Assembly (NCBI GenBank): GCA_015146655.1
Contig: VKHL01000111.1
Span: 1-64,000 of the forward strand
DNA length: 64,000 nt
Direction: 5' to 3'
From: Ochromonas danica
Lineage: Eukaryota > Sar > Chrysophyceae > Chromulinales > Chromulinaceae
Position numbers and translations under genes: made by a program. Of the stretch, positions 1 to 64,000 are shown one piece after another. The notes below the pieces were generated by a model. It made no database searches and was not told where the DNA came from. It was given only the letters and a program-made list of their open reading frames with translations. How positions within the stretch are numbered: position 1 is the stretch's first letter; each line of letters starts with the position of its first letter.

Positions 1-923
1 TGAACTGAGAGCTGATAAAGAATCATTAAACATCTTGCTACAGAAGCATGATCGCCTCGTTGATGAGCTGTTTTCAGAGCTTCTTCAATAGCAATAGCAG
101 CCTGTGGCCAATTGCCACTATGCAGATGGATGACTGCTAGACTCATCATAGCATGTTGATTCTTGGCAGAATGTGCTTGGTCAACCTCACTTTCCTTAGT
201 ATACCTAATAAGTGCACTCATATCTTTGGTGACAGGATAACTGCATCTTGTCTCTAAGAGAGACAAAGAAGATCCATAGTCAGAAATGCCATCATAATAT
301 TGATGAACCAACACTTCCGCCTTGGCGATATTGTGCTTCTCTAGTGCATGCTCAGCTTCTCTTATCATGGTAATGGGATGACTAGAATACAATGATCGCT
401 TGATAGTATTGCTATCATCGAAGTCAACGAAAGCCTTGAAGGTGTCATAGATAGAACAGAGTTCATCAAATAGCAAGCAATCCCATTTTACCATCACCGT
501 ACGAACAAAGATACCAAGAGCACTGCTTTTAGTGATTGAATTGGGACCTGATAGCTTATTTTGACTCACTTTTCCATCAATTTCAAAGAGTTTTGGTCCT
601 TGAGTGATGTACCCATCCAAGACTTCATAGCTATCAATAGACAGAAAGAACTTTTTCAAATTCTCCTTATAGCCGTTATCTCTTACAAAGGAAGAAATTT
701 GGGAAAGAAAGTGTGGGAAGGATTGGAAATCATTCGCTGTGCCAACACGAACTGTGTGTGCCAAGAAGCAAAGCACTCGCATGGCATGCTGGCGATCCAA
801 CGAGATCGAGTCTTCTTCTTCTTCACTCTCTATTAATGAGATATCCTCACGTCGCTCATGAAGAATAATGCGAACAATAAGAATATAAAGAATTAGATCA
901 GATGGAGTGATTGCAGCAACCAT
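1..923 (-). CDS. ANAPC5: Anaphase-promoting complex subunit 5 (APC5), N-terminal part, runs off the window
   Basis: The reverse strand is open from an ATG at 923 down to base 1, giving about 307 residues with no visible intron. It starts with a hydrophobic helix after a TPSD motif, as in the APC5 N-terminus (TPYK followed by a hydrophobic helix in human). A mid-region helix around SSALGIFVRTVMVKWD matches the conserved APC5 segment (VVGLFLRHMIL). At the window edge lies a TPR-like helix pair (LAVIHLHSGNWPQAAIAIEEAL) that corresponds to the first APC5 TPR. APC5 is a scaffold subunit of the APC/C ubiquitin ligase that drives anaphase entry. The C-terminal TPR array must lie outside the window. 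The assignment rests on remembered family sequence; the weaker alternative is a generic TPR protein. The gene diverges from the ankyrin gene at 1185 across about 260 bp. Confidence 0.8.
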   Translation of the reverse strand, partial: MVAAITPSDLILYILIVRIILHERREDISLIESEEEEDSISLDRQHAMRVLCFLAHTVRVGTANDFQSFPHFLSQISSFVRDNGYKENLKKFFLSIDSYEVLDGYITQGPKLFEIDGKVSQNKLSGPNSITKSSALGIFVRTVMVKWDCLLFDELCSIYDTFKAFVDFDDSNTIKRSLYSSHPITMIREAEHALEKHNIAKAEVLVHQYYDGISDYGSSLSLLETRCSYPVTKDMSALIRYTKESEVDQAHSAKNQHAMMSLAVIHLHSGNWPQAAIAIEEALKTAHQRGDHASVARCLMILYQLSV

Positions 924-1184
924 GTCATCACTGTCCTGTCCTATCAATAACTTGTTTTCAAACCAAACACACTCGATGAAATCAGATTATTACTTATAAC
1001 TTTCAATTTCAGAGTTTACTCAGCGGTTTCATGTGGTTTGGAGTTGGTTTGCCAACGCAACGAACAAAAACAACAAAATAAGAGAAAAAAATAGAATGCT
1101 CAGCAACTATCATTGAAGAGATATAAGAAAGCGCGAAATAACCAAGTGAAATATTAGAATCTCCTCATCTGTGACAGGGACTGA

Positions 1185-3825
1185 ATGGCGACCAGGATTT
1201 ATGACCTACCAGATGAGTTGAAATGGGAAAGTTATGAACGTCGTCCTCATGCCGCGGTCTTTGATCGTCTCGATCTTGTGGTTGCCTTTCGAGCAGGTCA
1301 TGAGAACAAAGGAGGAGTTGTAAAAGCCTTTTTAGATGCTATTCGAAACCATGATGAACTTGTGGTTCGTTTGGAAAGCCAGATGGTCATAGTGGATGAA
1401 TTGCGACGAGATTATCGCAAGAAGAATCGTCTCTTTCGTAATTTAGATAGTGCATGGAATCTCATCTTAGATAACCCTGTTGACTATAATGAATATCTTG
1501 ATTTGCTACCAAGAATGAAGAAGATTCATCAAGAGATTGAAGAATGTGAAGATCCTATCGAGAAAATGCATCTCACATCTTTGTATGAACGATTCCAAGA
1601 ACTTGATCCTCTCTGTTCTCGTCAATTACAAATCTATCGTGCTTATTCAAAAGCAAGAGATGAACGAGACGAAGCAGTTCGAGTCTTATTAGCTGGGGAA
1701 AAGAAAGTCACCGAGTTGAAAGAACAAGAAAAGCTGCTGGCGTCCCTCATCTCCGATGATCATATCATGGCTGATGAAATGAAGAAACCTCTTTCCTTGG
1801 TATTCCCCAATGTTCAAGGTAAGATTTTATAATACTCTGCCTCTTTCTAAGCCAATTAAGTTATCGTAGTGTTGTGAGTAACAGTGGGTTACATTCTGGC
1901 GAAGATCAACGGAGAACATGTTGAAAATCTGCCATTCCAGGAAGTGATGACTACTATTCGCCGCTCTCGTTCACCACATAATGCTGTCTTTCTTCGATAT
2001 GACTATCGTTATGACCCTTTTTGTGGATATTGGAGATCATTACAAGAGCTTCGAGATCTTGGCGTCTGTGTGGAGGATCCGCTGTTGCAGAAGATGCACT
2101 TCATCTCTCTGGCTACTCGTGGTGATGGAAGTGGTGTTCATCAATTACTTCAATGTGGAGAAGACCCTAATGGTGTAGATTTGACTGGAAATACTGCACT
2201 AGTAGCGGCTGCAACGAATCGTCATGAAGATGTGGTCAAGCTGCTTTTCCGTGCTGGAGCAGATATCAATCGTCCCGATCGAAATGTACGACTTAAATTA
2301 TCTACCTGCCGTATTGTTGCAATACCTATTGCTTGACTTTGATAATGGGTGCATGACAGATGATGACGCCTTTACTCTATTGTGCTAATCGTGGTCTCAC
2401 GGAAATGGTGAAGCTTTTGTTGACCTTGGGAGCTGATCGATCTCACACTGATCGCAATGTAAGTCCCCATATTACCTATTAGAGTTCAACGATGATGAAA
2501 TTCTTTGTTCACGTTCACAGCTTCGCGGCCCAATCTTTTATGCTGTGCTCTCCGGAAAAGTTGAGATTGTTGAACTTTTCTTCAAAGTTGATAAGAAGGA
2601 CATTACTGAGAGACTATGGGTATGATATATCAAGCAATGATGATTTTTTTATAGAAGGTTATCAGCGAGAAATGCTTTGTTAATAGGGCTTCTCTCCACT
2701 TCATCTTGCAGCGAATCAAGGAGATCTGGCAGTTGTGAACTATTTACTGGATCAAGGTTGTTCCATCTACAAACTAGACAAAGCAAGCAAACATCTCACT
2801 TTTATTTCATGATGTGTCCTTGTATTAACCACTCTATCTACTATAACAGAAGGGACGCACAGCTGAGGAAGTGGCTGAGGAATGCGGACACAAGACAGTG
2901 CACCAAAGGTTGATCGAAGAGCGACTGAGTGCACCTGGCCAACTTGTTCACGTCTTGCAAAAGAGCAAACAACAGCAGAATATTCGTAAAATTATGGCAG
3001 ATGATGCTAGTATTGCTTCCGCCGTGGATGGTATTCGCCCCATGGAGATCTGGATTGGCGATGCGGTAGGTCACATATGGATGCGCTCTTTAACTTTGCA
3101 CGCTTGATTGTGTGTTCGTGGTTGTATTACAGGGAGCTATGGAGGTGGTGTGGTGTGCGGATGCCAATGTGACTGCTATTATCTACTTGAGAAGTGCTGA
3201 ACAAGATTTCCCGCCCCACTCTGCGTGGCTGCGCAGCACGAGTAGTAAGAAGAAAACACATCGACGACGATCAAGCGATGCTGGAGAAGATTCTCGTGAA
3301 ACTATTCTCTTTCGCAGCTTTGTCATCCCTGATCGTCTGGAAGATGGAGATAACAATGACAATTGGTTGGCTCTTCGTTCTTGTTTACCGGAGATTGTTG
3401 CTTTCTCTCAGTCTGTTGCTAAGGTATATATGCCATCCGTCACTTTCCTTTTCACTTGCTAGGTGTAAATAATGTTCAATTTCTCAGGCTGAAGGACAGC
3501 AAAGGTTGGTGGTTTGTGATGATACTTGTAGAAGCCTTTCTCCTGCTCTTGCGGCAGTGCTCATGCTAATTCTTGATCAGGTAAGTCACGCATTTCATGG
3601 GCAGACACAAACGTGGACTAACATCAGTGGTTATTCAATATTTTATGAACAAAGGTGCGTGTGAAAGACGCTCTGGCCCATATGTATAAGATGCGGCCTG
3701 GTATTGAAATCAAGCGAGATGTGAAGTATGGTCTGCAAGACTTACAACAACAAATGGATGTGAAAGTGTTGAAGAGGTTGAATAAGCAATCAAGAGACTC
3801 TGTTGTTTGCTCTCTCGCCTTCTAA
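1185..3825 (+). CDS. Coiled-coil / PDZ-like / ankyrin-repeat protein with a degenerate dual-specificity-phosphatase domain
   Basis: Nine-exon model: 1185-1818, 1885-2285, 2360-2458, 2521-2619, 2687-2782, 2850-3065, 3133-3423, 3488-3580, 3655-3825, giving 699 residues with consistent phases. Residues 1-210 are helical and charged. Around 212-260 a GYILAKINGEHV segment resembles the second half of a PDZ domain. Residues ~275-450 hold about five ankyrin repeats; exons 3 and 4 are each exactly 99 nt, one 33-residue repeat per exon. The C-terminal third looks like a dual-specificity phosphatase fold (MEIWIGDAVGAMEVV at its start, LVVCDDTCRSLSPALAAVLM where the active-site loop belongs). The loop reads C-x4-R without the usual glycine, so catalysis is doubtful. 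The exon 5 donor is GC (2783-2784), giving a GC-AG intron. The partner of the protein is unknown. Confidence 0.75.
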
Positions 3826-4109
3826 AGAGAGTGTTTCTATATTCATGGCTGTTAATTTGTCTAAATTGTTCATATTTCGACTATTCTTTGCATCGTGGTA
3901 GTTGTTTCTCTTCCTTCGTTGTAAAGTTGTCTTTCGTCTGAAAATTAAGCAATTACACAATTTGGGTGGTGAAACGGCTGCTGTACGTGCCCGTTAGGGC
4001 GATGAATTAACTATGGGTAATAGTTTGGAATAAAAAGCACACATAAATCAATCAAATAAAATAGTCAAGAGTAGTTCTCCTTCGAAAGAAAGAGTCAAGT
4101 CTATGCGAT

Positions 4110-7100
4110 ATGAGATCTCTGGTCCAACTAGACGATGAGTTACAAAGTCTGTTGGTGGTTCATGGCGAGAAAAGCGAAGCTGTGGCACGTGTGAAGTCAC
4201 TCATTGGTCTGGCTTACTACGAGGCAGAAGACTATGACAAGGCCTTGTTGTACTTTGATGACGTCTCTTTTCTCTGTGAAGCCTTGGGTATCCAATACAA
4301 TGAGCTGGGACTGGATAATGCCTATCGACGTGGAAAAGTGTTGGAATTAAAAGCCGGAGATGATCCAGAGAGTCAAGCGGAAGCCAAGACTGTTTTAAGT
4401 GACGTTTATGAACATCGACAGCAACTAGATGATAGCGGTCCTTCTCATCACTATCACCAGTCTATCGAGGAGCAGTTTGATTCCACGCTAATCTATTACG
4501 ACCAAGCACTTGAATTAGCCTCTAAGGAGAAAGATCTACGACCTGCTATCTTGCTAATGGAAAAGTGCTTAGAACATAGAAAGAGAAAGTTTGGTAATTC
4601 TTCAGTAGCGTTAGTCACTGTTTATGTCGATTATGCAGATTTATTGCGAAGTGCAGAACGATTTGTAGAGGCAAAGGCAATCATTGGCGAAGCTTTAGAA
4701 ATGACCACACGAGCTTATGGACGAAGTCATGAAAAAGTAGCAGAAGTATTGAACTCTATGGGTAACTTATATCGAAATATGTTTGAGTTAGATGAGGCAG
4801 AGAAGTATTTGTTGGAAAGTTTGCAAATCCGTAAAGATCTCCAGGCGATGGAATCTGTTCACTATGGAGCCACATTGAATAATCTTGCAGAGGTGAAAAG
4901 AGCACAAAATCAACTCTTGGCTGCTATCGTATACCATCAGCAAGCTTTGGGTAATTTAGAACATTCCTTAGGAGTCAATCATCCTGCTTATATCAATGCG
5001 AAAGGAAACTATGGAGTGACATTGCAACGATTTGCTTTAGAATGTGCGGTGAAAGGAACAGATTTCCTCTCTAATGCTATTGACTATCTTCATGCAAAAG
5101 CTTATGAAGCAGAGCATCCGTGGATACAAAAGTTTGGTCATGAACAAGCATTAGCCACTGCTAGACAGTTAGCACAAAATAATGAATTTAGTCGGAGTAT
5201 AGCCATCTATGACAACTTGATTGCAAGACGCTATTTACATATTCATTCTATAACAGGTGTAATGAGTAATGTGAGTCCTTCCAAACCAACTGTCTCCTCC
5301 AAGAAAGTCAATACTATGATAACTGGCGGGAAGATGGACAATCAAGACATTGCCAAGCATATTCGTGCAGGTGAAGAAGCAATTATTCATCTACTGGAAG
5401 TTGAAAAGTTCCAAGTGATGTTGAAGAATGCAGAGAAGTTGATCAACAGTCATTTGCTTGAAGAATCCAAAAAACAAATCGAGGTGTGTGAGAAGTACAT
5501 TCTACCTGTAACCCCTTCTTTGACTAGTACGGCTGCACCCAGCTCTGCCTCTCCAATGGCAGAAGTGTCTGCCAGTGGAGGCCATGGAAGCGTATCACCT
5601 CCTCGCACTCCCAAGACGCCAACTACTTCAACTCCTATTCCACGCACTCCCAAGACGCCGTCAGCTGGTACTGGGAGAAATGGTACAGATCGACATGCAC
5701 AACAAGAGATGGAAGAACAAAGACATTGGAATATTATTAATCCAGAGGCTTCTTTGAATGAATTGGAACTTCATCTTTCCCTGCAATATCTCAAAGCTAA
5801 CCTTCTCACACTACAAGCTAATTACTCTTCTGCTCAAGATGTTCTCAATGAGGCGATTTCCTATGCCCATCGTCGGAAAGGAAGGGATATTGTTCATACG
5901 ATCAAGTTCCGATTACTGCTCATAGAGATATTTATTGAAATTGGTCGTTGTGAAGATGCTGAGAGTTTACTTGCTCAGGTGGGATTTTCTTATTATTACT
6001 ATGAGTTGATTTTATATGTTTGTGACATGACATGTGCTTTGTTCCAATAGTTGGTCGAGCCACTCAATAATGCCTTGGCCAAGGATGTCAAACTACAAGG
6101 AAAAGCTTCTTTGACCACCGCGACAATGTTCTGTCGCTGTCTGATCGCTGATTTGGAATTAAACTGGATAGCAGGACAGATCGAAAGTGTGCAAAAGACA
6201 ATGAATCGATTGCAGGAGATGATTAACGAGCATGAACTTCAGCTCCATGCTATCCAAGTCTCCTACCTCACCTTCCATGCACGAATCCATATGATCTATG
6301 GTCAATATGATATTGCCTACAATGCACTTGATGAAGCATTAAACATTCAGAATAAGTTAACAGGCAAAGAACATCTACGCTATGTGGATCTATTGCTTCA
6401 ACAAGGTTTCCTGGTCTTACTCGTGGGTGGTCATGTTCAATGCTTTCGCAATGTGGAAGAATGTCAAAAGCTGTTGTTGCGTTTGCTAGCATCATCGACT
6501 ACGACCACTCTTTTGCCCCCTGCTATCCCAACTGTTGGTAACGTGGTGGCGTCTATTTCAATGACTGACAGTCACAATAGTTTCGTACAACCAATCCAGA
6601 CTCAATCTCAAGAAGTGAAAACAAGAGGTAGTTTGTCCATGTCTACACAATGGCTAGCCACACAAGGCGCCTTGCTTTTGGATGATATCAAACATCCATT
6701 TCTTGCCAAACTGTATTTACTCAAGGCTAAGTATTTCTTCTTCTTGCATCGACTCACCGAGGCAGGAGATTATGTTGTTAGATCTCAATCTCTCTATTGT
6801 CAACTGTTCTCGGATAGTCCAGACCATTACCTGCTGACTGAGCAAAGCCTTCTCTTGGCAGAAATCCATCTGGATCGTTGTGAATACAAAGAATGTAATC
6901 GCCTCGCTATGTATGTCAAGGAAATTCGTAAAGCTCATCGAAAACGTTCCTTGGACAGCAATGGTGAGGACAACAGCAATCGTTATCCAGATTATTACGT
7001 GCTATATTGTGATTTTCTGAATTGTCGTATCAAGCGAAGAAAAGGATTAGTTTATGATTCCATCCAAGCCTTTGAGATCTTCTTCTCGGATGTTAATAGA

Positions 7101-10100
7101 TGGAAAGCATTGTTTGATCATCCTTTACCAGGTTCGGTATGTTTAGTGGAAGGTGTGGCTTGGATGGAATTTGGACAGATTTTGTTACAATCAGATCGTT
7201 TTCTAGATGCCAAGGGTACTATTGCCAAGAGTGGTATTATCTTTGCTGATTACTTTCATGAACATGCCAATCCATATCTATTACAAGCATTATTGACTAT
7301 GGCAGAGGTCTTTATTTTGATGGGTAAATATCGTGATGTTAAAGTAGTTTTGTCTTACACTTACAATCAACTTTACGAAATCTTCACTTATCGATATACT
7401 AACCATCCACTTTTCATCCAACTATACCTTTTAGCTATTGATAACATGAGAGCAATTGGATATTTCCAAGATGCTGTAGAGTATTTAGATCTCTTGAAGA
7501 ATAAGATCTCTGTGGCTTACACGACATTAACTATGGAATCCTTACACTATCGACTATTACAAGCAAAAGTCTTTAAAGATCGTAACATGATGAATAAAGC
7601 TGAGCCAATCTTTAAAGAGTTAGAGAGTACAATTTCTTTACTATGTGGTAATGAAGGATCCATTGTTTTAGCTCATCATCATGTTGATCTTGCTGAAGCA
7701 TTAATTTACAGTGAACAATCCGCTGCTGCGGAAAAACTGCTTTTGCAAGCACTGCTCATGATTCAAAAAGTAGTTTATAACAATGCCATGACTAATCCCA
7801 GTGATGTACAAGGTTACTATCAAACACTCTATACGAAATATGATCTTGCACATAATAACTTAAATAAGCTATCTTTATCCTTATTGGAAGTTAGGATATT
7901 AGCTAATTTGAATCATATTAAGTTATTCAGCTCGAAACCTGCTATAATTCAATCCACAATGAATAACCTGCAAAATACCTTATTACCTTATTGTCATGGA
8001 ATTTACAACCTCTTCATTGGGAGTAGTGATCATATCTTTCTTTATTTTTTACAAGGTTTATTTGCTGTCTTGTCGAATAAGATTAAGTTTAATTCGGGTA
8101 GAAAGTTGTTATTTGATGCTTTGCGTGGATTGGATGAATTTAATCCTTACAACTTGCCTTTCGATCATCCTTATGTCATGGCGTTAGGAGGATATGAAAA
8201 AGCATCTTCTAAAGCCCGTCTAAGCATTAATATTCGTGAACGTGCACTGTGTACTTGGGCTATACATCGTGCTGAAGGTGGGGAGATGTTACCAAAGAAT
8301 ATGATGATTGACATCTCCAACCATGACGTCAATCTCTGGGGTTTAGTTTATTTTTATGGTGCACCTATTCTGGAAAGTCCAGATGGACATGATTCGACTA
8401 TGACACCAAAGACACGAGGAGGACGAGGAAGGAGTTCAACTGCTGAGTCCTCACTTGGTCGTCATTCTCGCTCTCCCTCCCCGCCGCCTTCTGGTCATGA
8501 TGAAAGCAAAACTAACAGTAATGCGATTACAAATGATGAAGCTTTACTAGCTGAACAACAAGCTAGACAGGCTGCTGAAGATGAAATTGTCTTATTAAAA
8601 CATCAAAACACAGATCTCATCGAGCAGCTAACTGATGAAAAAGAGATTACGATCAAGCTTACCAAAGAGTTAAGCGATCTTACAGACAAACATCGTGATA
8701 TGGAACAAGCATTTCTTTTGTTACAAGAACAATTCAAAGCACTTCAAGTCACACAAGAAAGTGTTTCGAAAGAACTCGAAGCGATGAAATATCAAAAGCA
8801 ATTGGAAGAAGAAGAGAAAGTTCGTAAACAAGCTGAGTTAGAAGCCAAACTCTTGCAAGAAGAAGCAGAAAAGGCTAATGCACTTCATCCCAAGCTGGTC
8901 AAGTTATTAGAGGAGAGTGACTACTTGATCAAGAAGGCTAACGTCATGATCACTCAAGGGTATTACTATGAAGCCATGCCTCTTCTAGAAGAAGGATGCA
9001 GTCTACGCCATGCAATTTTGTCTATCCGTCATATGTCTACCTTACAAGGATATGTCATAAAAGCAAACACTTTTATTCAAATAGGTTATTATGAATGTGC
9101 GAAAGGATTGATTCAACTTTGTCTGGATATCGTGCAGGATGATATTCACAGTGAGAGCAAGAGAATCGTCAATCTACCTGAAGACTTTCTATATGAACTA
9201 CAAACAATGCTTTACTATATCTATCATCGCGAAGGAACACTCTTCTCTCGTATTGGGGAGATGGATGGTTTTGTCAAAGACTATGGTGTCAAAATTCAAA
9301 ACCTGACTGCTGGCTCTCCTTCCTATTCTTCTCATCATATCCACTATGGGCGTGCACTGGCAATGCAAGCTAATTACTATTGTGAGATAAACAAGATGAA
9401 TGAAGCGAAAGCTATGATTGAACGAAGCTTGGCTCTTTTGACCAAAGAATGTGGTTCGGGTCATTGGTATACCCTCGAAGCCCTTCGAGTCAAAGCAAAC
9501 ATCTTATACACTTCAAATAAATATAAAGAATGTGTAAATCTATGTGATCAAGAAGTCATGGCGATTAAAGTGTTAATCAAAGGTCATTTAGAAGAATATG
9601 GTAGTGCGGTCTCGACTATGCAGAGTTTGAATCAATCAACGGCTACTACCTCTCTGAGAGATATTAATCAAGCGGTTATTACCCTCCCTTCTTCCACTCT
9701 TGGTGATGAGATATTAGCCAAGAGTAAGACTGAGATTATCCCACATCCTTGTATTGCTCAATCTTATCTTTTGATTTGTAAAGCTCAACTAGCAGCTAAT
9801 CACTTCTCTGAGATGAAAAATAAGCTACAAGTTACCAAGACTATTCTGTATACTTTCTATCCTCATCATCATTTCCTTATCTATGAATACTTATTCTTGG
9901 AAGCTCAATTTTTGTTTGCAATTGGTCATTATGCTTTGGCCTTGGAAAAGCATTTGAGAATCTTGAGAGAGAGGGAAGCGACGGTGAAAGTGAATGCTAC
10001 TATGACATACGGCAACTACTATACCTGGCAGCATCGCAATAACCTTGCTATCAACCCCTCTGTTGTCATTTCCCAGCAGATTGATGGCAGTGGTGCAAGT

Positions 10101-13100
10101 AACAGCGCCAGTATGGTACAGGCTGCTTTCTTGGAGTCTATCTATGCTATCGCCAATGCACACATTAGACTCGGACATTTTGAAAAAGCAAAAGAATACT
10201 TGAATCAAGTAATCAAGTTGAACAGCATGAAGAATGTGATAGCCAATAACAGTGCTAATTCCAATACAAATATCAACTCGAGTAATGGCAGTGGTAATGG
10301 TAATGGCGGAAGTCATTCATCTGCAACAACTACAGAAGCTTCTCCTGGCTCATCACTTTCTCTCAAGGGCAATCACATCTATTATTACTATACCAAAGCA
10401 TTGCTTCTGTTTGTTGACATGCAAGTTGGCTACTATGAAAATGTGTCTGTGAGTCTGGAGAACCTTCTTGATGAACTTTCTTCCCTCTCCATGAATAAAG
10501 AAAACCTGCTTTTCATCTTCACTACTTTCTTCCTTGCAACTGCTTATTGTCACGAGGCAGATTATGGCAAGGCTGAGAAATCAGTTGGAAAAGCCTTACG
10601 ATATCTGAAGAACAACTTCCGTGAGCATTGGCTGATGGTGGAGATGTATTTACTCTATGCTACCATTGCCTTGCAGAGCAAGAATCCCTTGAAAGCAAAA
10701 GAGTATGTCGATCAAGCTAAGGCAGTCAATGAGAGTGTCTATAATATTGCCCCAGAGCATGAGAACTTTGCAATCGTGAAGATTTTCGAGGGAAGAGTCT
10801 TGCTGGAGGCTCTGATTCAGAATGTAGACGTCACAACACCCCCTGCTGCTGACATCTCTGCTCCTGCTAACGTTCCTACCGATGCTACTGTTGCTGCAGG
10901 AGAGGCTAATCCAGCCTCTTCAGCCTCCGATGCTGTCCCCTCTCTGGCTGATAGCACTGCTCCTGATGCGAATGGTCCCCCACTGGAAGGAACTGCACCA
11001 ATTGACAACAATAAATCAGGGGAAAAGGTGGTAGTCGAAGCAGCACCAGCAGAGGCACCAATGACTGGAAATGAGGCAGCTGGTGAGTCAGAAGGAATAG
11101 GAGCTTTGGTGGTAGCAACACCAGCAGTTCCTAATTTTGATAACTCTCGCTTTGTTGCGGTGCTTCGAGTCTTTGAAGATGCAAACGAGCGCTATCAACG
11201 CTCTCTAACCCTCGACAGAAGTCGTTTGGGGCTGGAAGGTGGTCTGGCAGTGCTTCACGACAGTGGAATCAATACTGCGCAGCAGGACCAAGAGGGACTC
11301 AACTCTGGTGCCCTTCAAGGACCTCCACTCTATGTGCTCTTGAAAGGTCTTCTAGGTCAGATCAAATTACTTGAGTTTACGCAGTTGCAGCATTTTATTG
11401 GTAGTTTGAGTACCGCCGAAAGGGAGAGCTACTACAACCGCCAAGCCTCCTTGCCTTCTTCTATACCTCGGAGCAAGAAAACCAAGAAGAATGCTCGCCT
11501 TCCAGTTTCGTTCCAGCAACAAAAGGCAATGGGAGGAGCTGACACCGGGGCAGGAGGACCTGATCCTCCAGGCTACCAAGACCTGTTGAATGCCATCGAT
11601 GACCTTCTAAACTCCTGTCATCTGACCAAGCAACATCATTTTATTGGTTATCTGCAGGCTGTGCTGGATAATCTCATCTTACAATTCGATCCTTTGCAAC
11701 GGACACATTTCCACTACTCAAAGGCTCTACAGGCTTTCAATCAAGGAGACTATTTGCTGGCGAGCAGGTTGTTAAATCTTTGTATTCATTCTTATTGCCA
11801 ATGCTTTGGTAATCTCCAAGCGGGACAATCTTCTCTCGTGGCGGAGGTCTTGCAGTATAAGGCCTACACTATCTTCTATCTCTCTCAATCTGCAACCTTT
11901 GCTACTCAGCTCTTCTCCTTGTCAACACGAATTTTCAAATTGTCGATTAAGTCGTCATCGTCGTTGAATGAAGATGGGGAGGAGGAAGAGGAAGATCAGC
12001 AGCAAGAGCAAGAAGAGAGTCTGTTGCTACTGAGAAACATGCTGGGCTTGTCCCTGCTCTTCATGCAAGATAGGCGCTACGAGGAAGCCTTGGTACTACA
12101 TCGTAAGATGGAAGAAGCTCTCATGCGTAGTTACACTTCAAGAGCAGAAGGAGGAGGGTTGAGCCAACGGATCGACTCCATGGAATCTCTCGAGACTGTC
12201 TTGTTTCTTATCAAGCTTAAGGCTTATCTCGCTCAAGACTATCTCGCTTTATATCGCTTAGATGAAGCACAAGCGAAGAACAAAGAAGCACTGGCCATGT
12301 TACAGCGAGTGAATGTGGCTGACCTGCAACCTATCCTTCTATCCACTGCTGCTGGTCTATTGAACGATAGTGATGGTGGCATCCCCTCGTCTTCCTCATC
12401 AATCTCCGCCCTTCGAGTGAAAAATAGCAACGCAGTCTCATTGGAGAATATCAACGCGCTTCTAGCCGAGCTGTTGATTTTGGTCTATTTGAATGAAGTG
12501 CGATGGCATGACCTTTGGGGAAGGTTTGCTGAAAGTGAGGACTATCTCGCACAAGTAGACGCTGTCCTCAAGGCATGGAGATCCAATACAAACACTGCCA
12601 CGACTACTAATACTACCACCAGCTCGACCTCTGGCACTGCTACTTTCAACAGGAAGGAAGAGGAAGAAGATAAAATGAAGGCTGTGGTTGAAGATGCCAA
12701 TCCACCTCCTGTATCTGCGGCAACTGCAGCAGGAGAGGAAGGAGCAGCACCAGATGGGGCGAGTGCTACAACTGGAGCTGAGGGGAGTGCAGCACCATCC
12801 ACAGTCGCATCGCGTCTAACTGCCTCTTTACCTCCTCGACGAACTGGGCCACCTGAGAAACAAATGGTGCCAGAACTGGGTCGACTTCGCCAATTGGAAG
12901 CAGAGCGTCATCTCGTACGTGCACACCATCTCCTTCTCCTCACCAAACACAACGAAGTCTCTCCCAGTGTCACTCAGGCCCTTGATATCTTCTATTCCTT
13001 GTACAACATCCACTATCCAGCAAACTGGGAAATATATCGAAGCCAACACAAGGCGAAGAAAACCAGTAAGAAAGCTTCTCCTGGAGCTGCTGGGAAGACT

Positions 13101-16100
13101 GACAAGAAAGATGAAGTGGACGAAGGAGTCTTGGCAACGGACTATAGTTGGAGCGTGGAGAAGGAAGAAGAGGTCAATTTACAATGCATGGAGAGTCTTC
13201 GTGTTCTCTTCATGAATGATTCCATCATTTCTTCCACTTCTAACCCTCCTAATAACACAGCTGCTGCAGGTACAACGACAACAACAAAGAACAAGAGAGA
13301 TGAGGAGGAAGAGACAACTGACTATCTTTCCCTCATCTCCACCTTCCAGCACCCAGAGGAGGAAGGAGGAGCAGGCGGAAGTGGCGGTGGTGGTGGTGAC
13401 AACAACAGCGTCTCCAATCTCTCTTTGTTGGAGGTATTCGACATGCGCAACGCCAACTACCGTCAAAATCAGGTTCTGCAGTTTCAGGAGATGAAAATAA
13501 TCCCACATTACCGTATCGTAGACTGTCTACTTCTGTTCGCCAAGGCCTTCCTTGCTCAGCGCAAGTTACGCGAAGTGAAGGAATGTCTGGATGTCGCACA
13601 AAAGTCCATGAACTATCTCCTTCCTCCTCCCGCTACTAACGACAGTGGTAATGAGAGCAGCAGCAGCAAGAGACAGTCGCTGTATCTCCTGACGCTACAA
13701 GATCTGATTGCACAGTACAAGTTCTGGAGTAATCGCATTCATGATTCATTCACCATTCACAGTGCTGTGTTGGAGCAACGCATTTCCATGTTATCCTCTT
13801 CTACCGTGGTGACCACGACATCTACCTCCACTACCGCCACTGTGAGACATATGGATCTAGTAGATAGCTATCTTTCATTATGTCAGATTCAGATGACTTT
13901 GAATAACTATGAGGAGAGTATGTTACTGATCAATCAAGCCTTGGCCACTGCTCGCACAATCTTCAATTACCATGAAGAACATCCACTTATCCAACAACTC
14001 CTTGTCTATTGTGCTGAGATCTTGTACTATAAAGGCTATTATAGTGATGGAAACATGTTAGTTGATAAGTGTATACATCAATTGAAAGCTACCGTAGAAG
14101 ACTTGCATTTATCCGTGGCCCATGCGTACGAAGTGAAAGGAAGAATCTTCTCAGAGCTTTGCAAGTATGAAGAAAGTTTACATTTCTATACTCTTGCTAA
14201 GAATGTTTATTCCATTCTCTTGAAAGAAGGACATGTCTCAGTGGGTAGAGTTTATTATTTCATGGCATTGAACAGCAAATCCTTGAATCGAACGTTAGAG
14301 TGTAAGCAAGCATTGGATTCGTCTCTTCTCATCCTACGCCAACAATTAGGCAAATACCATTTCTATACGTTGACTGTCTTGTTGGAGATGGGTGTCAACT
14401 TCAAGGACTTGGGCAAGTATGGCATTGCCTTGTCTATTATCAATCGTTCCATTCACTTGTTAAAGAAGTATTTGATGAAAGATCATCTCCTCGTAGCATA
14501 TGGTCATTACCAATTAGGTTCTTTATACTTAGAGACCAAAGAAATGGAGAAGATCATGCCAGCATTAAATACTGCACTTTATCTCTATCGGAAAGTGTTG
14601 AATACAGATCGACATGTCAATGTTGTCATGGTTTTGTATCATTTGTATTATATGCAAGGATTAATCGCTGGAGGGGGTAGTGGAGGTGGAGTGGGAGCCT
14701 ATGAAACAGCTATCCAAAGCTTAGATAATATCCTTGCTAGCTTGAAACTGATCTATAATACACCTTATCATCTTCATATTGCACAAGCTACCTACTACCT
14801 AGCCACTGTCTTCTACCTACAAGACAAGATCTTCTTAGCACAAACTTACTATGAGAAAGTGACTGAAATCATTCAAAACCTGTTCGCAGGGACAGCTTCA
14901 ATGATGACGACAAACATGGAACATCCTTTACTATACTATCTAGCTCAAGCTGCTTTAGCTAATATTGAATATCGTCTAGGACGATATGAGCAAAGCAAAG
15001 TGATGTTAGAACGAAGTACTTCACATCTTAAAGATTTACTTTCTCCACAACATCCTCTATTGGGGAGATTTCTAAGACAGTTAGGTGTGGTTTATACCAC
15101 CATGGGTAACTATCAACAGGGACGAGACTTGCTATGTGAGGCTTATAGTATTCAATACAAAGGTCTCTATCCAAGCAATGCTAACCATCCAGACCTTGCT
15201 GATACTCTCTTATCCTTAGCAGAGAATTGTAAAGAGCGTGGCTTGTATGACATCCTCACAAAGACAAGTCTAAGTGAGAAGTCCAAGAAGAAGAAGAAAA
15301 AGACATCCAAAGTTTTGTTAGCAACGAGCTCGTCAGAGGAGAAGAAGTTAGAGGGTGGAGATGAAGGAGTCATGGACAAAGCTCTTATACTTGCTAGTGC
15401 GAGTGGAAATGAAGGGGTAGTAGGGACAGAGAGCGAGTTGGCTATGCGCTCGTCCCTCAATGCCCCCGTGCTACCCAAAGACACCTCCTCGGTAGAGAAT
15501 CTCGGTGAGTTATCTTTCACCCACAATGTTGATGTTCACTGACTAACTGATGGTCCTTGCAGGTCCAAGTCATACTCTGTCTGAGGCTATAGCGGCCGCA
15601 CCTGTGACAGAAGGAGAAGTAGTAGGAAGTGGTAGTGAGGGCAAAGACATGAACAAACTGTTAACCATGGAACCCAACAAAGAAGAAGGAGAAGAGGAAG
15701 ATGTAAAAGACGATGACAGTGTTCCCAGTGTGGGCATCTCCGTCATTGAGATGATTGATACCGAATCCAATGTGGGGGGTGGTGACGGAGGAGAGGAAGC
15801 ATCTCTCTTGAAAGCTGCCGATCCCAAGCAAGCTATCGATACGGAGTCTCCAGAATTCTGTGCTATGCCATTAGTTCAACGAGCCTTGGGCATGTATTGC
15901 GACCACCTGGGAAGCAACACTAATCATCCGTCCGTCTTCCTGGCCAAACACCTCCTGGCTGAGACCATGAAGCTACTGGGACGGTTCGAGGAAGCTCTTG
16001 TATTGCATGAGGAGATCTTCCATCTCAGGCGTAAGCATCTTGGTGATCAACATTTTGACACTATCCAGTCTTTGGTCAGTATCGCAGACACGCTGCGGGC

Positions 16101-18114
16101 GATGAAGAGAATCTATGGCGGGAACAAACTAACCACAAACAATGCCGCAGCAAATACACACAGTAAGGTGGATACAGGGAAAGATGATAGCGATCTGAAA
16201 GATCTCGCCAAGATTGCTGGTACAGTGACATTACAAGAGCATTTGCGCGCATTGACAAGTCGTCCTCTCTCTGGTCAGACGTTGCGATCGAAGAAAGCCC
16301 TCCCCACTACCTCGTCTTCCTCCATCTCTCCTGGCAGGAAGAAAAATGAGATCATGAATGAGCAGTATCGTCTTATTGATGCTCAACATCTCTTCTTGAC
16401 TCATTTGGAAGAAGATGGAGAGAAGAAGAAACGCAAGCCTTTGCCTATCCCGAAGGGATACATGGGCTATGCCTTCCCTCACTCCAAAGATGCTCTGTCT
16501 AGACCCTCTACGGCTGGAGACTTACTTTCAGCTTTTAATCAAACACAAAATAGTCGATTAAATATCAATCCATTACATGATATTAAGAAATGTGTGGATC
16601 TGTCGATATCGTTGTTGAAGAAAGTTCTCAATCGAGATGATCCCATCCATGCCACAAGTCATTCCTTTGCCAAGAAAGAGATCAATAGTCCTATGAACAA
16701 TAGCAATACCAACAATGGCAAGTTGGAAGTAGACCATCCTTTGTTAGCACTTTGTCTATTCTGTCGATCAGAAAGTTTTCGTATGAAAGGAGATCATGGC
16801 AATGCGTTGAAAGTCTTAGAGCAATGTCTTACAATGAGAAGGAAGTTATTTCGTTCTTCGCATGTCATTATTAGTGATTGCTTACATTCTATGGGCTTAC
16901 TACTCTATGCTGATCAACGTTACTTGCAGTGTATTCCTATCTTTACGAAAGTCTTAGAGATGCGCTTACAAGCTTATCGTTCATCTTCTCATCCAGCTAT
17001 CGCAGAAGTCTGTGGCTCTCTTTGTCAACTGTATATCAAGTTAGGAGACTTTGTCCAAGCCGAGCAAGCCATTCAACAAGCGTTAACTATTTGTACCACC
17101 ACATTAGGTAGTCAGCATCCCGCCACAGGCAATGCTTGGATGAATTATGCGGCGCTGTTACAAGCACGGAATCAACGAGAAGATGCTCTGTTGTATTATC
17201 GTAAAGCCTTGAGTAATAAGGTACAAGTCTATCAAGAAGGTCATTTAGAGCTCAGTCGAATCTATAATAACATGGCCATTCTTCATCGTGCACTTGGACA
17301 TATCGAAGAAGCATTGAATTTCTATGAGAAGGCCTTGGAGATTCAAAGGAAAACCTTGGGACCTACTCATCCTGATCTTGGCACAACTTACAATAACATG
17401 GCAAGTTGTCTAGCTAGTCTCCCTTCCAGAAGATTTGAAGCCAAAGAACTGTTTAAGCAATCGTTATCTATTCGAATCGAATGCTTTGGACGTGATCATA
17501 GTCTTGTAGCTAATACGATGAATAATTACGCTTTATTACTCTATGAGTTACAAGAATATAAAGCATCTCGTTCCTTATTAAGTGATGCCTATGAGATCCG
17601 AAGGAAGATTTTCTCAGATCAGAATTTTAATGCTCTTCATCCTGCTTTAGCAGAAAGTTTAGCCAATCTTGCCTTTTGGGAATATCATCAAGGCAGTATT
17701 GCAGAAGCTGTGGCATTGTATGAACAAGCGCTTGAGATGCGCAAATCAGTCTTCGGAGAGAAAAGTGCTATCGTCGCATCGACATATTTGCAATTATCAG
17801 CTGCACAGTTGAAGAATCGTCATCCTGCTGTGGCATTAGATTGTGCAGAAATGGCGTATACTATTCGATTGGACCTATTGGGAGAATTACATGGTGACAC
17901 GTTGGCAGCAAAGCAGGCACGAGATTATCTACAAGAGAAGTCTAACGGTCGTGGTGCACAGGAAGATACTGCACACATTCAAAGTCTTCTTGATCGGATG
18001 CAAGGCAGTTCTACCTTTTTGGCCAAGGATGAAGGCGTGGCAGCTGTTGGAATAGTCGGACAGGTGCAGCCTAGTAGCAGCCTTCATGTGGGCGAAGAGG
18101 CCATGGAGACTTGA
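4110..18114 (+). CDS. Giant tetratricopeptide-repeat (kinesin-light-chain-like TPR) protein, ~4,624 residues
   Basis: Three exons, 4110-5978, 6051-15504 and 15563-18114, join in frame (13,875 nt). The two introns are 72 and 58 nt with clear GT-AG ends. Degenerate TPR helix pairs run through almost the whole protein. The clearest are near residues 180-310 and at ~4,220-4,550, where 42-residue TPR units with the EALxxYxKALEIxRKxLGxxHPD pattern resemble kinesin light chain and nephrocystin-3 repeats. A charged coiled coil lies at ~1,453-1,567. Low-complexity linkers occur at nt 10,240-10,340 (Asn/Ser/Gly), 10,830-11,130 (Ala/Pro/Thr), 11,970-12,020 (Glu/Gln), 12,590-12,830 and 13,220-13,420. A PRTPKTP motif occurs twice near 5,600-5,660. 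No enzyme domain is seen. A scaffold role, perhaps ciliary or vesicular, is inference. It could prove to be more than one gene if the two introns were misread, but the phases agree. Confidence 0.8.
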
Positions 18115-18278
18115 TGGCAGACCAAACTATCATAGCAAAGCAAACATTGACTATTGGATAACACATCTACAGTACCTAAACTAATGCCAAAGTCTGCTAG
18201 TCAGACTTTGATATGATATTTCTAAACTTGGTATCACTTTTTATTGTTATCAGCACTGACTTATCAGACAAAGATCGA

Positions 18279-19748
18279 CTAGTTCCTCCTCTTCCATGTC
18301 TGCTGCTCTTGCTCGTGTTGATTGTTGGCTGGGCGTTGGTGACGATCACCAGCAGTCCCTTGAGAGGCAGCACTTCTGTCCCAAGAACGGTCACGCTTTC
18401 GATCGCGTGACTCCCTACCACGATCTCGACTATCACCCCGCTGAGGTCGTTGCTGCTGACGGTCATATGCTCCTTTTGGTGGAGGAGAACTGCCACGATG
18501 GTCGCGGCGACCACCAGACAGACTCTCAGGTCTCCGCTCATCTTGTCTGAACTGTCGCCGGTCCTCAACCCGTCGATCTCGAGAGCGAGGTCTGCGTTGA
18601 TAGTTTGGATTATGCATATGATGGCCCTGACCACCTGATAGCATTGGAGGCGAGCCTTCTTCCTCCTGCACACGCTCGCATTGTCCCCACAGGATAATGG
18701 AGATTCGTCCAACAGGAATGCCTTCTTCACACAGAGGCTCGCCATGAGCTTGTTCGATCGCTCTTTCCTCTTCTGTAAGAGCATTCACACCATGTTTCCA
18801 ACTGATATTGGCATCCCTACCAAAGCTAAAGAGCGCACCATTGACTTGAGGGAAATACACTTTCGTGTTGTTATGTGCATGTAGAAATGCTAACTCTCGT
18901 GTAGCACCAAAAGAGACACCCACAGTGATGTTCTGATTCTTCGCTCTTTCGGCATTGAAAGCCGCGGAATCATGATGGAATGGCTTCCAGTCATCGACAT
19001 CTTTGTACCAATTAAACCTCGTGCCCGCTGAGGCATTCTTAATGTGGAAATACTCTCTCATACGATCAATAATCTTCTGATAGGTAGGTGATCCAGTAGG
19101 ATTCTTCGAGATTAGATGGGCTCCTTCATGCCAACTAATCCATTGCGAATCTTTCAATCCATCAGCTTGTGCTGCACGCATTTCTTTGATTAACGTGTTA
19201 TAGAGAGACCAATCGTCAGCCTCACAGAAGAAGTTGGGAACGATCACCACATCATCATGCTTTAATAAACGCTGTCCTAACCCTTCCTTGCCACCGATTA
19301 GAATGCGCAGGTCTGGTCGGACGAGAGTGCTGGCCGGGTCGAAGGATTCCGTGTTTCGACCTTGGCCGCGTGATTTCGCTCTATCCTTCTTACCGTTATG
19401 AATACGAGGATCTTCTTTCTGCCAAACCGCAACTGTATCGTGATCAACGTCTTCTTCTTGTTGTTTGCCTGTGTTGTCTCTGGGATGGTTGTTGTTGTTG
19501 TTGTTGTTGTTGCTGTTGTTGTCATGGTGGTCATGAGGAGTGGTGACTGACTGATTATCCTCTCGATCTCCACTACTAATGACAGTGGTACTACGATTAC
19601 TAGTAGCAGTGGTGGTAGACTGGGCAGCAGGGGCTTTGCGAGAGGACGACAGAGGCTTGAGGTCCAGCAACTTCTTGCGGGGCATGCTGGCCTCCTCCAC
19701 TCCACCATTTGGTGATGATATTACCTTCTGTTGGTCTTCACCTTCCAT
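18279..19748 (-). CDS. AlkB-like 2-oxoglutarate/Fe(II) dioxygenase with an Asn-rich N-terminus and an Arg-rich tail
   Basis: Single exon, 489 residues from the ATG at 19748. Residues ~1-140 are low complexity and include a run of Asn encoded by an AAC/GTT repeat at 19,488-19,522. The catalytic core is at ~145-365. The iron ligands fit HHDSA (His-x-Asp) and the distal His in SWKHG, with RISIILWG supplying the 2-oxoglutarate-binding Arg; SFGATRELAF is the typical AlkB strand before them. The last ~120 residues are rich in Arg, Asp, Ser and Gln with SRDR-type motifs, as in RNA-binding tails. AlkB homologues demethylate alkylated nucleic acids or proteins. An RNA substrate is only suggested by the tail. 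The gene ends about 165 bp from the stop of the giant TPR gene on the other strand. Confidence 0.85.
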   Translation of the reverse strand: MEGEDQQKVISSPNGGVEEASMPRKKLLDLKPLSSSRKAPAAQSTTTATSNRSTTVISSGDREDNQSVTTPHDHHDNNSNNNNNNNNHPRDNTGKQQEEDVDHDTVAVWQKEDPRIHNGKKDRAKSRGQGRNTESFDPASTLVRPDLRILIGGKEGLGQRLLKHDDVVIVPNFFCEADDWSLYNTLIKEMRAAQADGLKDSQWISWHEGAHLISKNPTGSPTYQKIIDRMREYFHIKNASAGTRFNWYKDVDDWKPFHHDSAAFNAERAKNQNITVGVSFGATRELAFLHAHNNTKVYFPQVNGALFSFGRDANISWKHGVNALTEEERAIEQAHGEPLCEEGIPVGRISIILWGQCERVQEEEGSPPMLSGGQGHHMHNPNYQRRPRSRDRRVEDRRQFRQDERRPESLSGGRRDHRGSSPPPKGAYDRQQQRPQRGDSRDRGRESRDRKRDRSWDRSAASQGTAGDRHQRPANNQHEQEQQTWKRRN

Positions 19749-20111
19749 CTCTGTTCTTTACAAATAACACTAATAAGAGTAGTAGAGGGAAAATCAATTT
19801 AAACTAGTCTAGACTAGAACAAATCCAAAACTTAAAACTAAATGGAAATGGAAATGCAATTCAAGCCACCACCCAGAAATCAAATCTGGCTCTTTGGATA
19901 TCTGGTTTGTATTTTTAGCTTTCTGAAGATCTAGCGCTAGAGTCTGGCTCTAGGTATCTGGAGCTTTGGCGATTGGTAGAAGAGTCGAGAACATCGTCTA
20001 GTAAAACAACTGGAAGAGAAAGAGAGCAAGTTAGTTAGTAAGAGAGTGTGTCTGTGTGTTTGTCTGAAAGAGAAAGAGAAAGAGAGAGAGAGAGGAAGCA
20101 GCTAGAGAGAG
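19749..20111. other. Intergenic, divergent upstream regions of the AlkB-like and UFD1-UBX genes
   Basis: No coding potential seen. The spacer lies between two divergent starts, so it should hold both promoters. A purine-rich GA/GAAA tract at about 20,065-20,096 sits just before the UFD1-UBX start and is probably 5' untranslated sequence. Short repeated 'tctgg/ctagag' words occur around 19,890-19,960. No TATA box can be claimed with confidence. Confidence 0.5.
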
Positions 20112-21323
20112 ATGATTGACTTTGATCGCACAACTTCTAAATTCGAACGAGAACAACAAAAACGACGAGAAGAAGCGAAAAAACGAAAAGCACAAGAAAG
20201 CAAACTACAAGAAGCACAACGAGCACGTGAAGCTGAACTTGCACGTTTAGCAATTGAACGTAAAGCAGAAGAAGAGCGACTGGCTTTAGCTCGACAGGCA
20301 GCGGAAGAGGAAGAATTGAGAGTGACGGGAGGCATTCGCTTTTGTCAAACCTTCCTGCCTTATGCGATAGAAGGTGAAGATGACAAGGTCATTCTCCCTG
20401 AAGACTGTCTGACGACGTTGACAGAGCAAGATGCCTTTGGAAAGAGACCTGTCTTATTCAGATTACAAGCACGATGCCATGGACGGTCAGAACACAGACA
20501 GAGTGACACGAAGGAGTCATTCTTGGTCAGTCACTGTGGAGTGAGAGAGTTCTCTGCTCAGCCAGGTCGAGTAGGATTACCACCAAAGATCATCCAAACC
20601 CTTGGTGGTGATCTTTCCCTCATCGATTCCATTGAATTGAAGTATGTGGTTCTGTCAAAATGTACTTTTGTACAATTGAAGCCAAAGGAGAACAAATTCT
20701 TTGAAGTGGGTCCTGTCAAGAGATGTCTGGAGGAAAACCTGCGATACTATTCTACCCTAACTGTGGGAGATGTCTTCACTGTCTGGTATCGTGGGCAGGC
20801 GTACAACTTGGTGGTCAAGGAGATGAGACCTGAGCCTCAGTGCTCTCTTCTTGACACTGATGTGGAAGTAGATCTGCAATTGTCAGAGGAGTTTGAAAAG
20901 GCACAAGAGCAACAAATAGCTGAGCAACCTCCTGCACGAACCTTGCTCTCGCCCCCTCCAGCGCCTTCCACTGCAACCTCTTCTTCGTCATCCAACACGT
21001 CCTCTGACGAGCTGTGGCTGACTCATCTAAATGCCCCTTTCACTGCTACGGAGCCTCCTGCTAGTGAAAACAATGGTGTGGTTCTGGCGAAATTCAAGCT
21101 TCCATCGGGGAAGTCTTTAGTTCGAAGATTCTATCACAATGCTCCATTGCTGGACATCTTTCGCTTCTTGTGGAAGGAAGGGTCAGTCGACCGAGCGAGT
21201 TCCTTGCAAATCTCCACACGCTTCCCATTGCGGATGTTCACTCTACACGATGCAATGTCAGGGAGTAGCTTGAATGATTGTGGTCTGGCTGTTGCACAGG
21301 AGCAGTTTTTGGTCAATTGCTAA
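20112..21323 (+). CDS. UFD1-domain protein with a C-terminal UBX domain (UFD1-UBX fusion)
   Basis: Single exon, 403 residues. Residues 1-75 form a highly charged helix (Arg/Glu/Lys/Ala), a likely coiled coil. Residues ~78-265 match the UFD1 double-psi-barrel/mixed-fold region: ILPEDCLTTL, then HCGVREFSAQPG, LPPKIIQTL, LEENLRYYSTLTVGDVF and a closing DVEVDLQLS. A Ser/Pro/Thr-rich linker follows. Residues ~320-403 form a UBX-like ubiquitin fold (LAKFKLPSGKSLVRRF through RFPLRMFTLHD to LNDCGLAVAQEQFLV), in which RFPLR stands where the FPR loop that contacts Cdc48/p97 normally lies. UFD1 with NPL4 recruits ubiquitinated clients to Cdc48. Canonical UFD1 has no UBX, so this protein may bind Cdc48 by itself. 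The first ATG of the open frame is used, after a purine-rich leader. Confidence 0.85.
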   Translation: MIDFDRTTSKFEREQQKRREEAKKRKAQESKLQEAQRAREAELARLAIERKAEEERLALARQAAEEEELRVTGGIRFCQTFLPYAIEGEDDKVILPEDCLTTLTEQDAFGKRPVLFRLQARCHGRSEHRQSDTKESFLVSHCGVREFSAQPGRVGLPPKIIQTLGGDLSLIDSIELKYVVLSKCTFVQLKPKENKFFEVGPVKRCLEENLRYYSTLTVGDVFTVWYRGQAYNLVVKEMRPEPQCSLLDTDVEVDLQLSEEFEKAQEQQIAEQPPARTLLSPPPAPSTATSSSSSNTSSDELWLTHLNAPFTATEPPASENNGVVLAKFKLPSGKSLVRRFYHNAPLLDIFRFLWKEGSVDRASSLQISTRFPLRMFTLHDAMSGSSLNDCGLAVAQEQFLVNC

Positions 21324-21454
21324 TGAACGCCTCAGTGAGCAACTCTTTGTAAATAACGAATCAGCTAGTAGTAATCGTCCATTCATGCATTTCAATTAGA
21401 AACAAATACACGCACACATTCCACAATAATAGCTCATCACATTGTTGACAGGTT

Positions 21455-24242
21455 TCATGCTAAATCAGGAGCACTGCTCAAGAAGGCGATGGTTTTCGTC
21501 ATGGGGTCATCTCGCAAAGTCACTCCATCAGGCAAAGTGGGAGGCTTCGCAGTGGTGGACAATCTAGTCAAGCAAGACACACACATAGCCATTAGCACAT
21601 GAAGATAGTCATTCTAATCTGTTTCTGTTCATTCATCTTACCTATCTGCCGCAGCCTTTTGTGCTTTAAATTGAGCCGTAAGACCAAAGTTAGAATCATC
21701 TCCACCAGCATTTTTAGAGCTCTTAGACTCCATCATGCGATCCATGAGCTTCTTCCTCCGAATAGCCATTTCTTCTTTACGCTTAGCTTCTTGTGTACGA
21801 CGACTTGCCAATGTTTTGACAGCAGTACGACCAGGAACGACAATGTCTTCATGCAAGAGAGCATCCGCGGCAGCATTCTCTGCCCCTGTCAAGTTGGACG
21901 CCAATCCTTCCACTTCTTCCTTGTCAGCAGTGTACGCATTCCCTCCTCCACCCACTACAGCTGGTGTACCATCTTCTTCGTTCTCTAAGTCGCGGAGGAC
22001 CTTCTTGGAACGAATACGAACATTATTCGCAAAGTTTGGTGCTTCATCCAAAGTTTCCACAGAATGTGAATCTCGAGAATAAGTGCTATCGTTATCTTCG
22101 TCTTCGTCATATCCTCCAGGTCCAGGAGCAGCGCTGTCACCAGCAATGGCCTCCATCATCTTGGTCAGCACATGTTCTGCAGTAGTCAAAGCATCCACAG
22201 TCTCAGTCCAAGGTGCAGTCTCCTCGCCCAACTGAGTCAGCTCGAAGACACCACCTTCCGTGAGATGTAGATATGGTTGAATACGCTGCAGCAGACCTTG
22301 TGAGCCTTGATGTAAACCCAACTAAACATCCAATCAGAAGTCAGTAAACTGCGTGCATGAATGAGTCGTTCAGACTTACCAAGACAGCTGCAATTCGGTC
22401 AGAATCAGCCTTGATGGCCTTCTGATCATTACGTGCTTCATTATAAAGTTCTTCCAATCTGTCGATAGGAAACAACAATAACGAGGTAATGAGTCAGCCC
22501 ATCTTATTATGATATCAGATAGAAAAAGGTAGACAAACCTCTTAATATTATCACGATTTAATTCAGCTGATTCAATTCCAGATGATTTTAATTCTTGGAA
22601 AATCTGTTCTTGTTTCTGGAAAGCTTTCTTAGCTGTAGCTAATCGATGTTCTGCATCTTTAACTTCCATCTCTAATTGCAGTTTATTTGATCTTTGGTTA
22701 GAGAACTTCTCATGCATTTCTTCCACATTTTTGACTCCTGTCACTTGTTTTAACTTCGTAAAGGCTTCTTCCATTTGTTGTAATTTCTTTAAACCTTCTT
22801 CTGCTGCTTTTTGTAAATTCTTTGTTTTTTCCATTCTTTCATCAATTTGTGCACGAAGAAAGTTTTCTTCTTCTACAGTGAGATCACCTCGTAATTCTAC
22901 ACCTAATTCAGCTTTCATACGTGCTCTCTCTATTAACCATCTCTATGACACACACAGACATTGACGTGGAACATGATTAACAACTGTAACACTTTAACAA
23001 TAGTGCATGACAACTACCACAGTACATCATACCTGTAATATGACTGCATTCTTGTATTCTACTCGACGCTGTTCCATCATACTATCTCGATCTTTCCTTG
23101 CCAATGTCAGTCTACATGGACACAACCACGACACAACAGACAGTATATTCTTATAAGAACCAAAAGGGTAAGACTAAAGCAGTGTGTAGACTCTCTCCTC
23201 ACCTTGCTTTGGTTTCCTCGTAGACATGCTTAGCTTTAGCAAGACCAGCATCTAGTCCTCTACGCATCAAACGCACATCTGTTCCATCTTTTTGAATACT
23301 TCGCATGGTGTCTTCCATGCCCACCATATGTGCATCAAACTTCAATTGATTCCTTTTCAAACGACCAAGCATATGATCTAATTTGCGAGCATAATGTGTC
23401 CGTTCACGAATATGATTCTCTACATCATTAATCTCTTTGTGAAGCATTTCAATACGTTTGCCTTCTTCTGTTTCTGCTTTTTTCATCGCATCCACAGCTT
23501 CAAAGGACTTCTTCTGATTTTCTAACTCATCTAATCGAGCTTTCAACTCACGAGTTAGTCTATCATTCATGACCTTAAGATCGTTATATCTTTTGACATT
23601 ATAGTTGACACCATTCTCTACAATGGTCATCTGCTGCTTGACATCTGAATCATCAATATTGGACTACAACGACAATACCAACGATAGACCATAGGTTAGA
23701 GGTTGACAGAAATGACAACATGGTATAGTGTATATGTGTACTTACTGTCTTAAGACCTCCTTCAACATCCCAAAAGATAGAAGGCGCTGTGTTCACACTG
23801 GCAGGATTGGATCGTCGCAATGCGTCGAGCAGATCTCGTTTATGAGTTATGGTCTTCGTTGAGCCCAGCGTAGGATGAAGATTAGCCACTGGAACATCAA
23901 CTATACGATAAGAACCCAATCAAACCATTATCATACCACATGAAGCAAGACATGTTATGTTATCAAGATGAACACAAAACACGATAACAGACTGACAGCA
24001 ATCTCACCTTCTAATGGTGCCAGTTTCTTATACATCTTACTGTTACTTGAACCCCTTGTATTATTGGTATTGTTGTTATTGTTATTATTGTTGTGATGGT
24101 GATGCACTCCTTTTCCTCCACCAGCAGGTCCTCCGTTATTGAAAGTACGAGGACTGTTGTTGTTCGTGGTTGGTGAAGACTGTATATTCCCTGTAGTTAA
24201 CATTGTGGAGGACAAGTTTGGAACAGTTTGTGACATCATCAT
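21455..24242 (-). CDS. ODAD3: Outer dynein arm docking coiled-coil protein (ODAD3/CCDC151-like)
   Basis: Eight-exon model on the minus strand: 24242-24008, 23900-23746, 23663-23203, 23111-23033, 22942-22539, 22458-22380, 22321-21642, 21563-21455, giving 733 residues with all phases matching. The N-terminus is low complexity with His and Asn runs. Residues ~130-470 are long coiled coil. The segment FTKLKQVTGVKNVEEMHEKF matches the CCDC151 block [20 protein letters not shown]. A later VRIRSKKVLRD matches the C-terminal SLKIRSQKLIE block. In algae and animals this family (ODA10/CCDC151) docks outer dynein arms on ciliary doublets, so the gene implies motile flagella. The last exon (34 residues plus stop) is chosen because a clean GTAAGA donor overlaps an early stop at 21,638. 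A related docking coiled coil (CCDC63/114) is the main alternative. Confidence 0.7.
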
Positions 24243-24600
24243 TCTTGTAATAGAAGAATGCTATCTATTGATTTGATGGTTTTGATTTGATGTGATAGGA
24301 TTTGATTTGATTTGATTTGCACAGATCTCGGCACTTTCTTACCTCTTTCCACTTTCTCACAATACGTTGAAGATGAGTTATAAAAAAACTAGCAGAGCAA
24401 ATGATTTCAATAAATACAGAACGGCTAGAAGATCATGTAGCACAACAAGAACGAGATCTCTGACCTTTCAACGTTAAAAGCGCCTCGGACCTGTTTGCGC
24501 CAGCCGTTTCATCCAAAAGATCGTACAGCACATGTGGTGTTGAGCGGATAATAATGCTGGTGGCTTCCTAATGAACCCAATGCAAATCAAGATTCAATAG
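24243..24600. other. Intergenic upstream of the ODAD3-like gene, with a GATTT-type repeat
   Basis: No gene seen. Reads of TTTGATTTGATTTGATTT at about 24,268-24,320 form an imperfect pentanucleotide repeat just upstream of the ODAD3-like start. The rest is ordinary AT-rich spacer leading into the GC-rich element. Confidence 0.5.
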
Positions 24601-26480
24601 TTGGTCAATTTTCCCCTTTATCTACAATGATGGCATCTATGCCACTTCAACGTCCTATTCGCAGCCTCGCCTCGGACCCTTACATCCACGCGAGAGAGTT
24701 CCTCATCCAGATTCAAGACCTTGCTGCTCGCACTGCCGTATGTCAGCTTGGAGAAGGTGGCCTTCGTTCCACTGGCATCTGTATCATTGACCGCGAGTGG
24801 GATGCATTGCATCCGCCAGTGGAAGGTGTACCCGTTCCCCGCCCCATTCCCGAGTTCCCGCCAATGTTTACAGAATCGTCTACTGAGGGCGAAATCGGGA
24901 TTTATGAATGCAGAAGAGACATATTCACGGCGTATATTAACGGCTACCACTTCGTCCGAGATGCAGCCCTCGCAGCAGTTGGTCCTGCAATCCTTACCGC
25001 CCTCACACATCCAACCACTGCTACGTAAAGTATCCCTCCTCGATATCCTGCACCATGTTGACACACACTACGGTTCCCCCGTGGTGCCCACCACCACAGG
25101 CGGCTTCGACCGCGACGTGGCACTCGCCCTGGCCTCGATGTATGACCCTGCCATTCTCGCGTACGCCGCGGCTATTGCAACACGTTCAGCCTCGTCTGCT
25201 GCTATTACCCCCCGACCACCACCTAAACTCTACTGCTGGGTTCATGGATACCAACGCTCTCACGGCGGAAAAGACTGCAATACCCTGCTCGCGGAAGCGG
25301 ACTCGGCAATGCGCACGGCCAAGATGGCTGCCACAGCCCCAACCCCCAAGATCGGCGGCCTGACTGGCAAGTATAAGTGCACCCGGCCCAACCGTCGTTA
25401 GCGCAGCAGCCAGGCGTCGTCCACCTGAGGAGCGGGGGTAGACGTGCAACAGGCATTGCCAAAGGCGGAATGTAATAACACATTTAACGCTGTGTTGTTA
25501 CACGTTCCTGCAGCCTACGTGCTCTACTCCCTGCCACTACCACCCACTCCTCTTCTACGACACTACTGAAGGCGGCGCTGCCACCACCACGCCTCGGAAT
25601 CATCGCCGACTCTGGGGCTACAGACATGCTCGTCCGAGCCTCCGACATACAGATGCTGTCCAACGACGGCACCGCCACGGCGCAGCAGGTCCCCACCATG
25701 AAACAGCTCCTCACCACCCCGTTGTTGCTCTACCGAATGGTGGAAACACCATCGCCGCAGGTTTGCCTCCTCTCAACGCTCTGACGGCGAAGCAGCACGG
25801 CACAGTCCCAGCCCACGTCTTCCCCGATGCAAGCCTTCTTCATCGCTCCCCCCTCGCCATCTGCAACCAACGAGGTCTTCACGTGCACTTCAGATCCGGT
25901 TTCCTCCTATATGTGCGGCGCATTGGGATGACATCTTCTTCTTCTGCCCTTGCTGTGGCTGAGGGTGCGTTGTTGTGGGAGCGGAGTGAGAGGTCCGTAT
26001 AGCGTTGCGATAGCATGAAGTGCGGACGTGGCAGTCGCAGCGAGCTGCGCCACCGGAGTCGTTGAGGTGGATGCCGCTGCTTGGTGCTTGGCCACTCTGT
26101 CCAGCGCTGCTGCCGTGACATCTGACGACAAGGATGCTAACAGCAGCTTGACCGGGCTGGCTCCAGGTAGGACCAGCGGCGCGGGAAACCGTTCGAGCTT
26201 GTCCGTGGCCCCACAGCTACTCGTTGCGATGACAAAGGTGCGCCAGCATCGGTAGTGGTTGGTAGTAGTAGCCAGCAGTGCCATCATGGGGTGCCCATGT
26301 GCCTCCTCGGGCATGCTTCCATTCAAATACCAGGACGGACATGCCGCAATCAGAGGGTGGCCGGTAGCAGCACCGCACCGCACAGCCGGCGGCAGCCAGT
26401 ATTATCATGGCCCCGCTACCATAACAGCAGACTAGACTACCCAATCTTCAATAAAACGAACAAATTAAGTTAACAAGCCG
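24600..26480 (+). mobile_element. Decayed LTR-retroelement fragment, Ty1/Copia-like (gag and protease parts only)
   Basis: A GC-rich island of about 1.9 kb unlike the AT-rich flanks. The part at ~24,620-25,400 looks like a gag region ending in a zinc-knuckle-like CWVHG...H...C motif. The part at ~25,590-25,900 carries an aspartic-protease signature (ADSGAT). No reverse transcriptase, integrase or RNase H is seen and no terminal repeats were recognised, so both ends are approximate. The reading frame has several breaks, and the copy is a dead fragment. The absence of long terminal repeats and of most of pol suggests an old or 5'-retained remnant. The remaining 25,900-26,450 is GC-rich and unassigned. 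The family call rests on the DSGA protease and the knuckle style seen in stramenopile Copia-like elements. Confidence 0.6.
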
Positions 26481-26628
26481 TTTCACTCATTTCCACACCA
26501 TCCCTCGCACCCTAATAACTATAGGCAACTGTTTTTGTCGTTTCCCATCATCATTGGCACAGTGACCTAAGTTAGAAAGTGAATCAACTATCTGTGGCTA
26601 CTACGCCAGCAGAGAAAAGTTAACTAAT

Positions 26629-29601
26629 ATGGAGGCTACAGAGGATCAATTTGACGAAATCCTCAAACAAACAGAAGCTATTCTAACTGAAGCTCGATTA
26701 AATCAGATTGCCAAAGAGAACAAGTCCATTGGAGCCATTCTAGACACACGACAACTCTATCCTATTGAAGATGTCTATGTACGAACGAAAAAAGCAATTC
26801 AACAAGAGATTGACAATCGCATTCATTCACGGCGTGGAGGACGTGGTGAACGAGATATTAAACCTCAAGCAGCACTTGTCTTAGAAGCTTTCCGTGAGAA
26901 AGGAGTTCATGTTGACTTGCTATCAGGTAGTTATGAACTTGAGTTAGGAATGTGGAAGAATAATGCACGCAAAGCTGCTTATGCAGAACAGCGAAAATAC
27001 AAATACCCTGAGCTTCATGCTTTCCTCAAGAATATGGACGCCAGGCAGAAGAGCAATTACAAAGAACGCATGGGTGCACATTTGATTCGTGTTTGTGAAG
27101 AGTTAAGAGAAGAATGCCGTGTTCTGAAAAGTGAGATGGATTTAAATGGAATCTTCCATCCTGAAGCAAATTCTCATCGTGTTCATTGTATCTATATCAT
27201 GAAATTGCATAAGAAGATTACACCAGAGAATATTGATGATTTCATTTTGAGAAAGATGTATCAAGAATATCTTGTGAAAATGAAAGCAGATGCTGAATTA
27301 GCACAACAGAAAGAACAGATCTTACAAAGTATTACATTAGAAGAAGAGTTTGAGAAGAATCGAAAACAGCGTCAACGTGGATTTTTACGATCACCTAATA
27401 GCAACGGTAATGGTAGCCCTCCTCGATCCCCTGCCAAGTCACCTTCTCGCATGGGCTCTCCGAGTCAATCCCTTTCTAGATTGGGAGATAAAGGCTCGAG
27501 CAAGATGTCTCCAGGCAGATCATCTTCCTCGAAATTGGTTGGTCAGGAGACAATGAAAGGGAATTCCATGGGCCCCAAGAGGAAAACAGTAGCTACACTT
27601 CATCCCGTAGCAAGAAATAAATCAATTAAAGGTGTTCCAGCTCCCAGTAGCCAGGAGTCTGCAGTTAAAGGCAGTGTGACATCCTCTGTGCATATCACCA
27701 AAACATCACTCTTATCCGCTGTTGGAGGAAGCAATACTGATAGTCAAACCACCTTGGCTTCCCCAACGAGAAAGAATCCTTCATCATCCAAGTTGTTTAA
27801 CAAGCTGACACGACCAGAGAAGATGGGTTTCCTGGATAGCAGCTCTTTGTTACGAGAAGAAGCGAATCGATTCTCTATGACAGAGACTGTCTTGACAAGA
27901 AAACCTAGAGATAAGAACAATATCCTGGAAGAGAAGATATCATCATGGATGCTTCATGGTATTCAACACCAACAGATAGAGAAGGCGGCGACTAGAAGCA
28001 CTACCATCATTCCCAATGATCGTACCATTTGGGCAGCCGCTTCAGAGAAAGTGTTAGCCTCTTCTCACTATTCTCCCTCTAAAGTCCTTCCCTTTGATGA
28101 GTATTATACCCTTCTCAAAGAAGTCCAACAAGGTGATGATGAGAGAAGACCACCAACTGCTGATAGTGTCAATTCTGTGGCTTCTTCGTCAACCAACAAA
28201 CAGGCACGCGGTCAGCAGACTGTGGAGAGCAAACCAATCACTTCCACCAATACTGGAGGTGTAGTTAATAGTACATTGAAAGATTCATCGACTCTCAATC
28301 GCTCTTCTTCAGTTTCTATCGAAGAAACAAAGCCTGTCCCGACTGCCTCCATAAACCTCATCAAACATTTCACTGAACATGACAAGAATTTTGAAGCTTA
28401 TTTGAAGATTGCAGAGCTAGAACAACCATCTGCTAAGCTATTTGCCAAACTCAACAATTCCAAGCTAATCAAACCAAAGAAAATCCGTCGCATGGCCCCA
28501 TTAGGACGTGATGCTGTACAACTACTAGATTCCAGAGGACGTGCTTCCAAGTTAGCAATGAGAGGCTTCGTCAATGTCTTTCGAGTTGCGTCCAAGAAAT
28601 CGAGAGGGAAAAGCGCAGGAGAGAATGGGAATGGTGGCGAAGAAGGTGATGGTGAAGACACCTCCACGTCTGGTTCTTCCTCCTCTTCTGACCGGGAAGA
28701 GGGAAGTGTCATGGAGAGATTGGAAGGTGTTGATTTGGAGGAAGATGGAGCATCATCTGTGGCTTCGTCTAACACTTCTTTGACGGCAGGCTTTGATGCG
28801 GATGGATCGTCTCGAGCAGGCAGAAGTCGAAGCAGGCGACGTCTGATGGCTAGTATGGATGGTTCTTCAATTCAAACTTCTAATTCTAGTCGAAAACGGA
28901 GTGGTGTGACGTTCGACGATGGTTTAGACTCTATCCTCTACCCTCCCTTGACAGAAGCTGATCTTGATCTACAAGTCAAGTTACAAGCGACTTGGGACTC
29001 ACTGCAGATGTCTGCAACTCACAGACTAGCCTTCATGGCGAAATATAGCACTCAAGTCTATGCATCTGAGATGAGCCGAGCGATCGATCTCTGGGCAGAT
29101 GCAGCAGTACTTCTCATCGTCTTCAAAGAAGCAGTCAATATTCGACATCGAATGCAAACCAGTGCTCTCACAGTGGCTGCCATGAAACCAGACATCCTCA
29201 TGCATGAACTCTTCCGAGACATTCATCCTCTCTTAGCCAGCAGGTCGCCCATGTTGATTCCTGTCACATCTGTTCTCGATCGATCTCGAAGTCAGCAAGG
29301 AGAATCATCTCGTTCTGCAATGTCTGTCATCCAGACAAGACAAATGGCTCGAGATTTCATCTCTGCCATTACCACTCTTCCGATTACAAACAAGGAAGGT
29401 TCAGAGACAAAGAGTCAGGACAATACAGACGAGACAGAGCTGCTAATAAAGAGAGCCACTGTATTTGCTTCAGAAATTGGGGCAATGGCACTGCGAAAAC
29501 TGGAGACAGTGGAGAGAGTTCTCACGGATGAAATCCATTTGGGTAACAAGATAGCTAAGGAGTGGTTGTTAGCACAAGATGTTATGAAAACTCTGACATA
29601 A
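26629..29601 (+). CDS. Uncharacterised 990-residue protein, helical ends with a Ser-rich middle
   Basis: Single long exon from an ATG at 26629. Residues 1-250 are mostly helical and charged, with a conserved-looking stretch that includes LEAFREKGVHVDLLSGSYELE and a coiled-coil segment at ~215-250. Residues ~250-700 are low complexity, rich in Ser, Pro, Thr and Lys, with SPxR/SPSR motifs that look like phosphorylation sites. Residues ~770-990 are again helical and look folded (LDLQVKLQATWDSLQMS onwards). I do not recognise a family. There are no membrane segments and no signal peptide. The length and composition suggest a cytoskeletal or regulatory scaffold, but that is only an impression. It lies just downstream of the retroelement fossil, and its own coding sequence looks intact. 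Confidence 0.75.
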   Translation: MEATEDQFDEILKQTEAILTEARLNQIAKENKSIGAILDTRQLYPIEDVYVRTKKAIQQEIDNRIHSRRGGRGERDIKPQAALVLEAFREKGVHVDLLSGSYELELGMWKNNARKAAYAEQRKYKYPELHAFLKNMDARQKSNYKERMGAHLIRVCEELREECRVLKSEMDLNGIFHPEANSHRVHCIYIMKLHKKITPENIDDFILRKMYQEYLVKMKADAELAQQKEQILQSITLEEEFEKNRKQRQRGFLRSPNSNGNGSPPRSPAKSPSRMGSPSQSLSRLGDKGSSKMSPGRSSSSKLVGQETMKGNSMGPKRKTVATLHPVARNKSIKGVPAPSSQESAVKGSVTSSVHITKTSLLSAVGGSNTDSQTTLASPTRKNPSSSKLFNKLTRPEKMGFLDSSSLLREEANRFSMTETVLTRKPRDKNNILEEKISSWMLHGIQHQQIEKAATRSTTIIPNDRTIWAAASEKVLASSHYSPSKVLPFDEYYTLLKEVQQGDDERRPPTADSVNSVASSSTNKQARGQQTVESKPITSTNTGGVVNSTLKDSSTLNRSSSVSIEETKPVPTASINLIKHFTEHDKNFEAYLKIAELEQPSAKLFAKLNNSKLIKPKKIRRMAPLGRDAVQLLDSRGRASKLAMRGFVNVFRVASKKSRGKSAGENGNGGEEGDGEDTSTSGSSSSSDREEGSVMERLEGVDLEEDGASSVASSNTSLTAGFDADGSSRAGRSRSRRRLMASMDGSSIQTSNSSRKRSGVTFDDGLDSILYPPLTEADLDLQVKLQATWDSLQMSATHRLAFMAKYSTQVYASEMSRAIDLWADAAVLLIVFKEAVNIRHRMQTSALTVAAMKPDILMHELFRDIHPLLASRSPMLIPVTSVLDRSRSQQGESSRSAMSVIQTRQMARDFISAITTLPITNKEGSETKSQDNTDETELLIKRATVFASEIGAMALRKLETVERVLTDEIHLGNKIAKEWLLAQDVMKTLT

Positions 29602-29745
29602 AATCAAAAGTAATCTATTAAGAACCTATTATTTAACTCAAACTAGTAAATCACTCATTGTACCACAGTACAGGGTTTTATGGATAGCTACAGTAAGTCT
29701 TATACTAAATCAGTCCCCACTGAAGAGTCTCAGCGGGTGGCCTAG

Positions 29746-29763
29746 ACAACAACAACAACAACC

Positions 29764-29836
<73 letters not shown>
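29746..29836. repeat. (AAC)n trinucleotide microsatellite, ~30 units
   Basis: About 91 bp of nearly pure AAC/CAA repeat with one CCA interruption near the start. It lies between the convergent 3' ends of the 990-residue gene and the Nudix gene, so it is probably in 3' untranslated or spacer DNA. Other GTT/AAC repeats occur in this window at 19,488-19,522, about 24,058-24,094 and 36,938-36,968. Confidence 0.95.
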
Positions 29837-29888
29837 GTGGTAACTGTCTGTCTCTATCACCGTCACCGTCAACCGCCGTCTGATGGTG

Positions 29889-31029
29889 TCAGTGCTGCAC
29901 GGAGATGAACTTAACATGAGCAGATCTAGCAAGCAACTTCGGCAGTTCATTCCAAGCCTGTATTATCCATTATTCACACATCCATTACCCATTTTGTAAG
30001 TGAAAGAATACAGTTTGTACAGTACAGTACCTGCATGCCATCTGGCACAAAATTCGCTTCTCCGCCGTTCTCCAACAAAGCATAGAGTTCTTCCAGAGTC
30101 ATCCACTGTCCCCACTCAATCTCTCCATCTCGAAATTGTATGCTATTGGCTAGAAAGGGAGCAAGCTTCACTGCAAAGCAGTCCACCAAGCAGTGGTTCA
30201 TGGCAGTACGAACAGTGATGTCTCCCAAATACACAACTTGGCTACCACTAGAGAGATGGTATGGCAGACTAGATGGGATGCTGTCCTCAACACCTTGTCT
30301 GTCGATAAAGGGCATCTCAACTTCGCTTAGATCAACTCCCACCTCTTCGTCTAGTTCCCTCACCAAAGTCGTCATAGCAGACTCTTTGTATGCTGACACA
30401 CCACCAATGAACATATCCAGCATAGAAGGGAAGACCTTCTTTTGAGATGACCGCTTATGAACAAAGATCTTATTCGTCTCACCATGGATCAAAATAGCTC
30501 CAAAGCCTCTATGTAGCATATGATATTGATAGATAAACCTTCTGGGCAAAGGGAGGAGAAGTTCACGTCGATTGCCCACCCACTCGATGATCTCCTCGGT
30601 CGGCTTCCCATCTAGACGGCTAATATCAAATGTATCTCTCAAGGTGGGGTCAGGGTAGCACACATCAAGTGCACTGCTGCTGCTGCTGCTGGCGTCACTC
30701 TTTCCTCGCAGACAAAGTTTGGCTGTCAACTCGGCGATTGGCAGAGAGCGATAGAGAGTTGTTGCACCGCGGCAATCTAAGTGAAGATCTCCTGAGATAG
30801 ACTTGTGGATGAGAACTTCTCCCATGGCTTGCTCACTGTCGAAGTCTAATATGCTCACCTTGCCATCAAAGGCCTTCCCTGCCTCCCACCGCTGGCCTGA
30901 CACCAAAGCAAGAGGCAAGGATAGCTTGCAATTTCCAATAGAAGTAGTAACTGTCTTAGTCGACGTGAACACCCCCAAGGAAGATAATAAAACAGACAAT
31001 CGCAACCATTTCCCCATTAACTCGATCAA
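29889..31029 (-). CDS. Nudix hydrolase (YfcD/IPP-isomerase-like)
   Basis: Two exons, 31029-30031 and 29957-29889, giving 355 residues; the 73-nt intron has GT-AG ends and the last exon adds 22 residues. The Nudix box is complete: GGVSAYKESAMTTLVRELDEEVGV fits G-x5-E-x7-REUxEExGU at residues ~215-237. Before it, HRGFGAILI and VHKRSSQKKVFPSMLD match the strand pattern of the YfcD/isopentenyl-diphosphate-isomerase-like Nudix group. A hydrophobic N-terminus (KWLRLSVLLSSLGVF) may be a signal or organelle presequence; a second ATG lies four codons downstream. The N-terminal ~150 residues are unassigned. The substrate is unknown, probably a nucleoside or prenyl diphosphate. It is divergent from the adenylyltransferase gene, with 150 bp between starts. 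Confidence 0.85.
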
Positions 31030-31179
31030 TGATTTGGTTCACTTTTGGGGGTTTGACTGCTTGGCAGTCTGGACTGGGATGTGAAGATCTGGCTGGGTAT
31101 TTGAAGATCTGGGTATAGCTTTCCAACGCGAATAATAATATCGATAGACTATCACCCACCAAACCAAAACAATGCTGAA

Positions 31180-31952
31180 ATGGTGAAAGTAGCTTTGTTC
31201 GGTCTCTCAGCCAATCCTCCCACTGGTATAGGTGGTCATCAAGGAGTGGTTCGCCATGTTGTTCAAATGGATCAATTTGATGAAGTCTGGATTCTACCAG
31301 TATACAAGCATATCTATGACAGCAAAAGCTCTCTGCTGGACTTTGAAGACAGAGTCGAGTTATGCAAATTAGCCTTTGAAAGAGAATCTTCTAAGAAGTG
31401 TGTGGTGCGGGTGAGAACTATTGAGAGAGAGGCTGCGATGTGTTACTTGCACAGACAAGGCCAGGGCTATCGAGTGGGTACCATCGATATCCTCGACTAT
31501 TTGAATTCTTTACACCCTGATGGGTTTAAATGGTTCTGGATAATGGGTATGGACACCTTCATTGATCTTGCCAGTAATAAGTGGAAGGAGTCTCAAAGGT
31601 AAACAAATCTTGGCGACTTTGTTATGGTGGAATGTCGACTTTTATCATGGCTTGGTGGACTTCTGTTAGGTTACTGAGTTCGATGAGCTTTGTAGTCTTC
31701 AAGCGTCCTGGCTTCTTGTTAACTGAAGACCAGCAAGTTGTGGTGAATGAAGTTCTACGACGTCCCCAGTCAGCGGTGCAGTTCATCGAACCCTCTTCTT
31801 TGACTGATATTTCCAGCACACAGCTGAGAACAAGATTATCGTGCTTATCATCTGACACACAACATGCTGATTGGACAAGAGATGAAAAAGTGGTCTCACC
31901 TTTGGTCTTAAACTACTTGCTGGAGAGAAACCTCTACAAACGATATTATTAG
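31180..31952 (+). CDS. Nicotinate/nicotinamide-nucleotide adenylyltransferase (NadD-like)
   Basis: Two exons, 31180-31598 and 31670-31952, giving 233 residues. The N-terminal VALFGLSANPPTGIGGHQGVV is the nucleotidyltransferase G-x4-P...H-x2-H-like motif, slightly extended. DEVWILPVYKH, FEDRVELCKLAF and the MGMDTFIDLASNKW segment match NadD, and after the intron LLSSMSFVVFKRPG and DISSTQLRTRL match the strand and the ISST-x-(I/L)R signature that closes the fold. The enzyme joins ATP to NaMN or NMN in NAD synthesis. It is closer to bacterial-type NadD than to the animal NMNATs in these motifs, as judged by eye. The intron (71 nt) falls exactly where the frame would otherwise be lost. Confidence 0.85.
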
Positions 31953-32150
31953 GGTGCGTTGGGGCGGTAAGGGATTAGTAAGAGGCATTAGTACTGAAAA
32001 CTGAAAGATACGAAGAACAGGAAACTGAAAGATACGAAGAACAGGACAATTAACTGAAGGCTTGCTGTTGTTGTTGTTCTTCTCTGTCAGACTGTCTGTC
32101 TGCTATTCTCTCCTAGACTGCAACAAGAAGCCATTGAGTTGAGAACAACA

Positions 32151-33064
32151 ATGAACAAGCTGTGTTGCCTTTGCTTCCTTTTCTCCTTCTTACTTGGTCA
32201 GTTCTGTGTTGAAAGCAATGAAAGGATGAATAATGGAGACCTTGGGTTTGGTCATGGATCAAGTCTTCTCTCTGCTTTCCATGTTCCCAAGGATTTGATT
32301 CGAAATCATCTACGAGTGAAACAACTTCCGCCAATTCTTGGCAGCGTGGGCTGGGTTTATGTGTTGGCCTATAAAGGTCCGGGCTGTACTGGCTCTGCTG
32401 ATGTGACAGGGGGCATCATTACCAACGCTTGCCTGGCGCCTAATGCCTCCTCTCCCACGTCTTACATCATCACTTGCAGCTCACGTAAGTGCTTTACTAT
32501 CAACTCTAAGGCATGTCTAATTTTTGGGTCCTATTCCTCTGTATAGTTTCGGCCACTGTGGTAGTTTATAACAGTGTGGACTGTAACCCACTCACATTGC
32601 AGGGACAAAGCACCTTCCCTTTCCAGTGCATTCCTTTCACAGATGGGTACACCGTTCAGCCTTATTGCGTTAATGACGCGGTAGTCAACGTGGGTCAACC
32701 GACTTACATTTTATCAGAGTGAGATTCACAATACTGTAGCTTCGAGTGCTTTGTTGTGCTCATTGAGGATTGACTGTTGGTTAGGTTTTCCAATGCGCCT
32801 GACTGCAGCACGACGGAGCAATTCGAGGGTATTCGAGATGGCGCTTGTGTCCCAACAAGCTCAACGAGCTCAGTCTTTTTCCAATACCCAAACGCCTACT
32901 CTTATTCTGGTGTGATCGATTGCTCTGGAGTACCAGTCGCAGTGACTCCGATAGGTCCATTGGATGTTTGTGTACCATCCTCCACATCCACTCAACCCAA
33001 TCCCGCTCTTCAATTCCCTTACTTCAAGCTGGCCCTCAATAATACCATCGCTTATCAAGGCTAA
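32151..33064 (+). CDS. Secreted cysteine-rich protein, tandem paralogue 1 of 3
   Basis: Three exons, 32151-32484, 32547-32718, 32785-33064, giving 261 residues. The first ~20 residues (MNKLCCLCFLFSFLLGQFC) form a signal peptide. The mature part carries a cysteine pattern shared with the next two genes: GW.Y...Y....C...........N.C, then SY...C, a second block with PFQC and Y..QPYC, and a third with F.GIR.GACVPT, FFQYPNAYSYSGV and DCSG. Several N-x-S/T sites fit glycosylation. No membrane anchor follows. The intron phases (1, then 2) are the same in all three copies. I know no family with this signature; a cell-surface, wall or adhesive role is inference. Confidence 0.8.
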
Positions 33065-33499
33065 ATATGTTTGCTAACTGATTATCAATGTCCAGTCTAT
33101 GTTAACTTGAATTCGATTCTTGTCCATTTGATGCCCGGATATTTATTGACATTATCTAGCAGGGCTATAAGAAGTGCCCTATTTAATTGGTTAATTGACA
33201 GCCCTATGGATGTTTCGTTGCTATTGCGCTATCTACATTTCATGTCATCTACAATTAGCCCACTAGGAGTGATGATGTGATAATGAAAACTGCTTTCAGT
33301 CTGTCAGCGATCCCTGAACTGAAATTTTCTTCAGTTGGCGTATCTTCAGTTCTGTACCTCACTTCTCATTCTCTGGTGAGTCCAGCAGTAAGTGAAAGTC
33401 AGCTATCCGCAGATGACAACAATACAATACAATACAGTACTATACCATACAACACTATACCATACTATACCATACTGCACTGTATATCATAGGATTGAG
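33065..33499. other. Intergenic between secreted paralogues 1 and 2, with an ATACCAT-type simple repeat
   Basis: No gene seen. Just before the second paralogue, about 33,418-33,487, there is an imperfect repeat built from AATAC, ACTATACC and ATACCATAC units. It may be a leftover of slippage in the 5' leader of paralogue 2. Confidence 0.5.
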
Positions 33500-34434
33500 A
33501 TGAAGCCTTGGATCAACACTCTCTTCTTGCTCTCTTTTCTTGTTTCGACTGCACTCAATATGACCGCCATAATCGCACAGAGCTCTCATCATTCTTCGGG
33601 TAGTGCAATGGTCCTCCATGCACTTCTGGACTATCTTCAACTTCCGCGAGAAATTGCTCTTCCAACTATGCCAACTTATTTACGATCCAATCAAGTCGGT
33701 GATGATGAATCTCGTGCTCCTGGATGGGCCTATGGTCTGGCATACAGCAGTAGCGGATGCAGTGGGTCTCCGTCCTTGGCAGCAGGAGTTGTTGCTAACA
33801 CGTGCATCGCACCCAGAAATCCTAATGCCTCCTCTCCCATATCTTACCGAATCTCTTGCACTGGAGGTGAGAGCGCTTAGCTAACATGCCTTTTTCTGCT
33901 ATACTAAGTAATGCATGCTATGCTATTGTATTGGCTAGCGGCATTCGTTCAACTGTCTTACAGAAGCAGAAGCTGCAGTCCCTTTACACTGAGAAGCCAG
34001 AGAGTTATTCCTTTCTCATGTCTTTCTGTTGCCAATGGCTACACCATTGAGCCCACCTGCACTTCTAATTCCACGGTTGACTTGGCGTCATTGTATATCA
34101 TTTATGAGTAAGCAACCTCTGCTTTGAGTATGTCTGACCCTTAATGATGACGTTTTAAAATAGATACTCCAATAAGCCGACTTGTCCCTCAGTATTGGAA
34201 TTTCAAGCTATTCGTAATGATGTCTGCATCACTCCAGATGGGACAAATTCCATTTACTATAGCTATCCAAATGCCACTCTCTATTCAGGTGTTACGAATT
34301 GTTCGGGAACCCCAACTATTACTTCTCTTCCACCTTTAGCGTCATGTTCAGTGGCCCCCAAAGGAGAAGATCTTCTCGGTCTGGGCTTCCCTTACTCTTC
34401 CCTGGCATTGAATTCGTCTGTTTCCTCACAATGA
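33500..34434 (+). CDS. Secreted cysteine-rich protein, tandem paralogue 2 of 3
   Basis: Three exons, 33500-33866, 33939-34107, 34164-34434, giving 268 residues. The signal peptide is MKPWINTLFLLSFLVSTALN. The body follows the same cysteine and tyrosine spacing as the first copy: APGWAYGLAY, C..........N.CIAP, SYRISC, then PFSC, GYTIEPTC, FQAIRNDVCITP, YYSYPNATLYSGVTNCSG and a late SC. Exon 2 was set at the acceptor TTGGCTAG, which restores the frame seen in copy 1; a TTACAG further on would run into a stop. Copies 1 and 2 are clearly related but far from identical, so the duplication is not recent. Function unknown. Confidence 0.8.
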
Positions 34435-34628
34435 ACTTTCACTAAGACTGACTGCCTTCATTAAGATCTACTACATGTATATGTAATACCTCTGACTGTT
34501 TACCTAAAATTGATAAAATCTGGTTCATGTTGTTTTTTGGCTTTGTTTCCACTTACTCAGAGTAGGTTTGAAAGGCGCATCATCGAATTGCTCTTCTTTG
34601 AGAAAAGAATTGATTACTTTGAAGAGAA

Positions 34629-35536
34629 ATGGCTGGAGAGAAGTTCTTGTTCACGGCAACCATCATTTGTGCGTTGCTTCAAACAAACTTGCTTTGCCAA
34701 TCAATTGGTGCAGCTAGTGTGTTGAAGGATGATGAGCTTGATCTCTTTTCATTTTTATTCGAGCCCAAGCCTATGTTGTTGTTTCGACGACCAGCAGCTG
34801 CCCTCCTTCCTGTTGGATGGATCTATGGCTTCATTTTCAATGATGACCAGTGCTCTGCATTACAAGTTCAAAGTGCGGGTATCCAGACAAACGCCTGTCT
34901 GACTCCAGCAGCAGACAATGACATCTCATCTTTATCCTACCTCTATACTTGTAATCAAGGTCCAATTTCTCTTTCTCTGATTTACTTTGTATCAAATGTT
35001 ACAGTAATCCCAACCTATGTTATAGATTCTTTCACCAGGATTTCCTATTCAAGTCCAGATTGTACGCCATCGTCTGAGATCACTCGCAGAACTGTGGAAT
35101 ATTCTTGTGACTACAGGAACTTCTTCTTACAATGCACTGGGAAGAGCTCTATTGACCTGGCAGCAGAGTACATTCTAACAAAGTGAGTTAGTCTGTTTCA
35201 TCCTTCTGCAAATTGATCTGCTCATCATCATCATTGGTTTCAACAAGATACTATGATGAAGCAACATGCGCTCACACCGTGCAATTCACAGGACTACGAA
35301 ACAATGCTTGTATTCCCACCAGAGGTGCGGATTCCTTGTTTTATTCCTATCCGAAAGCCTATTTCTATTCCAGTGTCAAAGAGTGCTCTGGGAACTTCTC
35401 TGTTGTTTTGGACTTACGCCCCTTGACTGGACAATGCGAGTCAGCTCGTGTTCAAGATGACGATTACTCCTTCCTTCCTTTCCAATTCATCAAGCAGGAG
35501 ATCAATAGCACCGTTACTGCTCAGTCTTTAGTGTGA
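34629..35536 (+). CDS. Secreted cysteine-rich protein, tandem paralogue 3 of 3
   Basis: Three exons, 34629-34959, 35005-35182, 35248-35536, giving 265 residues. The signal peptide is MAGEKFLFTATIICALLQ. The fold markers VGWIYGFIF, TNACLTPA, SYLYTC, YSC, LQC, FTGLRNNACIPT, FYSYPKAYFYSSV and ECSG line up with copies 1 and 2. The first intron is only 45 nt, a multiple of three and free of stops, so it could be read through. It is called as an intron because its position and phase match those of the other two copies. This is the most divergent member. Function unknown; likely extracellular. Confidence 0.8.
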
Positions 35537-35597
35537 ATTCTCATTGTTTCCATCGCTATCGTGAAGTGAAATTCCATGTGATTAATGTTACAGTCTT

Positions 35598-36365
35598 CTA
35601 GCTCACAGACTTCTCTTGGTCAATCAGATTAACAAAAGTCAACAGCATCCCCAATGAGACACATGTCAATATCATACGAGCCATACTAGTTTCACTAATG
35701 TCCACCATGTTGATAGCGATGAGCATGCTGTAGACTGCCGAACTCACAGCCATGGACCATTTAAAGCTTCGTATAGTTTCATCTTTGCGATCCACTGCTA
35801 AAGCAGATGAAAACGCATTTGATGAAGATGAGCAGTATTCTTCTTGTTGCATGGTGATATAGGATGTCAGGGCAGTGAGTTGTCTTCGTAACCTCGTCGC
35901 GGCCACTTTTTCGTTTTTTTCCACTTCAGCAGAATTGGTGTGAACAGAATGAGACGACTTTGTCTCAGAGACCCTGCTTGATTGACCTTCACCACCACTA
36001 CCATTTACTCCAGAGGATGAATTTCTATCTGATGATGGAAGTTGGGGAGTGGCTCGAATAAATTCTTTCACTTTCTCATTGGTTGGGTGATACTTTAGCA
36101 GAAGATATAGCAACTCTTGAAACCCACGTAATCGCCTTTCCTTCGTAAATTGAGAATTGTTATGGAAGAGAGATTTATTGGGAAACTTAAAATCGGGTGG
36201 TAAAGCATCTTTGAAAGTGGCATAGATTTGAGCGAAGTCTGAGTACCGTTTAGCAATGGTATAGGCTATGGCATCAGACGGCTCAACTTTGATGATGTAA
36301 ACAGTGATTGTCTCTCCACTTACAGTATCTTTTCCATCACGGAAATGCTCAACATTCGCTTTCAT
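35598..36365 (-). CDS. PX-domain protein with C-terminal membrane segments
   Basis: Single-exon model of 255 residues from the ATG at 36365. A CAG just upstream would also fit an acceptor, so an extra 5' exon is possible. Residues ~1-110 form a phox-homology domain: VYIIKVEP, the KRYSDFAQIYATFKD block with the basic Arg-Tyr motif that binds phosphoinositides, FPNKSLF and RRLRGFQELLYLLLK. A Ser/Gly-rich linker follows. The last ~55 residues hold two hydrophobic segments (MAVSSAVYSMLIAIN and MILTCVSLGMLLTFV) that look like a membrane hairpin. PX proteins sort endosomal membranes. The hairpin suggests tail anchoring, which is inference. Confidence 0.75.
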   Translation of the reverse strand: MKANVEHFRDGKDTVSGETITVYIIKVEPSDAIAYTIAKRYSDFAQIYATFKDALPPDFKFPNKSLFHNNSQFTKERRLRGFQELLYLLLKYHPTNEKVKEFIRATPQLPSSDRNSSSGVNGSGGEGQSSRVSETKSSHSVHTNSAEVEKNEKVAATRLRRQLTALTSYITMQQEEYCSSSSNAFSSALAVDRKDETIRSFKWSMAVSSAVYSMLIAINMVDISETSMARMILTCVSLGMLLTFVNLIDQEKSVS

Positions 36366-36725
36366 CCTGTATATGAGTGAAAACAATTCCTGGTGTTAAT
36401 TGTTTTGGATTTCTTTGTGTTGCAATGAGGACCAGACTAGTACTACTCCCCGCGCAATCCAACGCAAAGGAGTCATTTTGTCCCCACGCTTCGCAATAAT
36501 ATCATTATAACACGCAAAGTAATAATATTACCCCGAAGTGTTGTCACTGTCACACACACAGCGCTGAGTGCGCACCTTGGCTCAACCTTTTTCTCCAGCA
36601 GGGGCTTGGGCTTGTGAGATTCAATCAAACTTCGGGACTTGGTACTCACAGGCGTCTACACTCTCAGTGGAGAAGACTATTACGCTTTGTCTTTTTCATC
36701 TTTATCGACATCATGTCAATCAAAG
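36366..36725. other. Intergenic, divergent upstream of the PX gene and FHIP copy 1
   Basis: No gene seen. The reading frame of the next gene stays open upstream of its chosen ATG back to about 36,639, so a longer N-terminus cannot be excluded. Otherwise this is promoter-type spacer. Confidence 0.4.
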
Positions 36726-39700
36726 ATGTCCTTTTGGAATGATATCCTCGAGAACAAGGTGATCGATCAGCTCTACGAACAAGCGCATTCAATTCAAGGA
36801 ACGGAGACCAGTAATGTACCATTATTACTCTTCACCGCCTCCAATGTTGTTCGCGCTGCAGCCATCACTGTTTCTAGTCGAGCACCAGGTTGGTTTAATT
36901 GTGCATCTAGTTTAACATATAAATATTAGTTTTTCAAGTTGTTGTTGTTGTCGTTGTTGTCGTTGTCGCTGTGCGGATGCCGTGTGCTGTTTGTCTCTGA
37001 CTAACCCGTGTGTTGCTTGTTCTTCCCACAGGAGGAGGATTAGCTGGGGCACTGACTTCTGTTTGGAACAAAGTGACTGGTGCCACACCTGTTCTTCCCC
37101 CCACAGCCACTGCCGACACAACAGGTCAAGGTGATGATGATTATGGTGTAACAAATGGTGTGGCTGCTGATGACGTCATGGAAGAGAAAGAAGACCCCGG
37201 AGATAATAATTCATCGGAGATCATTCATAGTGCTAATGAATACTATGAGGTGGTGGAGATTGAAGAAGATGACATTTCTTTGTCATCCAAACCTGAAATC
37301 GAAAAACAAACAACACGAATAATAGAAGAAAGGGAAGCAGTGCCATCAAGAGAAGCGGAGGAGGATCCTTCTGTCGCTTCTCATCATGTCACTGTTAACA
37401 CCCTCGACCCTGCCATTGTGTCTGTGGCTTCTGCATGTGATGCTTCGACTGTGAGGGAAGCAGCGGAGTCTTCTTTAGCAGCAGTCAATAACAAATATGC
37501 TCTTATCCCATTTACTTCTCACTCTGAGACTCATTCTGAGTCACCTACTATCGCTCGTTTGCCTTCCTTGAATACTGACCTAGATGACGAATTAGCCGTT
37601 GATCTGATGGATGTCGATCTCTTGGAGAATTTCATCAAGAGTTACTCTCCTGCATGCTCCAGAGAACGACCACATGATGTGGTCCAAGAACGACGCATGC
37701 TCCATGATTTAATACAAGCAATCACACGCTATTATCGATTAGCCCTGGAGGAACTGGATATAGGCGGTGATCATTGGGATATCAATCATGTCACTTTACC
37801 CGACCATCACGATATTATTGGTTTAAGTAAATCCCTTCGTAATGCTCCCTTCGCTTCACCAGTGCGAGAGCGCAAGACTGAAGAACCCTCCGGCAGACAC
37901 ACTTTTCAGAAGTTTGCTGAAGGAAGTGTTGGCACTCCACCGCCTTCCCTCTTTGGTTCAATATTTTCCTCCAACCCTCCACCCCAGCAGTCTTCAAATC
38001 CGCAGTCTACCCAGCAGCCACCAACTGCTGTGAGAAATCTGGTGCGCTGCTTGGCAGTGCTGAGAGCCATTGCGAGCACGTTGCTGGGTGTTGTACGAAG
38101 GGCGGAGCTGCAGTCACCCTCCTCCTCCACGTCCTCATCCCGTGTGGCAACAGATTCGAAGTCAGGGTCGGCACGTGCTGCATTGCCTTCTTCTGCTGTG
38201 TCAAGTCTTCGCTGCTGGTGCTGGTTGAGTCATGAGTTTATTCGCACCTTCTTGTTGGGAGCGGTGCGTGAGTCATTGGAGAGCAGTCAGGAAGGACAGA
38301 ATGTGGCGGTGTACACAGTGTTGCGAGTGGTGTTGCAGACACTATCGTGGTCAGGGAAGGATGGTGTGCGAGATAGCACAGCGAGCATTCTAGGGAGCTA
38401 CGACGGGAGTGAGACCATTCGAGACAGCTCGAATGTCAGCGATGGCAACAATGTTGATGGGAATGGTATTGTCAATGGTGGTGAGGGAAGCCTGGGATGG
38501 AATGGGCCATTGACAAAGATGTCGTTGCTATCCTGGATGTTACGGTTCATGTTGCTAGGTCCATCGTCAATGGAGTTAGTGCAGCGATGTCTGTTGGCTG
38601 AGGTGGAAGGCGGAGAGGTAAGAGGAGGGAGTGTGGAGGCGGAGGATCGAATAGGGGCCTTGGCTGTTGAGAGTGGGTCAGGATATGTAGGTAGTCCTGA
38701 GAGCACTGAGCGGAAGAGAGTGGCGATGGGCGGAGAAAGGGAAGAAAAGGTTAAGCATAAGGAGGAAGCAGTTGCGGTGGGTACTTCGTCAATAGCTGGT
38801 TCATCTTCGTTGTGGTCGGGTGGATGGGGAGAAGGAGAGTTAGTGTGGCTGCTGTGGGATCGCATGGGAAGTCAGTCTCGTCCACTGTCCTTATCAGCCT
38901 CATTGCTGTTGAGTTGTTTGCTGCAACATTCTCCTCCGTTGTTGAGTCTCTCGCATGTTTACTCGTTACCGTATGGGTTAGCCAAGACACCAGTATCTGA
39001 TGAGGTGGATGAGGAGGGTCGAGGGCGACTGGGAGGAAGAATGTTGATGGGGTCAGCCAGAGGAACGGAGAGATCTGCCGGATTCGAGGAGTTGTTGTCA
39101 GGTATGGTGTCATCGTTCGAGAAGAAGGAGAGTGTCTCTGTGGATGAGGTGGGTATTCCAGGCATGAGTGAAGGTGACTGTGCGATGCGTCGTGCTTATG
39201 CGAAGACAGCGTGTGACTTGTTGTCTCGCGTGTTGTTCCACGGAGGAGATGAGTTGCTGTCATTACCATCAGCCTATTTCGATCGTTACTTGTTTGGTGT
39301 GGTGGGTGATGGGAGCAGAGGAGTGTCATCACGGGGCCTGACCATGTCCTCCGGTGTAGGTGATGTGAGTGAGGGAGTCGAAGATGTGAAGGAGAAGAGC
39401 TTCTTGGGTCGTCTGCGTCGTCGATTGCACTTGTTCGCTCATTTGCGCATCTATGAGCAGATCGTGTTGTCTGACTTGGTGCAACAGTGCATGTGTGAGT
39501 TGAGTGTGGTGATGGTGTTGGGCAGTGAGAAGGCAGCGAGGCGCAGTTTGGAGTTATCTGTGGAGTTGTTGGATGAGGTGAAGGGGTTATTGGGCGAGGT
39601 TCGTTTGGCAGCGACGAAGCAGGTGGCAGACTTGTCGGGGAAGTGGAGCATGATCGAAGAGCATCTTCGCAATGAAGCTGCTGGTTATCTGATTGAGAGA

Positions 39701-40474
39701 AGACAAGGGTTTGGTGGAAGTCATTTAGTTGGACAATCTAATCCCTCTCCTTGTGCTTTCTTCAATCCTGTCACTACTTTCCTTGCAGGTGATAGTTTAC
39801 CTTTCAGCCCTCAGAATAGTTATATTAGTCGTATTTGCCATGGTCAAGCCTCAGCCTTGAGAAAGCATTTGAAACACGAGTCCATGGTTCAAAAGCAAGT
39901 GTTAGCGAACAGTCTAGTCCTCCAAGAGATGATCTGGGAGATGGAAGCTTTCTTATCCGCTGTTCTTGATCTCAGGAACTTCATGAGTTCGTTATCAAGT
40001 CCTTCTATGGATTGTGAACTTCGTGGGAAAGTGTGGGAAGTGGTGGAAGAGGAAGAAGAGCAAGCCAGTGAGCTGGCAGACCTCGCCGCTCTTCGCAGAT
40101 GTCTTCACACTCCAACGGCTCCTTGTGGTAGTGATAGTAGTAGCAGTAGCCATAATGGAGATGGACGAGAGTGGCTCATTGCTGATTTGGATGGACAAAT
40201 GGTGGAGTTCTTGAAGGAGTACACGAGCTTGACCATTCGATTGGATCAGATCGTCTTGGATAGTCAAGAGCTTTGTGATAGAGCCATTGAAGGGTTGGAT
40301 ACTTTGGTGGTCACTGTTGATAATACCGAAGAACTCTTTCTGGAGGAAGCAGCGAAGTTAGAAGCTTTGCTCAATTTGCTCTTCCATTCTCCTCATCCTG
40401 CTGCTCATCCCCCCAACGAACCTTCTGTCAATGAGTCTGAGACAACAGAGGCAACTCATTCAAACCTATTATAA
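36726..40474 (+). CDS. FHIP/FAM160 (RAI16-like) family protein, copy 1, with the homogenised cassette
   Basis: Two exons, 36726-36888 and 37032-40474, giving 1,201 residues. The N-terminal ~300 residues are unique and acidic and lack the usual RAI16 start. Homology to copy 3 begins near RRMLHDLIQAITRYYRLALEEL. Residues ~374-928 (nt 37,991-39,652) are the cassette shared with copy 3. The C-terminal region diverges again but keeps the family ending (LVLQEMIWEMEAFLSAV and LIADLDGQMVEFLKEY). FHIP proteins join FTS and HOOK to link dynein to early endosomes or AP-4 vesicles. The family call comes from copies 3 and 4, which keep the diagnostic N-terminus. A GTT-rich repeat lies in the intron. Confidence 0.7.
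37991..39652 (+). repeat. Homogenised 1,662-bp cassette, copy in FHIP copy 1 (plus orientation)
   Basis: This segment appears to be base-for-base the same as the reverse complement of 46,642-48,303, as judged by spot comparison and by identical translations on both strands. It starts at TCTTCAAATCCGCAG and ends at AAGTGGAGCATG. Sequence on both sides still aligns but has diverged, so the repeat is a homogenised part of two older paralogues, not a mobile insertion. A sub-part (39,043-39,669) also matches 44,622-45,248. Confidence 0.9.
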
Positions 40475-40748
40475 GATATTGTATTTACTGTAGATAGACT
40501 ATTAGATGGTATTATTTTCGATTTGAACTGGATGTGTGCATTGCATTGTCTTAGTTCTGCCTATTTTAATCATTTAGTGGCTATTGCCATGATTGTGAAT
40601 ACAATGGTGATGATGCTTGCTTTGACTTTGCTTTGTATTCACTATCAATTGATTCCGCTAATTCGTCTGTTAATCACTTTGTCACTACTGCTGCTGCTAC
40701 TATCTTTGTCATCGTCACTACTTCTAATAAATGTTGTTCATGCATTCC

Positions 40749-43700
40749 TCACCTCGAGGAGGCATGCTCGGCTACAACTTTCTCACTCAAGGCATTGCTT
40801 GCTGGAAGGCGATGCTGGCTTCCTCCGTGGATATAGGAAGCAATACGAGCTGTCGGGCCTTGGCCTTGTGAAGGAATGCCCAGATGGTCTTTACTGCGAT
40901 TTTGAAGACTTCGCAGTAAGGCTGTCAACTGGTCGATGCTGGTCACCAATTCTTCATTACGACGAGACAGATTGTCTCTCTAATACAAGCAGATCAACAA
41001 CATCACAGTAAGAAGACCAATCAGTTCATGTCAAGGAAGGAGTTAAGCAATGATTGACCTCAACAATAAGCTGCGAGTTTTGTCTAGCCAGTGATCGCAT
41101 AACTGACTCTTTTGTTTCCAAGACTATCGCATGTGCTTCTCGGTTTGTGTCTAATTCAGATTGTAGTTGACCAACACGTGATTGTGCCAACTCTAAAGAA
41201 CGAAGAATACTCTGTTCACGATCAGACAAACGAAAACTATTTCGTGATTTAGCAGAGAAAGAAGCACGACTTGATTCATGTCCTCTGCCAAACCATCCCG
41301 CGAAATATCCTCCAGTGGATTGTCGATGTGATTCTTTATCTCCACCAAACCCACTGCTGTTACCACCACTTCCACTGCCAAGCGTAAAGCTACTGCTTGC
41401 AGCCGCTCCATTCGCCAATCGTGCCTAACAGAACCATACCATACCATGACAAAGCTCAGCTATCATCATCATCAAGTTTGCATAACAAGATAATAATACT
41501 TACATAAACATCTTCCAGCTTCTCTTCTAGCATAGCTCGGGTTTGTTGTTCGTGTGTTAGCTTGACCATTAGACGTTGTACATAAGTTTCATACTCCTCG
41601 CGAAGCTTAACATACTTCTCCGCATAATTCTGAGCTTCAGCTTGAGCAGATCGAGTCGCAACCTCATGCATAGAGACCGCGCGAGAGAGTCCTCGGATAT
41701 CCTGCTCCAGCCTTAGAGTCAGAGTGTGACTTTGTTCTTCCACCACTTGGAGGTCGACATCAAGCAGACTTGCATTATCATCATCATTACCATTGTCTTC
41801 TCCGCCATTCTCATAGGCAATGGGTCTCTTCTCTGAGTCTTGACTATTCGTCTTCTCCCGACCAAGCAGTCTCTTTATGCTGCTAGTAGTGCTAGTGGCC
41901 TTGGGAGATGCATGTGGAGGAGAAGGAGGGAGAGGTCTGTTGGCATTCGCTCCAGAGGCAGACGGTCGCCTGGGAGGTTTATCAGGAGGAGGAGGAATAG
42001 TTAGTCCTTCCATCCCTTCCACATAAGTAGACGATCTGGACTTGGCCGTCATTGTGTTCTAAACAACATACCACCATTAGCCTAACCATCACAAACAAGG
42101 AAGCAAGATCAAGATCGCTTACCTTCAAGAGTCGTGCTTCAAGGTCTTGAATGGTCACTCGCAATGCCTCAGCCTCAGAGACCTTTTGCAGTGCTTGGAC
42201 ATGTTCCTCCGCAGAACGCATTCGTTCCGTCTCAACTTCTTCTTCTAATGCACGAACTCGTGCACGAAGAGCTTCTGTTTCTTCTAGTGCAGCTTCGTAT
42301 TGTTGTCTCAACTTGTCCATCTCACGTGAAGCATCAAATGCACTGGATGATGTCATAGAATTCTCTGCATTGGACATGATTGTTGCATTAGGAAGTGGAG
42401 AAGATGATCTACTAATAAATGGCGATAGACTTCTTAAACGTTCAACATCTCCATAATCATCCAGGTCATCCGAACTCATGCCTTGTTTTATTTTCTTCTT
42501 TAAGATATGAATCTCCTTCTTAGCTGCTTCCAACAGATTCTTGAGCTCTTCAATTGAAAGCTCTTCATTCACTTTAGCATGTGTTTTAATCTTCTTTGCT
42601 CGTTCACCAAAGCGTAATGTGGATAAAGTCTCTGGTGCATGTGTAATCTCTGGATTACAACAAATGATTAAAGTAGTTTTCGAATTACCACCAAGTGCTT
42701 CACTGAGTAACATCGTCAGCTTTGAATCACGATAAGGAATATGTTTTGCTCCATCAGCTAAGGCATTAATGACCATTCCTAAGGTAGTTAATGAAGAGTT
42801 AATATTCTTAGCTTCTTCTAAACGCATACCAGAAGCACCTGTTTTAGACACTTTCTCTGATCCTGCTAAATCAACAAGAAAGAGTTTTCCACGTTTACAT
42901 CGACCAGTCTCACCATGTTTTTGTTCAATACGAATAGAGAAGATAGAATGTGATCTGGAAGATTCTGCATTCATTAATGTTGGTGAAGTAGCACGATTTG
43001 TTTTACCAATTTCAATAATACGGAAACAATCTTCTCTATTCATTACAGAGATTTCTGTTAGATCAGGTAGTAAAAACCCTGCTCCTTTATTTTCGCGTAT
43101 TTTCAAATTCGTTTGTTGTGGATTTAATAAATCACGTATCTTCTCACAATAGATCTCATAATAAGAAAGTACAATTTGAAATTGAATACTAACATCTGCT
43201 TCATGAATAGCATCAAATAATCGATGAATACAACGTGGTAAGATACCTTGTACATCTTGATCATGTAGAGAACTTCCTTCCATTGTATGACTTTTCCCTG
43301 CTGATGTTTGTCCATAGGCCATGATCGTTCCATTAAATCCAGACAATGTCCCACCAATGACATCTTCTACTTCTTGAAAGATTTGTCGTTGATTTGTATC
43401 ATAACCAAACACTTTGTCAAAGGTGAAAGCACGTGTTTCATAAAGGTCAGAGATACATTTCACTACACCAACATGTTCATCAAGTAGGTAATTGCCTTGA
43501 TCATTACTAACGTTATTGTTTCGACCTGGTCGAAAACGACAAATTACACGAATTGTATCACTTGATGGCGGCAGCTGACTTCCTCCTCCTCCATTACCAC
43601 TACCAGCACTACTGTTTAACCCTTCTAATAGTTGCGGGGCAGAAGGAAAAGAGTTTAATGATCCGCGACGTTTACTACTACTATTCGTTGAATTATTATC

Positions 43701-43898
43701 ATTAAACGAAGTATTAAATACTTGCGGTCCTTCTCCTGGCATGAGACTAGCCCGTCTACGTGTATTAGCAAGCATGACAGGTCCAGCACTTTCATCTCGT
43801 GTTGAGACTAAATCAGAAGAGGAAGAAGTTGCAGTAGTGGGTGTTAAGGAACCTCTTCTTAATCGAATGGAATTCCGATCCTTATTCAAGGAAGCCAT
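40749..43898 (-). CDS. Kinesin heavy chain, kinesin-1 (KIF5)-like motor protein
   Basis: Four exons, 43898-42123, 42058-41504, 41424-41059, 40979-40749, giving 975 residues with phase-0 joins. A Ser/Asn-rich N-terminal extension of ~112 residues precedes the motor domain (~113-435): AYGQTSAGKSHTMEG P-loop, NAESSRSHS switch I, VDLAGSEK switch II and the closing LRFGERAKKIKTHAKVNEE neck that is typical of kinesin-1. Coiled coil follows at ~450-590, then a Pro-rich linker (IPPPPDKPP) and further coiled coil. The third donor is GTCAAT, weaker than usual. The last codons overlap a GTGAGG donor, so a further short exon is possible. It is a plus-end microtubule motor that carries cargo. It sits between FHIP copies 1 and 2. 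Confidence 0.9.
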
Positions 43899-44221
43899 TT
43901 TCGATGATATCAACAAGCCAAGAGCTCTAAGACAGATGATGACAAGGAGAGAGAGAGGACAGGGACAGGGCTAGGAGAGGATAGTCCAGATACTATAACA
44001 ATATGATAGCAATGGGTTGGTATTGTTTCGACGCGATCCTTGCAATTAACCGTGACTTTCCGCCAGATCTCCAGAACGCCAGATCTTCAAATATCTAAAT
44101 ATCCAGAATTTGGAATTGGCTCCTTCATCTTGTCTTACATTTGGCTGGTGTGGTACTATAGTTAGACTAGACTATGACATGGTGTTAAAGCATGTAAAGT
44201 CAAGTCAGTTGAGTAAACGCA
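43899..44221. other. Intergenic upstream of kinesin and downstream of FHIP copy 2
   Basis: No gene seen. The words CCAGATCTTCAAATATC and CCAGATCTCCAGAACG around 44,065-44,115 resemble words near 31,080-31,110 and 19,890-19,950, which may be a shared dispersed promoter motif or chance. Confidence 0.4.
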
Positions 44222-45508
44222 TTAAGTGATTACTAAGGAATCTAATAGAGATTCAACTTGAGCATATTCAATCAAAAACAATTGACTTTGCTCATCACAA
44301 TCCAATCCACCGCCACGAAGTGAATCGAAACTATCTTCTTCCAGATCATTTTCATCTACATCATTGAAACTTCTACCTAGTAGAATACCACCTATCTGGA
44401 ACCAGCTTTGATGAAGTGTGTTTGCAGCAATCAGAAATCCTTGTATTTCCCAACATATCTCATGTAAGACTAACTCAGCGTCAAGAAGCGAACACAAACT
44501 GCTATTGCGTACCTTTCCACTCCAACAAGAGGATATAACAGAAGCCCTCTGAGTACATCTATAACCCCAACCTAGACCCTTCCAATGAAAGCTCCGCAGT
44601 AGACAAGAAGCATGCTTTGCACGAAGATGCTCTTCGATCATGCTCCACTTCCCCGACAAGTCTGCCACCTGCTTCGTCGCTGCCAAACGAACCTCGCCCA
44701 ATAACCCCTTCACCTCATCCAACAACTCCACAGATAACTCCAAACTGCGCCTCGCTGCCTTCTCACTGCCCAACACCATCACCACACTCAACTCACACAT
44801 GCACTGTTGCACCAAGTCAGACAACACGATCTGCTCATAGATGCGCAAATGAGCGAACAAGTGCAATCGACGACGCAGACGACCCAAGAAGCTCTTCTCC
44901 TTCACATCTTCGACTCCCTCACTCACATCACCTACACCGGAGGACATGGTCAGGCCCCGTGATGACACTCCTCTGCTCCCATCACCCACCACACCAAACA
45001 AGTAACGATCGAAATAGGCTGATGGTAATGACAGCAACTCATCTCCTCCGTGGAACAACACGCGAGACAACAAGTCACACGCTGTCTTCGCATAAGCACG
45101 ACGCATCGCACAGTCACCTTCACTCATGCCTGGAATACCCACCTCATCCACAGAGACACTCTCCTTCTTCTCGAACGATGACACCATACCTGACAACAAC
45201 TCCTCGAATCCGGCAGATCTCTCCGTTCCTCTGGCTGAACCCATCAACGGATTGCTTGTTGGTGAGTTTTCGGTATTAGCTGGTGAGTATAGAAGGCTCT
45301 TGGTAATATTGGTAAAGTTCTGGTAAAGTTTCAAGTCCTTTATTTGAACGTGATGAGGTGTGATGAAAAGTGTCTTAAAGTCGCGTAGGAAAGACAAGTG
45401 TGGCAAGACTGCAATTGCTTGATTCCAACACCAATGGAAGAGTCGCATAATGCCATGACGAGCACATGACACATTTAGGAACAGCAGCTGGATAATGGAA
45501 TTCTCCAT
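44222..45508 (-). CDS. Truncated FHIP/FAM160 paralogue, copy 2 (possible pseudogene)
   Basis: One open frame of 428 residues. The N-terminal ~85 residues are weakly related at best to the family. From LMGSARGTERSAG to KWSMIEEHLR (nt 45,248-44,622) it is nearly the same DNA as copy 1. Its C-terminus is its own but keeps family features (LVLHEICWEIQGFL and LFLIEYAQVESLLDSLV). It lacks the RAI16 start and about the first kilobase of the cassette found in copies 1 and 3. Only 165 bp separate it from the stop of copy 3, leaving no room for the missing 5' part. It is either a 5'-truncated duplicate or a short expressed version; the frame itself has no stops. Confidence 0.55.
   Translation of the reverse strand: MENSIIQLLFLNVSCARHGIMRLFHWCWNQAIAVLPHLSFLRDFKTLFITPHHVQIKDLKLYQNFTNITKSLLYSPANTENSPTSNPLMGSARGTERSAGFEELLSGMVSSFEKKESVSVDEVGIPGMSEGDCAMRRAYAKTACDLLSRVLFHGGDELLSLPSAYFDRYLFGVVGDGSRGVSSRGLTMSSGVGDVSEGVEDVKEKSFLGRLRRRLHLFAHLRIYEQIVLSDLVQQCMCELSVVMVLGSEKAARRSLELSVELLDEVKGLLGEVRLAATKQVADLSGKWSMIEEHLRAKHASCLLRSFHWKGLGWGYRCTQRASVISSCWSGKVRNSSLCSLLDAELVLHEICWEIQGFLIAANTLHQSWFQIGGILLGRSFNDVDENDLEEDSFDSLRGGGLDCDEQSQLFLIEYAQVESLLDSLVIT
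44622..45248 (-). repeat. Partial (627-bp) copy of the homogenised cassette, in FHIP copy 2
   Basis: Matches 39,043-39,669 in reverse complement at equal length, with one visible difference at 45,239. Its inner end extends 17 bp past the limit of the copy 1/copy 3 identity (through ATCGAAGAGCATCTTCG). Copy 2 was therefore homogenised with copy 1 rather than with copy 3 at that end. Confidence 0.85.
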
Positions 45509-45672
45509 ATTGAATATAGAATTCCCAATAGTCTTTTATCACCGCAAAGATTTCTTGGACTTGTATTTGTGTTTTGCGATTCACCATAAAGTGTATGCGA
45601 AATGATCAATTCAAGTGCGTTATTAGTTAACGCCAATCTTCACACTATCACTACAGCCATAAAGCAATCATT

Positions 45673-48600
45673 TCAGCACGCAGCAACAATAGCATCGAGT
45701 GCTGCTTCCAATTCTTTATATTCAAGCAAGAACTGAGCTTCACGACCATCTATGTCAGCGAGCATTAAAGGTTTCCTGTCCATCACAGAGCTGTGGTTCA
45801 CAGAATCTTGAAAAGAAAGAGAGCTAAACATGGTGCCTTTCGTGTTGAGAGCTGTTAGCATTCCTTCTATTAGAGCTTGATCAGATCGGTAATCACTCTC
45901 CTCGAATGTATCAGAAGTGATTCCAGTTTTACCATTTGATTGAGACAAAACAACTATTTCGGAGGACCCTTCGCCGTATTCCTGCTCAAGGTTATTACTA
46001 TCATTGTAGGTTGAAACAAAACAACGCAGCTTCTGCACTGCAGAGATATAGCCTTGAATCTCAAGCGCAATCTCTTTCAAAACAAGTGCAGTCGTCAAAA
46101 TAGCTTTACAGTGACTGGGTTCACTCTCTAGACGTCGGCGTAAAATTTGATAAGACGAACCATTTTTGGTTGGCTGGGTAGCTGAAGGCCTCAACTGGCC
46201 AGAAGAGGTTGACAGATTGTTCCGTCTTTGATCTTTGGAGTCAACCTTAACCACATTAGTGCTCACAGCCGTTGATTTTAACGAAGAACCGGATAATGTT
46301 GCAGGATCAGGCAAATTATCAAACAGATTTCCGGTCAATAATTTTGAAACTGGACTGAATGTCATGGAAGCCAAGAAGCTCGTTTGCTTCTTGACAGATG
46401 CAGGATTTGTATTTTGATTCCCCTTAACGCTACCAGAACTTAAAACTGGAGCGCTTGAATGATTAGACGAATATGGCTCACAAACATCCCCTGCTGACTG
46501 CACATGGGAAGCAACGACAGAAGGAGTCTTCGTACTGCCACTTTCAGAAGAAGGGTCAGATATAATCTCACCATTTTCATGAACAGAATCAATCTCAGAA
46601 CACAAAAACTTCCTTGTTTCTAAACGCAAATACTTCTCAACCATGCTCCACTTCCCCGACAAGTCTGCCACCTGCTTCGTCGCTGCCAAACGAACCTCGC
46701 CCAATAACCCCTTCACCTCATCCAACAACTCCACAGATAACTCCAAACTGCGCCTCGCTGCCTTCTCACTGCCCAACACCATCACCACACTCAACTCACA
46801 CATGCACTGTTGCACCAAGTCAGACAACACGATCTGCTCATAGATGCGCAAATGAGCGAACAAGTGCAATCGACGACGCAGACGACCCAAGAAGCTCTTC
46901 TCCTTCACATCTTCGACTCCCTCACTCACATCACCTACACCGGAGGACATGGTCAGGCCCCGTGATGACACTCCTCTGCTCCCATCACCCACCACACCAA
47001 ACAAGTAACGATCGAAATAGGCTGATGGTAATGACAGCAACTCATCTCCTCCGTGGAACAACACGCGAGACAACAAGTCACACGCTGTCTTCGCATAAGC
47101 ACGACGCATCGCACAGTCACCTTCACTCATGCCTGGAATACCCACCTCATCCACAGAGACACTCTCCTTCTTCTCGAACGATGACACCATACCTGACAAC
47201 AACTCCTCGAATCCGGCAGATCTCTCCGTTCCTCTGGCTGACCCCATCAACATTCTTCCTCCCAGTCGCCCTCGACCCTCCTCATCCACCTCATCAGATA
47301 CTGGTGTCTTGGCTAACCCATACGGTAACGAGTAAACATGCGAGAGACTCAACAACGGAGGAGAATGTTGCAGCAAACAACTCAACAGCAATGAGGCTGA
47401 TAAGGACAGTGGACGAGACTGACTTCCCATGCGATCCCACAGCAGCCACACTAACTCTCCTTCTCCCCATCCACCCGACCACAACGAAGATGAACCAGCT
47501 ATTGACGAAGTACCCACCGCAACTGCTTCCTCCTTATGCTTAACCTTTTCTTCCCTTTCTCCGCCCATCGCCACTCTCTTCCGCTCAGTGCTCTCAGGAC
47601 TACCTACATATCCTGACCCACTCTCAACAGCCAAGGCCCCTATTCGATCCTCCGCCTCCACACTCCCTCCTCTTACCTCTCCGCCTTCCACCTCAGCCAA
47701 CAGACATCGCTGCACTAACTCCATTGACGATGGACCTAGCAACATGAACCGTAACATCCAGGATAGCAACGACATCTTTGTCAATGGCCCATTCCATCCC
47801 AGGCTTCCCTCACCACCATTGACAATACCATTCCCATCAACATTGTTGCCATCGCTGACATTCGAGCTGTCTCGAATGGTCTCACTCCCGTCGTAGCTCC
47901 CTAGAATGCTCGCTGTGCTATCTCGCACACCATCCTTCCCTGACCACGATAGTGTCTGCAACACCACTCGCAACACTGTGTACACCGCCACATTCTGTCC
48001 TTCCTGACTGCTCTCCAATGACTCACGCACCGCTCCCAACAAGAAGGTGCGAATAAACTCATGACTCAACCAGCACCAGCAGCGAAGACTTGACACAGCA
48101 GAAGAAGGCAATGCAGCACGTGCCGACCCTGACTTCGAATCTGTTGCCACACGGGATGAGGACGTGGAGGAGGAGGGTGACTGCAGCTCCGCCCTTCGTA
48201 CAACACCCAGCAACGTGCTCGCAATGGCTCTCAGCACTGCCAAGCAGCGCACCAGATTTCTCACAGCAGTTGGTGGCTGCTGGGTAGACTGCGGATTTGA
48301 AGAAAGAGGGTTAGGGGAGAATATTGAACCAGATACTCCATTTATTGGTTGTGCTCTGCTTGGTCCATGAGAGGATAACTGTGGGGTAGTAGACCAAGCT
48401 GATTGTGCGGTGGGTTTGGACAAAGGAGAACCTAAACCTGCAGGTAGTCCACCCGCACCAACTTGAACAGGAAGAAGAATAGAGAAATAGTCAGGATATT
48501 CATAATTATTGGAGCTTTTCTGATTATCTCCATTATTGTAAGGAAAAGAAAAACCAGCCGAGGAGGAAAAATAAGCCTGAAGCTCAATGATTGATTGCGT

Positions 48601-49687
48601 GTAATAATCACCAATTGCTCGAATCAGATGATGTGCGAAAAGAGTTTCTTCCACGAGATATTCAGTTACGCGCGAGTCATTTAAACTGAGAGCAATTAAA
48701 AGCGACTCTAAGGCATAATGAGAGACTTTAGGCTCTTCTAATAGGGGAATTAAGCCACTCAATAAGTCAAAATAGACACGCTTGGGAGCCAAAGGGGTTA
48801 GAGACCATGACGGCCTCCTGGACGTAGACACGCCACTTTAATCAGGAAAAAAGGATTAAAACCCTTCAGAACAACAAAACGGGATGATCAATAGAGAGAA
48901 GCTCACCGAGTGCGTTGAGAAACAATGAACAAATCCAACACTGGAGGATTCTCAGTGACTTTTCTCCACAGAGTTCGCAAGAGAGAGCATAGTCCAATTT
49001 CTAAAGTTTTCACAGATTAAGATTAGCTCGCTTTAAGTAAGGGATGGATTCAAGCTTACTAATGCGTCGCTTGTAGGAGGCTACGCGTTCTTGATCACTA
49101 CCCGCTGACGAAGTAAAGACTGCATCGTATCTGGTAGCAACGGATATAAGATTGCTGATCGGCTTGTATACAGATTGATGGGGTAACAAAGGATACTTAA
49201 TCACACGAAGAAGGCTTGACAGCGTACTGAGCATGAGTGGCATTGTGCCTCTGGGGAGGTCATTCATTCCTCTCTGACAAAGTTGTTGAATCACATGCTT
49301 TTGCAACAGGTAATCCAGTATAGGAGTCTTCACTTCCTCATCACTATAGTCTATATTTTCATATCCTAGCTTTCTCTGTGCTTCTAACCACATCTTATCA
49401 TCATTTTCTAGCATTGCTATCATCTTCTTAAGACTTCCTCGAACACCCGCTTTCTGAAGCCGATTATCAGCTTCTGTAGTATCAGCATCATACAGATTCG
49501 CTTCTTGGTCTAAGTACTTACAAATGAGAAGAAACAAATTTTCGAACTCTTGCTCTGGTCTAACATGAGAGGAGTGTTCCGACGAAAAGGAGACTGTAGT
49601 GGATTGGACTACGTTAGAAATCAGTGTGGCACTTTTCTTTGCGAAATTAATTGCCGATCCCTTGACTTTAGTAAAATAGTTTTTCAT
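45673..49687 (-). CDS. FHIP/FAM160 (RAI16-like) family protein, copy 3, full length
   Basis: Three exons, 49687-49060, 49000-48907, 48835-45673, giving 1,294 residues. The GTAAGC donor at 49,059 gives a phase-1 join at RRI, the same place as in copy 4. The N-terminus carries the family signature: TPILDYLLQKHVIQQLCQ, then PRGTMPLMLSTLSSLL and the YPLLPHQSVYKPISNLI block that matches QPLLPHINVHRPVQKLI in animal FAM160 proteins. Exon 2 gives LLRTLWRKVTENPPVLDLF, again family-like, and exon 3 an armadillo-like LLSGLIPLLEEPKVSHYALESLL. Residues ~418-972 are the homogenised cassette. The C-terminus ends LADIDGREAQFLLEY and a final Cys. FHIP bridges FTS-HOOK-dynein to membranes. This is the most complete copy. 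Confidence 0.8.
46642..48303 (-). repeat. Homogenised 1,662-bp cassette, copy in FHIP copy 3 (minus orientation)
   Basis: Reverse complement of 37,991-39,652 at equal length with no difference found where compared. The two copies are inverted about 7.0 kb apart and enclose the kinesin gene and FHIP copy 2. The cassette is richer in G/C and in GAG/GTG/TTG codons than the flanking parts of the same gene. Long antisense open frames inside it are a by-product of that composition. Confidence 0.9.
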
Positions 49688-50247
49688 CGTGAAGATCTAA
49701 TCGCGATGAAAGGAGAAATCGAAATGGTTTGACAATTTATTTCCTCTTTGTTCTTCCCACCAGAACCTCTTTTGCCCATCACATCTGCCAGTATCCCGCG
49801 CAAAACAACAACATTGCAACTCCACTTTGATCAATGATGATGATGTCTACTGGATATCTAAGGATCTTAGTGGTGGTGGATGATGTAACAAATATAATAC
49901 CATATTCAAAAAAAGAATGTCTAGTTTATTAACAACGATCTCTAAACACAACTCATCCAACATATTGGATGAAACAAGGTCATCTATCGAGTCTTGTTGA
50001 AGCAACGATATATATATACAAAACACGTAAGCAATAGTTTCTATTCAACAACAGATCGCACAATCCTAAACCAAGCACATTACAAAAAGTAAGTTCAGTT
50101 AATGCTAACTCATGATAGGCTCTTAGCCACCAGCATATACCGAATCATCTTTCATTTACGAAGATGGCCACAGAAACAACACAACAATAGCCAACAACCT
50201 AAACGACAAGTTACAGCGAAAAATAACGGAGGGCTCAGAGAATATGA
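49688..50247. other. Intergenic between FHIP copies 3 and 4
   Basis: No gene seen. The spacer is AT-rich and includes a TATATATA run near 50,010. It should contain the promoter of copy 3 and the 3' end of copy 4, since both are on the minus strand. Confidence 0.45.
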
Positions 50248-53189
50248 TCAATCCAAATTCTCTCGATGGCCCAACTCTGTATATGTATGGAAGTTCATTA
50301 ATTCCCTCACGAACTCCTCCTCAAAAACTTCTTCAGCATTATCCCACGAAAATGGTTGCGAGTGTGTGAAGGAATTACGTTTTTCATCATTTCTCATTCG
50401 CACAAGTTCGCATAATGGAATCAAATCCTTAACTACAGCGGCTGGCTCTTCCAATGAATCTACACAATCATAGGACTCCGAGCTTAATTGAGGCTTCAAA
50501 GTGGGTAGCATGGCACAGCGCAAGATAGAATGGGAGTGGAATATGGTTCGAAGCTTTTGGACCGCCACCAAACAAGACAGAGCTTCTAGATATACCTCAT
50601 CCAAAATTACTAAACTACGAATGATGTCTTTCTCGTCACCACAAGCTTCATAAGCCTGCAAAGATTCAGTCCTCGTCCTTGTTGGCGTCTTTCGATCAAC
50701 TCTGGTGTGGCCATCGACAGAAACAATAGAACTATCTCTTTCGAGATTGCTATCTATAGAAGGAGACGAAGACGAAAATAGACCAAAGAACTTGCTCAAT
50801 GAAGATCGACGCTGGGCAGGAGGCGAAGTATTACATGGTTTAGCATTCTCTTTAGTCTCTTCACAAAGTGATGATGCATCGTCTTTCCCCACGAACAACA
50901 TCCCTTCTTTCTGCATGTAAGAATGGACTGCTTCCACTGCAGCCTTATGCTTCTTTTCATCGATGACCGGAATCTTTGATAATATGACGCTGCGCACTTT
51001 CTGCAGTTCCTTAAGAACTTCCTCCAAAACTGCGAGATGCTGTTTGGCAACCACCTCAGATCCCAGGATCATAAGAACAGCCACCAGGACTAAGGATTCT
51101 TGGAATAAAGCTGATAAAGCTATCTGCTCTTGTACAAGGAGGTTATCGAATGTCAAGAACTTTCGAAACAGTCGATCAAAAAACGAGCAGTCACCGGAGG
51201 TCGATAACAGTCGATGATGACTGACATCCATATGATGTGAACGAAATCGAATATGACGGTATCTATCAAAAAAGCCAACTGTCATATTTAGCAAGCCGTC
51301 ACAATCGGATAACAAAAGCACAACCACTTCGTGACTCATTGCTGCTGCGTATTCTTTGATCGTCAACGGAACAGGTTGATGTTCAACAAATAGAGATTGG
51401 CGTCTCAAGTTGCGAATGGAAGCATCATAAAGAATATTTACGTTTGCTGTAAAGCTTCCTTGAAAAACGGAGAGTAATGGCTTGCTTTGTGTCAGAGCAC
51501 GAAATAACACGTTTCTACCTGCTGCCTGCTGTCCCTCCTTTAACGGTCCGTACAGCAAATGCAGACCAGCCAGGGGCGGGGTTGCTTTCAAAAGGGTAGA
51601 CAAGAAAGCGATCGCAGCCATAGCAGTAGGTTTACAAAGGGAACCCACTCGACCCCAAGCTAGATCCACTAGTATGCTCTTTAGTATATGTTTCACAGTC
51701 AAACTCAACAAAGACTGCTCTGATTCGCTCCATGATACATCATCATTCTCTTCTTCTACCAGTACATGTTTCGATGAAGCACTATTACCAGAGCAATATA
51801 ACGTGTTGAGAGAGAGACTAAGCATTATGTAACCAGCTACCAAGTCTTGTTCTTCTGCCACGTCTAACATCTTGTTCAAAACTGGGTGAAGAAACTCCCA
51901 AAAGAAATCATGGGAAATATGTGATAGGGCAATCCATTTCGCTCGCGCTTTTGAGCCTTTACCAGTGCGCATAGGGAGAATAGGCTGCTTGGCGGATCTT
52001 AAGAGCGTGCCGTGAACACTTGCAATAAGTGTGAGAATGCGCAGATAACGATGAACTTTCTCGATCACGATCTGCTTAAAGAACGCTTGCTCTTCTTTGT
52101 TAACCTTCTCTTTGTCAAAGCTAACTTTTCTCAACGGTATTGCTGAAGTTGAAGAGGAGAGGAAGACTTGCAAATAGTCTGGTACCTCACTTAGTATATC
52201 TGCATGCTCCTTCATAACTTCAAAGGCTTCAAAGAAGCTACTTTGTAAATTGAGAATCCAATGCCTAACATAATCATGTCTCGAAGAAAAATAGCCAAGC
52301 ATGTTTGGATCTTGAGTGTTGCATGCAACTAACAATGCCTGATGAGCAAAATGGAACGTTGACTGCTTCTGAACTAACATAAACAGAGCTGCAAGAACAT
52401 CAATATTGCAATCATTGGCCAGCCTATGTTTATAAACTGTGTTTAGGGAAGGAAACAGCAAATACGTTTTAATGAGAATGAAGGAAAAGACTGACATTGG
52501 GTTCGTCGATACGAAAGCATGGAGACATTTCGTTTCCAGAGCGATCTTTTTCCATAGCGATAGTAAGAACTCTGACAAGTTTATCTCTGAGCACACATAA
52601 GTAATTAGCCAAAAAGGAGTTATTTTGTGAAAGAATGCCTGCAGTACCTACCTATGCGTCTCAAGTAGTTGGAATAGACCACAGCATCCTCTTCAAAGCA
52701 ATTATCAAAGATTTCTTCATATCTCATAGCAACATTGATGAGTTGTTTAATAGGATTAACAATGGTTGCCGTGAGGAGAAGCGGATAACTTGAACAATCC
52801 AGAATCGCAGTCAGCGTGTTCATCAATATAGGCATACTACCACGAGGTATGTCTTGGACAGCACGATTACACAAAGTATACATCATAATGGAGTCAACAA
52901 TACACGGCTTGGCCACCGAGTCAAAATGAGCATCTGCCACAATTCTCTCTTTCTTCCACTTACTGTCATCGTTAGCAATCATATCAACCAATAATCTCAA
53001 CTTGGGTTCCAAGGAGGAACACATGTTCAATGTTTCCTCACATAGACGATCTGCTATAGGAAGAATAGCTAGATTCTCAAAAGCTCGATCAATATCAGCA
53101 AAGAGGTAATCTATATCCTCATTATGACCCAATGACCGTTCTGGATTGTTCTTGCTGTTTGTTCGTTGTGAGAAGAGTCCACGCAACAT
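50248..53189 (-). CDS. FHIP/FAM160 (RAI16-like) family protein, copy 4, divergent
   Basis: Two exons, 53189-52652 and 52586-50248, giving 958 residues; the intron is 65 nt and phase 1 at the same RRI position as in copy 3. The N-terminus keeps IVDSIMMYTLCNRAVQ, PRGSMPILMNTLTAIL and YPLLLTATIVNPIKQLI, the RAI16-type block. Further on LSEFLLSLWKKIA, SHDFFWEFLHPVLNKML and FFDRYRHIRF match copies 1 and 3 at a distance. It has no homogenised cassette and its codon use is like that of the surrounding genome, so it shows the older state of the family. The C-terminus carries a Ser-rich stretch (FGLFSSSSPSIDSN) and ends in a charged helix. The start is the first ATG; an upstream in-frame GTG was not used. 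Confidence 0.75.
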
Positions 53190-53620
53190 GAGCTGCTCAC
53201 TCACGGTGGAACAAATATGAGAAAGCCTTTATTCTTTATTGAAGAGCCTATATAAAATCTCCACCTGTGGGACAGTTTTTTCTTTCCAGTAAATCAATCT
53301 GCAATTGATGATCGCAGAACAACGCCTTCCACTGTATACCCCACGCAAATTGTACTAGTCAAAACTGCAGTGAATTTGCATGCAATCATATTAGACATCA
53401 CCCGGGGAAAGCTATGACATACTGCTGTAGCTACTGTATGTAGATCAGTCTTGTAGTTTTAACTGAGAGCTTCCAGCAAAAGTGAATTGACATTGCTATT
53501 CTGTGAATATTAGGAAGATTGATGTTCAAACCATTTAACATTACATTTCAACATTACAGAAAGATATGTGGTTTGTTTTTGCGACGAAAGCTGCTTGATA
53601 TATATATATATACTGGAGTA
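53190..53620. other. Intergenic upstream of FHIP copy 4 and downstream of MINDY
   Basis: No gene seen. AT-rich with a short TATATATATATA run at about 53,600-53,611, inside the 3' region of the MINDY gene. Confidence 0.45.
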
Positions 53621-55261
53621 TCAACAAAGAGAACAAGATTGGGAAGGTTGAGCTTTTTGAGCATCCTGGCCGCTCGTCCTTCGAGATCTTTCAGTGCCTT
53701 GATTGGCGCTACTTTGTGCCTGAGGTTGCGATTGTGGTTGTCGCGACTGTGACTGTTGCTTAGACCTTTGGCTGGATGTTTGGGTAGCATTTTGCCCCCG
53801 TTGACTTGTTGTAGATCCTGCTTCCCTAGACGATGCTTGCTCCTGCTGCTTTTCTTCGTAATAATACATCAATGCCACCTGCCTATCAATTTGTTCTTGA
53901 GTCATCCCCTCTCCCGGTAGCATCATCGGTTGCTCAGCGACTACACCTGCTGTTGGCACTGGAGCGCCAGAAGCGTGCGAAGAGGACAATGTTTGTGCCG
54001 ATAAGGTGTCCTCCTTTTCTTGTAGCTGGAGAGCCAAGAGATAGTCTGAGTCGAAGGTCGCTCCTTTGCTTTCAGCCAGCTCACGACTAGGCGAGTTGGA
54101 CACGACGATCTGTTGCGGCGATAGTAAGTCGTCCAATGATAGTGATGCTGCATTCTCTTGATTGACTGCTGAGGAAGAGTGAGTATCCACTTTGCGTTCA
54201 GCCGCTGAACCAGATACAGCAGTTTTACTGCCACCAACATTCACTTCCGAATTCTGCGTTTGAGAATGAGACGACGCAGGCACAGGCATAAGCGGCACTC
54301 CAGGAGGAAGCGCTATCGTGCCCTCACCACCACCATTTGCCGAGGAAGAGATCGGGGTGGAAGGATCAGGAATACGGGGAGAAGGTACAGGACTATCTTG
54401 CAGCGCGTACGGCAATTGGGATATCGGAATGAACTCTTCATTATAAAATTCCGAAGCACCATGAAGGTTCTCAATATCCAACAGTTCCCAGATTATGGCC
54501 GGCTGATGCAAATAACCCAAATCTGTGACCAACTGGAACAGTTGACCATGATAAGCGAAAAGCGTGGAGAAGTGGTTATTTCGGAAGAAAACAGCAAGTT
54601 GGCGATCATTCATATACTCATATAACCGGAAAATCCCTCGAGTTGTGAGCTGAGAAGCACTTTCTTCCATGAATTGTGTGATGATTGCACCCTCTTGAAG
54701 AAGCTGCTCTCGCTTCTGTTTTGCTTCTTCCTCCTCTGATTCAGTTTCCTTGCTAACAGCCAATTGATCCATCATAGAGCGATAGTCCACCATCTTATAG
54801 ATGAGGTGGTTATAGGAGAGGTCACCTATGACAGATGCTACGGCAGAATCTTGCGGATCATAGAGCCATCCATGCAGAAGTGAAATAGACAAGGAGTCAA
54901 AGATAGAGATCTCTTCTGTATACTCATGTTTGTTTACATCCTTGAATCCTATATTAACATCAAGTCCTTGGGCAAGGCGGGGCAGGACATTCAATACATC
55001 CTGGAAGCGCTGCTGTTGATGAGCCAAGGCTTCTTCAGTGGTTTCATTCGTCGAGGTCACTTGACTCTCAAAAATTTCATTTGTCACTAATTGAATAACT
55101 TCCTCTAGACTAATGAAGCTCCTATCTGGAGAAATTTCAATCTTTCCTCTCAAAGTAAGAATATTCGCAATGGCGATAAGAGGACATGGACCATTCTCAT
55201 TCTGACAAATGATTGCCACAGGACGAGTGAAGAAAGTTGTTGCTTTGAGGCGGAAATCCAT
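53621..55261 (-). CDS. MINDY: MINDY-family (FAM63) deubiquitinase
   Basis: Single exon, 546 residues from the ATG at 55261. The catalytic domain covers ~1-290: CQNENGPCPLIAIANILTLRG holds the catalytic Cys, LDVNIGFKDV and the LSISLLHGWLYDPQD block follow, and FFRNNHFSTLFAYHGQLFQLVTDLGY holds the catalytic His, all hallmarks of MINDY-1/2. These enzymes trim long K48-linked ubiquitin chains. The C-terminal ~250 residues are low complexity, with a helix near QIDRQVALMYYYEEKQQEQ that could serve as a ubiquitin-interacting motif, and a Gln/Ser-rich stretch. The last four residues are CSLC, a possible prenylation box. The neighbouring genes are unrelated. Confidence 0.9.
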   Translation of the reverse strand: MDFRLKATTFFTRPVAIICQNENGPCPLIAIANILTLRGKIEISPDRSFISLEEVIQLVTNEIFESQVTSTNETTEEALAHQQQRFQDVLNVLPRLAQGLDVNIGFKDVNKHEYTEEISIFDSLSISLLHGWLYDPQDSAVASVIGDLSYNHLIYKMVDYRSMMDQLAVSKETESEEEEAKQKREQLLQEGAIITQFMEESASQLTTRGIFRLYEYMNDRQLAVFFRNNHFSTLFAYHGQLFQLVTDLGYLHQPAIIWELLDIENLHGASEFYNEEFIPISQLPYALQDSPVPSPRIPDPSTPISSSANGGGEGTIALPPGVPLMPVPASSHSQTQNSEVNVGGSKTAVSGSAAERKVDTHSSSAVNQENAASLSLDDLLSPQQIVVSNSPSRELAESKGATFDSDYLLALQLQEKEDTLSAQTLSSSHASGAPVPTAGVVAEQPMMLPGEGMTQEQIDRQVALMYYYEEKQQEQASSREAGSTTSQRGQNATQTSSQRSKQQSQSRQPQSQPQAQSSANQGTERSRRTSGQDAQKAQPSQSCSLC

Positions 55262-55400
55262 GAGAGGTCAACAGAAAAGGAATCTCTTCAAAGAGCGTTG
55301 AGACAAGTGCACTAAGAGACCGCCGCCAGACAGCCAAATTTAGACATCTAGAGGTGGGGTTGATGGTGTTGTGACTTGTGCTGTACTTGTCTTGCTGTTA

Positions 55401-56282
55401 TTATCCTATTACTGATGGTGTATTTGAATCTCTTCTATTATCTTCAGTATCTCGATCTATACTCTTCTTTTTGTACAAATAGACTTTAGTGCTTGACTTG
55501 TATATTGATACCTGTTATAGCACACGACAGACAAACAATGTTAGAAAATGCGATGAAGAGAGGGACAAACAAACAGAGAGCGAGAGAGAGAGAGAGAGAC
55601 ACACACACACACACACACACACACTAATTTCATAAAACTAATTATGAAACTAATTTCACTCACTAACCTGGAATGGCTCGACTTCTGGAATACTAAACAC
55701 TATCACATGATATGCATGGAAAACCAACAAGTCAAATACGAACAAGAATAGCATTGTTTGCTTTACGAAGAAGCAGCACCATAAGTTATCTGACTTACCA
55801 TAGGATACAATCCGCACACCTCTTTCGAGAGCCTGTACCAACCGTTCCTTTAACGCTTTCATACCTGCTGGGAGGAGGTAGAGGAAGATGGCTGTGGCAG
55901 TAGAGAAGTCGATGTCAAGGGCATTGCCATGAATAATGGAGATGCGATCTGTCAGCTCTTGGTCTTCAGTGAGCTTCTGAGCTCTCTGAGCTACAGCGAG
56001 ATCATACTCCACCCCGACACCTCGTACCTCTGGAAACCTGCGGCAAGCCTTTTCTCCCGACAACTGCATCAGTCAAAGAGAGCAATGCCCAAGAGAGAAA
56101 CATTACGAGAAGAATAAACATACCTGCACCAGCACCCGCCCATCACCGCAGCCCAGATCGTAGACCAGGTCATCGCTTCTCACAGCCATCATGTCCAGAG
56201 CTAAGTTGACCACGTCTTCATGACTTGGATTGAAAGGGGCTAACTTGGGACCTATTGTTGTGGACAAAACTTCCTCTTCCAT
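55401..56282 (-). CDS. Class I SAM-dependent methyltransferase (FAM173/ATPSCKMT-like)
   Basis: Four exons, 56282-56124, 56063-55799, 55699-55668, 55511-55401, giving 188 residues with matched phases. Motif I is VYDLGCGDGRVLVQ, preceded by PSHEDVVNLALDM as in FAM173-type enzymes. VRGVGVEYDLAVAQRAQ is motif II, IIHGNALDIDF motif III and AIFLYLLPAGMKALKERL motif IV. Exon 3 is only 32 nt. The last exon encodes a basic tail. FAM173 enzymes methylate mitochondrial lysines (ATP synthase c subunit or ANT). No mitochondrial presequence is evident here, so substrate and location are open. The third intron contains the (GA)n(CA)n microsatellite. Confidence 0.75.
55575..55624. repeat. Compound (GA)n-(CA)n dinucleotide microsatellite
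   Basis: About 25 bp of GA repeat runs straight into about 26 bp of CA repeat. It lies inside the last intron of the methyltransferase gene, near the donor side. Confidence 0.95.
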
Positions 56283-56391
56283 AAGGATATATGATTCTTT
56301 GAACTGACTTCAGTCAGTTTCTGTCGATCCCAAATTGTCTTCCGTTTTTGAAACAACTCTTGTCATTCTCGTTTTAAGTTAACAATCCAAA

Positions 56392-56664
56392 TTAGATACA
56401 AGTATCACGTTCGAAGTTAACAACAACACTTTGTACAGTACACATATTTTGACCATTAATAGCCAACCTGGTTCCACGATTAGAATGTAGTGATCCAGGA
56501 TGATGGCTAGAGCCATGAAATGGTAGTTTAGTATCTTCAGCGCGGGCAAAAACATAATAAGGCTTGGAATCTAATTTTGATCGAAATTTCGAAGATAGAG
56601 TTTTGAAGACTTTCGTGTGTGACAAGCGCAAATAATAAAACAAACTCCCGCGTTTGCGATCCAT
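56392..56664 (-). CDS. Possible small uncharacterised protein, 90 residues
   Basis: An open frame from an ATG at 56664 to a stop at 56392, between the methyltransferase and AP4S1 genes, which are 650 bp apart. The product is basic (MDRKRGSLFYYLRLSH at the start) and has no clear domain. Codon use is not unlike that of neighbours. A small organellar ribosomal or short regulatory protein is possible but not shown. It could equally be chance open sequence. Confidence 0.3.
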   Translation of the reverse strand: MDRKRGSLFYYLRLSHTKVFKTLSSKFRSKLDSKPYYVFARAEDTKLPFHGSSHHPGSLHSNRGTRLAINGQNMCTVQSVVVNFERDTCI

Positions 56665-56929
56665 CAACTATGCTTGATGGTGTAAGAGTGGCAGTGACTG
56701 GTCGTTCTTATGAGACGGGAGAAAAGTGTGACGTGCGAAGAACACAGTTCGCCTCTGCAGAAAGATGTAAATGAAAGAATTTCCGACGTTGTTGAGCAAT
56801 GACATGAACACAGAGCGTCCATGAATCAGTTGTCTTTCATTTAAAAGAAAAGAACCAACAATAGACAGTGCTTAGACAACGAACTAATTCTTTGAAAGCG
56901 TTTTGCACCTTCTAATCATACGTGAGAGA

Positions 56930-57620
56930 CTATCTTCCAAATATGCTGCCTTCAGATGCAGCAGACTTGTCCAATAAAGTCAAAACCTTCAAGACGTTCG
57001 CCTTATTATTCTCTACGATAGCACCATTGGCAACCATCTCGTCCACAATGTAATGGGCCTTCTCAATGTGAAACATGATCTGACAGACCAAAATCAACAT
57101 TCAAAATAAGCATAGTCCATAAAAATAAACTAGGGAAGTTAGTGAAGGCTTACATCCAGTTCGCAGACACTCTCGAAGTATTTGTCGAGGGTCTCGACCA
57201 AGGAGTGGATGAACTCGAGGATAGAGAGCTCGTTCTCCTCTTCTCCATCAACTCCCACTACGAAGAATAACGAAGCATACCTGTCACATGGAGAGGGAAC
57301 AAGACCAATACGGGTGAGGAGGGTGTGGTGAGATGATACTGGCGAGGGTTGGTTACCTTCGATAAATCACTTTATATCCACGATATTCGATGAAGGAACA
57401 CTGGAACTCCGTCCTCGACAAACACCTCCGAATAATCTATGGGAAAGAGTAAAAATCATATTGTGAAGTTATTTCAAGATCATCCCAGTTGTTGGGGGTG
57501 GACGTGGTGCTAACAAACCTCAGCCTCAAGCGCCACTCTCTCCTGAGTGGGCATCCAGTCATAATAAGAGGCCAAGCGTGTTTGACCTTGCTTGTTGACC
57601 ATAAGAACAAACTTGATCAT
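56930..57620 (-). CDS. AP4S1: AP-4 complex sigma subunit
   Basis: Four exons, 57620-57519, 57436-57357, 57280-57154, 57079-56930, giving 152 residues; the human protein has 144. The N-terminus [16 protein letters not shown] is close to human AP4S1 ([16 protein letters not shown]) and differs from the AP-1/2/3 sigmas. Next come [32 protein letters not shown], the [21 protein letters not shown] helix and [17 protein letters not shown], all in sigma-adaptin order. AP-4 is a clathrin-independent adaptor that sorts cargo at the trans-Golgi network. It is missing from many lineages, so its presence here is informative. No sign of decay. Confidence 0.93.
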
Positions 57621-57975
57621 TTTATCGTTTAGCGTGGGTATAGTGGGTTTTGTGATTTCCCGGTGAGGAAGAATCCGCTATTGTTGCGATGCGCGGGGGA
57701 CCACCAAACCACACTCTGGGGCTATTCGAATTAGTGAATTGTTTTATCACCAATTTAAGGAATTGTTTAAAGTTCATGGAAAGTGCAAGGAAATAAATAT
57801 AGTCTTTTGTCTTTCTCGAGTTTTATCCCGCCACTCGACAACAACAGCTTGTGATGACCGCAAAACAAAAGATCCAAAGTTGATTTGAACTTTGATCTAT
57901 CACCACTGCCACTGGCACTAATTATACACTTCTTCACACCTTTATTCCAAGACACGATAGTTGGTGTTTAAAAGA
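57621..57975. other. Intergenic, divergent upstream of AP4S1 and the SLC35F6-like gene
   Basis: No gene seen. It should hold both promoters. A stretch of about 190 bp on the minus strand is open from 57,955 but has no family resemblance. Confidence 0.45.
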
Positions 57976-59448
57976 ATGAGCACTAAGAGTAAGAATAAAA
58001 GTTGTGGCTTTGGCGAGATCTTCGTCTTTGTTTTTGCATTGATTGGCGGTACGGCCTGCTCGTTAACCTCCAAGGTGTTATTAACCATGAAAGGTACTGG
58101 TATGACTGGCGAAGTTGAAGATTTTTCTTTTCCTGTCTTTCAAACATTCGGCATGTTCTTGGGTATGCTTGCCGCACTCTCTTTGCACTTCCTCGTGCTG
58201 CGATTCCGCATCCCCTTCCCTGGTTATGAGCATGCGCTGTATGATGATGATCTTGCTCCAAAAATTCCATGGTGGATGTATTTCATGTTGGTGATTCCAT
58301 CTATTTTTGATCTTATTGCCACTTGTCTCTGCATGTTTGGACTGAAGCATGTCAGTGTCTCCAGCTATCAGATGCTCAGAGGTCAGTCCTGTTGAACTTC
58401 TTCTGTATTGTTTTATTCTTATTCTATATCGCACCTGCTCTTGTCTTTAGGCTCTGCGATTATTTTTGTGGCGATTATGAAGCATTTCTTTCTTCAAACT
58501 CCTCTCGAGAAGTTCAAGTGGGTGGGAGTCTTTTGGAATGTTGTCTCTGTGGTAGTTGTGGGTTGGGCTGCTATGCTCGTTGATACACCTGCTAGTCCTG
58601 AAGGAGCAGCAACTGTGGCTGATCCTGGCCACTTCGTTCCCAATCCTCTTCTAGGCATTATGTTAATTCTTTGTGGTGCTTTTGTACAAAGTTTGCAGTA
58701 TTGCTTTGAAGAAAAAGTTATGACTATTGGCGCAGACGACATGCCTCCTATCCCACCTCTGCTCTTAATTGGTATGGAGGGATTTTGGGGCACAGTGATT
58801 TGTGTCACCATCATTTATCCCTTGGCTTATGTCCTTCCAGGTGCAGATCATGGCAGCTTTGAGAATCCCTTGAACACGTGGACAATGTTTATCAACAGTC
58901 CATCCATTCAGAATGTCTTCATTGTATATTTCTTTTCCATTCTCATGTACAATATGCTCGCTGTGTTGGTGACATTTATGCTTGACTCTGTTTGGCATGC
59001 TATTCTGGACAACTTCCGACCAATTACCGTGTGGGGCGCCGATTTGTTTATTTTCTACTTTATCACTGTCACGTTGGGTGAACAGTGGACCAGTTGGAGC
59101 TTTTTGCAGTTCTTTGGTATGATTGTCCTTCTCTATGGAACAGCGATTTACAATGCACCCAATCCAGGCTCTATTCTCCTCAATGGAGGCTGGTCTAGTT
59201 TCTTCATCGATTGCACGGATGAATACAAGCGCATTGAACTGGAAGAACAAGAAGAAAATCAAGGCTTGATTGCATCCACTCCCAAGACTCCTCGACAGAT
59301 GCCTTACTATGATGGGTTTAAGCCTTTGATGAGTCCTGTCGCTGCTGACAGAGAGAAAGAGCGTCGCATACAAAATCGCTTAGAAATGGGTGAAGTTTCT
59401 AGAGATCCAAAATATGGAAGTATTCTGAATAGGCATGCTGAGCAGTAG
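57976..59448 (+). CDS. SLC35F6: SLC35F6-like drug/metabolite-superfamily membrane transporter
   Basis: Two exons, 57976-58381 and 58451-59448, giving 467 residues. About ten membrane segments are visible, in the DMT layout: IFVFVFALIGGTACSLTSKVLL first, then FQTFGMFLGMLAALSLHFLV, IPSIFDLIATCLCMFGL, SVSSYQMLRGSAIIFVAIM, and further pairs to LQFFGMIVLLYGTAIYNAP. The SxYQMLRGS block, with the intron inside it, is typical of SLC35F6/C2orf18, which lies in lysosomal and mitochondrial membranes in animals. The substrate is unknown. The cytoplasmic C-terminus is charged. The first ATG is used; an in-frame TTG at 57,961 is not. Confidence 0.85.
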
Positions 59449-59770
59449 TTAACAGATAGAAAACAGATTGAAGCTCAGAGTTTAGGGTCTACGGACGAGT
59501 TTAGGTTTTCTCTGCTGTTCTTGTGTGTATCATTGTGGTTTTCCATTCCTCTCCTCTTTTTGATCCCATCGCCTATACTTTTCCATCATGGGTAGATCCG
59601 GCATTCATAATTGTTGTGGATCTTATAGCGGTGTGTCATAATGTAGCTAGGTTATGTTTATAGCAATGAGTAACTCTTGACCACTCTCCTTGTACAACGG
59701 TGAGTGTGTGGTAAATTAACGAGGATATATTGCTGTACCCTCATTTACAGAAATCCATTGTTATCATTAC
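59449..59770. other. Intergenic between convergent SLC35F6-like and NAXE-CutA genes
   Basis: No gene seen; two 3' ends face each other here. Confidence 0.5.
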
Positions 59771-61188
59771 TTATAACTTAGAATTGGTAGTGAAATCTTG
59801 GTCTATAGTGTTATTTCGAACCCAGGAAAGATAGTCCCCATTGCTTCCTTCCTCGTCAACATGTACCACTATACTCTCGGGTACCTCATAACTGTGCAGC
59901 TCCTTCACTCTTCTTGTGACTCGCTGAGTCATCACCTTCCTCGTCTATTCAGAAATCAAGCAGTGAGATGGACTAATAGAACAACGCAAAATACAGTCTC
60001 CTCACTTTGATCATCATGAGTATTTCTTGAGATTGCTCCACTTTTCCTTGCCATTCGTAGACTGACTGTACCCCTGGAATAAGATTCACGCATGCTACTA
60101 ACTTCTCACTCACCAGCGTCGAGGCAATAGTTTGAGCTTCTTCAGGAGATGACGCAGTGACAAACATAGCGACAATTTTGTCCTGCGAGAAGGTGAAGCT
60201 GTAAACGTTATCAACCCAACACAATCAGCAATCCAACTCTACCTCTGACTCAGTACATGTCTTACTATCCTCAGATGGTACAATAAGACCAATCTGTGAC
60301 GGACCAAACCCATAATCTGGCATGAGTAAATTCCAATGATCTGCAAAGGCTGGTGGCATAAATCTAACACAACAACAGCGGATTAGCTACTGGCCTGCTA
60401 CAGATATCAATCATTGATACTAACCTGCCTCCTATATAGTGCTTTTGATCATATTGAAGCATGCACATTTTAGGTAAGGTCAAGGAAATTACGGCCTTGG
60501 GTGTAAAGAAAGTTTCATATATATCTCCATCATTGACGTCCCACCCAGAGGGAATGTCCACCGACAGAACAGGGGCTCTGGTGGTGGTGAAGAGTTCGAT
60601 TATGCTCTTGAACGGCTCTCGAGGAGGCCCTTTGAAGGAAAAGCCAAAGATTGCATCAATTATTCCATCGACCTCATTCATAGCCGAAAGAGCAGGTGCT
60701 TCGCTCGTCACGGTAATATTAAGATCTCTGCACTGCTGGACAAGATTGACAAACAGCTGACCTTTGCTGGGCTTAGGATAGATAACGGTTGGTCTATATC
60801 CAAAGTGAAAGAGGTGTCGGGCCGCAACAAGACCATCACCACCGTTATTTCCAGGCCCACAATAAATCAACAATTTGCGGGTAGAATTGACAGCCTGGCT
60901 AGTGAGATAATAGTCATGCATCGCGCAGGCAACACTATATCCAGCGAGTTCCATGAGTTGGTCAATACTGAACCCAGGTTGAGACATTAACTTCTCATCA
61001 ATGGCTTTGGCAACATCAGCATCAACGAAGGAGATGGAGTTTGCAGATATTGTCTTAATAGGAAACAACACAGAAGAAGATGACGCCAAGGCCATTTTTG
61101 AATGAGACGTCACAGGGTTAGATCCAAAAGACTTTATTTGATAAGCTTGTAGGTTTAACAAAGAGAACAACAAAGGTCTGATTCTCAT
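59771..61188 (-). CDS. NAXE: NAD(P)HX epimerase fused to a CutA domain (NAXE-CutA)
   Basis: Four-exon model, 61188-60425, 60363-60243, 60182-60006, 59944-59771, giving 411 residues. Residues ~45-290 are YjeF_N/NAXE: AKAIDEKLM, DQLMELAGYSVA, YCGPGNNGGDGLVAARHL (NAD(P)HX-binding loop), VDGIIDAIFGFSFKG, VLSVDIPSGWDVNDG and YIGGRFMPPA. NAXE converts R- to S-NAD(P)HX for repair. Residues ~296-411 are CutA: [53 protein letters not shown] and LHSYEVPESIVVHV. The join is a 60-nt GTAGAG...GCAG intron in phase 0, the size typical here, with no separate start or promoter room for CutA. If that intron is not spliced, NAXE stops at 60,225 and CutA would need a start at an internal Met. The N-terminus may be a mitochondrial presequence. 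Confidence 0.75.
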
Positions 61189-61487
61189 CCTCTTTTTATG
61201 TTGACCTTCTTCACCAATATTTTACCACATTTACCCACATTTACCTATTTTGCCGAGTGTTCCGCTCCAACGCAACTCCTCTGCTCACAGCTGCTGGCCA
61301 ATCGCACCGCTGCCGGCAACTACTGCGCGGGTCGTTTTGCAGCGGGTGGGTTAAATACATCCACCCAAGGAAATTCAAGGCTTTGTAAGTGCATTGTCAT
61401 TCCGAATTCTTTTTCAATCAACCAAAGATCGCCATTGGACTGTCCAAGTTATTTTCTTTTTACTATCGATTTGATCTATTCCTCGTG

Positions 61488-62666
61488 ATGTCGTGCACTA
61501 CTGAACAATTTCTTCCTAGAGAAATTCTGCCAGGTAAAAAACCCTTCTTTTTTGTCCGTTAGATAATTTCATCAAAGCGTAGGATGACGACTATTCTTTT
61601 TCATGATAGATTATCAGCTTTATTATAAAGCAAAGCATCTCATTTTGCAGTCTACCAACAATCCTAACCCTCCTGCGACTTCCAGCGTTGTCAGCGATAG
61701 GTGAGCGATGTTTTCACTCCACATGACGACTCTTCTTCACCCATACTTCGTATTTCCACTATAGTGATTCGCAAGGAAATCCTTCTTCGAAGAAACGAAA
61801 GCACTCTAGAGCTGAGAAACGCCCCAATCCCTTTGGTATCTCGGGAGGTGTCTACTTCGATGAACGAGATGGCAAATTTGTGCCTCATGTCATCATGCCA
61901 AGAATTTTGAAAACTGACGTCCGAAGAACTTATGCGCAAATGTTCGCAAATGTTTATAATTCCTGTGATAAAGAAATGATTGACAAGTATTTGAAGACAT
62001 TCTATCGCGAGGATTTGCTTTATCGACAGAGATTCGCAGGTTAGTGCGTTTTTGTTGTTATACACTTCCCCTATTCATCCTCATCCTCTTTGCTGCTTAG
62101 AGCCGTTAATTAATGTAAACAAGACCAATTGTGAGCTGCAAGATCTTCGCACTATATGCGAGTTTTGGTACTCCAAAACTATGCCATGTCCTGATGTACA
62201 CTTTGAGCTTCGTCAAACGCAAGTGAAAGCTCGTTCAGATGGCACCGGCAGTGTTATTTTCAACTTCCGTTTATCAGGCATCTTTATCATGCCAAACAAC
62301 CGGGCTATGTACTCTGCTTACACAAACATCGATCACAGTGTGTTCCAAGATGCCTTGCATAGCAATGATGACAATGAAAAGAGACTGCTTCAGGGCATCA
62401 TGGAAGATGGCGATCACAGTGGTCTATTTAACATAACTCACAATGGTTGGTTTCACAGGGATGAAGAGGTCAAATGGAGGCAGGATGTAGTTAATTCGGC
62501 CAACCTTCTCATGGAAATCGACCCGCGTTTCCAATTCAGATGGCTGGAGCAATATAAGCCCAATGATGCTGTCATTTCAATTCCTTATGATTTCCTTGGA
62601 ACTATTACGCAGCATCTCGACGCAAACAATGCTATCTATCATCTCACGTTCGAAGGCTATCAGTAA
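61488..62666 (+). CDS. Uncharacterised protein with a basic nuclear-type signal
   Basis: Four exons, 61488-61533, 61610-61700, 61765-62039, 62101-62666, giving 325 residues with matched phases. Near residue 50-60 a basic patch (SSKKRKHSRAEKRP) resembles a nuclear localisation signal. The rest looks like one folded domain with YLKTFYREDLLYRQRF, FELRQTQVKARSDGTGSVIFNFRLSG (two strands) and PYDFLGTITQHLD. The strand-rich second half recalls the SnoaL/NTF2-like style, but that is only an impression. I do not recognise the family. A 299-bp divergent spacer (61,189-61,487) separates it from NAXE-CutA. Confidence 0.7.
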
Positions 62667-63363
62667 GGATGTGCCTCTTGATGATAATACTTGCGAATAA
62701 TCGTGCGTTTCGATACTGTTGAGATATATTATTGGTCTTTGTTGCTTTTGATTCGTCGTTGGCAGCGAAAGGTCCGAGTCCTTCCTCAAACCTTCATATT
62801 ATTGCATGTTGTACACTTATAGAAATCATTCACAAAAAATGGTGGGGCTTCTTGTTTCTTTTCATTCCTAAATTTCAGTAGCTTTGATTTGAATATATAT
62901 GATCTCAAAATTGAGCCTCTGTGTGCTGCTTCTACCTGTTGTGCACCGATGCTTAATTTCTTTTCGTGATGTCAAGTTGTTGAGGTCGACTCTTGTCATC
63001 ATTGAAACTGCTTTGGAAGTGTTGGATCTCTGTAATTAGTAATGTTTTACCTAACGAAACTCGCCTTTTTCAAGAAAATTCAAAGAAGTCTCTCTCCCTT
63101 GCATTTTCGCCCAGCAGCACACCCCACAACTTCCCCGCCCCACTGAACCAGACCAGAAGCCAACCAGCCAGCACTGCAGAGCGACGATTTCCATGCGACT
63201 CCACATTTGCGAATCATATTTTGATAACAACAAGTTCCATCAGACTTCGACCTGACCTCTGGCAATCCCATTCCAACCCTCTCTTCCATAGCTTTGTGGT
63301 CAGCTTTTCCACTTTCTATCCTTGTCATTCTTTCATATCCTATCCATTGCCAAACTTATTAGC
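62667..63363. other. Intergenic, 697 bp
   Basis: I see no gene here. An open frame at 62,993-63,367 on the plus strand has no family look, is Pro/Ser/Phe-rich, and ends over the start of the next gene. Otherwise AT-rich 3' sequence of the upstream gene and promoter of the DUF1275 gene. Confidence 0.45.
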
Positions 63364-64000
63364 ATGACGGAAAAGAAGTTGTTCCATTTCCTCTCTGATG
63401 AAATGGCAGTTCTCTTGCTCTCTTTCGTGGGTGGTTATGTTGATGCGCTAGGATATATCAAATTAGACGGTCTCTTTACTTCCTCGATTACTGGAAACTT
63501 GGTGGCTGCGTGCACTGCCATTGATCACAATCAAGGTGTGCTTGCCAGAGCATTCGTCAGCATTGCATTTGCCTTGGCAGCTGCTTTGTCTGTGGTAGCT
63601 ATTTTGCGATTGAAAATAGTGCGCGAATGGAAAAAGAGATCGATTGGCATTTTGTTGTTTTCGCTGGAGATTGTGTTTTTCATTATTGTTATCCCCCTCG
63701 GCCTCCACTACAACGATGAGATCAGCTCGGACGGAGCTATATTCCGCTGGCCTCTTATACTCGTAGGCTCTCTTTTAGGTGCATCCATGGGTGTTCATAA
63801 TGCTGCTGCTAAAGAATACATCCCTAACTGCCCTGCAACTACTGTCATGACAATGACTTTAGTTTCAGTTTCTATTAGCTGGGCTCAGATGGTCACCTAT
63901 TCCGCTGCTCATTACTTAGGCCTCACTTTGCTGCCTAAGGGAAAGCCTATACCCCAAGATTATGAAAATCAGATGATGACGAAAGCGGAGGCAAGCATTG
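63364..64000 (+). CDS. DUF1275 (YoaK-like) membrane protein, N-terminal part, runs off the window
   Basis: Open from the ATG at 63364 to the window end, about 212 residues. The start MAVLLLSFVGGYVDALGYIKLDGLFTSSITGNLV carries the DUF1275 hallmarks (GxVDAxxY...GxFxSxxTGNLV). Later segments LGASMGVHNAAAKEYIPNCPATTVMTMTL match the second conserved block (GxxNA...T.vlTG). Four or five membrane helices are visible. This family is mainly bacterial and fungal and its function is unknown, perhaps transport. No intron is seen so far. Confidence 0.85.
   Translation, partial: MTEKKLFHFLSDEMAVLLLSFVGGYVDALGYIKLDGLFTSSITGNLVAACTAIDHNQGVLARAFVSIAFALAAALSVVAILRLKIVREWKKRSIGILLFSLEIVFFIIVIPLGLHYNDEISSDGAIFRWPLILVGSLLGASMGVHNAAAKEYIPNCPATTVMTMTLVSVSISWAQMVTYSAAHYLGLTLLPKGKPIPQDYENQMMTKAEASI

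Follow-up and report, generated by a model that had tools for sequence, protein, structure and literature searches.

Partial homogenisation of paralogous genes is of a known kind. In mammals, the pairs BMP8A/B, DDX19A/B and TUBG1/2 are reported to evolve in concert, one part of the gene being homogenised while other exons have diverged, and BMP8A and BMP8B are inverted relative to each other; the same report, in the sections consulted, gives it as background that GC content in converted regions typically exceeds that of their flanks (PMC2720389). The hsp16 modules and the hsp70 pair of Caenorhabditis are described as adjacent paralogues, inverted or direct, between which conversion takes place over short distances (PMC3966223). 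In Drosophila, the GC content of ectopic conversion tracts is generally higher than that of their flanks; the consulted parts of that review also state that converted parts are not GC-richer than unconverted family members, and that base composition may promote conversion and not result from it (PMC3924832).

The locus described here is found in the window, i.e. the whole 64,000-nucleotide stretch of Ochromonas danica DNA (contig VKHL01000111.1) that was analysed, and comprises four clustered FHIP-like genes (c1 to c4), three of which carry all or part of the same coding block. As in the mammalian pairs, one part of the gene is homogenised and the rest diverged; c1 and c2 are inverted like BMP8A/B, and the short distance between adjacent paralogues recalls Caenorhabditis. 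The mammalian pairs differ in having two members instead of three and in lacking, as far as the consulted sections of PMC2720389 go, a GC gain made of G only; moreover, they were sought by stretches more than 97% identical with consecutive exons, whereas the flanks of c1 to c3 are down to 33–35% protein identity. The block also shows a break in codon usage, and none is described for the Caenorhabditis inverted paralogues in the consulted part of PMC3966223. Finally, it shares its GC excess over the flanks with the Drosophila tracts but, unlike what the consulted parts of PMC3924832 report for these, it is also GC-richer than an unconverted relative (0.54 against 0.42 in c4). The degree of homogenisation is extreme for the kind, with zero difference in three genes beside flanks whose silent sites are near saturation, and the one-sided codon shift is odd. 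A search for FHIP together with gene conversion found no paper in the literature collection searched. The features of the locus are listed below by position in the window.

36726..40474, + strand: c1, FHIP-like gene with the full block; open frame across a predicted splice (predicted exon 1 at 36726-36888, GT-AG intron at 36889-37031, exon 2 at 37032-40474); flanks homologous to c2 at the protein level.
37991..39652, + strand: identical block, c1 copy.
41982..43970, - strand: kinesin-1-like motor gene between c1 and c3, outside the repeat.
44222..45535, - strand: c3, open frame holding only the 3' part of the block; C-terminal flank diverged FHIP-like.
44622..45248, - strand: partial block, c3 copy, including 17 bp common to c1 only.
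45673..49696, - strand: c2, FHIP-like gene with the full block in open frames (main open frame at 48837-45673, N-terminal exon near 49696-49010, splice sites approximate).
46642..48303, - strand: identical block, c2 copy, inverted relative to c1.
50248..53228, - strand: c4, related FHIP-like gene that lacks the block (main frame at 52647-50248, N-terminal exon near 53228-52623); homologous to the block and to the c2 N-terminal exon.

The FHIP identity proposed in the first-pass annotation is supported above threshold in one copy, c2, whose N-terminal exon matches Pfam PF10257 (RAI16-like; E 2.3e-8, 33.8 bits against a gathering cut-off of 24.9), which we take to be the FHIP family. The scan also took in the c2 main frame, which at 15.7 bits stays below the gathering score, and three frames that had no match to PF10257 at E 0.01: the long frame of c1, the main frame of c4, and c3. 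For these copies the assignment to the family is putative and based on homology among the copies. Sequence searches of the PDB returned only weak matches to other proteins, with best E values of 0.52 for a sequence alignment (A1) and 0.42 for the c2 N-terminal exon, and an AlphaFold2 model of the c2 main frame, made with three sequences, was unusable for domain borders (mean pLDDT 31.7). Rfam and ARAGORN (bacterial settings) gave no matches.

An inverted cassette of 1,662 bp, described before as near-identical, turned out to be exact: positions 37,991-39,652 on the + strand and the reverse complement of 46,642-48,303 differ at 0 of 1,662 bases, which places the 95% upper bound on their divergence near 0.18%. 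Self-comparison of the window further revealed a partial third copy at 44,622-45,248 (- strand), missed earlier, with a single mismatch in 627 bases (at 39,052) to 39,043-39,669, so that the two carrier genes recognised at first, c1 and c2, are in fact three. Chance can account for neither the length nor the identity. The block is in frame within the long coding frame of each carrier (+ in c1, - in c2 and c3). Its junctions keep the reading frame and occupy corresponding positions of the proteins, on both sides of the block for c1 and c2 and on the right side for c3. No synonymous change separates the c1 and c2 copies in 554 codons. Among these are 253 codons that do not align to c4; weak protein constraint would be expected there, yet they are likewise identical, and we judge copying to be the only reasonable cause. 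Selection for a shared protein function, offered before as one cause of the sameness, cannot alone remove synonymous differences, and we have rejected purifying selection as a sufficient explanation.

Outside the block the picture changes abruptly. The c1 and c2 flanks still align but share only 39 of 112 residues on the 5' side (shuffle z 7.6) and 46 of 133 on the 3' side (z 19.0), values reached by 0 of 300 shuffles in both cases. The 3' flank of c3 is related to those of c2 (21/62 residues identical, 0/300 shuffles) and c1 (29/87, 1/300 shuffles), while its 5' part has no clear FHIP homology, the best of six comparisons being reached by 9 of 300 shuffles. At four-fold sites of positions with the same residue, c1 and c2 agree in 7 of 17 cases in the 5' flank (expected 0.28) and in 1 of 13 in the 3' flank (expected 0.30), and the 3' flanks of c2/c3 and c1/c3 in 2 of 6 and 3 of 9, with expectations of 0.25–0.31 across comparisons. 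As this is about chance, silent sites outside the block must be close to saturated. Comparison with c4 gives similar protein identities: its main frame matches the block in 69 of 219 aligned residues, its N-terminal exon that of c2 in 53 of 170, and the 3' flanks of c1 and c2 match it in 20 of 68 and 30 of 96 (no match was found between c4 and the c3 3' flank). The flanks of c1 and c2 are thus only slightly closer to one another than they are to c4. What had been put forward as recent gene conversion between old paralogues with alignable but strongly diverged flanks is therefore supported by the comparison of synonymous divergence inside and outside the block: the tract is sharply bounded, and loci that hardly differ within it are homologous but diverged beyond it (both flanks in c1/c2, the 3' flank in c3).

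The GC-rich core that had been noted before is real (GC 0.535, against 0.422–0.465 in the four adjoining c1/c2 flanks), but its make-up was overlooked: the third-position rise is all G on the coding strand, while C falls. In the block, G makes up 43% and C 14% of third positions, compared to 13–22% G and 16–21% C in the four flanks. At four-fold sites G reaches 0.35, against a mean of 0.14 and a maximum of 0.22 in 88 overlapping background windows. Lys is always AAG (17/17), and CAG (0.86 of Gln), GAG (0.80 of Glu), GTG (0.69 of Val) and TTG (0.58 of Leu) prevail, with Leu CTC and CTT used once each. The codon-usage distance of the block is 1.39, against at most 0.95 among the 20 genes or gene parts compared. 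Their first four codon axes together capture no more than 20% of the shift (the cosine with axis 1 is 0.42, those with the next three are -0.08, -0.07 and -0.11), and we have rejected the idea that the block is an extreme of the native axes. Selection for expression seems the less likely reading as well: Arg CGN codons hardly shift (CGG 3/30 in the block, 1/28 in the flanks), and the part that does not align to c4 is G-rich at first (0.45) and second (0.31) positions too (background 0.31 and 0.15). The strand-symmetric dinucleotide signature, at 0.106, lies inside the range of the window although near its top (10 of 146 windows reach this value, and of the four c1/c2 flanks two exceed it), and CpG is 0.66 in block and window alike. 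The codon habit of the block hence looks foreign, its DNA signature not clearly so. The block has a compositional history of its own, either as a long-lived conversion unit or as a piece brought in from a donor whose codon habits differ.

This habit is kept up to, or near, the edges. When a codon score is trained on the block, its sign changes to positive at the edges of all three copies, and a six-frame scan of 120-codon open stretches in steps of 20 listed none above 0.2 beyond the three copies and their immediate rims. To avoid the circularity of a block-trained score, two break-points were fitted to G-ending codons with the identity edges left unused. They fell at 37,985 and 39,662 in c1 (log-likelihood gain 42.7; identity edges 37,991 and 39,652, or 39,669 with c3), at 48,294 and 46,593 in c2 (gain 42.4; edges 48,303 and 46,642) and at 45,250 and 44,629 in c3 (gain 20.4; edges 45,248 and 44,622), while three control stretches gained 6.6–6.9. 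Breaks are 2–49 bp from the edges, five of the six within 10 bp; the right break of c2 lies 49 bp outside, its 2-lnL interval (46,632-46,578) just missing the edge, and the left break of c3 has a wide interval (45,262-44,833). Thirteen open frames served as background for the codon score and the fits. The background windows used for four-fold G and for the dinucleotide signature overlap and are hence not independent. Left out of this background and of the 20-part set was a GC-rich frame at 24,631-25,398 of doubtful coding status; its third positions have 0.36 C and 0.27 G.

These data are best explained by recurrent ectopic gene conversion of a core common to the carriers, which we hold to be somewhat better than an even bet. 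In a cluster of old FHIP-like paralogues, one of the four being inverted relative to the rest, the middle coding block would have been copied among three members, so that it evolved as a single shared unit as the flanks drifted apart. Against this reading, conversion needs matching DNA to begin and the flanks offer almost none; repeated conversion would have to have kept the core alike ever since an old duplication. By analogy, conversion is unlikely to begin anew between copies that differ as much as these flanks, and this favours a core which never diverged. Tracts would end where the copies stop matching, and the G-ending habit would be older than the last copying. The block can thereby serve to test the idea that base composition is changed by conversion, since its gain is on one strand only, which a symmetric repair bias cannot produce. 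Alternatively, base composition may promote conversion instead of resulting from it.

Two traces at the edges bear on the order of events. Beyond the right edge of c1/c2, 17 bp are common to c1 and c3 and absent from c2. The six c1 codons concerned (the last base of the sixth is not common to c3) are flank-like, with a log-likelihood ratio of -2.65, a value as low being found in 0.9% of block and 28% of flank windows, which makes a direct exchange between c1 and c3 more likely than separate imports into all three from a single outside donor. Next to the left edge, on its outer side, c1 and c2 are similar over 27 bases (23 matches; the protein-aligned codons of this flank average 0.47), followed by a 9-base length difference. 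A count by eye finds matching third positions in 6 of 8 codons of the stretch (P about 0.01), and it reads like the worn rim of an earlier and wider tract. Both traces are at most suggestive of recurrent copying, being short (27 and 17 bp) and chosen post hoc. The left end of the c3 copy adjoins the part without clear FHIP homology, so that truncation, and not conversion, may have set this edge.

The main rival is a one-off import, in which one paralogue had its middle replaced by DNA from a donor with other codon habits, either another organism or a distant FHIP gene at a different place in the genome, and the new piece then spread by copying. The codon distance, the small share of the shift held by native axes, the four-fold G above any background window and the sharp edges all fit such an event, which we regard as a serious candidate although short of probable. 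Against it stand a dinucleotide signature inside the range of the window, though high in it, an equal CpG, and right edges that fall within 17 bp in the three copies, unexpected from independent imports. No relative was confirmed among 8 pattern hits with the block and 14 with alignment A1 in viral contigs, nor among 10 with the block in contigs of prokaryote genomes; this says little, as these collections are not of eukaryotes. Slightly more doubtful is a block that is an intragenic unit from such a donor, copied across paralogues too diverged for ordinary conversion; if true, one separately evolving protein core would be worn by three old genes. An assembly artefact, a single real copy written into several places, seems improbable to us. 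Repeat filling in short-read assemblies can yield exact identity, and the block identity would fit it, but each copy is open across both edges between different coding flanks, both edges of c1 and c2 and the right edge of c3 fall at matching protein places, and the c3 copy is set apart by a one-base difference and by edges of its own.

Compared to recurrent conversion or import, explanations of the composition alone fare poorly. GC-biased conversion, if strand-symmetric, would account for a GC3 of 0.57 next to 0.32–0.40 in the four flanks and would agree with the GC-richer converted regions reported, in the consulted parts, by PMC2720389 and PMC3924832, and it had been one of the two ideas proposed for the GC-rich core. 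Repair biased toward G:C should move both G and C, and only G gains: in GAR, AAR and CAR codons G:A is 64:11 in the block and 71:96 in its own flanks (odds ratio 7.9, P 3e-10), whereas C:T in two-fold pyrimidine codons is 25:41 against 64:152 (odds ratio 1.45, P 0.23), and C at four-fold sites is 0.14 against 0.16–0.24. We therefore reject symmetric bias as the cause and give it very little chance of being the whole story; under recurrent conversion as well, the G-ending habit would not stem from it. It is hardly credible that the block holds antisense genes whose upkeep as open frames drives the G-ending codons. In one antisense frame there are 6 stops, where 2000 synonymous shuffles that preserve codon counts average 10.9 (P 0.03), but this is not significant over three frames, another frame has 10 stops against a mean of 6.6, and the frame homologous to c4 is the sense one.

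A practical consequence of the mosaic is that trees built from whole FHIP-like genes of this locus would blend two histories. The motor gene between c1 and c3 is kinesin-1-like by PF00225 (E 6.8e-105), and its best PDB matches are kinesin heavy chains. Among the other genes recognised in the window are MINDY and PX.

The two full copies of the block, the 1,662-bp identical coding stretch shared by the FHIP-like paralogues c1 and c2, lie at 37991-39652 and 46642-48303 as exact 1.66-kb inverted repeats 7 kb apart, and they enclose both the kinesin-1-like motor gene and a further open frame, c3:

44222-45535, minus strand, c3 open frame: about 95 codons, the block's 3' portion, an FHIP-like C-terminus

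The roughly 95 codons, which have no clear FHIP homology, are joined in-frame to the block portion, and the FHIP-like C-terminus is diverged. c3 may be a paralogue that has been truncated, or else a newly arisen fusion gene.

These inverted repeats could allow inversion of the segment that they enclose, in which case c1 and c2 would exchange their 3' ends.

Elsewhere in the window, GC content peaks among the 1-kb bins at 25001-26000 (0.595); a Pfam scan of the sole open frame tested near this bin (24631-25398) gave no match. Other features were:

4065-15539, two long open frames side by side, matching TPR (the first of 661 codons, the second of 3,163 codons without interruption)
19488-19522, GTT-type array
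29746-29836, ACA triplet array, about 30 copies, following a long open frame
36938-36972, GTT-type array within the predicted c1 intron
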